Shown here: one piece after another, positions 1 to 31,918 of the stretch | Layout: each line of letters starts with the position of its first letter | How positions within the stretch are numbered: the stretch's first letter is position 1 | Origin: a virus | Virus record (IMG/VR): IMGVR_UViG_3300032241_001605 | Coordinates: 1-31,918 of that record | Strand: one strand, 5' to 3' | Length of the DNA: 31,918 bases | The notes under the pieces: model-generated | Database searches by the model: none | What the model was told of the DNA's origin: nothing | The model's input: the letters and a program-made list of their open reading frames with translations, nothing else | Translations under genes and position numbers: made by a program

Positions 1-7
1 AAGAGAA

Positions 8-36
8 TTTTAGGAAAAACTGTGTGTGCAAAAATT
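8..36 (+). repeat. TTTTAGGAAA / TGTGTG upstream motif
   Basis: A TTTTAGGAAAAACTGTGTG motif followed by an A/T run and TTATC. Near-identical stretches recur at 3634-3665 and 8178-8212, and diverged copies precede most promoters between 500 and 7000. It lies about 30 bp upstream of the first promoter palindrome. Its function is unknown. Confidence 0.7.
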
Positions 37-42
37 ATCCCC

Positions 43-122
43 TCGCGTACGTAAGAAGATTAATTTGACAAAATAGATTTTATGTGCTATAGTGGTTCTA
101 TTCAAGTTTGCAAGTAGCAAGC
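43..122 (+). promoter_or_regulatory. Cassette promoter 1 with upstream palindrome and 5' hairpin
   Basis: The -35 TTGACA is at 65-70 and the -10 TATAGT at 88-93, with a 17-bp spacer ending TGTGC. The imperfect palindrome TCGCGTACGTAA (43-54) is centred 16.5 bp upstream of the -35. Just after the expected start site is a stem-loop, GTTTGC (106-111), loop AAGTA, GCAAGC (117-122), closed through one G-U pair. It drives the gene at 136. Confidence 0.9.
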
Positions 123-135
123 AAGAAAGGAAAAA

Positions 136-378
136 ATGGCTTACACATCACTCAGCGAAGCACAAAACGCAATCGCTAACCTAGTACCATTCAAGGGAAA
201 CTCAATCCGTGGAGAGCGCTCAGGGAACGTCTACTACGTATGGAGTTACAACACCATCATTGCTACCTATGCAATCCCTACAGAGTCGAAGTGGTTCACC
301 GACCAATTCCACAGCGTCACCACATCACGTCATCTAAACATCGCAAAGCGTGGTTTGATGATGGTCAATGAAATGTAG
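136..378 (+). CDS. Small phage protein, cassette gene 1
   Basis: An 80-residue soluble protein. It starts at ATG 136 behind an AGAAAGGA ribosome-binding site. The pattern PFKGNS at residues 18-23, then YYVWSYNTIIATY and a TTSRH motif near residue 62, resembles a family of small actinophage proteins of unknown function (possibly the DUF8033 group, from memory). It has its own promoter and 5' stem-loop and ends just before a three-box DnaA cluster. No enzymatic motif is visible, and I cannot assign a role. Confidence 0.8.
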   Translation: MAYTSLSEAQNAIANLVPFKGNSIRGERSGNVYYVWSYNTIIATYAIPTESKWFTDQFHSVTTSRHLNIAKRGLMMVNEM

Positions 379-381
379 GGT

Positions 382-416
382 TTATCCACAGGGTTATCCA
401 CAGCCCTGTGGATAAC
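382..416. promoter_or_regulatory. DnaA-box cluster A (three perfect boxes)
   Basis: Perfect TTATCCACA boxes lie at 382-390 and 394-402, and an inverted box (TGTGGATAA) at 407-415. Boxes 2 and 3 together form a hairpin, GTTATCCACAG over CTGTGGATAAC. The host initiator DnaA recognises TTATNCACA. The hairpin also sits directly after the stop codon of the 136 gene, where other cassettes carry a terminator-like stem. The same module recurs at 3528-3560. Confidence 0.75.
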
Positions 417-422
417 TTTGCC

Positions 423-534
423 TCGCGTGCGTGCGCGTGCGGGCGCGTGTCGCGTATGCGCGTGCGGGCGCGTATTCGCGTGCGCGACGTGTAAATTTTG
501 TTTTCTGGCAATTTTTAAGAAATCGCGTGTGTGA
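423..534. repeat. CGCG-rich alternating block plus TTTTTAAGAAA motif
   Basis: From 423 to 490 the sequence is almost pure alternating purine-pyrimidine built of GCGTGCG, TCGCG and GCGCG units. An ATTTTTAAGAAA motif (511-522) and TCGCGTGTGTGA (523-534) follow. This G+C-rich block stands out against the A+T-rich genes. It is non-coding on both strands as far as I can tell. Confidence 0.75.
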
Positions 535-554
535 AAAAAAAGTCTCTTTTTAAC

Positions 555-609
555 TTGACAAACAGCGATTGATGTGCTATACTTGTTCTCAACAAGGACA
601 AGCCTTGTT
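555..609 (+). promoter_or_regulatory. Cassette promoter 2 with ACAAG-loop hairpin
   Basis: The -35 TTGACA is at 555-560 and the -10 TATACT at 578-583, with a 17-bp spacer. The leader carries a 7-bp stem, AACAAGG (591-597), loop ACAAG, CCTTGTT (603-609). The upstream TCGCGTGTGTGA is centred 26.5 bp from the -35, about one helical turn further out than in most cassettes. Confidence 0.88.
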
Positions 610-628
610 ACAAACAAAAGGGGCAACT

Positions 629-823
629 ATGCCAACAAACCCAGAAGACTACAAGTTCTACTCTTACACAATCAAAGACGACAGGGGAGACCTCCTTGTC
701 CGTTGTATGATTTGCGGAGAAAAGTCTTTCGGCGAACTCATCATTGATGAGGGCCCAGAAGGCTATCCCGTATGGTTCTCCTGCTGGAATTGCGGGGAGG
801 ACTGTTGGCTCCCGCTCCCATAA
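629..823 (+). CDS. Small zinc-ribbon protein, cassette gene 2
   Basis: A 64-residue protein starting at ATG 629 behind AAAAGGGG. Two cysteine pairs (CMIC near residue 26 and CWNC near residue 53, with a further Cys) are spaced as in a zinc ribbon. An acidic stretch lies between them, and tryptophans are frequent near the C-terminus. Upstream in-frame ATGs would lie before the predicted transcription start, so they are not used. No specific family is recognised. A nucleic-acid-binding or protein-binding zinc module is likely. Confidence 0.8.
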   Translation: MPTNPEDYKFYSYTIKDDRGDLLVRCMICGEKSFGELIIDEGPEGYPVWFSCWNCGEDCWLPLP

Positions 824-830
824 AAGGGGC
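814..830 (+). terminator. Terminator-like hairpin at stop codon
   Basis: GCTCC pairs with GGGGC (one G-U pair) around a seven-base A-rich loop that overlaps the stop codon of the preceding gene. A CGCG block follows directly. There is no long U-tract, so termination strength is uncertain. Confidence 0.45.
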
Positions 831-834
831 TGTA

Positions 835-907
835 TCGCGTGCGTGCGTGCGCATACGCGAACGGCTGGGGATTTTAGGAAAGCCTCGCGCGTGTCTCGCG
901 TACGCGA
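835..907. repeat. CGCG block, TTTTAGGAAA motif and palindrome
   Basis: A TCGCGT...ACGCGA inverted repeat with alternating GCGTGCGTGCG interior spans 835-860. Next come ATTTTAGGAAAG at 871 and a TCGCGTACGCGA palindrome at 896-907. The order is the same in the other cassettes. Confidence 0.75.
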
Positions 908-974
908 AACTACAAACTTGACAAATTACAATTTATGTGCTATAGTATTAGTATTGAGTTTGCAAATAGCAAAC
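896..974 (+). promoter_or_regulatory. Cassette promoter 3 with palindrome and hairpin
   Basis: The palindrome TCGCGTACGCGA (896-907) is centred 16.5 bp upstream of TTGACA (918-923). The -10 TATAGT is at 941-946 with a 17-bp spacer. The leader stem-loop is GTTTGC (958-963), AAATA, GCAAAC (969-974). Confidence 0.9.
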
Positions 975-987
975 AAGAGAGGGAAGT

Positions 988-1164
988 ATGAACCTAAGTA
1001 ACCGACAGATTTCAATGGTTATCACAGCCGTTGAAAACACAGTCAGGGAGTGGGAGCGTACTGAGTCTAATTCTGCTTTGCCAGCGACATTGGTTGCTGA
1101 GCAGGTTGCAGAGTGGACGAAGTTGGCAAACGCTCTTTACGCTGAGTGGGAAGCGATGGTGTGA
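988..1164 (+). CDS. Small helical protein, cassette gene 3
   Basis: A 58-residue protein starting at ATG 988 behind GAGAGGGA. It looks mostly helical, with heptad-like spacing of Val, Leu and Trp and regular acidic residues (EWERTE, AEWTKLANAL, YAEWEAM). It has no cysteines, signal or membrane segment. A full cassette promoter and leader hairpin and good codon structure support it as real despite its length. Function unknown. Confidence 0.75.
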   Translation: MNLSNRQISMVITAVENTVREWERTESNSALPATLVAEQVAEWTKLANALYAEWEAMV

Positions 1165-1173
1165 AAACACCAT
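1156..1173 (+). terminator. GAAA-tetraloop hairpin overlapping stop
   Basis: A 7-bp stem, ATGGTGT over ACACCAT, closes a GAAA tetraloop and contains the TGA stop of the 988 gene. It is not followed by a U-tract. It could terminate transcription, stabilise the 3' end or affect translation termination. Confidence 0.45.
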
Positions 1174-1176
1174 TGC

Positions 1177-1257
1177 TTCGCGTACGCGAAAGCAGTAACT
1201 TGACAAACTACTAAATGTGTGCTATAGTGGTTGTATTGGAGTTTGCAAGTCGCAAAC
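1177..1257 (+). promoter_or_regulatory. Cassette promoter 4 with palindrome and hairpin
   Basis: The 14-bp palindrome TTCGCGTACGCGAA (1177-1190) is centred 16.5 bp from TTGACA (1200-1205). The -10 TATAGT is at 1223-1228 with a 17-bp spacer. The leader hairpin is GTTTGC (1241-1246), AAGTC, GCAAAC (1252-1257). Confidence 0.9.
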
Positions 1258-1270
1258 AGCAAGGAGCATT

Positions 1271-1468
1271 ATGGCAGTAACAACAAAGGACAAGGTTAAT
1301 GTGCTGGTTAAGAACCTACACATTTACCGTGACAATGCGCTCAAAGTGGTTGCAGAGCACGAAGTTACCGAGTTTCCTACGGCAGTTGCCTATGGTGAAG
1401 GTTGGATAGATACAACAAACACGCTTCTAAAGGTGATTGAAGAATTGTTTGCGGAAGAACTTTCATAG
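1271..1468 (+). CDS. Small acidic protein, cassette gene 4
   Basis: A 65-residue protein starting at ATG 1271, placed by an AAGGAG site 5 bases upstream. It is predicted to be helical, with an acidic C-terminal helix (LLKVIEELFAEELS). No cysteines, signal peptide or known motif are present. It sits alone between a promoter and a terminator hairpin, so it is a single-gene cassette. Function unknown. Confidence 0.8.
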   Translation: MAVTTKDKVNVLVKNLHIYRDNALKVVAEHEVTEFPTAVAYGEGWIDTTNTLLKVIEELFAEELS

Positions 1469-1472
1469 TTCG

Positions 1473-1487
1473 CCCCGAAAGGGGTTT
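1473..1487 (+). terminator. CCCC-GAAA-GGGG-TTT terminator-like hairpin
   Basis: CCCC (1473-1476), GAAA tetraloop, GGGG (1481-1484), then TTT. The same hairpin recurs at 4863-4877. The stem is short but very stable and the U-tract is minimal. Confidence 0.6.
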
Positions 1488-1488
1488 A

Positions 1489-1549
1489 TCGCGTGCGGGC
1501 GCGTGCGTACGCGAACACCCAGATAATTTAGGAAACCTCGCGTACGCGA
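1489..1549. repeat. CGCG block, TTTAGGAAA motif and palindrome
   Basis: TCGCG...CGCGA flanks an alternating core at 1489-1514. AATTTAGGAAAC follows at about 1526 and the TCGCGTACGCGA palindrome at 1538-1549. Confidence 0.75.
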
Positions 1550-1588
1550 GAACAATGATTTGACATTTTACAATTTGTGTGCTATTGT
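1538..1588 (+). promoter_or_regulatory. Cassette promoter 5 with palindrome
   Basis: The palindrome (1538-1549) is centred 16.5 bp upstream of TTGACA (1560-1565). The -10 TATTGT is at 1583-1588 with a 17-bp spacer. I find no convincing leader hairpin here, unlike at most neighbours. Confidence 0.85.
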
Positions 1589-1617
1589 AGTTGTTATCAA
1601 GTTATGAAAGGACTATG

Positions 1618-1728
1618 ATGGTTGATTACCTAGCCTGCCTAGAGTGTGAAACGCTGATGGAGAAAATTGACTCTTACCCTGGAGCATTGTGTTTGGACTG
1701 TTACGGAGCGAAGGACGATGACGAATGA
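1618..1728 (+). CDS. 36-residue zinc-finger microprotein
   Basis: A very short protein with two CxxC knuckles (CLEC near residue 7 and CLDC near residue 25), the layout of a minimal zinc ribbon, and an acidic DDDE tail. GAAAGGA precedes two adjacent ATGs (1615 and 1618). The second has better spacing (5 bases). A full-strength cassette promoter and a hairpin after the stop support expression. It may act as a protein-inhibiting or nucleic-acid-binding zinc knuckle. No family is recognised. Confidence 0.7.
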   Translation: MVDYLACLECETLMEKIDSYPGALCLDCYGAKDDDE

Positions 1729-1732
1729 ACAC

Positions 1733-1749
1733 AAACCCCAAAAGGGTTT
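1733..1749 (+). terminator. Terminator-like hairpin
   Basis: AAACCC pairs with GGGTTT around CAAAA, directly before the next TCGCGTACGCGA palindrome. This arrangement could terminate in both directions. Confidence 0.5.
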
Positions 1750-1752
1750 AGT

Positions 1753-1834
1753 TCGCGTACGCGATAGCAACAATTTGACAAATTGTGTTTTATGTGGTAT
1801 AGTAGTTGTTATCAAGTTGTGGAAACGCCACAGC
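1753..1834 (+). promoter_or_regulatory. Cassette promoter 6 with palindrome and diverged hairpin
   Basis: The palindrome (1753-1764) is centred 16.5 bp from TTGACA (1775-1780). The -10 TATAGT is at 1798-1803 with a 17-bp spacer. The leader hairpin GTTGTGG (1816-1822), AAACG, CCACAGC (1828-1834) has a stem quite different from GTTTGC/GCAAAC. Seven pairs (one G-U) and the five-base loop are kept. Confidence 0.88.
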
Positions 1835-1847
1835 GAGAGGAGATAAA

Positions 1848-2048
1848 GTGACTTACACTAACGAACAGGTTGTTACTGTTATTGAAGAAGTCTTAGAAGG
1901 TGTTGCAACGGCGGTTGGTTTTGCATTTATGGTAGGAGACATAACCGAAGAAGTGCGCAACAAGTTTCTAAGTCGTATCGACTACGAGAAGAATGAGGCT
2001 CTTAAGAGTCTTCAAGGAGCAGAGGAACACTATGCAAAGAGACATTAG
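1848..2048 (+). CDS. Small helical protein with GTG start, cassette gene 6
   Basis: A 66-residue protein. An in-frame ATG at 1806 would lie before the predicted transcription start (about 1810), so the GTG at 1848 behind GAGAGGAGA is the likely start. The protein looks helical, with a glycine-containing hydrophobic centre (VATAVGFAFMVGD) and a charged C-terminus. It overlaps the next gene by 17 bases, implying coupled translation. Function unknown. Confidence 0.75.
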   Translation: MTYTNEQVVTVIEEVLEGVATAVGFAFMVGDITEEVRNKFLSRIDYEKNEALKSLQGAEEHYAKRH

Positions 2049-2133
2049 TTTAGAAGTGTGGAATGATGTAGTGGGAGACGTTTTGGAAGCAGAGGCAGAG
2101 GAGCGCTTTCTTCAACGCAGACTTTTAGACTAG
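2032..2133 (+). CDS. 33-residue charged microprotein
   Basis: It starts at ATG 2032 inside the end of the 1848 gene, with AGAGGA five bases upstream. It ends at a TAG forming the base of the following terminator hairpin. The predicted product is one amphipathic acidic/basic helix (EVWNDVVGDVLEAEAEER then FLQRRLLD). The ribosome-binding site, overlap and terminator position support it, but a protein this short could still be a chance reading frame. Confidence 0.55.
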   Translation: MQRDISLEVWNDVVGDVLEAEAEERFLQRRLLD

Positions 2134-2156
2134 CCCCGCCCCGAAAAATTGGGGCT
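2132..2156 (+). terminator. Terminator-like hairpin, duplicated at 3000
   Basis: AGCCCC (2132-2137) pairs perfectly with GGGGCT (2151-2156). A run of over 30 bases here, from the TAG into the CGCG block, is identical to 2999-3034, so the junction was copied recently. Confidence 0.6.
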
Positions 2157-2157
2157 A

Positions 2158-2218
2158 TCGCGTGCGGGCGCAGGCGTACGCGAGGAATCGGAAGATTTAG
2201 GAAGTCTCGCGTACGCGA
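2158..2218. repeat. CGCG block, TTTAGGAA motif and palindrome
   Basis: TCGCGT...ACGCGA flanks a GCGGGCGC core at 2158-2183. GATTTAGGAAG follows at about 2194 and the palindrome at 2207-2218. Confidence 0.75.
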
Positions 2219-2257
2219 ACTAACCGACTTGACAAAATACAATTTGTGTGCTATAGT
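2207..2257 (+). promoter_or_regulatory. Cassette promoter 7 with palindrome
   Basis: The palindrome (2207-2218) is centred 16.5 bp from TTGACA (2229-2234). The -10 TATAGT is at 2252-2257 with a 17-bp spacer. The leader has only a weak TTGT/ACAA stem. Confidence 0.88.
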
Positions 2258-2284
2258 GGTTGTAGTAATAACAAAGGAGAAACA

Positions 2285-2494
2285 ATGGCAATGAAAGCAC
2301 AAGCAAAGTTATTCAAAGCAGAGATTAAGGAGGCTAGTGGATTGTTAAGCAGATTGCGCAACGAGTACCCATTGACCTACACAGACGTAGCGAGTATTCT
2401 TGACCGACTCAACGAGTTGGTTTGGGAGATGCGTGAGAGTTCAGGTGTTGACAAGAAAATCTCGTTAATGCTTGAGGAGTTGCAAAGCCTTTAA
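2285..2494 (+). CDS. Small coiled protein, cassette gene 7
   Basis: A 69-residue protein starting at ATG 2285 behind AAAGGAG. Leucine and isoleucine recur every three to four residues (AEIKEASGLLSRLRNEYP, then VASILDRLNELVWEMRE), consistent with a short helical hairpin or coiled-coil oligomer. No cysteines or signal are present. It is a single-gene cassette of unknown function. Confidence 0.8.
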   Translation: MAMKAQAKLFKAEIKEASGLLSRLRNEYPLTYTDVASILDRLNELVWEMRESSGVDKKISLMLEELQSL

Positions 2495-2516
2495 GGCTTG
2501 CCCCGAAGTTTGGGGT
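2486..2516 (+). terminator. Stop-codon hairpins
   Basis: An AAGCCT/AGGCTT stem spans the TAA stop. It is followed by CCCC (2501-2504), GAAGTTT, GGGG (2512-2515) and a short T-rich stretch before the next palindrome. Confidence 0.5.
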
Positions 2517-2519
2517 TGT

Positions 2520-2598
2520 TCGCGTACGTAAGAAAATTAACTTGACAAAATACAAAAAGTGTGCTAATGTGTTGTTATCAAGTTTGCAAGTAGCAAAC
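2520..2598 (+). promoter_or_regulatory. Cassette promoter 8 with half-conserved palindrome and hairpin
   Basis: TCGCGTACGTAA (2520-2531) is centred 16.5 bp from TTGACA (2542-2547). The -10 TAATGT is at 2565-2570 with a 17-bp spacer. The leader hairpin is GTTTGC (2582-2587), AAGTA, GCAAAC (2593-2598). Confidence 0.88.
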
Positions 2599-2612
2599 GA
2601 GAGGAGAATAAA

Positions 2613-2834
2613 ATGTCATTATCGTCAAGGCGCAAGCGTGAACTACGCAACAAGCGCATTTTTGTTTGGGGTGTTGCTCTTACATCTTACGCTCTAGCCT
2701 ATTTTTGGGTAGAGAGTAAAGTTCCATTCAATAACAATTCTATCCTAGTCCAATGGGCTTGCATTGCCTTTGGTTTGGGCTTTGGTGGTATCGGGTTAAT
2801 TGTTGGTTACTTTGCGGTAGAGGGTAGGCGCTAA
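2613..2834 (+). CDS. Two-helix membrane protein, cassette gene 8
   Basis: A 73-residue protein starting at ATG 2613 behind GAGGAG. A very basic N-terminus (RRKRELRNKR) precedes two hydrophobic segments, roughly residues 17-33 and 46-66, the second glycine-rich (AFGLGFGGIGLIVGYF). By the positive-inside rule both ends should be cytoplasmic. Its TAA overlaps the next ATG (TAATG). It could be a holin-like or membrane-remodelling accessory protein, but no lysin is adjacent, so I leave it unassigned. Confidence 0.8.
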   Translation: MSLSSRRKRELRNKRIFVWGVALTSYALAYFWVESKVPFNNNSILVQWACIAFGLGFGGIGLIVGYFAVEGRR

Positions 2835-3001
2835 TGGGGGCTATCTGCCATCACGCGCACCTCTACTATTCCTGCACTCTTAGTTATGCACAGGCTGTTC
2901 ATAACTTTCACGAAGGTGGGTTGATGTGTGTTAAGGAGTACGGCGCTAAGGTTTGTGCTAAGGCTATGGCTATGGCTCAGCATTATTTAGCCAGTCGTTA
3001 G
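2834..3001 (+). CDS. 55-residue Cys/His-rich protein
   Basis: It is coupled to the membrane protein by a TAATG overlap. It contains four cysteines and several histidines (CHHAHLYYSC near residue 5, then LMCVKEYGAKVC), suggesting metal binding or disulphides. An alanine-rich C-terminal helix follows (AKAMAMAQHYLAS). No family is recognised. The overlap, codon quality and terminator immediately after support a real gene. Confidence 0.7.
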   Translation: MGAICHHAHLYYSCTLSYAQAVHNFHEGGLMCVKEYGAKVCAKAMAMAQHYLASR

Positions 3002-3024
3002 CCCCGCCCCGAAAAATTGGGGCT
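3000..3024 (+). terminator. Terminator-like hairpin, copy of 2132
   Basis: AGCCCC (3000-3005) pairs with GGGGCT (3019-3024). The sequence is identical to the unit at 2131-2166 and leads into a CGCG block in the same way. Confidence 0.6.
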
Positions 3025-3025
3025 A

Positions 3026-3102
3026 TCGCGTGCGTGCGTATGCATACGCGAGGACTTGGAGAAACTTAAAAAACCTCGCGTACGTATGTGTCGCGTACGC
3101 GA
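3026..3102. repeat. CGCG block and double palindromic units
   Basis: TCGCG...CGCGA with alternating GCGTGCGTATGCAT spans 3026-3051. A diverged AAACTTAAAAAACC lies at about 3062, TCGCGTACGTATG at 3076 and the full TCGCGTACGCGA at 3091-3102. Confidence 0.75.
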
Positions 3103-3171
3103 AGCCATTCGGCTTGATTTTTTGGTAAAAGTGTGATACAATTTTTGTATTGAAGTTTGCAAATAGCGAAC
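3091..3171 (+). promoter_or_regulatory. Cassette promoter 9 with palindrome and hairpin
   Basis: The palindrome (3091-3102) is centred 17.5 bp from a weaker -35, TTGATT (3114-3119). The -10 TACAAT is at 3137-3142 with a 17-bp spacer. The leader hairpin GTTTGC (3155-3160), AAATA, GCGAAC (3166-3171) keeps pairing through a G-U. Confidence 0.8.
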
Positions 3172-3185
3172 TATGAAAGGCAGTA

Positions 3186-3524
3186 ATGAAAGTACTGATT
3201 CCAGTAGAAGTGAACGAGAATGAGATTCTCGGAGCAGTTTTCGACAACATCTACCGCAGGTCAAGTCCGTGGATTGTTGAGTACACATTCTCTTTTCGTG
3301 AGATTGAAAACAAAAAAGTTCCAGTTACTTACTGGGACATTAATCAAAAAGTACGGATTAAGTACATTGGAAATACTGACCTCGTAAAAGCGTACGGAGC
3401 ATTGCTTAGGGACAAATTGCAACATTGCGGAGTGCCAGTACCAATGAGTATGGACGAGTGGGACAGTTGCGTTAGCGATTACGTTCTTCAGTACGCCGTG
3501 TTCGGGGGGTTGGTTTACTCCTAG
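3186..3524 (+). CDS. Hypothetical protein, cassette gene 9
   Basis: A 112-residue soluble protein starting at ATG 3186 behind GAAAGG. It reads as a mixed alpha/beta domain. An N-terminal strand (KVLIPVEV) and a helix precede a WIVEYTFSF strand, and RIKYIGNTDLVKAYGALLRDKL suggests a C-terminal helix. Two isolated cysteines do not form a metal site. It ends immediately before DnaA cluster B. I recognise no family. Confidence 0.8.
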   Translation: MKVLIPVEVNENEILGAVFDNIYRRSSPWIVEYTFSFREIENKKVPVTYWDINQKVRIKYIGNTDLVKAYGALLRDKLQHCGVPVPMSMDEWDSCVSDYVLQYAVFGGLVYS

Positions 3525-3526
3525 AA

Positions 3527-3560
3527 GTTATCCACAGGTTATCCACAGGCTGTGGATAAC
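3527..3560. promoter_or_regulatory. DnaA-box cluster B (three perfect boxes)
   Basis: TTATCCACA lies at 3528-3536 and 3539-3547, and the inverted box TGTGGATAA at 3551-3559. Boxes 2 and 3 form an 11-bp hairpin with a one-base centre. The layout matches cluster A at 382-415, with 11 bp rather than 12 bp between the direct boxes, and again sits right after a stop codon. Confidence 0.75.
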
Positions 3561-3566
3561 TCTGCT

Positions 3567-3665
3567 TCGCGTGCGTACGTATGTGTCGCGTGCGTATCGC
3601 GTGCGCGACGCGTGCGTGCGTGCGCGAGGCAGTTTTTAGGAAAAACTGTGTGTGGATTTTTTATC
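3567..3665. repeat. CGCG block followed by TTTTTAGGAAA/TGTGTG motif
   Basis: Alternating GCGTGCGTACGTATG, TCGCG and GCGCGA units fill 3567-3627. TTTTTAGGAAAAACTG then a TGTG run and TTTTTTATC follow at 3633-3665. This copy lacks a TCGCGTACGCGA palindrome before the promoter. Confidence 0.72.
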
Positions 3666-3672
3666 TAGTGAC

Positions 3673-3730
3673 TTGACAAATTGCAATTTATGTGGTATAG
3701 TGTTTCTATTGGATTCTGCAAGTAGCGGAA
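3673..3730 (+). promoter_or_regulatory. Cassette promoter 10 with compensated hairpin
   Basis: TTGACA (3673-3678) and TATAGT (3696-3701) have a 17-bp spacer. The leader hairpin TTCTGC (3714-3719), AAGTA, GCGGAA (3725-3730) differs from GTTTGC/GCAAAC on both strands but still pairs. This is a compensatory change. Confidence 0.88.
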
Positions 3731-3746
3731 CTGATAGGAGAAAACA

Positions 3747-3953
3747 ATGGCTTACAGCGAAACACTAGAACTGATGGAAGGGGTTTATTTTAGCCCTAAG
3801 CAGGTAGTTCAGGCATTAAAGGAACACGGTTTTAAGGGTGAACTAGGTATTCAGGCGTATTGCTCTTTCGTAGAAGACGCTGAAGATTACGCTAGTCACG
3901 AAGACGAGCAGTTGTATTCTGCCGTTGAACTTTATCATTTCTTGGGGTACTAA
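3747..3953 (+). CDS. Small acidic protein, cassette gene 10
   Basis: A 68-residue acidic protein starting at ATG 3747 behind ATAGGAG. The segment PKQVVQALKEHGFKG near residue 18 suggests a helix-loop unit. The rest is rich in Glu/Asp and aromatics (EDAEDYASHEDEQLYSAVEL), a composition seen in DNA-mimic and inhibitor proteins, though this is only compositional. It overlaps the next gene by TAATG. Confidence 0.78.
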   Translation: MAYSETLELMEGVYFSPKQVVQALKEHGFKGELGIQAYCSFVEDAEDYASHEDEQLYSAVELYHFLGY

Positions 3954-4105
3954 TGAAAGTTACCCGCGAACTAGAAAAGATGTTAGACGAAATAAACGAA
4001 ATGAAAGCCAAATGCGGACACATAGACCCTCTTGGGTACTTAGGCAATACCGTATGCGGTAAATGCGCTAGGCGTAATCACCGTAAAACAATGGGGCGGA
4101 GATAA
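3953..4105 (+). CDS. 50-residue C-H-C-C zinc microprotein
   Basis: It starts at ATG 3953, coupled by TAATG. An N-terminal amphipathic helix (TRELEKMLDEINEMKAK) leads into CGH...GYLGNTVCGKCARRNHR, a compact Cys-His-Cys-Cys zinc-finger-like motif, followed by a basic tail. Nucleic-acid binding is plausible. Its TAA stop is the loop of the following hairpin. Confidence 0.72.
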   Translation: MKVTRELEKMLDEINEMKAKCGHIDPLGYLGNTVCGKCARRNHRKTMGRR

Positions 4106-4114
4106 TCTCCCCCC
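4093..4114 (+). terminator. Hairpin with the stop codon as loop
   Basis: GGGG plus GGAGA (4093-4102, one bulged C) pairs with TCTCC plus CCCC (4106-4114). The three-base loop is the TAA stop of the 3953 gene. Confidence 0.5.
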
Positions 4115-4118
4115 GCTA

Positions 4119-4198
4119 TCGCGTACGCGAAATTACTGACTTGACATTTTACAAAATGTATGGTATAGTATTTGTATTGAAGTTTGCAAGTAGCAGAC
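4119..4198 (+). promoter_or_regulatory. Cassette promoter 11 with palindrome and hairpin
   Basis: TCGCGTACGCGA (4119-4130) is centred 16.5 bp from TTGACA (4141-4146). The -10 TATAGT is at 4164-4169 with a 17-bp spacer. The leader hairpin is GTTTGC (4182-4187), AAGTA, GCAGAC (4193-4198), with one G-U. Confidence 0.9.
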
Positions 4199-4211
4199 TG
4201 ATAGGAGAAAA

Positions 4212-4409
4212 ATGCAGACAGCATTAGATTTGATTACGTTTCAGGTAACAAGAAACGAAGCAGACAAGATTCTGATGGGACTTATTACTCGTTCTTACAG
4301 ATTTATTGAACTGGCACTTGAAAACGATAACGTTGATGAAAGTGAGATTGAGCGAAGCATTTCTATCGATTACCGTGCACTTCACGATAAGTTGATGAAT
4401 CAGATGTAG
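4212..4409 (+). CDS. Small helical protein, cassette gene 11
   Basis: A 65-residue protein starting at ATG 4212 behind ATAGGAG. It is predicted to be almost fully helical with alternating acidic patches (ALENDNVDESEIERS) and ends in a basic LHDKLMNQM segment. No metal or membrane motif is present. It is a single-gene cassette between a promoter and a GGGGG/CCCCC hairpin. Function unknown. Confidence 0.78.
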   Translation: MQTALDLITFQVTRNEADKILMGLITRSYRFIELALENDNVDESEIERSISIDYRALHDKLMNQM

Positions 4410-4422
4410 GGGGAATACCCCC
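4409..4422 (+). terminator. GGGGG-AATA-CCCCC hairpin
   Basis: A five-pair G/C stem with an AATA loop, starting at the last base of the stop codon and followed by TGTATCGCG. Confidence 0.5.
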
Positions 4423-4427
4423 CTGTA

Positions 4428-4507
4428 TCGCGTACGCGAAAGCATTGATTTGACAATTTACAAGAAGTATGCTAAAGTAGTTATGTTGGAGTTTGCAAAT
4501 AGCGAAC
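4428..4507 (+). promoter_or_regulatory. Cassette promoter 12 with palindrome and hairpin
   Basis: The palindrome (4428-4439) is centred 16.5 bp from TTGACA (4450-4455). The -10 TAAAGT is at 4473-4478 with a 17-bp spacer. The leader hairpin is GTTTGC (4491-4496), AAATA, GCGAAC (4502-4507). Confidence 0.88.
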
Positions 4508-4521
4508 CTGATAGGAGAAAA

Positions 4522-4857
4522 ATGAGAGACACACTAGACAAAGTATGGGGCGAAGTTGCTCTAACACTTAATGACGCAGTAGCGATTACTTGGGACACTT
4601 GCCACAAGATTTACATTCTTATGGACGAGGAACAAGTTGGTTACATGATTGGTTACGGCTATGACCCGATTATCAGAAAAGAAACAGCAACACCTAAGGA
4701 AATGCTTGCAACGCTCCAAGACTGGTTTGAGAAGTCTTGCGCCTTGAAGTTTATTCAGGCGGTTTCAACTGTCGAAGGCGACCCGAACAATGGTTTTGAG
4801 ACCCTTATCCCGCAGGGTTTCTTTGACCTTGACGAGGACGAAGACGAGGACTACTAG
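4522..4857 (+). CDS. Hypothetical protein with acidic tail, cassette gene 12
   Basis: A 111-residue protein starting at ATG 4522 behind ATAGGAG. Longer in-frame readings begin inside the promoter and are not plausible. The core looks alpha/beta with aromatic strands (KIYILMDEEQVGYMIGYGYD), then a helix (LATLQDWFEKSCALKF). It ends in an unbroken acidic tail, DLDEDEDEDY. Such tails occur in SSB-like and DNA-mimic proteins, but no family is recognised. Confidence 0.8.
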   Translation: MRDTLDKVWGEVALTLNDAVAITWDTCHKIYILMDEEQVGYMIGYGYDPIIRKETATPKEMLATLQDWFEKSCALKFIQAVSTVEGDPNNGFETLIPQGFFDLDEDEDEDY

Positions 4858-4862
4858 ATTTA

Positions 4863-4877
4863 CCCCGAAAGGGGTTT
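4863..4877 (+). terminator. CCCC-GAAA-GGGG-TTT terminator-like hairpin
   Basis: The same hairpin as 1473-1487: CCCC, GAAA tetraloop, GGGG, TTT, then ATCGCG. Confidence 0.6.
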
Positions 4878-4878
4878 A

Positions 4879-4960
4879 TCGCGTACGTATCGCGTGCGCG
4901 ACGCGTGCGCGAGCGCGAACGGTGGCAATTTTTAAGAAAACTCGCGTGAGGATTTTTTAT
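4879..4960. repeat. CGCG block and TTTTTAAGAAAA motif
   Basis: TCGCGTACGTA, TCGCGTGCGCGA and GCGTGCGCGAGCGCGA units fill 4879-4918. ATTTTTAAGAAAACTCGCG lies at 4928-4946, followed by TTTTTTATCC. Confidence 0.75.
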
Positions 4961-4966
4961 CCTGAC

Positions 4967-5022
4967 TTGACAAAATAAAAAAAGTATGGTATAGTTGTAG
5001 TTATCAGTTTGCAAGTAGCAAA
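4967..5022 (+). promoter_or_regulatory. Cassette promoter 13 with hairpin
   Basis: TTGACA (4967-4972) and TATAGT (4990-4995) have a 17-bp spacer. The leader hairpin is TTTGC (5008-5012), AAGTA, GCAAA (5018-5022). The upstream TCGCGT half-site is 19.5 bp from the -35 and not palindromic. Confidence 0.87.
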
Positions 5023-5037
5023 GTGAGAGAGGATAAG

Positions 5038-5613
5038 ATGGAAAAGATTTATTACTATGACAATTACAAGACAGAAATTACTTTAGACGACTGGGCTGAA
5101 AGTCCTCGTGGCTGGGATAATTTAGGCACAATGCTTACTTGGCAACGTGGCTACCGTTCACCAGACAATAATGACTTTGCAACGCCAGACGCCTTTGTTG
5201 AGTGGTGGAATGAGAATTGCGGAGTAAACGGCATTATTTTGCCCGTTTACTGCCTTGACCACGGCAACATAAGTTACTCAACAAGTGATTACAACGACAA
5301 GTGGGACTCTGGTCATGTTGGGTTTATTTACGTCACCAGCGAAAACTTTGCTAAAGAAGGAATAATGCTGGCAGATGCAATAAAAATACTTGAAAATGAA
5401 GTAAAGACTTACTCTCACTACGCTAACGGTGAAGTGTATTCTATTAACACCAGCATAAAAGTAGTTTGCGATTCCTGCAAGCACGTTGAGTGGGAATACG
5501 TTGATGGTTGCGGTGGTTACTACGGTGGGTTTGACCTAGAGGACTTACCAGAGGCTATCCGAGAAGAAGCGCAGAAGGACTTTAACATTACTAATAGAGG
5601 AGTGAGTGTATGA
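5038..5613 (+). CDS. Conserved phage protein with WDSGxVGFIYV signature
   Basis: A 191-residue protein starting at ATG 5038 behind GAGAGAGGA. The central stretch LPVYCLDHGNISYST, then WDSGHVGFIYVTSE (residues about 96-109), matches a family I know from many phages of Gram-positive hosts, always annotated as hypothetical. A Cys pair (CDSC) and the tail CGGYYGGFDLEDLP may bind a metal or form the fold's edge. It is the second largest protein of the cassette array. It overlaps the next gene by ATGA. Confidence 0.85.
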   Translation: MEKIYYYDNYKTEITLDDWAESPRGWDNLGTMLTWQRGYRSPDNNDFATPDAFVEWWNENCGVNGIILPVYCLDHGNISYSTSDYNDKWDSGHVGFIYVTSENFAKEGIMLADAIKILENEVKTYSHYANGEVYSINTSIKVVCDSCKHVEWEYVDGCGGYYGGFDLEDLPEAIREEAQKDFNITNRGVSV

Positions 5614-5714
5614 GTAAAGACAAGACCTATGAAGCGTGGGAGTTTATGAAGGAACACATAATCATTATCCCCGTAGGGTTTCCCCCGCCCGAAAAACCGG
5701 GGGGCGAGGAGTAA
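5610..5714 (+). CDS. 34-residue microprotein
   Basis: ATG 5610 overlaps the preceding TGA (ATGA). A GAGG-type site lies about ten bases upstream inside the previous gene. The product has an N-terminal charged helix, four consecutive isoleucines (HIIIIPVGF) and a proline/glycine-rich tail (PPPEKPGGEE) encoded by hairpin-forming DNA. It may be a genuine microprotein or only a leader read into the terminator. Confidence 0.5.
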   Translation: MSKDKTYEAWEFMKEHIIIIPVGFPPPEKPGGEE

Positions 5715-5720
5715 TCCTCG
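5682..5720 (+). terminator. Double hairpin terminator region
   Basis: CCCCCG/CGGGGG-type pairing at 5682-5704 is followed by CGAGGA (5705-5710), GTAA, TCCTCG (5715-5720) and TTATCGCG. The second loop contains the TAA stop of the 5610 reading frame. Confidence 0.5.
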
Positions 5721-5723
5721 TTA

Positions 5724-5821
5724 TCGCGTACGTAAGTGCGCACACATCGCGTGCGTAATTCGCGTGCGCGATGCGTTAGTACGCGAAGGCTGGGATTTTT
5801 AGGAAAACCTCGCGTGCGTGA
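5724..5821. repeat. CGCG block, TTTTTAGGAAAA motif and half palindrome
   Basis: TCGCGTACGTAAGTGCGCAC, TCGCGTGCG and TCGCGTGCGCGATGCG units span 5724-5786. ATTTTTAGGAAAACC lies at 5795-5809 and TCGCGTGCGTGA at 5810-5821. Confidence 0.75.
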
Positions 5822-5888
5822 AAAATGTTGCTTGACAAAATGAAATTAGTGTGGTATAGTGGTATCTATCAGTTTGCAAGTAGCGAAC
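5810..5888 (+). promoter_or_regulatory. Cassette promoter 14 (ardC-like gene) with hairpin
   Basis: TCGCGTGCGTGA (5810-5821) is centred 16.5 bp from TTGACA (5832-5837). The -10 TATAGT is at 5855-5860 with a 17-bp spacer. The leader hairpin is GTTTGC (5872-5877), AAGTA, GCGAAC (5883-5888). Confidence 0.9.
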
Positions 5889-5903
5889 TATGAAGGGAAT
5901 AAA

Positions 5904-6782
5904 ATGTCAAACAATGCTTACGAGATAGTAGCCCAGTCTATTATCTCTCAACTAGAGAAGGGTACTGCTCCTTGGCGTAAAGAGTGGGTAGCGAGTGGCT
6001 ACGAACCTTTATCACTTAGCAGTAAGAAGCGCTATAACGGAATTAATCATTGGTTGCTATCGTTCTCCGCTATGGGTAACGGTTACAGTAGCCCTTGGTG
6101 GGGTACATTTAAGCAGGTTAAGGCTATGGGTGGAAGTGTGCGTAAGGGCGAGAAGGGTACACCAGTCGTTCTTTACAAGCAGTTCGATACTACTAACGCT
6201 GACGGCGAACCTAAGAAGGCAGTAGTTATGCGTTACTTTACAGTATTCAACGCTGACCAAGCCGACTGGGAGAATGAAGCGCCTAAGTACCAAGCACCAG
6301 AGACCCGACAATCAGTAGAGATTATCGAGAGCGCACAGAAGATAGTAGATACTTACTTTAGTCGTGAAGCGGTAACGCTGGCCTTTGGTGGCGACAGAGC
6401 GTACTACTCACCTAGCGCTGATGCTATTCAACTACCGAATCAGGAATCGTTCACTAACGATAACTCATTCTATGCAACGGCGTTCCACGAGATGGGACAC
6501 TCAACGGGTCACAAGTCACGCCTAAACCGAGATGGCGTAGTGGAGAATCACTACTTCGGTAGTGAACTGTATTCAGAGGAGGAGTTAGTCGCAGAGTTCA
6601 CTAGTGCGTTCTTATCTTCAGAGACTGGAGTTCTACCCGAAACCATTGATAACAGTGCAAGTTACATTGCCAGTTGGTTGAAGGCGCTAAAGAATGACCC
6701 GAAAATGTTGGTTAAGGCAGTCGGCAGAGCGCAGAAGGCTACTGACTACATTCTCAATGGGGCAAAGGTTACTGCTGAGTAA
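5904..6782 (+). CDS. ArdC-like antirestriction protein with zincin domain
   Basis: A 292-residue protein starting at ATG 5904 behind GAAGGG. The N-terminal half (about 5-130) has the ArdC/TraC-type ssDNA-binding signature: APWRKEW, YNGINHW, WGTFKQVKAMGGSVRKGEKG. The C-terminal half is a zincin-like metallopeptidase with HEMGH at residues 195-199 and a downstream EELVAEF that likely gives the third zinc ligand. ArdC proteins of plasmids protect incoming DNA from host restriction, and a phage would use it just after injection. Its strong cassette promoter suits early expression. The family call is firm. Antirestriction activity is inferred. Confidence 0.9.
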   Translation: MSNNAYEIVAQSIISQLEKGTAPWRKEWVASGYEPLSLSSKKRYNGINHWLLSFSAMGNGYSSPWWGTFKQVKAMGGSVRKGEKGTPVVLYKQFDTTNADGEPKKAVVMRYFTVFNADQADWENEAPKYQAPETRQSVEIIESAQKIVDTYFSREAVTLAFGGDRAYYSPSADAIQLPNQESFTNDNSFYATAFHEMGHSTGHKSRLNRDGVVENHYFGSELYSEEELVAEFTSAFLSSETGVLPETIDNSASYIASWLKALKNDPKMLVKAVGRAQKATDYILNGAKVTAE

Positions 6783-6786
6783 CCTG

Positions 6787-6798
6787 CCCCGTTGGGGG
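6787..6798 (+). terminator. CCCC-GTT-GGGG hairpin
   Basis: A short G/C stem after the ardC-like stop, followed by TTATCGCG. The stem is weak. Confidence 0.4.
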
Positions 6799-6801
6799 TT
6801 A

Positions 6802-6940
6802 TCGCGTGTATGCATACGCGAGCAATGATTATTTTTAGGAATCCTCGCGTACATAGGTCGCGTACGCGATAGGTATTTTTAATAAAACGTAGAGCCGAGG
6901 TTTCGTAGTTTTTAGGAAATCGCGTGTGTAAGAAAATTAT
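6802..6940. repeat. Doubled upstream module without a gene between
   Basis: A TCGCG...CGCGA block (6802-6821), ATTTTTAGGAATCC and TCGCGTAC (about 6831-6852), and the full TCGCGTACGCGA palindrome at 6858-6869 are followed by a second set, AGTTTTTAGGAAATCGCG (6907-6924). The first palindrome has no promoter after it. This looks like two fused cassettes from which one promoter-gene unit was lost. Confidence 0.65.
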
Positions 6941-7012
6941 CTCTAAATTGATTTGACAAATTAAACTTTGTGTGGTATAGTGGATACTATGAAGTTGAGC
7001 AAGTCGTTCAAC
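6920..7012 (+). promoter_or_regulatory. Cassette promoter 15 with fully diverged hairpin
   Basis: TTGACA (6953-6958) and TATAGT (6976-6981) have a 17-bp spacer. The leader hairpin GTTGAGC (6994-7000), AAGTC, GTTCAAC (7006-7012) has a different seven-pair stem but the same AAGTC loop as promoter 4. TCGCGTGTGTAA (6920-6931) lies 27.5 bp from the -35. Confidence 0.88.
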
Positions 7013-7036
7013 CGAGTAAATTGAAAGTGAGTAACT

Positions 7037-7219
7037 ATGTCAAAGATGTATGTGGATTATGCAGGTAACTATGGTTCAGCAGAAGATGAGGACTTTATGA
7101 CTTTTAATACTGAAGACCTTAACAAGGCGCAGTTGGAGTTGTTGGAGGAAGACCCTACCGAGTTTTACTTTGCCATTAGTGGCGGTGACTGGTCTTGCCT
7201 AGAGACGAGGGAGGACTAA
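7037..7219 (+). CDS. Small acidic protein, cassette gene 15
   Basis: A 60-residue strongly acidic protein starting at ATG 7037 with a modest GAAAGTGAG site. It begins MSKMYVDYAGNYGSAEDEDF and ends FYFAISGGDWSCLETRED. Beta-rich segments are separated by a Leu/Glu helix (NKAQLELLEEDP). Net negative charge with aromatics is compatible with an inhibitory or DNA-mimic protein, but there is no homology-level evidence. It is coupled to the next gene by TAATG. Confidence 0.75.
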   Translation: MSKMYVDYAGNYGSAEDEDFMTFNTEDLNKAQLELLEEDPTEFYFAISGGDWSCLETRED

Positions 7220-7380
7220 TGGGTATTGATACAGACGGCACAGAATGGCGTACGGTCATTTACACCATAGCCATTGATGTTATTGCAGACAGCGAAGAAG
7301 AAGCACTTTATCAGGCTGAACTACAATTTAGAGACTACCCGTTATCAGAGTTTAATTTAGAAGTTCAAGTTATTGATTAG
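7219..7380 (+). CDS. Small beta-alpha protein (ADSEEEA type)
   Basis: A 53-residue protein starting at ATG 7219 (TAATG). A strand (VIYTIAIDVIA) is followed by DSEEEALYQAELQF and a closing strand (FNLEVQVID). This strand / A-D-S-x-E-E-A helix / strand arrangement recurs in many small phage proteins and in the neighbours at 7457 and 10092, suggesting a shared fold. Function unknown. Confidence 0.75.
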   Translation: MGIDTDGTEWRTVIYTIAIDVIADSEEEALYQAELQFRDYPLSEFNLEVQVID

Positions 7381-7384
7381 TGAC

Positions 7385-7438
7385 TTGACAAACTAAAGAA
7401 AGTATGCTATACTAGTTGTATTGGTGACAAGCGCCAAT
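7385..7438 (+). promoter_or_regulatory. Cassette promoter 16 with ACAAG-loop hairpin
   Basis: TTGACA (7385-7390) starts five bases after the preceding stop. TATACT is at 7408-7413 with a 17-bp spacer. The leader hairpin is ATTGGTG (7420-7426), ACAAG, CGCCAAT (7432-7438), with one G-U. No CGCG block separates it from the upstream gene. Confidence 0.88.
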
Positions 7439-7456
7439 CAAGAAAAGGAGAAAATT

Positions 7457-7666
7457 ATGTCAGTAGAAGTAGAAGAGAAAGTATTTACATACAACGTCAG
7501 GGTTGTTGTGGAGTACGAGTACGAAGTAGAGGTTGGTTCAGAAGCCGAGGCAGAAGCCGAAGGTTGGAATTACGAGGACTACAAACAATTTTGTGGTGTG
7601 TATTCCATTGACGTTGAAGACGTTACCCCCGAAGAAGAAGAAGAAGAAGACGAGGAGGAGAACTAA
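7457..7666 (+). CDS. Extremely acidic small protein
   Basis: A 69-residue protein starting at ATG 7457 behind AAGGAG. A valine/tyrosine strand region (YNVRVVVEYEYEVEVGSEAE) precedes a WNYEDYKQFCGVYSIDVEDV strand. The C-terminus is an almost pure acidic run (TPEEEEEEDEEEN). The fold resembles that of the 7219 product. The charge suggests a protein-binding or nucleic-acid-mimicking role, which is inference only. It is coupled by TAATG. Confidence 0.78.
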   Translation: MSVEVEEKVFTYNVRVVVEYEYEVEVGSEAEAEAEGWNYEDYKQFCGVYSIDVEDVTPEEEEEEDEEEN

Positions 7667-7890
7667 TGTCGTACGAAGTAACTTCAACACAAGCAATTAA
7701 CGCTAGCGTTGCTATTGTTTATGATTACGGTGCGCTTTATTGGGACACCGAGGTAGACCCCGACTGGACTAATGAAGCCATTGAGGAACTTGCTTTGGCA
7801 GAGGTAGTAGATTATTTTGGCGAGCGTATGGGCAAAGGCATTGTAGCCATTGAGATACGCAGTCTATCAAATAGCGAGGTTAGTGCATAA
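7666..7890 (+). CDS. Small acidic protein, last gene of the array
   Basis: A 74-residue protein starting at ATG 7666 (TAATG). Strand segments (NASVAIVYDYGALYWD) are followed by an acidic helix (EAIEELALAEVVDYFGERM) and a terminal strand (GIVAIEIRSLSN). The pattern again looks like a small alpha/beta fold. No family is recognised. A structured non-coding region follows. Confidence 0.75.
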   Translation: MSYEVTSTQAINASVAIVYDYGALYWDTEVDPDWTNEAIEELALAEVVDYFGERMGKGIVAIEIRSLSNSEVSA

Positions 7891-8090
7891 CCCAGGAACA
7901 GAGATTTAGTAGGCCACTTCACCTACACTCACCCCAGTAGTTTGCTAGCACAACTACTGGGTGTGAGGTTCTCGCTTAATTTGCTCTGAGAAGCCCCTAT
8001 TTGGCCTTTACGGCCACTTTGTTGCTTTACCTGCTGTATCTGTTGTATCTGATTTACCTGCTGTAAAAAGGGGCTTTTCAGGGCGTAATT
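7891..8090. other. Structured non-coding region with nested hairpins
   Basis: The array ends in several inverted repeats: GTAGG (7909-7913) with CCTAC (7922-7926); a long near-perfect stem, 7928-7942 with 7952-7967; GGCC-TTTAC-GGCC at about 8003; and an outer AAGCCCCT (7991-7998) with AGGGGCTT (8069-8076) followed by TT. Between the outer arms are two TTACCTGCTGTA direct repeats. It may be a bidirectional terminator between convergent operons, a stable RNA, or both. I see no convincing gene here. Confidence 0.55.
7928..7967. terminator. Strong hairpin downstream of the cassette array
   Basis: About 14 paired bases with one bulge join 7928-7942 to 7952-7967. The loop contains the small palindrome TGCTAGCA. 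GTTCTCGC follows rather than a U-run, so termination is inferred from position. Confidence 0.5.
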
Positions 8091-8099
8091 TTGTTGTCT

Positions 8100-8265
8100 T
8101 CGCGTATGCGATAAGAAACTTTCAAGAAAACCTATCGCGTGCACGTATCGCGTACACGAATACGCGAAGGGTTAGGTATTTTTTAAGAAAAACTGTGTGT
8201 GGTTTTTTTATCTGCATACCCTTGTAGTCATGCAGTTTTTAGGAAAACCTTTGTGTGAATTAATA
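8100..8265. repeat. Orphan cassette modules without promoters
   Basis: TCGCGTATGCGA (8100-8111), TTTCAAGAAAACC, TCGCGTGCACG, TCGCGTACACGA, then TTTTTTAAGAAAAACTG with a TGTG run (8178-8202) and TTTTTAGGAAAACC (8236-8249). These are the upstream motifs of the array without any promoter or plus-strand gene after them. Confidence 0.7.
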
Positions 8266-8520
8266 ATCTCCTACATTGCGTGCATGATTCGCATACACTA
8301 AATGCAATACTTTTTTAGAGAATTACCTTATTTTAAAGGCATTTAAAGTACGAAATACTACATTCAATGCATAATAAACATACATTTTATGCAATAATCA
8401 CTCATTTGCGGCACTTAAATGCTTAAAAAGTACCTATACGCGCGGAAAAGTGCTTAGACAAGGGCGTTTAAGCATGCTTTTCTCACTCTTTATCCAGTAA
8501 TTATCAGTAATTGCAACAAA
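8266..8520. other. A+T-rich non-coding stretch
   Basis: No supportable gene on either strand. It is rich in A/T and contains repeated AATGCA/ATGCAATA words (about 8300, 8365, 8390), an AAAAGTACCTA word (8426-8436), the palindrome AAGCATGCTT (about 8471) and a one-mismatch DnaA-like TTATCCAGT. It could hold the 3' end of the minus-strand operon or an origin-type unwinding region. Neither is demonstrated. Confidence 0.4.
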
Positions 8521-8592
8521 TTAGTTGCGTGGTTTCGTGTTGCCACCAAGCCACAAACAGAATACAATCAATGCAAAGACAGCAAACGCCAT
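8521..8592 (-). CDS. 23-residue membrane microprotein
   Basis: On the minus strand its ATG (8592) overlaps the stop of the upstream membrane peptide (TAATG). The product is one hydrophobic helix (MAFAVFALIVFCLWLGG) with a short basic tail (NTKPRN), the shape of a single-pass membrane peptide. An alternative ATG seven bases upstream in another frame gives a less plausible Cys-rich peptide. The tight coupling makes this reading more likely. It is the last gene of the groES-like operon. Confidence 0.55.
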   Translation of the reverse strand: MAFAVFALIVFCLWLGGNTKPRN

Positions 8593-8672
8593 TAGCCATT
8601 AACTCCTAAGTACATTACAAACGCCATAATAGCAATCGTTACAATGCACGTCTTCAATAGAGCGCTAAACAT
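8592..8672 (-). CDS. 26-residue membrane microprotein
   Basis: A single transmembrane helix (LLKTCIVTIAIMAFVMYLGV) with almost no flanks. The start ATG is at 8672, behind an AGAGGATTAATA stretch that ends the previous gene. The TAA overlaps the next membrane peptide. Two consecutive mini-membrane peptides resemble holin-like or toxin-like peptide pairs, but function is unproven. Confidence 0.55.
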   Translation of the reverse strand: MFSALLKTCIVTIAIMAFVMYLGVNG

Positions 8673-8674
8673 TA

Positions 8675-8800
8675 TTAATCCTCTATGCGGTTTAAGATTT
8701 TTTTTAACATAATTTCGCTGGCTTTGTTAAACTGTTCATCAGTTACTCCAACTTCTTTGAGTGCCGTTATCATTTCTTCAATAGGTGGTTGTCTGTCCAT
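8675..8800 (-). CDS. 41-residue helical protein
   Basis: Starts at ATG 8800 behind an AAAGGAG site six bases upstream. Two amphipathic helices are likely (PPIEEMITALKEVGVT and DEQFNKASEIMLKKILNRIED). No known motif. It lies between the GroES gene and the membrane peptides, with only a few bases between genes, so it is part of the same message. Confidence 0.65.
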   Translation of the reverse strand: MDRQPPIEEMITALKEVGVTDEQFNKASEIMLKKILNRIED

Positions 8801-8813
8801 TGTTACTCCTTTC

Positions 8814-9116
8814 TTAGTACGGTGGTGAGTCTACTATTGCCAAGATACCAAGACTAGGTACAGTTACATAGTCTTCTCCATCTATCTTGATTCCATACGC
8901 CATAGACTTGTCAAAGATTACCTTGTCGCCTACTCGTACATCCATTAGAATAATCGTTCCATTGTCAGCGTATCTTCCAAGACCTACTGCTACAACTTCG
9001 CCCTGATTTGGAATTTCCTGTGCATTTTTAGGAATTACAAAGCCTGATTCAGTTACTTTGTCCTCATGGGTTAGTTTAAGAATAACTCTATCTTCAGTCG
9101 GCATTGCGTTCAGCAT
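8814..9116 (-). CDS. GroES-like co-chaperonin
   Basis: A 100-residue Cpn10 protein, full length for the family. DRVILK near residue 9, an ESGFVIPKNAQEIPNQGEVVAVG segment (the position of the mobile loop and following strand), VRVGDKVIFDK and DYVTVPSLGILAIVD match GroES domain order. GroES caps GroEL. No GroEL is in the window, so it probably works with the host chaperonin, like T4 gp31. Start ATG 9116 is favoured by GAGGAG seven bases upstream. ATG 9104 is possible. Both lie inside the upstream gene. Confidence 0.9.
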   Translation of the reverse strand: MLNAMPTEDRVILKLTHEDKVTESGFVIPKNAQEIPNQGEVVAVGLGRYADNGTIILMDVRVGDKVIFDKSMAYGIKIDGEDYVTVPSLGILAIVDSPPY

Positions 9117-9273
9117 TTAGTATCTCCTCATCTAGTTTCATCATTGCGTCTTCTAATCCTGCTCTATACCCAGACCATTCCATTCCTGTTAGGTCTTTAG
9201 ATAGTAATTGGAGCGTGTAGAGTTCCGCCTTTACCCTGTTAAGCGCCCCCGCCAAAAAAATCTGGCGAGACAT
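9094..9273 (-). CDS. Small helical protein overlapping groES
   Basis: A 59-residue protein starting at ATG 9273, ending 23 bases inside the GroES gene in another frame. It is predicted to be two helices with a hydrophobic N-terminus (MSRQIFLAGALNRVKAEL), a GMEWSGYRAGLEDAM segment and an acidic end (KLDEEILNAERNAD). Operon position and overlap support it. Function unknown. Confidence 0.68.
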   Translation of the reverse strand: MSRQIFLAGALNRVKAELYTLQLLSKDLTGMEWSGYRAGLEDAMMKLDEEILNAERNAD

Positions 9274-9275
9274 TT

Positions 9276-9425
9276 CTATTCTTCCGTTGGATTACCTAGT
9301 GAGGCTGATAGTGCCTGACCAAGTTCTGCCTCAGTAAGTCCTGCCCTGAGCATTAGTGCAAACATGCCCTGAAGGACAATCTGCGCTATTACTACTAGGT
9401 CTAGTTCCTGTGCTTCATCACTCAT
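9276..9425 (-). CDS. Small helical protein
   Basis: A 49-residue protein starting at ATG 9425 behind GGAGAAACC, overlapping the previous gene by 8 bases. A hydrophobic helix (VVIAQIVLQGMFALMLRAG) precedes LTEAELGQALSASLG. The helix is amphipathic rather than a clear membrane span. Function unknown. Confidence 0.65.
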   Translation of the reverse strand: MSDEAQELDLVVIAQIVLQGMFALMLRAGLTEAELGQALSASLGNPTEE

Positions 9426-9687
9426 TGGTTTCTCCTGTCTTTAGCCCAGCACGTTCAGCGCCGAGTTCAATAGAACTGCTAAATAATCTCTTAAACATTA
9501 CATCTGGTTCTGGTGAGTAGTTGGATAGTTGATACACAAAACTCAGCATTGCTTCTCGGTATAGTTTGCCCTGCTCTTCTACCGTTAGCCCCACCAAAAA
9601 ATCTGTGGTTTCAATGTATCGTTTTTCTACTTCCTCTACCGTCATGCCATCTGTGAAGACTGGCACGCCTTGTTGTTTATCACTCAC
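9418..9687 (-). CDS. Hypothetical protein with GTG start
   Basis: An 89-residue protein. The likely start is GTG 9687, with AAGAAGG seven bases upstream. Helical segments (TVEEVEKRYIETTDFLVGLTVEEQGKLYREAMLSF) and a proline-bounded second half (SPEPDVMFKRLFSSSIELGAERAGL) are visible. No known motif. It overlaps genes on both sides, typical of this operon. Confidence 0.72.
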   Translation of the reverse strand: MSDKQQGVPVFTDGMTVEEVEKRYIETTDFLVGLTVEEQGKLYREAMLSFVYQLSNYSPEPDVMFKRLFSSSIELGAERAGLKTGETNE

Positions 9688-9830
9688 TTATTAACCTTCT
9701 TTGTTAATACTGCCCTAAGCGTTCCCTTTTGAAAGATTCCCGCTTTAACTGCTTTGTTCCACTTGTAGGCAAAAAAGCCTACCATAATGAAAAACATTGC
9801 AGGAAATAGAAATACTAATAGTAATACCAT
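9684..9830 (-). CDS. 48-residue single-pass membrane protein
   Basis: First gene of the minus-strand operon. Start ATG 9830 has AAAGGAG seven bases upstream. A long hydrophobic N-terminal helix (about residues 2-22, VLLLVFLFPAMFFIMVGFF) is followed by a strongly basic cytoplasmic-type tail (YKWNKAVKAG...TKKVNK). It overlaps the next gene by GTGA. Function unknown. With the two terminal peptides it makes three small membrane proteins in one chaperonin operon. Confidence 0.7.
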   Translation of the reverse strand: MVLLLVFLFPAMFFIMVGFFAYKWNKAVKAGIFQKGTLRAVLTKKVNK

Positions 9831-9862
9831 TTTAAACTCCTTTCCATAAATTCAATACGACA

Positions 9863-9891
9863 ATTGTACCACATAAAATGCCCCCTGTCAA
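9863..9891 (-). promoter_or_regulatory. Promoter of the groES-like operon (minus strand)
   Basis: Minus-strand TTGACA (9891-9886), 17-bp spacer, TACAAT (9868-9863) preceded by TGTGG, like the plus-strand cassette promoters. Transcription should start near 9856. One AAGTACCT word touches its -35. Confidence 0.85.
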
Positions 9892-10004
9892 GTACCTGTC
9901 TTAGGCCGATTTTGAAAGTACCATGTCTATAATCGGTAAAAAAGTAAAAACCTTGTAATCATTGGGTTTTAAAAGTACCAAAAAAGTACCTACAAAAGTA
10001 CCTA
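9890..10004. repeat. AAAAGTACC direct-repeat array between divergent promoters
   Basis: AAGTACCT (9890), AAAGTACC (9915), AAAAGTACC (9971), AAAAGTACCTA (9982-9992) and AAAAGTACCTA (9994-10004) lie between the divergent promoters. The last three are spaced 11-12 bp, about one helical turn. A further AAAAGTACCTA lies at 8426 past the far end of the minus operon. They look like operator or iteron sites. Confidence 0.65.
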
Positions 10005-10013
10005 CAAGGTGAC

Positions 10014-10069
10014 TTGACAAAATAGAATTTATGTGCTATACTAGATTCCATCAACGACAAGCGTTGGTG
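10014..10069 (+). promoter_or_regulatory. Promoter 17 with ACAAG-loop hairpin
   Basis: TTGACA (10014-10019) and TATACT (10037-10042) have a 17-bp spacer. The leader has an eight-pair stem, CATCAACG (10049-10056), ACAAG, CGTTGGTG (10062-10069), with one G-U. It starts ten bases after the last AAAAGTACC repeat. Confidence 0.9.
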
Positions 10070-10091
10070 AATTAACGAAAGGAACTTAATT

Positions 10092-10577
10092 ATGCATGTT
10101 TTACACAGAATTGCAGTAGAGGCAGAAAACGCCCAAGAAGCGAAAGACCTTGTTAATGAATACATTGAAGAAAGTGGTAATTTCAATTGGTCAGACTGGT
10201 CGGTAGTTGGTGGTCGTTGGGGTGAAGAAGATACCGTTATCAGTTATTCAGAGACCCCTGAAAAGTTTTTGGAAGCCGTTGAAACGGCAAGGCAATGGCG
10301 AGTTGAACAAGTCAATAGTTACCTTGCGAAGGTAGATGTTAAGCATGTTATGAATTTGCTAAAAAATTACAACGGCGAAGAACTTGCTTTTAACGACCAA
10401 GATGGTATGCAGGCTTGGCGACTTGGCAAAGCATTAGAAATAGCAGGTGGCGACAGTAACCCGTACGGTTATTTTTACGACATGGTTGATGGTGGTGCTG
10501 GTGATGAGTACCTCAAAAAACGTATAGAAAAAAATCCTACCGAGCAATACCTAGTAGCAGTAGATTTTCACTTTTAG
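10092..10577 (+). CDS. Conserved phage protein with WSDWxVVGGRW motif
   Basis: A 161-residue protein starting at ATG 10092 behind GAAAGGAA. An N-terminal strand and helix (LHRIAVEAENAQEAKDLV) lead to NWSDWSVVGGRWGEED near residue 32, a signature I associate with phage hypothetical proteins. The C-terminal half contains GDSNPYGYFYDMVDGG and a closing VAVDFHF strand. It is soluble and acidic and has its own promoter. Function unknown. Confidence 0.82.
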   Translation: MHVLHRIAVEAENAQEAKDLVNEYIEESGNFNWSDWSVVGGRWGEEDTVISYSETPEKFLEAVETARQWRVEQVNSYLAKVDVKHVMNLLKNYNGEELAFNDQDGMQAWRLGKALEIAGGDSNPYGYFYDMVDGGAGDEYLKKRIEKNPTEQYLVAVDFHF

Positions 10578-10580
10578 GAC

Positions 10581-10640
10581 TTGACAAAATACAATTTGTG
10601 TGCTATACTGGTTCACAACAACTAAACGGGCTAATAACCC
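10581..10640 (+). promoter_or_regulatory. Promoter 18
   Basis: TTGACA (10581-10586) starts four bases after the stop of the previous gene. TATACT is at 10604-10609 with a 17-bp spacer. The leader has only a weak GGG/CCC stem (10628-10640). Confidence 0.87.
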
Positions 10641-10656
10641 AGAAAGGCGGTACAGA

Positions 10657-10827
10657 ATGAGTGAAGAAATTAAAACATTTGGTGCAGACAATACGGAGGT
10701 AGTTTGGTTTGCCGAATTAACCGAGGGCATGATTGGTCATTTAGAGGCTGATGATTTGGCTGAATTGATTGATGCTCTTAGTGAGGCTGTTGCCAGTATC
10801 TGTGACGATTACAAAGTGGAGGGCTAA
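10657..10827 (+). CDS. Small acidic protein
   Basis: A 56-residue protein starting at ATG 10657 behind GAAAGG. It has a strand-rich N-terminus (EVVWFAELTEGM) and a long acidic helix (LEADDLAELIDALSEAVASICDD). It is first of four closely packed genes (10657-11468). No metal-binding or membrane motif. Function unknown. Confidence 0.75.
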   Translation: MSEEIKTFGADNTEVVWFAELTEGMIGHLEADDLAELIDALSEAVASICDDYKVEG

Positions 10828-10829
10828 CA

Positions 10830-10997
10830 ATGATTAACAAAGACAAGTGGTGGAAGTTCACCTATGTATGTGACCCTGATGATTGTGACACGCTAACAGA
10901 GGTTACAACGCCCTCTGTTGGCATTAGCGACCCGAAGTGTTTTGTTTGTGGTCGAATGATGAACTTAGTATCTATCGGAGATGGGGCAAAGCAATGA
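10830..10997 (+). CDS. 55-residue zinc-knuckle protein
   Basis: ATG 10830 lies three bases after the previous stop. A Trp-rich start (KWWKFTYVC) leads into CDPDDC and later KCFVCGRMM, giving Cys pairs about 20 residues apart, a probable small zinc ribbon. It overlaps the next gene by ATGA. It belongs to the set of very short Cys-rich proteins across this region. Function unknown. Confidence 0.72.
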   Translation: MINKDKWWKFTYVCDPDDCDTLTEVTTPSVGISDPKCFVCGRMMNLVSIGDGAKQ

Positions 10998-11236
10998 GTA
11001 AGCAGATTCACTATGTGGTTAGGTATGACACCGAGACTAGAACATTCTCGATTGACACAGACACCGCCAATGCAGTTTTTAACGGCAACGGCAACGTTTA
11101 TAACGTGGAGACTGACGAATGGGGTTGGATTGACGGCGAAAATGCAGAAGATTGCGAACACGCCCACCAGTCTTGGAGCATGCTAAACGTAATGATTGAC
11201 GACTTTAAAAGTGCTGGAGAGGGCGCTTATGCTTAA
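10994..11236 (+). CDS. Hypothetical acidic beta-rich protein
   Basis: An 80-residue protein starting at ATG 10994 (ATGA overlap). A sequence of short strands is apparent (IHYVVRYDTETRTFSIDTD, NVYNVETDEWGWIDG). A helix follows, with CEHAHQSW and LNVMIDDFKSAGEG. It overlaps the next gene by 8 bases. No family is recognised. Confidence 0.75.
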   Translation: MSKQIHYVVRYDTETRTFSIDTDTANAVFNGNGNVYNVETDEWGWIDGENAEDCEHAHQSWSMLNVMIDDFKSAGEGAYA

Positions 11237-11468
11237 AGCAAGGGTGCGCAAAGACCTAGTTGAAGATGAACTGGCGATTGGTGTATTGGTTGTTATTGGT
11301 TGCGGTGTTGATTTTAGAGAAAGATTTATGGAAAGTGATGAACTAGGTGAGTGCAACGTGCTTACTAGTGACGATTACAACAACTATGTTCTTTCTTGGC
11401 TTAACCCCGAAGGAGAAACACAACTGATTGTTGCTGACGGGGCTGATTTAGATTTTTTTGTAAAGTGA
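11229..11468 (+). CDS. Hypothetical protein, last of the promoter-18 operon
   Basis: A 79-residue protein starting at ATG 11229 inside the end of the preceding gene. The core has a hydrophobic strand with glycine and cysteine (AIGVLVVIGCGVDF) followed by acidic helical segments and a closing VADGADLDFFVK. It is not long enough for a membrane span with flanks. Function unknown. Confidence 0.72.
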   Translation: MLKARVRKDLVEDELAIGVLVVIGCGVDFRERFMESDELGECNVLTSDDYNNYVLSWLNPEGETQLIVADGADLDFFVK

Positions 11469-11469
11469 C

Positions 11470-11524
11470 TTGACAAAATAAGTTTTATGTGTTATACTGG
11501 TATGTATCAAGGACAAGCCTTGAT
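11470..11524 (+). promoter_or_regulatory. Promoter 19 with ACAAG-loop hairpin
   Basis: TTGACA (11470-11475) and TATACT (11493-11498) have a 17-bp spacer. The seven-pair stem ATCAAGG (11506-11512), ACAAG, CCTTGAT (11518-11524) shares AAGG-ACAAG-CCTT with promoter 2. It drives the longest plus-strand operon here (11550-14388). Confidence 0.9.
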
Positions 11525-11549
11525 TCTTTAATAGAGAGGAATTACAAGT

Positions 11550-12083
11550 ATGGGAACAAGAAGTGTATTAGCAATTATTGAGGGTGACGGTTTCAAGGGC
11601 CGTTACTGTCATTGGGACGGTTATCCCGAATCAATGGGCGCTCGCCTTTGGCAGAGTTACCAAGAAGTAGAAAATAATGCAGACGCTCTAATTGAGTACG
11701 CTGTAAAGCCAAGCCAAGACGGGCGTTGGTCTTCTTTTGTGCCACCGTCAGAAGTGGCTGAGACTGAGGAAAAGTACGGTACTCATGGAACGGCAACGTG
11801 GCGTGACGAAACGGACTGTGGTTTCATTCATTCAACTGGTGATGACTGGGGTACTGAGTGGGCTTATGTTATTGGCGACTTGGCTTTAATTGTATTTGAG
11901 CGCCGATTTGGCAAGCCTAACGGAGACCTCGGACATGGTACAGGTATGTTTGGCATGGGGGCTAGTGACACCGAAGTAGGCGGTTACTGGGCGCTTGTTG
12001 GAACGTACTACTGGGACGAGTCAGAACCTAACTGGGAACTTGTGCAGAACACGCTTAACGCCGACAGTATCGAGGTGAACTAA
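11550..12083 (+). CDS. Conserved phage protein of the MGTRS...HWDGYP family
   Basis: A 177-residue protein starting at ATG 11550 behind AGAGAGGA. The N-terminus MGTRSVLAIIEGDG, then YCHWDGYPESMG at residues about 19-30, is diagnostic of a widespread phage family of unknown function. Later aromatic and glycine-rich segments (WAYVIGDLALIVFERRFG, GGYWALVGTYYWDESEPNW) complete the domain. First gene of an overlapping operon. Confidence 0.85.
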   Translation: MGTRSVLAIIEGDGFKGRYCHWDGYPESMGARLWQSYQEVENNADALIEYAVKPSQDGRWSSFVPPSEVAETEEKYGTHGTATWRDETDCGFIHSTGDDWGTEWAYVIGDLALIVFERRFGKPNGDLGHGTGMFGMGASDTEVGGYWALVGTYYWDESEPNWELVQNTLNADSIEVN

Positions 12084-12490
12084 TGGGTGCTGATTTTACT
12101 TTTGCAATTTGCAACATTCCCGTTGATACAAACAATACAATGATTTTGTCCGGCGACAACTTAAAGCGTGCTGTAACTGAGCGTTTTTTAAAAATTTCTC
12201 GTGAGGACGATTTATTTTTAACAACGCTTGAAGATTGTGGTGTTCTTTATTCAGAAGATGATGAAGATGTTGAATCAATTATTGCCGACAAAGCAAACGA
12301 AGTTGCTGATTTTCTTAGTAACTGGGGTGTTTTGCGAGACGTTTCAGACTTACATCTTGAAGGCAAGCATTACTTTATTACTGGCGGTATGAGTTGGGGA
12401 GATGAACCCACAGACAGTTACGACATAATTAACTTAATTGATGCTTTGGGGATTACTAACGAACCATTTACGTCAGAGGAATTGGCATGA
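12083..12490 (+). CDS. Conserved phage protein with ITGGMSWGD motif
   Basis: A 135-residue protein starting at ATG 12083 (TAATG). The N-terminal domain has strands and an acidic middle (YSEDDEDVESIIADKANEV). Near the C-terminus FITGGMSWGDEPTDSYDIIN matches a motif I associate with phage hypothetical proteins. It commonly travels with small genes like its neighbours. It overlaps the next gene by ATGA. Confidence 0.8.
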   Translation: MGADFTFAICNIPVDTNNTMILSGDNLKRAVTERFLKISREDDLFLTTLEDCGVLYSEDDEDVESIIADKANEVADFLSNWGVLRDVSDLHLEGKHYFITGGMSWGDEPTDSYDIINLIDALGITNEPFTSEELA

Positions 12491-12768
12491 ACTGGGACGA
12501 TTGGGTAAAAAAATACAAGCCAATAACAAATCCTTACAACACTTGGGATTCAATTCAATTTGAAACCTTTGGCGAAGATTGGGATTATGTAAAAAACTTA
12601 GACGAACACTATGTATGGACAGCAATTGACGTTGATGATGACGTGACCGTTGCTGGGCGTGCTTATGTGAATCGATTGCATTATTACGTCACCGAGATTG
12701 CTTGGGAAGACAAAGACATGGAGTTAGAAGTTATTGATGAAGACTACGAAAAGGAGGAAGATGAATGA
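12487..12768 (+). CDS. Conserved small phage protein (YKPI...VWT...VNR)
   Basis: A 93-residue protein starting at ATG 12487 (ATGA). The order WDDWVKKYKPITNP, FETFGEDWDYV, HYVWTAIDVDDDVTVAGRAYVNRLHYYVT follows a pattern I recognise from phage small proteins without known function. The tail is acidic (DEDYEKEEDE). It overlaps the following gene by ATGA. Confidence 0.78.
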   Translation: MNWDDWVKKYKPITNPYNTWDSIQFETFGEDWDYVKNLDEHYVWTAIDVDDDVTVAGRAYVNRLHYYVTEIAWEDKDMELEVIDEDYEKEEDE

Positions 12769-13112
12769 TTCATGTTGAAAAAATGATTGACGAGATGGAC
12801 GATTTAGAGGCCGACTTTCTTATGCCTTTTAACGTTTCGCTATTGGAAGACTATTGGTTTGCAATGGAGAACGTAAATGACAATGGTAATTGGCTTGGTT
12901 ACATTGTCCATAAAGACGGTGATGAACTACCAGTTGCTTACAACGCTTCTAACGGAATGACTAAGTATGCAAAGAAAACTTCGGCCTACAAGCCTTTTGT
13001 TGATGATGCTAACAAAATCTTTCCGCTTGACAGTTGCGCCATTGACACCATGAGTGCATTGCTTGTGTTGTGTGAGGCAAACAATTGGGACGAGGTTGAA
13101 GATGACCTCTAA
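12765..13112 (+). CDS. Hypothetical acidic protein
   Basis: A 115-residue protein starting at ATG 12765. Residues about 25-60 look like a strand-turn-strand region (WFAMENVNDNGNWLGYIVHKDGDELPVAYNAS). The C-terminal half appears helical with two Cys (SCAIDTMSALLVLCEANNWDEVEDDL). No family is recognised. It overlaps the next gene by 11 bases. Confidence 0.75.
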   Translation: MIHVEKMIDEMDDLEADFLMPFNVSLLEDYWFAMENVNDNGNWLGYIVHKDGDELPVAYNASNGMTKYAKKTSAYKPFVDDANKIFPLDSCAIDTMSALLVLCEANNWDEVEDDL

Positions 13113-13266
13113 TCACACTTACAGGGCAACGTGCAGGGAGCATGAGCAATGGAAGTTTCTTAGCAATGATGAGAACAAGGTTTTCTTTCATGCTGGGTTT
13201 CATTGTGCTGAATACACTTGCCCCGAAGGCAACATTGGCATTGAATTGATTTGGTTGGGTGTGTAA
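13102..13266 (+). CDS. 54-residue Cys/His protein
   Basis: Starts at ATG 13102 within the end of the previous gene. It contains CREHEQW near residue 11 and FFHAGFHCAEYTCPEG near residue 29, a plausible zinc-binding set of Cys and His. It closes with IGIELIWLGV. The GTGTAATGG junction couples it to the ADP-ribosyltransferase-like gene. Confidence 0.72.
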   Translation: MTSNHTYRATCREHEQWKFLSNDENKVFFHAGFHCAEYTCPEGNIGIELIWLGV

Positions 13267-13766
13267 TGGCTAGGCGTTGGGACAAAATTAAAGAAGGTTG
13301 GGGTCGCAACGATTTTCCAGCATTGCTAGTGGAGAACTGGAAAAACATGAACAACAAGGAGTTGGCTATTGCAATTGCTGATTCTTGGACAATGCCTGAA
13401 TGGCCTGCTCGAACACTTGAACCTAAGTATTGGGTAACTCTATTCAACATGGTTTTAAATGATGACGGCACAGGCTACTTGACTGATGACGGAACGATTT
13501 TATCTACCAGTTCTTTGCCCGAAAATTTAACGCTGTATCGAGGTTGTTATTCAGAGTTTGCTAGGGGCATGTCTTGGACTAGTTCTTTAGAGCGTGCTAA
13601 GTGGTTTGCATCCCGCATGGGTGGCAATGGAAATGTTTATACCGAGACTTTTCCTAGAGAATGTGTTATTGGTAAGTTTGATGGCAGGAACGAAGAAGAG
13701 TATGTTTTGGATTGCACTATGTTTGGAGAAGATGACGTGCAACTATTAGAAAGGATTAGGGGATGA
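13266..13766 (+). CDS. Putative ADP-ribosyltransferase (R-S-E type)
   Basis: A 166-residue protein starting at ATG 13266 (TAATG). It carries the three elements of R-S-E mono-ADP-ribosyltransferases in order: TLYRGC with Arg92, GMSWTSSLERAKWFA (Ser-x-Thr-Ser type, from 103), and NEEEYVLDC with candidate catalytic glutamates at 143-145. These enzymes transfer ADP-ribose from NAD+ to proteins or nucleic acids. T4 Alt, ModA and ModB use it for host takeover. The N-terminal 80 residues are helical and unassigned. The fold call rests on motifs, so activity and target are inference. Confidence 0.68.
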   Translation: MARRWDKIKEGWGRNDFPALLVENWKNMNNKELAIAIADSWTMPEWPARTLEPKYWVTLFNMVLNDDGTGYLTDDGTILSTSSLPENLTLYRGCYSEFARGMSWTSSLERAKWFASRMGGNGNVYTETFPRECVIGKFDGRNEEEYVLDCTMFGEDDVQLLERIRG

Positions 13767-13927
13767 CAGAGGAGATTAAAGACTGTCTTAATTGCGGTTG
13801 CGAATACGGTTCTCATCTTTGGAACATTAATCAAAACCCCGAAGGCAAACCTGATTGGGAAGAATTAAATTGCAAAGAATGTGGTTGCGATTTGTATTAT
13901 CCGCCCGAAGAACTTGCGGTTTTTTAA
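13763..13927 (+). CDS. 54-residue double CxxCxC zinc ribbon
   Basis: Starts at ATG 13763 (ATGA overlap). CLNCGC near residue 8 and CKECGC near residue 37 give two CxxCxC knuckles, a clear zinc-ribbon layout, with HLWNINQNPEGKPDWEE between. It resembles small phage zinc proteins that may bind nucleic acid or polymerase subunits. It ends 20 bases before the next gene. Confidence 0.75.
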   Translation: MTEEIKDCLNCGCEYGSHLWNINQNPEGKPDWEELNCKECGCDLYYPPEELAVF

Positions 13928-13947
13928 AAAATCTACGAGAGGAAAAA

Positions 13948-14388
13948 ATGTATAATTTTTATAACGTTGATAGCGAAAAATGGACTATTGCTTTATACGA
14001 AAAACTAGGGCGTGCTTACAAGGAGATTGGTATTTTTTTTGAAGACGTAGTTGTTCGTTCAGAAGCATTTGAGTTGTTTGGCGAGATGTGCAACGCCGTA
14101 CCAACATGGCAGGCTGTTGAGTATGCACTTGAAGTGGATGCTCAGGGCGGTGAAATACCAGCATTTGAAGTTCGTTTAATAGATTCTAAAAACAAAGTTT
14201 TAGCAACTGTTCTTTGGGATGTTGAAAGCATAAAGCAATGTGTTGCAGACTATAAAAGCAGAAACATTAAACAATACAAATTAACTTTGCTTGCAGAAAT
14301 TGATGAAGAAGACATTGAAGAAGACATTGATTGGGAATTGCTTGCAAACACGGGAAAATTAACCGTACTTGACATTCAGCCTAATTAG
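13948..14388 (+). CDS. Hypothetical acidic protein
   Basis: A 146-residue protein starting at ATG 13948 behind GAGAGGA. Helical N-terminal half (WTIALYEKLGRAYKEIGIFFED), then a strand-rich middle (AFEVRLIDSKNKVLATVLWD) and an acidic stretch (IDEEDIEEDIDWELL). No family is recognised. Its last codons contain the -35 of the next promoter. Confidence 0.75.
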   Translation: MYNFYNVDSEKWTIALYEKLGRAYKEIGIFFEDVVVRSEAFELFGEMCNAVPTWQAVEYALEVDAQGGEIPAFEVRLIDSKNKVLATVLWDVESIKQCVADYKSRNIKQYKLTLLAEIDEEDIEEDIDWELLANTGKLTVLDIQPN

Positions 14389-14397
14389 TGCTATAAT
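14369..14397 (+). promoter_or_regulatory. Promoter 20 (inside preceding gene)
   Basis: TTGACA (14369-14374), 17-bp spacer, TATAAT (14392-14397) preceded by AGTGC. It drives 14421. The leader is short (about 17 nt) with no hairpin. Confidence 0.85.
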
Positions 14398-14420
14398 GGT
14401 TACATAAAGAAAGGAGTAGT

Positions 14421-14735
14421 ATGGATTTTAACAACAAAAGATTTGATTACATTAGTGATGCACCGTTTGACACATTGTTAAGCAGTGTTTCTTCACAGGG
14501 CATTAAAGTGACGGCCATTGCTGTTCCTGAGGATGCAGTTACAAGCGAGGAAAGACCTTACGATTACATTGAATTGCCTGACGGGATTGAAACAATTATT
14601 GCTATTTCCGAAAAGTTTATTCAAGACTTGATGAAAGAATCTAAGTCAGACTTCTCTAAGGGTTATACCCTTGGAATGTTTGTTAATCATTTATTGCAAG
14701 AAAAACTTACTGAACTGTTGGGGGAAGATGAGTGA
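14421..14735 (+). CDS. Hypothetical protein
   Basis: A 104-residue protein starting at ATG 14421 behind AAAGGAG. Likely alpha/beta: KVTAIAVPEDAV strand, IELPDGIETIIAISEKFIQDL, then a long helix GYTLGMFVNHLLQEKLTELLGEDE. No motif is recognised. It overlaps the next gene by 8 bases. Confidence 0.75.
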   Translation: MDFNNKRFDYISDAPFDTLLSSVSSQGIKVTAIAVPEDAVTSEERPYDYIELPDGIETIIAISEKFIQDLMKESKSDFSKGYTLGMFVNHLLQEKLTELLGEDE

Positions 14736-15108
14736 GCAACAAGAATTAATTAGGGCAAGGCACATTATTGAAAAAGCAGAACGTGATGGTTCTAACGTTG
14801 TTGATACTTTGAAATCTCACATGGTAAGCAACACGCTTATTGAGGAATTAACTGGAGAGGCAGTTGTTCTTGCAAGGCGTGAGCAAAAACGTGACATGGA
14901 CAAAGAATTGCAAGACTGGTGCAGGATAAATGCAAGTTTGGAATTGACAACTGCAGAAATTCAAAGTATGCTTAAGGTAACGGATTCCTTAGCATTGAAG
15001 TTGGTGAAAAACACTGATTACTTTGTTAAGGTGAAGCGCGGACTTTATAGAGTTCGTGATGGTTTAGCGGAACGGGAGGCCGTTAAAACAGGCAAAATCC
15101 TTGACTAG
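14728..15108 (+). CDS. Protein with possible winged-helix C-terminus
   Basis: A 126-residue basic/acidic helical protein starting at ATG 14728. The C-terminal segment LELTTAEIQSMLKVTDSLALKLVKNTDYFVKVKRGLYRV (about 77-115) has the spacing of a helix-turn-helix followed by a beta wing, so DNA binding is plausible. The N-terminus is a charged helical domain (RARHIIEKAERDGSNVVDTL). If it binds DNA it is a candidate regulator for the array. The structured RNA follows immediately. Confidence 0.65.
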   Translation: MSEQQELIRARHIIEKAERDGSNVVDTLKSHMVSNTLIEELTGEAVVLARREQKRDMDKELQDWCRINASLELTTAEIQSMLKVTDSLALKLVKNTDYFVKVKRGLYRVRDGLAEREAVKTGKILD

Positions 15109-15129
15109 TAGGGTGGAGAGTGGTAGTGT
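15101..15129 (+). promoter_or_regulatory. Possible promoter into the structured RNA
   Basis: TTGACT (15101-15106), 17-bp spacer, TAGTGT (15124-15129). The match is weaker than at the other promoters. The predicted start (about 15136) would fall inside hairpin A of the RNA, so transcription may instead read through from 14421. Confidence 0.3.
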
Positions 15130-15276
15130 TGCGACAGTTCTGTCGTAGCCTACTGCCCGAGGCGTACGACGCCGTTGGGCAGTCCCTTTCTCTGCCCAAC
15201 GAGTGCAGTGGCACTAGGGGGAACGACTTGGTGCCACTGCTTACCTCTCACAAATAGCGGAAGGTCCGCAGTTTTT
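15111..15276 (+). ncRNA. Structured RNA with alternative helices and terminator
   Basis: No gene fits here, but pairing is dense. An interrupted closing stem joins 15113-15125 to 15242-15251. Hairpin A is CGACAG/CTGTCG (15132-15145). Hairpin B is CTGCCC (15153-15158) with GGGCAG (15177-15182) around an inner GGCG/CGCC. Hairpin C is GCAGTGGCAC/GTGCCACTGC (15205-15240). CGTTGGGCAG (15173-15182) can instead pair perfectly with CTGCCCAACG (15192-15201), which excludes hairpin B. A terminator ends it. It may be a stable phage RNA or an attenuator leader for the gene at 15305. I recognise no known RNA family. Confidence 0.65.
15257..15276 (+). terminator. Intrinsic terminator ending the structured RNA
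   Basis: GCGGA (15257-15261), AGG, TCCGC (15265-15269), then AGTTTTT. A classical stem plus T-run, 29 bases before the next start codon. Confidence 0.75.
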
Positions 15277-15304
15277 AAAAAAAGTTTCAGAAAGGAAAAA
15301 TAAT

Positions 15305-15634
15305 ATGAGTAACTTAACTAGGGAAATTAATCCAATGAAGGCAGAAAGCCCTCGTCCTCGTAACTCTGCAGGTGGTCGTGGACCATCGTCTAAGACTATT
15401 GCTCGTCGTGAGCAATTGCAGAGCCAACCGGGAACGTGGTTTGTTTGGAAGGAAGATTCAAAGACTGGTGGAGACACCGGACAGGCTCTTCGTACGCTTC
15501 TAGGAATTAGCAACATCACTGGTGTTGACCGTAGTGGTTTGTCATACGAAGCAACAGCCCGTATGAGCGAACAAGGCACTTGGACTATCTATGTTCGCTA
15601 CGTTGGCGAGCGCAGAGAGTTTGCAACTGCTTAA
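15305..15634 (+). CDS. Basic phage protein with PGTW...YVRYVG module
   Basis: A 109-residue protein starting at ATG 15305 behind AGAAAGGA. The N-terminal 40 residues are basic and disordered (RPRNSAGGRGPSSKTIARRE). The C-terminal part runs QPGTWFVWKED...TWTIYVRYVGERREF. The same PGxW...VYVRYxG arrangement occurs in the 23468 product, so the two share a domain. Small basic actinophage proteins of this type may bind nucleic acid. If it sits behind the RNA terminator, expression depends on read-through. Confidence 0.75.
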   Translation: MSNLTREINPMKAESPRPRNSAGGRGPSSKTIARREQLQSQPGTWFVWKEDSKTGGDTGQALRTLLGISNITGVDRSGLSYEATARMSEQGTWTIYVRYVGERREFATA

Positions 15635-15658
15635 TAATTTCCCGTGTCGGAAATAGAG

Positions 15659-15685
15659 AATCCCCCGCCAAAAGGCGGGGGATTT
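15659..15685 (+). terminator. Strong intrinsic terminator
   Basis: An 11-bp perfect stem, AATCCCCCGCC (15659-15669), AAAA loop, GGCGGGGGATT (15674-15684), followed by TCTACTTT. It ends the plus-strand operon after 15634. Confidence 0.85.
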
Positions 15686-15695
15686 CTACTTTGCG

Positions 15696-15713
15696 TTGTG
15701 GTATAATTGTTGC
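15696..15713 (+). promoter_or_regulatory. Extended -10 promoter for a leaderless gene
   Basis: TGTGGTATAAT (-10 at 15702-15707) has no good -35. The expected start is the A of ATG 15714, so the transcript would be leaderless. Leaderless messages are common in Actinobacteria. Confidence 0.7.
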
Positions 15714-15998
15714 ATGAACAAACCCGAAGGCATTACATACATTGCACAAGACGGCTCTTTCGGAGACGCCAACGGAATCATTATTATCAAGAACTCAGAC
15801 CTTGCTGAGGGTGTATTAGAAACCCTTACAACAGCGCCAGATAAGCGTAAATGGGCATTTGAGCAGTTAAGTAATATTGATTACCAGAACACTGTTGTAG
15901 AGCATTCTGGCACGTTTCTTACAACCACTCAACGCACAAGCCTAAATAACCAAGTTAGAGAATTCTATCTTGGCAAGAACTACACGCTTAATCAATAA
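15714..15998 (+). CDS. Hypothetical protein, leaderless
   Basis: A 94-residue protein. I place the start at ATG 15714 because the -10 lies exactly six bases upstream. An upstream in-frame ATG lies inside the promoter. The sequence begins MNKPEGITYIAQDGSFGDANGIIII, then helical segments (LAEGVLETLTTAPDKRKWAFEQLSNI). This resembles small phage proteins of unknown role. Its 3' end overlaps the convergent minus-strand gene by 11 bases. Confidence 0.78.
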   Translation: MNKPEGITYIAQDGSFGDANGIIIIKNSDLAEGVLETLTTAPDKRKWAFEQLSNIDYQNTVVEHSGTFLTTTQRTSLNNQVREFYLGKNYTLNQ

Positions 15999-16692
15999 CT
16001 TCAGCGTCAACAATTCCTGACGCCCAACTTGGCTCCATGTCGCCACCAAGTTCAATCATGCTGTTTGCAAACATTTGACGAGCAATGTCAATTTGCGATT
16101 CAGACAATTTTAGGTCTTTGCTAAGAATAATTGCCATGAAGGCTGCTCCAACCAAACTGGCTTGATGTTCTTCAAGTTCAATTACTCGTTTGCGCAAATC
16201 GTATTTCATCATAAACTCAAGAGCATTTTGATATCGCTCCCAAGCACGTTCCATAACTTCAATCAATGCTCTAACGTGTTCAACGCCAGCCTTGTCAGTT
16301 ACTTCCAAAATGCCGTTTAGTTCGCTCATCTTGTCTTCAAGAATAAGTGTCCATTGTTTCATCTTTGAAGCAAGTTGAAACGCTTCAACTTCTGGTGGCC
16401 CAAGTGGTGTTGGTTCACCTAGTTGTTCTGAAAGTGTTGCAAGTTCTTTTTTCATAACAGTCTGAACTGCGCCAGTAGTGTGCTTGGCTGTATTGCCAAG
16501 ATGCCACTTACAAGTTCCAGCCCCAAGGTGATTAGTACCCATGCCTGCTGTTTTGTAACAGTAACGAGTAATACCCAATTCCTTGAGTTCTTTATTCTTA
16601 AGCCTTGCTCCGCATTTACCTTCTAAAGGTTCTGCGCTTCCCGGCAACTTTTCTTCTGGGTGCAGTTGCGCCCAACGTTCTTCATCAGTCAT
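15988..16692 (-). CDS. Zinc-binding protein, possible terminase small subunit
   Basis: A 234-residue protein. The N-terminus has a Cys-Cys-Cys-His cluster, C27, C45, C61 and H64 (KCGARL...RYCYKTAGMGTNHLGAGTCKWHLGN), the layout seen at the start of many actinophage small terminase-like proteins. The remainder is helical with coiled-coil character (LEDKMSELNGILE, LIEVMERAWERYQNALEF) and a C-terminal domain like terminase oligomerisation regions. Large terminase is not in the window, so the assignment is tentative. Confidence 0.6.
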   Translation of the reverse strand: MTDEERWAQLHPEEKLPGSAEPLEGKCGARLKNKELKELGITRYCYKTAGMGTNHLGAGTCKWHLGNTAKHTTGAVQTVMKKELATLSEQLGEPTPLGPPEVEAFQLASKMKQWTLILEDKMSELNGILEVTDKAGVEHVRALIEVMERAWERYQNALEFMMKYDLRKRVIELEEHQASLVGAAFMAIILSKDLKLSESQIDIARQMFANSMIELGGDMEPSWASGIVDAEVID

Positions 16693-16885
16693 TGTTAAAC
16701 CACCAATCAGGTAATGCCCAATCTGAAGGCATGCCTAGTCTAACCATATGTGCGCATGGGTCGCTACCCTCTTCCCATGCTCGTTCTTCAGTTTCATGTA
16801 ACGGCATTGCATCATGCGTAGAACAAAATTGTTCAGTGCAAAATCCGTTTTCAGTACCGTACTTCAACCATTCGTCAAAATTCAT
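16685..16885 (-). CDS. Conserved small actinophage protein
   Basis: A 66-residue acidic protein starting at ATG 16885 behind a GAAAGGGAAA stretch. FDEWLKYGTENGFC, then CSTHDAMPLHETEE and GSDPCAHMVRLG, forms a Cys/His pattern familiar from a common actinophage hypothetical family. Probably a small metal-binding protein. It overlaps the downstream gene by 8 bases. Confidence 0.8.
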   Translation of the reverse strand: MNFDEWLKYGTENGFCTEQFCSTHDAMPLHETEERAWEEGSDPCAHMVRLGMPSDWALPDWWFNND

Positions 16886-16897
16886 TTTTCCCTTTCA

Positions 16898-17368
16898 TTA
16901 CCATCCTCGTCCACAACCGTATTGGTCGGGAACATAATTTGGTATTCCTGCCGATGCTTGTATTTTTCTAGCAATAAATACTTGTTGTTCTGGAGTTGCA
17001 TCATACAACGGTCCAAACAATTTAAATCCTCCGTAGGCGTACCAATTTGAAACAAGAATACCTATTCCGCCTTGATAAACACTTCCCATTGAATGCCAAT
17101 TACTTCCAGTCTCACATTGAGCAACCTTTAACCACTCATCCATAATGTCAGGTGACACAAGCGGTGGTGGAACCATTGTTGGCAACGTCGTTGGCGCATC
17201 AATGTGCGTTAACGAAGGCGGTGCAACCGGTGGTGCTGTTAGTGATGCTGGGTTCCATGATTGTCCTACGGCAATTGTTGTACTTGTTGATACCGTTTCC
17301 GCCGAGGGATTGGGTGAACTAACACTGAATACAGCAAGTGACAATAGAACAATAGAAAGATATTTCAT
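16898..17368 (-). CDS. Secreted Rpf-like transglycosylase (lysin)
   Basis: A 156-residue protein. MKYLSIVLLSLAVFSVSS is a Sec-type signal peptide with cleavage predicted near 20-24. A Thr/Pro-rich linker follows to about 73, then an Rpf/transglycosylase-like domain: EWLKVAQCETGSNW (catalytic Glu86), YQGGIGILVSNWYAYGG, ATPEQQVFIARKI, YGCGRGW. Rpf domains cleave the glycan backbone of actinobacterial peptidoglycan. Export by the host would give a secreted lysin or a wall-weakening factor during exit. Start ATG 17368 has AAAAGG upstream. Confidence 0.85.
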   Translation of the reverse strand: MKYLSIVLLSLAVFSVSSPNPSAETVSTSTTIAVGQSWNPASLTAPPVAPPSLTHIDAPTTLPTMVPPPLVSPDIMDEWLKVAQCETGSNWHSMGSVYQGGIGILVSNWYAYGGFKLFGPLYDATPEQQVFIARKIQASAGIPNYVPDQYGCGRGW

Positions 17369-17378
17369 TTAACCTTTT

Positions 17379-17873
17379 CTACTTCGACCCACAGTAAAGA
17401 TTTTTTACTGGGCCAGCCACGCTTGGGGAGTATTTAATTGCTACTTCCACAGCGTAACTTAGTTCGTTTGGGCCTATGTCTTCGCAACCTTCTAAGTAAC
17501 CGAGGGCATAGGGGGAACCGCTACCAATCGCCAAATACGGCGACTCCATTTCAATCATCGCAAAGTCACCTTGAATGATGACCAATGGACGACCGGGCCA
17601 AGCGCAAAGAATCTCCATCTCTTTAATGGATTCATCTTCACCCTTCACTTCTTTGAGCATAGAGACAATAGTCTCCGGACTCACTTTCCTTGCCTTTAAC
17701 TTCGACAAAAGATTTATAATGCGCCACGAACCAGCCGCTCCTATAATGCCATTGCCAGCATGAATAATTGCTTTTGGTGTTGAGGCGGCTAGAACCATGT
17801 CATCGTCGCTTGATGCAGAGTCAAATGACATACCGCACCAATTCTCACTTGTACATGCAACAACTACTGTCAT
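17379..17873 (-). CDS. HslV/proteasome-like Ntn-hydrolase
   Basis: A 164-residue protein starting at ATG 17873 (TAATG with the upstream gene). After Met removal it begins TVVVAC, and counting from Thr1, Asp17 (FDS) and Lys33 (TPKAI) fall exactly at the catalytic positions of HslV and proteasome beta subunits. GIIGAAGSW, PGRPLVIIQGDFAMIE and YLAIGSGSPYALGYLEG match the family core. HslV forms double hexamers fed by an ATPase. No HslU or Mpa partner is in the window. A TTG nine bases upstream would hide the Thr and is rejected. Confidence 0.82.
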   Translation of the reverse strand: MTVVVACTSENWCGMSFDSASSDDDMVLAASTPKAIIHAGNGIIGAAGSWRIINLLSKLKARKVSPETIVSMLKEVKGEDESIKEMEILCAWPGRPLVIIQGDFAMIEMESPYLAIGSGSPYALGYLEGCEDIGPNELSYAVEVAIKYSPSVAGPVKNLYCGSK

Positions 17874-19069
17874 TAGTCCCAAATTCCTTCAACCAACAAA
17901 GTGCGGTGGCGAACAATTCTGTCTGGCCATGTTACACCTTGCAAACGGTCTCCACGAAAACGTTTTACATTTAACATTGTTTCATCAACTTTGTCTTTAT
18001 ACAATGATATACCAATTTCAGGCCAAGCCATCCAGCGCTGTGAGCCCATTGGCGTTAGGTCACGTTCTCCAGCCTTACCCTTAGCCGCGTGATGCTCCAT
18101 AACAAGGGCAAACTTGTATCTCGTTCTAAGGTCATCAAGTACAGCCATTGCAGAGTCAGCAGAGTCTTCGTATGTCTCGTTAGGTTGCCTGCGATACATT
18201 TTGTAAATAGGACCAATAACAACCAAGTCTGGTTTATGAGCCGCAATTTCACGCTGTATTTCTGCCTTGTCGGACAGATTTCGAATCTCAATACCACCGG
18301 GACGACGATAAATCTTTAAACGTTCTTCATCAAAAGCAGTACCAACTCTTCCAGCCATGTGTCTCATGTATGGTTCAGCAGTTTCGGTAATTGCTTGCGT
18401 TGGGTTTTCAAGGTCAATAATCAATACACGCTTAGGTTCAATCGGCTTGTGACTGAATGGGTGAATGCCTTGCGATACTGACATAGCAATCGTTCTAAGT
18501 AGAAGCGACTTACCAGCACCTTCTTCTGCAACAACAATTGTTCGATAGTCTTGGTGCATCATTCCTGGAATAACAACTGGTGCAATCGCTTCCGCATTTG
18601 CAACAAGTTGGCTAATGGTCATTGCTTGTGGTTCAAGTGAACGCATCGAGCCAACGCCAGTCAACATCTTTCCCATGCCTGATGCAATCTCGTACGGGTT
18701 CTCGCCCTTCAGCAACAAGTTCTTGTATGTATCAATCTCTCCAATGAGTTTGCGACTAGAACTGTGCTTAAGAATTATTGCACCGTACTCACTAGCGTTC
18801 TTCCATGAAGGAACGTTTAGAGACATGTTGATTAACTTGGGGGCAATTTCTGCATCGTTAATTTCACCAGCAATAGTAACTGGGTCAATCTTTACGCCCC
18901 TTGAAAAAAGACTGCGAATAGCGGTAAAAATCCTTGCGTTCAAAGGATTGTAAAAATCCTCAGGAAGACAAGAATCAATGCCTTCTATAACTGCTTCAAT
19001 AGACAAAAGCATTGAACCTATCAATGCCTCTTCTGCCTGAAAATCGTGGGGTATGGTTTGCCCGTTCAC
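17873..19069 (-). CDS. Replicative helicase, DnaB-N plus RepA-like ATPase
   Basis: A 398-residue protein. Residues about 5-100 look like a DnaB N-terminal domain (AEEALIGSMLLS...LPEDFYNPLNARIFTAI). Residues about 165-390 form a RecA-fold ATPase with Walker A AEEGAGKS (181-188), Walker B-like VLIIDLEN, LVVIGPIYKMYR and EHHAAKG. This is the RepA/AAA_25 type common in actinophages. It should unwind DNA at the phage fork. GTG 19069, with AAAGGG six bases upstream, is preferred over TTG 19072. Confidence 0.87.
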   Translation of the reverse strand: MNGQTIPHDFQAEEALIGSMLLSIEAVIEGIDSCLPEDFYNPLNARIFTAIRSLFSRGVKIDPVTIAGEINDAEIAPKLINMSLNVPSWKNASEYGAIILKHSSSRKLIGEIDTYKNLLLKGENPYEIASGMGKMLTGVGSMRSLEPQAMTISQLVANAEAIAPVVIPGMMHQDYRTIVVAEEGAGKSLLLRTIAMSVSQGIHPFSHKPIEPKRVLIIDLENPTQAITETAEPYMRHMAGRVGTAFDEERLKIYRRPGGIEIRNLSDKAEIQREIAAHKPDLVVIGPIYKMYRRQPNETYEDSADSAMAVLDDLRTRYKFALVMEHHAAKGKAGERDLTPMGSQRWMAWPEIGISLYKDKVDETMLNVKRFRGDRLQGVTWPDRIVRHRTLLVEGIWD

Positions 19070-19081
19070 CAATAACCCTTT

Positions 19082-20059
19082 CTAGTAAGTGGTAAATTCT
19101 AATGAATGACGACGGCCTTGGTTGTCAAGTTTGTAAGGCCTGCCGTTTATGTCAATAGGTTGCCCTATTTCGTTAGTGGGACGACTGTAGTTCATCTTGA
19201 CAGGATTATCAAGTATTACTTCTCCGTCAACTGGATTAATCCAAGTCTTTAACTTATCCCAGTCTTCGTAAATCTCAGCAACAACAATCTGCTCTGGTGT
19301 TAGTGGAAAAACATCATCTTGTTTGCCAAGATAGTCTTCGTATCGCCTGCTCGTGCCGAAGAACGTTTTGGGGTGTAATGTGTATAGAGGATTTTCGTTC
19401 TTCCTCTTTATAGCGTAGTTTTTTACTGCTTGCATCAACGTCTCGTAAGGAACCTTGTCATTCCTAATACGACCGTTGTAAGCCTCAAATGCTCCCGACT
19501 TGTTTTCCTTTCGAGGATACAAAAGCCATAGTGCCTCAAACTCAGGTGTATAAACTTTAGCCTTACGAGTCTTTTTCCCCTCGCCTTTTGGCGAGATTAT
19601 ATTATTATATATATTATTATTATTATTCCCCTGGACATCTGTGTCCACCCCCCTGGACATTTCTGTCCCCCCTGACAAATTTGTCCCCCCTAATTCGGGG
19701 TTGTAAGGCCATAGGTAGTAGACATTAGTTTGTTGTTTATTGTCCTTAAAACTACTTTTAACAATAATCGCTCCAACATCGCTTAGTTCTTTAATCTTGC
19801 GACGAACAGTACGAGCATCAACTTTAAGTAAATTCGCAAATGAACCGTGAGAGGTGTTAGCAATAAATACTTCGCCCATAAGAATTGCCTTCATGTAACC
19901 AAAAAGAACTTTGGCCAATGGACTTAAATCGGGGTGAACCAAAATCCACGAAGGCGTAATAATAGACTTTTCTCCAGTTAAATCGCCAATAATTGTTGCG
20001 CCATCAAACTTAAGAGAGTAAATCGCCTTGCCCTCATGGTCGTATCTATCTGCCCTCAT
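19082..20059 (-). CDS. Winged-helix replication protein (initiator or loader)
   Basis: A 325-residue protein starting at ATG 20059 (ATGA overlap with the SNF2 gene). Residues about 35-115 form a winged-helix DNA-binding domain (LSPLAKVLFGYMKAI, GSFANLLKVDARTVRRKIKELSDVGAIIVKS). A linker with five Asn (NNNNNIYNNII) precedes a second domain, FEALWLLYPRKENKSGAFEAY, a motif of phage replication-initiation and helicase-loader proteins. Position directly before the helicase gene fits that role. Specific partner and origin are inferred. Confidence 0.78.
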   Translation of the reverse strand: MRADRYDHEGKAIYSLKFDGATIIGDLTGEKSIITPSWILVHPDLSPLAKVLFGYMKAILMGEVFIANTSHGSFANLLKVDARTVRRKIKELSDVGAIIVKSSFKDNKQQTNVYYLWPYNPELGGTNLSGGTEMSRGVDTDVQGNNNNNIYNNIISPKGEGKKTRKAKVYTPEFEALWLLYPRKENKSGAFEAYNGRIRNDKVPYETLMQAVKNYAIKRKNENPLYTLHPKTFFGTSRRYEDYLGKQDDVFPLTPEQIVVAEIYEDWDKLKTWINPVDGEVILDNPVKMNYSRPTNEIGQPIDINGRPYKLDNQGRRHSLEFTTY

Positions 20060-22098
20060 TTGCTCATTCCCCTTTCAGCAAGCGTTTTGACGAGTTCGCC
20101 AATAATGCTTCCTTGTTCCTCAACGTCAACACCGTCAGTAACGGAGTTAACAACTTTTTTCTTCTTGTCTAACAGACTGTACATGTCTTCGTCAATGGTC
20201 TCAGGTGCTAGCAAATACCATGCTGTTGCACCGTGCATGTCATTAACTCGACCATAACAACGGCTGGCACATTGCTCATGTATAGCAGGTGTCCAACCTA
20301 GTTCACAGAAGACTACATCACTTGCGGCTGTAAGTGTTAAACCCTCACTAGCGGCTGTCATGTTTGCTACAAATACTCGTACTTTCGGGTCGTTCTGAAA
20401 CGAGTCCACTGCATTCTGTCGTTCTTCGACTGAAACTCCGCCACGAATCTTCACTGCTACATCTTGGTACCGAGCATACAGTTTTTCAACCATTTCGATA
20501 TGTTCCGCAAAAACAATGACTTTTTCACCCGTACCGGACTCTAGGAAATTGTCCAACCACGAAGCAGTGCTTTCAAACTTGATTTTCGACACCGCATCAC
20601 GAAGTGCGGTAATACGAACAAGATTAACCGAATTTTCAAGGGCAATCTTCTTGCCCCAGTAAGCACTAGAGCCGTCACTGCCTTCTTCTTCGGCAATATC
20701 ACGCGCACGTTGAGCAAAATACTCAACAACGTCGTCTTCGACTACCTTGTATAAAGCCATTTCTTCAGTAGAAACTGATAGGTATTGCACGGCGTTTCGT
20801 AGTTCTGGAAGTTCTCCATAAACGTCCATTTTGTTGCGACGTACAAAACAGGTTTCACGCATTTTTTCGTTAAGTTCTTTGGTATTAAGAGCAACATTGC
20901 GCTTTGGTGCGTAACGGTTCTTAAATCTCCAAACGCCACCGAAACTGTCCAACTGACCAATGGCTTCAAGTTGGGGAATTAATTCTTCGGGGCGGTTCGT
21001 AATCGGCGTGCCGGTGAGTAGGAGTACAAAGTTCTCGGGTCCAAGCGACTTCGCCAACTTCATAACGGCGTCAGTACGCTTAACTGTCCAAGTTTCTCGG
21101 GGGCGAATTGCCAACGCACCACATTCTTTGCATACTGCGGTGTTTGCTCGGCACGGTTTTTCACATTCCGGGCATCGCCACTTCTTCTGCCCGTTTTTAA
21201 TAGCGTGAGATTCGTCTACAACGAGTGAAACAAAGCCATGTTCCATAATGTTTTTGTTGCGTTGATATAAAATATCGTAATTAACAACAATTACATCACA
21301 GGGTTCAATTTCCTCTGACTTACCACCATTGAGTATCGAAACGGTCAAATTTGGAAAAAATTTTTTAATTTCCCGCTCCCAATTTATTTTTAATGTATTA
21401 GGACATACAACAACAGCAGGGAAAGCGTCTTCCGATGCAAGGGTAGCAATGGCTTGTGCCGTCTTCCCAAGTCCCGGTTGGTCGCCCAAAATGCCCTTAC
21501 GGACTTGCTTCAAATAAGCAATTCCGGCTTTTTGGTATGGAAGGAGCGGGATTTGTATGCCCGGAACTTCAAGGTCAGCGTTCAAAGATTCCGACGCCTC
21601 ACGCATGGTTTTGGCCTCGTTCATTACATTACGAGCGGTTTCCATAAGGCTGTCTTCAATGGTGAGGTTGTGCAGAAGAGCGAAACGAATCGCTTGCATA
21701 ATGTCACGTTTAGGAACTAGCCAAGAACGAGATTTTCCGTTCCATTTTGCGCTAGGAACAGAAGATTTAATGGCCGTAATCATCTTAGGGTCATAGTTAA
21801 AACAGATAGTAACGGAATCCCCGTCCATTTCCACTTGAAACTCTTTGCCCGAATCAGTAAAATACTTTTTAACGTCTGAGTCTTGCAATTCAGGCGCCAA
21901 TGTGATATTATGTGTGTTAGCAAGATTGCGAACTTCTATTATGGAAGAAAGAGGGAAAGTATTAACTTTCATCTCCCCATCCCAACGACGACCCGGAATA
22001 TTGCGACTATCCTCAACAAGTTGTTTGTTATACTCGGTTTTCAAAATAATAACATTATCTTTAACCCAAGCGTAATTGTTTGCAGGAACGTTTTGCAT
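20056..22098 (-). CDS. SNF2/HARP-type DNA helicase
   Basis: A 680-residue protein. I place the start at ATG 22098 because the -10 lies exactly six bases upstream, implying a leaderless message. Two HARP-like segments (RRWDGEMKVNTFPL near 38, AKWNGKSRSWLVPK near 118) precede the SNF2 core. Motif I is GDQPGLGKT (205-213) and motif II DESH (295-298). A CPEC...CKEC zinc insert spans 309-326. LLLTGTPITNRPEEL follows, and C-terminal motifs include ASEGLTL and QCASRCYGR. SMARCAL1-type enzymes anneal ssDNA and remodel forks. A role in phage replication or repair is likely. Confidence 0.9.
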   Translation of the reverse strand: MQNVPANNYAWVKDNVIILKTEYNKQLVEDSRNIPGRRWDGEMKVNTFPLSSIIEVRNLANTHNITLAPELQDSDVKKYFTDSGKEFQVEMDGDSVTICFNYDPKMITAIKSSVPSAKWNGKSRSWLVPKRDIMQAIRFALLHNLTIEDSLMETARNVMNEAKTMREASESLNADLEVPGIQIPLLPYQKAGIAYLKQVRKGILGDQPGLGKTAQAIATLASEDAFPAVVVCPNTLKINWEREIKKFFPNLTVSILNGGKSEEIEPCDVIVVNYDILYQRNKNIMEHGFVSLVVDESHAIKNGQKKWRCPECEKPCRANTAVCKECGALAIRPRETWTVKRTDAVMKLAKSLGPENFVLLLTGTPITNRPEELIPQLEAIGQLDSFGGVWRFKNRYAPKRNVALNTKELNEKMRETCFVRRNKMDVYGELPELRNAVQYLSVSTEEMALYKVVEDDVVEYFAQRARDIAEEEGSDGSSAYWGKKIALENSVNLVRITALRDAVSKIKFESTASWLDNFLESGTGEKVIVFAEHIEMVEKLYARYQDVAVKIRGGVSVEERQNAVDSFQNDPKVRVFVANMTAASEGLTLTAASDVVFCELGWTPAIHEQCASRCYGRVNDMHGATAWYLLAPETIDEDMYSLLDKKKKVVNSVTDGVDVEEQGSIIGELVKTLAERGMSK

Positions 22099-22104
22099 GT
22101 TACT

Positions 22105-22133
22105 ATTATAACACAGAAAGTTCCGTTTGTCAA
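22105..22133 (-). promoter_or_regulatory. Leaderless promoter of the replication operon (minus strand)
   Basis: Minus-strand TTGACA (22133-22128), 17-bp spacer, TATAAT (22110-22105), both full consensus. The predicted start is the A of ATG 22098. It drives the SNF2, winged-helix, helicase and peptidase genes. Confidence 0.88.
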
Positions 22134-22136
22134 TAC

Positions 22137-22165
22137 TTGACACAGAACAAATGTTCGGATAACAT
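22137..22165 (+). promoter_or_regulatory. recA promoter
   Basis: TTGACA (22137-22142), 17-bp spacer, TAACAT (22160-22165). The spacer contains the SOS box. Transcription should start near 22172. Confidence 0.8.
22145..22156. promoter_or_regulatory. SOS box (LexA operator) in recA promoter
   Basis: GAACAAATGTTC is a perfect match to the GAAC-N4-GTTC core of the Gram-positive/actinobacterial LexA operator. It lies between -35 and -10, where bound LexA would block polymerase. The minus-strand -35 is 12 bp away and may also be affected. Confidence 0.85.
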
Positions 22166-22199
22166 GTAGAGAAATTTGAAATTTGAAAATGGAGGTTTT

Positions 22200-23234
22200 A
22201 TGGCAAAGAAAGCGGTAACTCAGGGTAAGGACAACTTAGCCTCAGTTTTAGCAGAGATTAACAAGCAGTTTGGTGCTGGTTCTATTATGAGCCTGAGTCA
22301 ATCAGACGTAGTGCCTGTTGATGTAATCACGACTGGTATTTTGCCATTGGACCTTGCCCTTGGTGTGGGTGGTCTTCCTAGGGGTAGAATTGTAGAATTT
22401 TTTGGACCACCTTCTTCGGGTAAGTCCACCCTTGCTCTTCACGTAATTTCTGAAGCGCAAAAAATGGGACTGACATGTGCCTACGTTGACGCTGAGCACG
22501 CCCTAGATGCCGTTTACGCGGACGTAATTGGGGTTGACCTACCCAGCCTACTAATCAGCCAACCCAACACCGCAGAACAAGGTTTGGAGATTACTATTCG
22601 CCTTGTAGAAAGTGGTGAAATTGGTGTAGTTGTTATTGACTCTGTTGCCGCTTTGGTTCCCCGCGCTGAAATTGAAGGAGAAATGGGCGATGCCCATGTT
22701 GGACTTCAACCAAGGTTGATGGGCCAAGCATTAAGAAAGTTGACAGGAACCGTATCAAGAACGAATACTTTGGTTATTTTTATTAATCAATTGCGTGAAT
22801 CAATTGGAAAGATGTATGGGCCAAGTGAATACACACCAGGCGGTAAGGCATTGCCTTATTATGCTTCAGTTCGACTAGACATTCGACGCATTCAAACCAT
22901 TAAAAAGGGTGAAGAAGCAACCGCTAACCGAACCCGAGTAAAAGTTGTAAAAAACAAAGTTGCACCACCATTAAAGCAAGCAGAATTTGACCTTGAATAT
23001 GGCGTTGGTGTTCCAAAAGCCAATGCTCTTCTTGATTGTGCTATTGACGCAGGTGTTTTGCGTCAATCCGGTGCTTGGATATATTATGAGGGTGAGCAGT
23101 TTGCAAACGGAAGATTGAAAGCAAAGGCTAAACTAGAAGAACAACCAGAATTGTATGAAACTATATACAATCAGGTAATTGCTACAATGGAAAACAAAAA
23201 TTTTAAAATAGGACTTGACAATGACGAAAATTAA
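22200..23234 (+). CDS. recA: RecA recombinase
   Basis: A 344-residue, full-length RecA starting at ATG 22200 behind GGAGG. Walker [10 protein letters not shown] is at 69-77 (Pro replaces the usual Glu), [10 protein letters not shown] and [22 protein letters not shown] supply the ATPase core, and [12 protein letters not shown].. with [19 protein letters not shown] covers the L2 and core end. The short C-terminus lacks an extended acidic tail. It drives strand exchange and LexA co-cleavage. It heads a recombination operon under an SOS box and overlaps the next gene. Confidence 0.96.
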
Positions 23235-23243
23235 TGCTAAACT
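23215..23243 (+). promoter_or_regulatory. Internal promoter at the recA end
   Basis: TTGACA (23215-23220), 17-bp spacer, TAAACT (23238-23243) preceded by ATGC, nearly the same as cassette promoter 12. The start (about 23250) falls inside the LexA-like gene, so it would drive 23468 and downstream genes. Confidence 0.6.
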
Positions 23244-23442
23244 AGATAACGAAAAGAAAATTACAAAGGCAATTGAAAAGTGGTACAACAAGCATGCTTA
23301 CGGTCCAAGTTATCGTGACCTATCGGAGATGACTGAAATGTCCCTAGGAAATGTCTTTAGTGCTTGTCAGCAATTGAGGGAAGCAAAAGTAATTACTTTC
23401 CAAGATGGTGTAGCAAGAACAATAAAACTATTGAATAAATAA
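23221..23442 (+). CDS. LexA-type DNA-binding-domain protein without protease
   Basis: A 73-residue protein starting at ATG 23221 inside the end of recA. The whole protein matches the winged-helix N-domain of Lex[59 protein letters not shown]. Compare LexA's I..FI...GYPPS.REIA...G..S...V...L..LE..G.I....G.ARAI.L. The S24 autocleavage domain is absent. Next to an SOS-controlled recA it may compete with or modulate host LexA. A generic winged-helix regulator is the alternative. Confidence 0.7.
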
Positions 23443-23467
23443 ATACAAACAAGAAAGGAATAACAAA

Positions 23468-23863
23468 ATGGGCAAGCATTTGAAGTGGGAGGAACCGCCA
23501 GTAAAGTCGGCTGTTCCTCGAAAGAGTACAAAGAAGTATCGTACAAAGACGTATGCAACACGTCTGAAGGAGAAGCCGGGTCAATGGGCTGTTATCTATG
23601 AAGGTGACAAAGTTGGCTCTGTTCCAACATCACTTCGTGGTCCAGAATTTGAGCGAAAGCATGGTCGGGAGATGGTTGGTCGAAAGATTATCCACCGCGT
23701 CTATGTTCGATACATTGGAAACAACGTTGATGTTGCTCCTATTGAAGAGTTGGTGTCACACCCTATTGATACCGTTGACGAATATCAAGAAATGATTAAG
23801 TCAATGGTGGCTGATGCAGTTCGTCAAACCATCAGGGAACTTCAAAAGGAGAGTGTTCAATGA
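23468..23863 (+). CDS. Basic phage protein with PGQW...VYVRYIG module
   Basis: A 131-residue protein starting at ATG 23468 behind AAGAAAGGAA. Basic N-terminus (RKSTKKYRTKTYATRLKEK), then PGQWAVIYEGDK and RKIIHRVYVRYIGNN, the same module as the 15305 product. It ends in an acidic-to-basic helix (YQEMIKSMVADAVRQTIRELQKE). It overlaps the exonuclease gene by ATGA. Likely a nucleic-acid-associated accessory of the recombination operon. Confidence 0.75.
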   Translation: MGKHLKWEEPPVKSAVPRKSTKKYRTKTYATRLKEKPGQWAVIYEGDKVGSVPTSLRGPEFERKHGREMVGRKIIHRVYVRYIGNNVDVAPIEELVSHPIDTVDEYQEMIKSMVADAVRQTIRELQKESVQ

Positions 23864-24882
23864 ATAAAGTAAAAGTAATCCCAGTATGGAATATGTCGGA
23901 AGAAGACTGGCTTGAGGCTCGTGAGGGTGGTATTGGTGGCAGTGATGCCGGTACTGTTTGCGGTGTTAATAGGTACAAGTCTGCTTACGCCTTGTGGGCT
24001 GAGAAGTCTCACATTGTAGAACGTGACCCTGTAGTTGGCGAAGCCATCCGCATTGGACATAAGTTTGAACGTCCTATTGCTGAATTCTACGCCGAAGAAA
24101 ATAACAAAGCCGTTGTTGAATGGCCTGTTATTCTTTGGTCAGAAGAAGAAGGTCGTGAGTTTATGTTTGCGAACCTTGACTTCTTAATTGTTGAACCAAG
24201 TGATGAGTTTCCTGCTGGCAAGGTACAAACTTGGCGTTTTGATTACGCACCACCAAACATCTTGGGTATTCTTGAGGTTAAGACCGCCGGTATTGCTGGT
24301 CCAGGAAATCCTGGCGCATGGGCAAACAATCAAGTTCCACCGAGTTACATGCTTCAGGGATATCACTATGGTGTTGTAACTGGTTTTACCAATATAACTT
24401 TTGCGTGTCTACTCGGCGGTGCTGGACTTCAGGTTCGTGAAATGCAATGGGATGATGAAATTGCAGAGAACATGGTCATTGCAGAGCAACAATTTTGGGA
24501 TTGCATTAAATTTGGTAACGCTCCAGAAACTGACGGTAGTGATGCAACTGAATCAGCACAGCAAAAACGTTACCCTCGCCACGAAGAAGGCAAAGGCGTT
24601 GAAGGTGGTTCTGATTTGCAGGCTATTTGGGATGAATTTACAGAAGCAAAAGCCCGTGCGGACGAAGCAGATACTCAACGCAAAGCATTGCGAGCAAAAA
24701 TTCTTGAAATTGTAGGCAATGCAGAGTTTGCTACCGTAAATGGCAAGGCTATTCTTTCTTACAAGGCAAGCAAGGATGTTGAGACACTTGACACCGAACG
24801 ACTTAAGGCAGAGGCTCCTGAGATTTTTGAACAATTTAAAAAGACTCGCCCCGGTTCAAGAACTTTAAGGCCGTTAAAATAA
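23860..24882 (+). CDS. YqaJ-family viral exonuclease
   Basis: A 340-residue protein starting at ATG 23860. YqaJ/lambda-exonuclease fold motifs appear in order: WLEAREGGIGGSDAGTVCG, IGHKFERPIAEFY (metal-site Glu), FMFANLDFLIV (Asp), GILEVKTAG (Glu-x-Lys), SYMLQGYHYG. It would resect double-strand ends to single strands for the ERF annealing protein encoded just downstream. The C-terminal 100 residues are a charged helical extension with a small strand pair. Confidence 0.92.
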   Translation: MNKVKVIPVWNMSEEDWLEAREGGIGGSDAGTVCGVNRYKSAYALWAEKSHIVERDPVVGEAIRIGHKFERPIAEFYAEENNKAVVEWPVILWSEEEGREFMFANLDFLIVEPSDEFPAGKVQTWRFDYAPPNILGILEVKTAGIAGPGNPGAWANNQVPPSYMLQGYHYGVVTGFTNITFACLLGGAGLQVREMQWDDEIAENMVIAEQQFWDCIKFGNAPETDGSDATESAQQKRYPRHEEGKGVEGGSDLQAIWDEFTEAKARADEADTQRKALRAKILEIVGNAEFATVNGKAILSYKASKDVETLDTERLKAEAPEIFEQFKKTRPGSRTLRPLK

Positions 24883-24887
24883 TGAAC

Positions 24888-24938
24888 TTGACAAAATCAA
24901 ATAAGTGTGTTACACTTGTACCAGTCTTAAAGAAGACT
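24888..24938 (+). promoter_or_regulatory. Promoter with 5' hairpin for the erf-like gene
   Basis: TTGACA (24888-24893), 17-bp spacer, TACACT (24911-24916). The leader hairpin is AGTCTT (24923-24928), AAAG, AAGACT (24933-24938), another six-pair 5' stem like those of the cassette array. Confidence 0.8.
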
Positions 24939-24961
24939 ACTATTGTGAAAGGAAATAAATA

Positions 24962-25645
24962 ATGCAGAGTGAATCAATCAATGAATTAATTACGGCACTC
25001 GTTGCGGCTCAGGCAGAATTTTCTGCTGTGCCTAAGGGTTCTGTTAATCCGTTTTTTAAGAGTAAGTATGCGGCGTTGCCAGAAGTAGTTGCTACTGCTG
25101 GTCCTGTACTTGCTAAGCATGGACTTGCTGTTAGTCAGTTCATTACTTACGACGAAACTGGAGACTTGCTTATGACGCATCTACTCCACACTTCAGGTCA
25201 GTACATGGCTTACGCAATGAAGTTACACATGGTTAAGGCAGACCCAATGGCGCAGGGCAGTGCTACAACGTTCGCTCGTCGTTATGCCTACATGGCATGC
25301 TTGGGGCTTGTTGCGGATGAGGATGACGATGCAGTTACTGCAAGTCCACTTTCAACTGGTCAGGCTACTAAGCCAGAACCCAAGTCAGCACCTGCACCTA
25401 AGCAGGACAACACTCTCGGCAACGCAGTTGCTAAAGCGGCTGGTAAGCCAACAACCAACATGGCAACCGAGAAGATGTGCAAAATGATTTGGGCTATTAG
25501 TCACAGTTCGCTGGGCTTTGATGACCCAACAATGTATGACACTATTGATAACGTTACAGGTAGGAGAGTTCCGAAGTTGGAGCAACTTACCTTTGACGAA
25601 GCGAAGTCTGTCATCGAACACCTACAATCACTACAAAGCAATTAG
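24962..25645 (+). CDS. ERF-family single-strand annealing protein
   Basis: A 227-residue protein starting at ATG 24962 behind GAAAGGA. The ERF core is plain: NPFFKSKYAALPEVV, GPVLAKHGLAVSQF, DLLMTHLLHTSGQYM, VKADPMAQGSATTFARRYAYMACLGLVADEDDD. The C-terminal third is a Pro/Ala linker and a helical tail. ERF proteins form rings that anneal complementary ssDNA. With YqaJ and SSB it forms a complete SynExo pair plus helper. Confidence 0.93.
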   Translation: MQSESINELITALVAAQAEFSAVPKGSVNPFFKSKYAALPEVVATAGPVLAKHGLAVSQFITYDETGDLLMTHLLHTSGQYMAYAMKLHMVKADPMAQGSATTFARRYAYMACLGLVADEDDDAVTASPLSTGQATKPEPKSAPAPKQDNTLGNAVAKAAGKPTTNMATEKMCKMIWAISHSSLGFDDPTMYDTIDNVTGRRVPKLEQLTFDEAKSVIEHLQSLQSN

Positions 25646-25653
25646 GAGATAAA

Positions 25654-26046
25654 GTGAATTCAATTATTACCGTTACCGGAAACCTTACCCGTGAGCCTGA
25701 GTTAAAGTTCGGGGACAATGGCCTAGCACGAGTTCGTTTTGGGCTTGCATCTACTCGCCGTGTTAAAGAACGTGAAACAACAAGTTATTACGACGTTATT
25801 GCTTTTGGAAAGACCGCAGAAAACGTACACGCATCACTTGCGAAGGGTGCTGCTGCAATCATTAGCGGTCGTCTTGAGGTTAAGGACTTTGAACGCAAGG
25901 ATGGAACCAAGGGAACAGCAGCAGAAATTGTTGCTGAAGACGTTGGCGCTTTGCTTAAGTTTGCAACAGTCTCAATTCAAAAGAACGAAAAGGGAACTTC
26001 ATCTGCGCCAGCAGGTATCAACCCATGGGATGAAGAAGACTTTTAA
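25654..26046 (+). CDS. ssb: Single-stranded DNA-binding protein
   Basis: A 130-residue SSB with a GTG start at 25654 behind AGGAG. The OB-fold spans about residues 1-105 (IITVTGNLTREPELKFGDNGLARVRFGLAST, YYDVIAFGKTAENVHASLAKGAAAIISGRL). It ends in the acidic tip NPWDEEDF, the SSB protein-interaction tail. It protects ssDNA and recruits partners. TAATG couples it to the next gene. Confidence 0.95.
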   Translation: MNSIITVTGNLTREPELKFGDNGLARVRFGLASTRRVKERETTSYYDVIAFGKTAENVHASLAKGAAAIISGRLEVKDFERKDGTKGTAAEIVAEDVGALLKFATVSIQKNEKGTSSAPAGINPWDEEDF

Positions 26047-26426
26047 TGTCTGAAAAAACCAATTACTCTGTTCCGCTTAGTTACATGCGTATTGAAGAAA
26101 CAATGCGTCACGCCATGAATCAAATGGAAGACCTTACATCTTCATTCGCTGTAACGGCGGACGAGTTTGGTAGAGCAGAAGCAACTTATGAAATCTCTTA
26201 TGCCAAGAGTCGTTTGTCGGCTCGGTATGAGGGAAGTCATAATGGATTAAAGATAACCGCCGACATGGCATCTGACCTTGCAACAACCGAGACGGAAACC
26301 GAACGGCTTGCAATGGAAGCAGCCAAGGCAAAGCATGATGCAACACGCCAAGCACTCTTATCGGTTCGTAGCCGTGTAGAGGCCCTGAGGAGCCTTATGG
26401 CTTCCTACCGAGAAGCAGGAGGGTGA
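26046..26426 (+). CDS. Helical phage protein of the recombination operon
   Basis: A 126-residue all-helical protein starting at ATG 26046. A long coiled-coil-like section (AEATYEISYAKSRLSARYEG, then TETERLAMEAAKAKHDATRQALLSVRSRVEALRSLM) suggests oligomerisation. Actinophages often carry such a protein beside SSB or recombinase genes, without known function. Confidence 0.78.
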   Translation: MSEKTNYSVPLSYMRIEETMRHAMNQMEDLTSSFAVTADEFGRAEATYEISYAKSRLSARYEGSHNGLKITADMASDLATTETETERLAMEAAKAKHDATRQALLSVRSRVEALRSLMASYREAGG

Positions 26427-26429
26427 TGA

Positions 26430-26585
26430 ATGTCATACGAAAATGAAATTCAAACGTACATTCTTGAACTAGAAAAAACAGTTGAAGAGTTACAAAAAGA
26501 GACAAGCAAACTTCGAATTGAACTTGATAAATCGAAGCGTCTCATTTCTATTCTTGACAGTCAACAACAACACGTTGACCTTTAG
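26430..26585 (+). CDS. 51-residue coiled-coil protein
   Basis: Starts at ATG 26430 with GGAGG seven bases upstream. The protein is one coiled coil with heptad Leu/Ile (YILELEKTVEELQKETSKL then RIELDKSKRLISILDS). Its TAG shares a G with the GTG start of the HNH gene. Function unknown. Dimeric. Confidence 0.72.
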   Translation: MSYENEIQTYILELEKTVEELQKETSKLRIELDKSKRLISILDSQQQHVDL

Positions 26586-26977
26586 TGGAAAGACGTAAGC
26601 GCCTCGTAGTTAAAAAGGTTCTTAAAAGAAAATCAACGCTTAACACACGTTCTACTTTAAAATCAGAGAAGGGGCTGAAAGCGACAAAATCGCTTCAGCC
26701 CCGTTCTTTGAAAATGAAAAAAATATATAAGGAACGTGCTCCCTTTGTTAAAGAGTTTCTTGAATTGCATCCAATTTGTCAGGCACGTTGGGACAATAAC
26801 TGCTATATTAAGTCAGTAGATGTTCACGAAATATTACCTCGCAGTGCTGGCGGTAAAATAGTTGACACTAAGTGGGATAATTACATGGCAGTATGCCGGT
26901 ATTGTCACACAATGATTACCGATAACCCGCAAGAAGCGCACGAACGAGGATATAGAAAATGGTCTTGGGAAGAATAA
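26585..26977 (+). CDS. HNH endonuclease
   Basis: A 130-residue protein with a GTG start at 26585, coupled to the preceding TAG. The basic N-terminal 45 residues (KRLVVKKVLKRKST) precede an HNH domain: HPICQARW, DVHEILPRSAGGK, WDNYMAVCRYCHTMITDNPQEAHERGY. The His, Asn and His residues and a Cys set for the structural zinc are visible. It could be a packaging-associated or homing-type nicking enzyme. A start at ATG 26711 would give only the HNH domain and skip an internal hairpin. Confidence 0.85.
   Translation: MERRKRLVVKKVLKRKSTLNTRSTLKSEKGLKATKSLQPRSLKMKKIYKERAPFVKEFLELHPICQARWDNNCYIKSVDVHEILPRSAGGKIVDTKWDNYMAVCRYCHTMITDNPQEAHERGYRKWSWEE
26671..26702 (+). terminator. Terminator-like hairpin inside the HNH gene
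   Basis: GGGGCTGA plus AGCGA (26671-26684) pairs with TCGCT plus TCAGCCCC (26690-26702) with one bulged A, followed by GTTCTTTG. About 13 pairs lie within coding sequence for residues 30-40. Confidence 0.5.
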
Positions 26978-27132
26978 ACGTAGAACATCACTATGTTGAT
27001 TTTATTTTTAATAAAGAAAAATATGAAGTCAAATGCACATGTTCTTGGAAAGTTTTAGTTCCCAAAAGAAGTGAAGCAGTATCATCTGCCTATCAACACC
27101 TTGCGGATATGTCGGCAGAACGAGATGTTTAA
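26959..27132 (+). CDS. 57-residue small phage protein
   Basis: Starts at ATG 26959, overlapping the HNH gene by 19 bases. Strands (HHYVDFIFNKEKYEVKCTCSW) with a CxC pair are followed by a helix (SEAVSSAYQHLADMSAE). The KCTCSW...A...HLADM arrangement is familiar from actinophage small proteins of unknown role. Its stop lies inside the WhiB gene start. Confidence 0.72.
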   Translation: MVLGRINVEHHYVDFIFNKEKYEVKCTCSWKVLVPKRSEAVSSAYQHLADMSAERDV

Positions 27133-27448
27133 ATATTCCGACTACGAAATCCTAGAATTTATTAGAGTCCTTGAAGAATCAAGACCTGATTTTTATTGGC
27201 TTGCGTTGTGTCGTAATTCAAACACAAAAGAATTTTTTCCTGGTCGAGGTCAATCGTCAAAAATTAAAAAGGCTGTTGAAATGTGCCTCTATTGCCCAGT
27301 GCAATACGAATGCCATGAGTACGCCATTGATAATAAAATAGAACATGGAGTTTGGGGAGGCTCAACTCCAGAACAGAGGGCAAGATGGATACAGAACGAC
27401 GTGACGGTTCACGACGCATGGCTGGAAATAACTCCAGAACTAGAATAA
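27125..27448 (+). CDS. WhiB-family transcription factor
   Basis: A 107-residue protein. The four iron-sulphur cysteines are C29, C54, C57 and C63 (ALCRNSNTKEFFPGRG, CLYCPVQYEC), and GVWGG (75-79) is the WhiB turn. WhiB-like proteins bind a [4Fe-4S] cluster and the host sigma factor SigA, and occur only in Actinobacteria and their phages. TM4 WhiBTM4 represses host WhiB2. ATG 27125 is chosen because it puts the domain at the usual distance. GTG 27071 is an alternative. It ends convergent with the minus-strand block. Confidence 0.92.
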   Translation: MFKYSDYEILEFIRVLEESRPDFYWLALCRNSNTKEFFPGRGQSSKIKKAVEMCLYCPVQYECHEYAIDNKIEHGVWGGSTPEQRARWIQNDVTVHDAWLEITPELE

Positions 27449-27685
27449 AGAAGTGTTTAATGCTTCTGCTTTTTGCTTTAATAATTTTTTAGCAAGAGCA
27501 GAATAACCTGGTTCGTACTTACAGGTAACATGAACTTCATCGCAATCTTCAAAGCCCGGTTGCCCCTGAGGACATAAATCACCACATACAATGCACGGTA
27601 CCCATTTGTATTTATCTGCTTTGTTTTTGCGTAAATTTATTTGACGAGCAATTTCTACGTTCTTAGGTTCTTTGTTTTTTTTCAC
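27440..27685 (-). CDS. Zinc-ribbon protein
   Basis: An 81-residue basic protein. A GTG start at 27685 overlapping the TGA of the phosphoesterase gene (GTGA) is preferred over TTG 27721. CIVCGDLC near residue 31 and later C and VTC residues give a probable zinc ribbon, between basic helical ends (EIARQINLRKNKADKYK, AKKLLKQKAEAL). Nucleic-acid binding is plausible. Confidence 0.72.
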   Translation of the reverse strand: MKKNKEPKNVEIARQINLRKNKADKYKWVPCIVCGDLCPQGQPGFEDCDEVHVTCKYEPGYSALAKKLLKQKAEALNTSLF

Positions 27686-28674
27686 AGTATCGCTAAATCG
27701 CTCCAACCAAAAGCACCGCAACCAGTTCCGACTAACAACGTCAGCATTCCCGGAGGACAGTTACTTCCTGTAGTGCTTGTGTACCAGTGTGAACCACCAT
27801 CAGCAGCGGGTGACATAAAAACCTGACGACCCGTAGCACTAGATGCTACAAAGTGGTGAAGGTGTCCACAGAAAAGAATGTCTGCGTTAGAGATAGGTTG
27901 ACGACCCATTGCTTGTCCAAGCCACCACGATTCAATTTTTCCAATTGAACCGTTAGTCTTTATCCAGTTCTTGCTTCCACCATTACGGAAACTGTGACCG
28001 TGAGCAAAGCCACAGGTAACACCAGAAATATCTAGGGTCATAGTAAGGTCATCTGCAATGGCACCGAGTGGAATGCTTACATTGGCATAACGTTCCGCGT
28101 TGTGACTGATTATTTCTGCAATGCCATCAAAGATAGCAAGGTCATCATTGTCGGTCCACGTTGTGTATGCCTTGCCCATGGCATTACGGTTTTCACCGTG
28201 GTTACCTGGAACGGCACCAAGAACAACGTTGTATCCTTCATCAACCATAAGGTCAACAAAGCGCATAACAAGTCGTCGTGCTAAACGCATTTGTTCTCGA
28301 CGGTCTAAATCTGTATTAGCGGTCTGCATTGCATAATGTCCTGAGCATTGCTCAATAAGGTCACCAAGACCAACGCCGTATACAGTGTTAATCTCACGGC
28401 CAATCTTCTTCAAGTCCTTAAGACGTTGAACAAGTCGGTCTTGAAATGCAACGATGCGGTCAGCAATCATTGCGCTTCCCCCGCCTTCATTTTTTCCCGC
28501 TTGCCAGTCACTAAGAAGAACAAGCATTGAAGTATCGCCAGTTGGCTTTGTTTGCTTGGCTGGTTTGCGCTTAGCAACTTCTTTGCATAGTTTTGTAAGG
28601 TCTTCTGGTTCGACTACAACTGGCTCTAATCTGTGACGATAGAACTCGCTAATGTCAATCTTGTTTTTAGACAT
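27682..28674 (-). CDS. Calcineurin-like metallophosphoesterase
   Basis: A 330-residue protein starting at ATG 28674. Metallophosphoesterase motifs occur in order: LLSDWQAGK (Asp; the usual DxH is DxQ), GLGDLIE, VPGNHGEN, FAHGHSF and FCGHLHH. Such phage enzymes hydrolyse phosphodiesters and are often encoded beside tail genes with a small HTH partner, as here. The N-terminal 55 residues are a charged extension starting MSKNKIDISEFY. The substrate is unknown. Confidence 0.88.
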   Translation of the reverse strand: MSKNKIDISEFYRHRLEPVVVEPEDLTKLCKEVAKRKPAKQTKPTGDTSMLVLLSDWQAGKNEGGGSAMIADRIVAFQDRLVQRLKDLKKIGREINTVYGVGLGDLIEQCSGHYAMQTANTDLDRREQMRLARRLVMRFVDLMVDEGYNVVLGAVPGNHGENRNAMGKAYTTWTDNDDLAIFDGIAEIISHNAERYANVSIPLGAIADDLTMTLDISGVTCGFAHGHSFRNGGSKNWIKTNGSIGKIESWWLGQAMGRQPISNADILFCGHLHHFVASSATGRQVFMSPAADGGSHWYTSTTGSNCPPGMLTLLVGTGCGAFGWSDLAIL

Positions 28675-28689
28675 GGGGTTCCTCGTCCC

Positions 28690-28914
28690 TTATTTTCCGC
28701 AGCAGCATAAGCCGCGTCGGTGTTCAGAAAGAGTGGTCCTTTTTACTGGAAAACCCCATTTGTCCAGAACTTCCATAATAGTTGCAGTCTGAACTTCTTT
28801 GTTAGGCATTTTTAAAACGGTGTTTATTTTTGCCCATTGTTCTTCACTTAGTGGAAGAGAACCAATGGCGCATTTTTTTGCTGAATAAAACTCAGACAAA
28901 TCTACCTTTGACAT
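28690..28914 (-). CDS. Small HTH-like partner of the phosphoesterase
   Basis: A 74-residue protein starting at ATG 28914 behind AAGGAG. MSKVDLSEFY matches the N-terminus of the phosphoesterase (MSKNKIDISEFY). The rest, LSEEQWAKINTVLKMPNKEVQTATIMEVLDKWGFPVKRTTLSEHRRG, resembles a helix-turn-helix. The tail LCCCGK could bind metal. It precedes the phosphoesterase by 15 bases, as in many actinophages. Confidence 0.75.
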   Translation of the reverse strand: MSKVDLSEFYSAKKCAIGSLPLSEEQWAKINTVLKMPNKEVQTATIMEVLDKWGFPVKRTTLSEHRRGLCCCGK

Positions 28915-28948
28915 TTTGACACTCCTTGGTTAATCCTCCGTTGTATAA

Positions 28949-28977
28949 AGGTTACACCAGTGTTATTTAAATGTCAA
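28949..28977 (-). promoter_or_regulatory. Possible promoter for the HTH-phosphoesterase pair
   Basis: Minus-strand TTGACA (28977-28972), 17-bp spacer, TAACCT (28954-28949) preceded by GTG. The -10 is weak. Confidence 0.5.
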
Positions 28978-28981
28978 GCAT

Positions 28982-29353
28982 TTAGCCCATAGGAAAGTCA
29001 GGAGCCAATACAACTAACTCACCCATTGCTCGAACTTTGGTCTTGGTTTGGTCGTGATTAATTGCGTCATCCGGCTCACCCAAAAACGAGTAAACCCAAA
29101 CACCATCGTCATACAAACTGGTGTCAATGCTGGCAACGTAAAGGCCAAGGCCAATGCGAACAATTGTAGATGTTACGTCACCCACGCCATAAGTGTAATT
29201 AAATATTTGTGGTGTACCACCATTAATTTGAAAACCAAAATAAACTTGGTCCGGGTCAATAATAGTTACATTGTCTTGAGCCAAAAATGGCTCAGAGGTA
29301 AAGAACTGAATGGTAGTTCCTTGAACGTATGTGTTTGCAATAAATGGTTTCAT
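28982..29353 (-). CDS. Putative minor tail or fibre-associated protein
   Basis: A 123-residue protein starting at ATG 29353 behind GAGGAA. It is strand-rich throughout (VYFGFQINGGTPQIFNYTYG, STIVRIGLGLYVASIDTS, GVWVYSFLGEP, AMGELVVLAPDFPMG), like a beta-sandwich of tail-fibre or baseplate proteins. Its place directly downstream of the collagen-like fibre genes supports a virion role. The exact position is unknown. Confidence 0.7.
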   Translation of the reverse strand: MKPFIANTYVQGTTIQFFTSEPFLAQDNVTIIDPDQVYFGFQINGGTPQIFNYTYGVGDVTSTIVRIGLGLYVASIDTSLYDDGVWVYSFLGEPDDAINHDQTKTKVRAMGELVVLAPDFPMG

Positions 29354-29356
29354 AGT

Positions 29357-29560
29357 TTATTCCTCTGGGTTAATGCCCAAGTAATCTAAAACTGCTTCCC
29401 AATTACCTACGTCCATAACTTCAAGAGTTGCTGATGAAGCGCTAACTTCCAGGCTTCCTGGTTGTGGAGTAAAATATCGAATGTTTGTGCCGGAAGAAAA
29501 ACCTGTTGATTTACTGTTTCCGGTGTTGTCAAAATACGTTTGGTTTGAAAATTGTGGCAT
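29357..29560 (-). CDS. Small protein coupled to the tail fibre gene
   Basis: A 67-residue protein starting at ATG 29560, which overlaps the fibre stop (TAATG). It begins [16 protein letters not shown], with a serine/threonine-rich middle, and ends VMDVGNWEAVLDYLGINPEE. Short strands plus one terminal helix suggest a virion-associated cap or adaptor. It is followed three bases later by the 28982 gene. Confidence 0.7.
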   Translation of the reverse strand: MPQFSNQTYFDNTGNSKSTGFSSGTNIRYFTPQPGSLEVSASSATLEVMDVGNWEAVLDYLGINPEE

Positions 29561-31918
29561 TAGAACTTTACCTGACTTGCAATTACCGTCCAGGTACTTG
29601 AACCTGTACACACTACTGTAAATGTGTATGAATCTCCAGTAGAAGCGTCAGCGGCAGTTGGGGCTGCGCCACCTTGCCACCAAAAAGTAATGTTATTGTA
29701 CGTAGTATTGGTTGCAGGTATTCCAGACGCCGCAGCAGCAACACCGTTAACCGAAATGCTTGAAGGCAGGTAGGCCGTAGAACCGTTAATAACTACCATG
29801 GCAAACGTAACCGATTGGCCGGAAGTTGTTGGGCAACCAGTCATATTGATGGCGTACGAAGCCGTTGGATTGGCCGTGTACATAAAAAACGAAGTTGTTC
29901 CAGCCGCAAGCGTTGCGGCAGTTGAACCACTAAGTGCTGTATTAGAAACGCTTACAGATTCAAAAGGTGCATTAAGAAGAACGTTTGTTGTTGACGCCGA
30001 TGTTCCTTGCGCACCTTGATTACCTTGTGAACCTTGAGAACCGGTTGCGCCTTGAGGGCCCTGTGGAATACTAAAGTTAAGTGTCGCCGCACCTTGAGAA
30101 CCAGAGTTGGTTACAGCAGCGCTGCTTGTGTAAGCAACGGTTGTTGTTGTACCAATGGTAATGCCTGATTGGTATCCCTGATAACCTTGGGGACCTTGTG
30201 CTCCAGTGGAACCTTGTGAGCCTTGTGAACCAGTAGAACCTTGCGAACCTTGACTTCCTTGTGCTCCGGTTGAACCTTGGTTTCCTTGTGTTCCTTGAGG
30301 ACCAGTAGAGCCCTGAGTACCCTGATTTCCTTGTGTTCCTTGAAAGCCTTGGTTTCCTTGAAATCCTTGTGGACCTTGAGGAAGACTAAAATTAAATACA
30401 GCAGCACCTTGCGTACCTGTATTTGTAACTGATGCTCCGGTTGAATATGAAACCGTTGAGGTTGTTCCAAGTGCAACGCTGGCTTGATTGCCTTGATAGC
30501 CTTGCGTTCCTTGAAACCCTTGATTACCCTGGTATCCTTGTGTACCTTGATTTCCTTGGGCACCCGTAGAACCTTGGGCTCCCTGTGAACCAGTTGAACC
30601 TTGCGAACCAGTTGAACCTTGATATCCCTGAGGACCTTGTGCTCCTGTTGAACCCTGACTTCCGGTAGAGCCTTGAGCACCCGTTGAGCCTTGTGCACCG
30701 GTAGAACCCTGCGCTCCTGTTGAACCCTGGGCCCCTGTGGTTCCTTGGAATCCTTGGTTACCCTGCGTTCCTTGGGCCCCAGTAGCACCCGTAGAGCCCT
30801 GTGAGCCTGTTGCTCCTTGGTAACCCTGTGTACCCTGCGCTCCGGTTGAGCCTTGAGCACCAGTAGAACCCTGAACACCTTGGAATCCCTGATTACCTTG
30901 CGTTCCTTGAAAGCCTTGGTTTCCTTGAGCACCGGTAGAACCAGTAGAGCCTTGTGAACCTTGCGCTCCTGTTACACCTTGGTAACCTTGTGAGCCTTGC
31001 GTTCCAGTTGCACCCTGGTATCCCTGATTGCCTTGTGCTCCAGTAGTTCCCTGAGCACCGGTTACGCCTTGGTAACCTTGGTTTCCTTGATTACCTTGGT
31101 ATCCCTGTGCACCTTGAATACCTTGGTATGCAAGTTGTGAAACACGAATAACCGCACCGCTAGCGGCGGGAACGGGGGAAGCAGCAGCATTAGCGTTTAA
31201 AAATAGGCTTGTGGTGTCACCATTCCAGAACACTTCGTAGTAGTCACCAGCAGTAGCGTTTACTTGCCAAGTCAATGACGTAAGGGTAGGTGTGTTAGAA
31301 CTGCACTGTGAGTCAAAGGCAGTTGATACGGCAGTTGTACCGTTTTTTACAAGCCAGAAATTTGCGGTGTGAACCCCGCCACCGGTAAGTGCCAATTGTC
31401 CAACAAAATCAATCAGGTATGTACCCGTAACAGGCATGACCACACCGGTGTTGTGTGTTCCATCGTTGTGTAATGTAACGCCGTAATTGATGTTGGTTGA
31501 GTCGTAGTATACGGCTGCGCCACCAGTTGTGGCGTTCTGGTCTGCTGTTGAAAAGAACGAACCATAGTTGGTAATTACTCCACCGGCACCTTGTGTACCT
31601 TGGAATCCTTGGGCACCAATACCGGCAGTTTCGGTGAAAAGAATTGGGTCTGTGCCAATCTTGATTGCACCATCTGTGTTTGAACCGTCAGCGTATTGTG
31701 TCCAAGTTGTGTTTGCGTAAGTGGTTCCGTTAATTACGAATACGTAGTCACCAGATTCAACTTGTCCAAGAATGTGGTTGTCGTAGTCTGTGGCGCGAGT
31801 GAACTGGTATTTACTACCTGTTGCACCAATGCTTGTTACGGTGTAGATACCGTTTTCAAGACTGCTTGTGCGACCTGTAAATAGAATACGGTTTCCAACA
31901 GAAAGTGTTTGTCCGTCA
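29560..31918 (-). CDS. Collagen-like tail fibre protein (N-terminus beyond window)
   Basis: The reading frame runs open to the right edge, so the N-terminus is missing; at least 785 residues are visible. First comes a fibre segment ([19 protein letters not shown]), then a short GxxGxx stretch. A jelly-roll domain of C1q/TNF type ([17 protein letters not shown]...[14 protein letters not shown]) follows. A long Gly-X-Y collagen region rich in GxQ and TGA triplets has two interruptions of the type [20 protein letters not shown]-terminal beta domain ends it. It should be a trimeric receptor-binding fibre. An internal GTG near 31443 is not a believable start. Confidence 0.9.
30001..31130 (-). repeat. 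Collagen-like triplet repeats within the tail fibre gene
   Basis: A 9-bp periodic coding repeat (CTTGTGAAC/CCTTGTGCT-like on the plus strand) encodes Gly-X-Y triplets with frequent Gln-Gly. It is interrupted at about 30060-30175 and 30370-30485 by two homologous non-collagen segments. The repeats invite length variation by recombination. Confidence 0.85.

Follow-up and report, generated by a model that had tools for sequence, protein, structure and literature searches.

The late promoters of P2 Ogr/P4 Delta and of P1 Lpa (gp10) carry fixed inverted-repeat sites that are common to several phage promoters, at about -55 for Ogr and about -22 for P1. In phage Mu, the Mor dimer uses 5-bp inverted repeats within a 16-bp element centred at -43.5, which replaces the -35 (PMC4390567). 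IscR, a host Fe-S regulator, compensates for a poor -35; a 1-nt register sets the sign of its effect, and an optimal -35 abolishes IscR dependence (PMC8561392). Among actinophages, cluster A genomes contain many copies of one short site, the stoperators of the L5-type immunity repressor (PMC9283540), and cluster K phages repeat conserved SAS/ESAS elements where many of their small non-structural genes begin, and some of these elements contain inverted repeats (PMC3203893). Also, Arthrobacter phage Waltz presents the palindrome CTAACAG-N-CTGTTAG at a fixed place in several promoters.

Here we describe a 31,918-nucleotide stretch of viral DNA (the window) in which nearly each tiny gene of one region has its own promoter and the same 12-letter palindrome at one exact distance. 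The initial annotation had given centre-to-TTGACA distances of 16.5 bp at ten promoters and 17.5 bp at 3114, the palindrome lying upstream; measured again to the first T of the hexamer, all these distances were reproduced. The 16.5 bp correspond to a gap of 10 bp at 10 of 10 promoters and put the site at about -52. The perfect palindrome, TCGCGTACGCGA, was found at seven of them (896..907, 1178..1189, 1538..1549, 1753..1764, 2207..2218, 4119..4130 and 4428..4439, for the -35 hexamers at 918, 1200, 1560, 1775, 2229, 4141 and 4450), and the other three copies are degenerate: TCGCGTACGTAA at 43..54 and 2520..2531 (-35 at 65 and 2542) and TCGCGTGCGTGA at 5810..5821 (-35 at 5832). Changes in the phased sites, eight when the window is taken together with its near relative L012, are all transitions and all in the promoter-proximal half. 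The corresponding promoters, all on the plus strand (65..93, 918..946, 1200..1228, 1560..1588, 1775..1803, 2229..2257, 2542..2570, 4141..4169, 4450..4478 and 5832..5860), have perfect -35 and extended -10 elements, for example TTGACA-N17-TATAGT at 65 and 918 and, with the same spacer, TATTGT at 1560, TAATGT at 2542 and TAAAGT at 4450. The promoters at 65, 2542 and 5832 serve genes 136-378 (MAYTS), 2613-2834 (MSLSS) and 5904-6782 (ArdC-type anti-restriction) respectively. The site is intergenic, with roughly 65-95 bp from palindrome to start codon.

Not every copy follows this register. A perfect palindrome at 3091..3102 has a gap of 11 bp (17.5) to the poor -35 TTGATT of a weak promoter, TTGATT-N17-TACAAT (3114..3142, plus strand), and another at 6858..6869 has no promoter within 80 bp. 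Two degenerate, unphased class 2 elements, TCGCGTGTGTGA at 523..534 and TCGCGTGTGTAA at 6920..6931, are centred 26.5 and 27.5 bp from the -35 at 555 and 6953; they had been read as lying one helical turn further, and the distances are right, but there is no helical rule, because TCGCGTGAGGAT at 4942..4953 is centred 19.5 bp from the -35 at 4967, the promoter at 3673 has only a TGTGTG run in place of the palindrome (both had been omitted), and the relative L096 has distances of 19.5, 22.5, 23.5 and 27.5. In the window, comparable core promoters at 7385, 10014, 10581, 11470, 14369 and 24888 lack the palindrome, as do some in record G010; thus it is not universally required, a point that weighs against the regulator proposed below.

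Sites with up to 3 mismatches from the 12-mer number 45 in the window versus 6.6 expected, and 0 of 100 shuffles reach 45. Under random placement within their own intergenic gaps, the probability of finding seven of eight perfect palindromes at one gap is about 6e-11, a value that takes no account of shared ancestry. Pairwise identity averages 0.91 over the palindrome but only 0.47 over the 10-bp gap, for which composition predicts 0.32, and falls to 0.28, that is random, just upstream of the palindrome, where the DNA varies from copy to copy; in the window and L012, 13 different 10-mers occupy the gap. The constancy of a gap whose sequence has diverged, next to random identity upstream, counts against ancestry alone.

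Distances tabulated across relatives revealed phasing that is conserved within each lineage, at absolute positions that differ. In L012, 7 of 7 phased promoters have the gap of 10. Two more distant relatives, L099 and L025, have the variant ATCGCGC-NN-GCGCGAT before dozens of small genes, some of them orthologous: homologues of the MAYTS and MSLSS genes have the palindrome in both, and that of MAYSET in L099. The 24 palindrome promoters of L099 have it at a fixed place around -35, with TCGCGC-NN-GCGCGA ending 14-17 nt before the extended -10 (16-17 nt in 21 of 24), and the 15 of L025 all have it ending 11-13 nt before the extended -10, around -30; in both, a script picked the -10 from a 10-bp search range, a procedure that favours such tight distances without creating them. 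None of the 24 promoters in L099, and none of those in L025, has TTGACA, and TTGACA-type promoters are few, near control counts, in the palindrome-rich records G005 and G020. What is conserved across lineages is therefore the half-site and a register proper to each. The shifts between registers are not whole helical turns, and the half-site spacer of L025 varies (0, 2 or 4 bp), which is odd for a rigid dimer; both observations count against the explanation that we favour.

The cassette region (window 1-8400) had no near-identity match among 50,697 phage records, and one 131-bp module searched in distant mode gave chance-level matches only. The small genes of the window matched L012 or nothing, except ArdC, through which L016 and L025 were reached. 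The palindrome array is absent from Arthrobacter phages DrYang and Abba, and Rfam gave no match. A scan of bacterial genomes for the palindrome with a consensus promoter returned 4 scattered matches, 0 of them at gap 10, so no host regulon was seen.

The resemblance to Mu Mor/C lies in an inverted repeat fixed relative to the -10, which we found in the window, L012, L099 and L025; its occurrence instead of the -35 holds only for L099 and L025, whereas the window and L012 have TTGACA. In the window the site is further upstream than that of Mor and a perfect TTGACA is kept. Mu has very few such promoters and these actinophages dozens, one per small gene, and no Mor/C homologue was identified here. 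Ogr and Lpa sites differ from ours in sequence and host group, ours serve small non-structural genes, and we detected neither an Ogr-like nor an Lpa-like protein. IscR, itself a host protein, binds a dimer site that overlaps the -35 or is near it, and the position of that site decides between activation and repression (PMC8561392). The consensus -35 and extended -10 of the window promoters should make an activator unnecessary, since an optimal -35 removes IscR dependence (PMC8561392). Stoperators are asymmetric, are scattered inside genes as well as between them with one shared orientation, and bind a monomeric repressor that halts elongation too, whereas the sites described here are palindromic, intergenic and promoter-phased, and no integrase was found in 11 possibly fragmentary records. 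SAS is a 13-bp asymmetric site beside the start codon, with GGGATAGGAGCCC within 3-7 bp of it; our palindrome differs in sequence and lies upstream of the -35. The Waltz palindrome is inside the -35/-10 spacer and unrelated in sequence.

From the palindrome, its fixed gap, its conservation and the registers of the relatives we infer a protein, its contact with RNA polymerase and the sign of its action. A regulator of either sign that acts at the promoter is the probable reading. In its specific form, which we rate at about even, the palindrome is the putative site of a dimeric regulator, and its distance to the core promoter is fixed from cassette to cassette: a sequence-specific DNA-binding dimer, phage-encoded or recruited from the host, would bind there and act on the RNA polymerase of every such one-gene unit. 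The central dinucleotide of L099 is free (CC, AC, TC, GC, TG, GA or GG), as would be expected if a dimer left the spacer of its site uncontacted; this speaks for a dimeric protein and against Z-DNA, an RNA hairpin and an UP element. The initial annotation had suggested an activator or UP-like site. An activator is plausible, at a likelihood a little short of even. The UP-like part finds no support, because the site is palindromic and GC-rich (G or C at 8 of 12 bases of TCGCGTACGCGA) and not an A-tract; an UP element would have A/T-rich tracts at about -40 to -60. We lean to activation or co-activation as somewhat likelier than repression because in L099 and L025 the site occupies the place of the missing -35 hexamer and in the window, at about -52, it could be reached by an alpha-CTD or sigma contact.

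Repression, although doubtful, stays a live rival because the window promoters have perfect core elements and similar cores lack the palindrome. If the site is a repressor operator, a phage protein bound there would close the small-gene cassettes at a later stage of infection or during a prophage state. In the relatives it would cover the polymerase footprint; in the window it would touch the alpha-CTD or bridge sites. The window promoters seem to need no help to fire, steric repression is simple in L099 and L025 where the site is inside the footprint, the ArdC-type anti-restriction cassette would be needed earlier than any phage activator could be made, and mycobacteriophage cluster A repressors work at many sites (PMC9283540). 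However, a plain steric block needs no register exact to 0-1 bp, -52 is beyond the usual steric zone, and the systematic absence of the -35 in L099 and L025 would leave their promoters weak. Moreover, 11 records, each of which may be a fragment, yielded no tyrosine or serine integrase or resolvase, which makes an immunity role less likely.

It is improbable that palindrome and promoter repeats are mainly homologous-recombination sites, with the gap inherited by copying as the RecA, RecE-like exonuclease and Erf of the phage shuffle one-gene cassettes. These three genes are present, and the window and L012 indeed differ by a reshuffling of gene order and promoter parts whose junctions fall in the palindrome or in the -35, as at the palindrome 1178..1189 (window 1178 vs L012 12042). 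L033 has an insertion at 10011 with a duplicated promoter region, but the promoter used there has no palindrome; copying also leaves unexplained the diverged gap sequences of constant length and the new fixed registers of other lineages. Very unlikely is a Z-DNA or supercoiling sink, in which CG-rich alternating purine-pyrimidine runs would flip upstream of the promoter: almost every TCGCG element in the window and L012 is such a run, and transitions, the only changes in phased sites, fit this, but most L099 copies lose the alternation at their central dinucleotide (CC 12, TC 5, TG 2, GA 1 and GG 1 of 31) and the phased window sites keep their exact sequence beyond alternation. The weakest reading, in which a phage sigma factor would use the palindrome as its -35, is suggested by the right half-site of L099 at the canonical -35 spacing (16-17) and can be practically dismissed, since both half-sites are conserved, L025 has a spacing of 12, window promoters are ordinary TTGACA/TATAGT, and no sigma-70 region 2 or 4 was matched in 14 perhaps incomplete records with positive controls.

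Candidate proteins were considered for the proposed regulator, and their failure to track the palindrome tells against it. A 73-aa LexA-like winged-helix protein (23221..23442, plus strand) has a model with pLDDT 89 and a TM of about 0.8 to the LexA DNA-binding domain, with best E-values of only about 0.005 for LexA-like matches; Z-alpha domains also matched in that search, a reading set aside because the wing and recognition helix of the protein read like LexA. It occurs in large records with or without the palindrome and so does not discriminate. The same holds for a WhiB-like factor (27071..27448, plus strand), itself a sign of an actinobacterial host. An RHH protein of L012 is not favoured: the palindrome-rich G005 and G020 lack it, and records that have no phased palindromes carry it.

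If the proposed regulator exists, the palindrome may serve as DNA bait to catch it, would make a regulon readable in uncultured freshwater-type actinophages, and would mark co-controlled small genes, probably for host takeover. We tentatively suggest that one palindromic site serves dozens of single-gene cassettes while its position slides from -52 with a full -35, to -35 and then -30 with the -35 replaced. Such sliding would form a natural series in which the TCGCG half-site at first modulates a promoter that is sufficient by itself and in the end stands in for the -35, and the lineages would constitute a natural spacing experiment on how far a regulator can shift relative to the -35 without losing its function.

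Inspected by eye only, the palindrome forms a four-pair hairpin without a T run, so that a terminator role was rejected, and separate terminator-like hairpins lie upstream of it. A longer related element, TCGCGTGCG...CATACGCGA (835..860), is also found in the interval that separates the phased site from the upstream gene, and others resemble it at 1489-1514, 2158-2183, 3026-3051 and 6802-6821.

Bases 1-8400 of the window hold a row of small genes, mostly with their own TTGACA-N17-TATAGT promoter, the -10 of which is extended (TGTGNTATAGT). The fixed palindrome-promoter distance claimed in the initial annotation was borne out: the 12-mer ends exactly 10 bp before TTGACA at ten promoters, and 11 bp before it at the promoter with its -35 at 3114. 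Seven of the ten palindromes are perfect; at the remaining gap-10 sites the promoter-distal half TCGCGT is unchanged and the proximal half is altered, by transitions in every case. Random placement, each palindrome within its own gap, would bring seven of eight perfect copies to one gap with a probability of ~6e-11, a figure that overstates the case because the cassettes are related by recombination. What argues, at the level of sequence, for constraint on the gap length beyond copying is that the gap sequences are diverse and that the gap is kept across differing upstream contexts. The 10 bp take 13 different sequences across the window and its near relative L012 (mean Hamming distance 5), and identity is 0.91 in the palindrome versus 0.47 in the gap and 0.28 upstream. 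The palindrome retains its gap whether it directly follows a terminator-like hairpin (1753, 2520, 4119 and 4428) or comes after a TTTTTAGGAAA-like block (1538 and 2207) or such a block plus another TCGCG run (896 and 3091).

Relatives were gathered through the terminase of L012 (57 loci) and an ArdC search (L016 and L025). The DNA of L012 is 93% identical to the window over the longest shared stretch, and it has the palindrome at seven promoters, all with the gap of 10; its cassettes stand in reshuffled order, with junctions within the palindrome or the -35. A more distant record (G005, that of L059, containing locus L099) has 31 sites TCGCGC-NN-GCGCGA, 24 of them upstream of an extended -10, with 16 nt (12 sites), 17 (9), 15 (2) or 14 (1) from site end to -10. 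In L025, also distant, all 15 sites end 12 nt (10), 13 (3) or 11 (2) before the -10, and the half-sites are spaced by 0, 2 or 4. TTGACA is absent from all these site-bearing L099 and L025 promoters, where there is no -35 and the site occupies its expected place, whereas the window has a perfect -35 with the site farther upstream. Assuming a start site 6-7 nt past the -10, the site centres lie at ~-52 (window), ~-35 (L099) and ~-30 (L025). Homologues of the small genes MAYTS (136-378) and MSLSS (2613-2834) have the site in both L099 and L025, and that of MAYSET in L099. The MAYTS homologue of L092 lacks the site, L016 has the palindrome out of register and the TTGACA promoters of G010 are devoid of it, so the phased palindrome is widespread across this phage group, not universal, with its register set per lineage.

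Other rearrangements and repeats were seen in these relatives. Compared with window 10011-10084, L033 (near 19613-20542) has an insert of ~550 bp at the 10014 promoter. The insert contains a homologue of window gene 3186-3524, and the promoter region is present twice; this is a recent gain or loss of a cassette. Another palindrome, roughly TTACYGNNCRGTAA, is repeated in the small-gene region of L092 (reverse strand, 19000-21500), and a long tandem array of GGGCGCGT units precedes the cassette region at L099 1-270. In the window, AAGTACCTACAA repeats (9975-10010) lie immediately 5' of promoter 10014.

The central dinucleotide of the L099 sites is free and the half-sites are fixed, a hallmark of sites bound by dimeric proteins. 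In any one lineage the register is constant to 0-1 bp, which suggests interplay of the site with RNA polymerase. L099 and L025, with a dyad site in place of the -35, resemble Pm of phage Mu, a promoter whose -35 is replaced by a Mor dimer site (PMC4390567). IscR activates or represses depending on a 1-nt register, and its activation is no longer needed given an optimal -35 (PMC8561392). From the free dinucleotide, the fixed register and the Mor and IscR precedents, we consider the palindrome to be the site of a putative dimeric regulator that would act on the promoter through presumed contact with the polymerase, and we lean towards activation; repression by that regulator, as the two-way behavior of IscR illustrates, is a close rival. 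In many L099 copies the central dinucleotide interrupts the purine-pyrimidine alternation, and this interruption argues against Z-DNA as the common function of the palindrome.

Two window proteins are candidate regulators, a 73-aa winged-helix protein with a LexA-like fold (23221-23442) and WhiB (27071-27448); both occur in large records with or without palindromes. The RHH-like protein of L012 was rejected on its distribution. Neither a sigma factor nor an integrase/resolvase was found in the examined, possibly incomplete, records. The regulator is possibly a host protein; a single scan of bacterial genomes for the palindrome with a consensus promoter had no hit in which the two lie 10 bp apart.

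The class proposed to lie one helical turn further upstream (555 at 26.5, 6953 at 27.5) did not hold, as it had omitted promoters 4967 (19.5) and 3673, the latter with a TGTGTG run only. All four promoters of the related locus L096 are of this second class, at 19.5, 22.5, 23.5 and 27.5. The make-up of the class is a TTTTTAGGAAA-like block, a degenerate TCGCGTG run and, in most, a T-rich stretch, at variable distance. A conserved block, TTTTTAGGAAA, recurs in intergenic regions of the window (840-8260, e.g. 3635-3665), L096, L066, L067 and L093; TGTGTG or TCGCGTG comes after it, often with ATTTTTTATC next. In L067 and L093 the block is repeated in tandem, in units of ~60 bp, immediately 5' of leader hairpins. 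Clusters of TTATCCACA (DnaA-box-like), an inverted repeat of terminator-like look followed by CG-rich alternating runs, occur at window 365-420 and 3525-3565 and at L012 10305-10350 and 11245-11285.

The 31,918 bases, an entire IMG/VR virus record, have a GC content of 43% and encode a WhiB-like factor, RecA, a RecE-like exonuclease, an Erf-like annealing protein, SSB, a DnaB-type helicase, a replication initiator, an ArdC-type anti-restriction protein, a tail-fibre gene and, on the minus strand, a GroES-like co-chaperonin (8814-9116). The best matches of its RecA and SNF2-type helicase, and of the L012 terminase, are actinophages. WhiB is confined to Actinobacteria and their phages, and in the freshwater order Nanopelagicales the two phages in culture likewise carry it and have a GC content of ~45% (PMC10202952). 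Because of these matches, WhiB and that GC content, the host is likely a low-GC freshwater actinobacterium, as judged from gene content.

A DNA search of sequenced phages gave no similar palindrome array, nor did Arthrobacter phages DrYang and Abba have one. A limited search of the open-access literature found no description of the window-type array or of the palindromes of Arthrobacter phage Waltz (L106). In Waltz, CTAACAG-N-CTGTTAG-like palindromes, unrelated in sequence to the window's, lie in the -35/-10 spacer of several TTGACA promoters (14782, 19024, 19609, 21896, 46259 and others); thus, promoter-phased palindromes as such already exist in cultured actinophages.

Most promoters in window 65-11550, and promoters of L012, L099 and L025, are followed ~5-12 nt past the -10 by the start of a 5' leader hairpin of 4-11 pairs, with loops mostly of five bases (AAGTA, ACAAG, AAACG, GCAAG and similar) and stems whose sequences vary by gene with pairing maintained. 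They had no Rfam match and are possibly an undescribed mRNA leader element. Similar hairpins are present in the leaders of Waltz.
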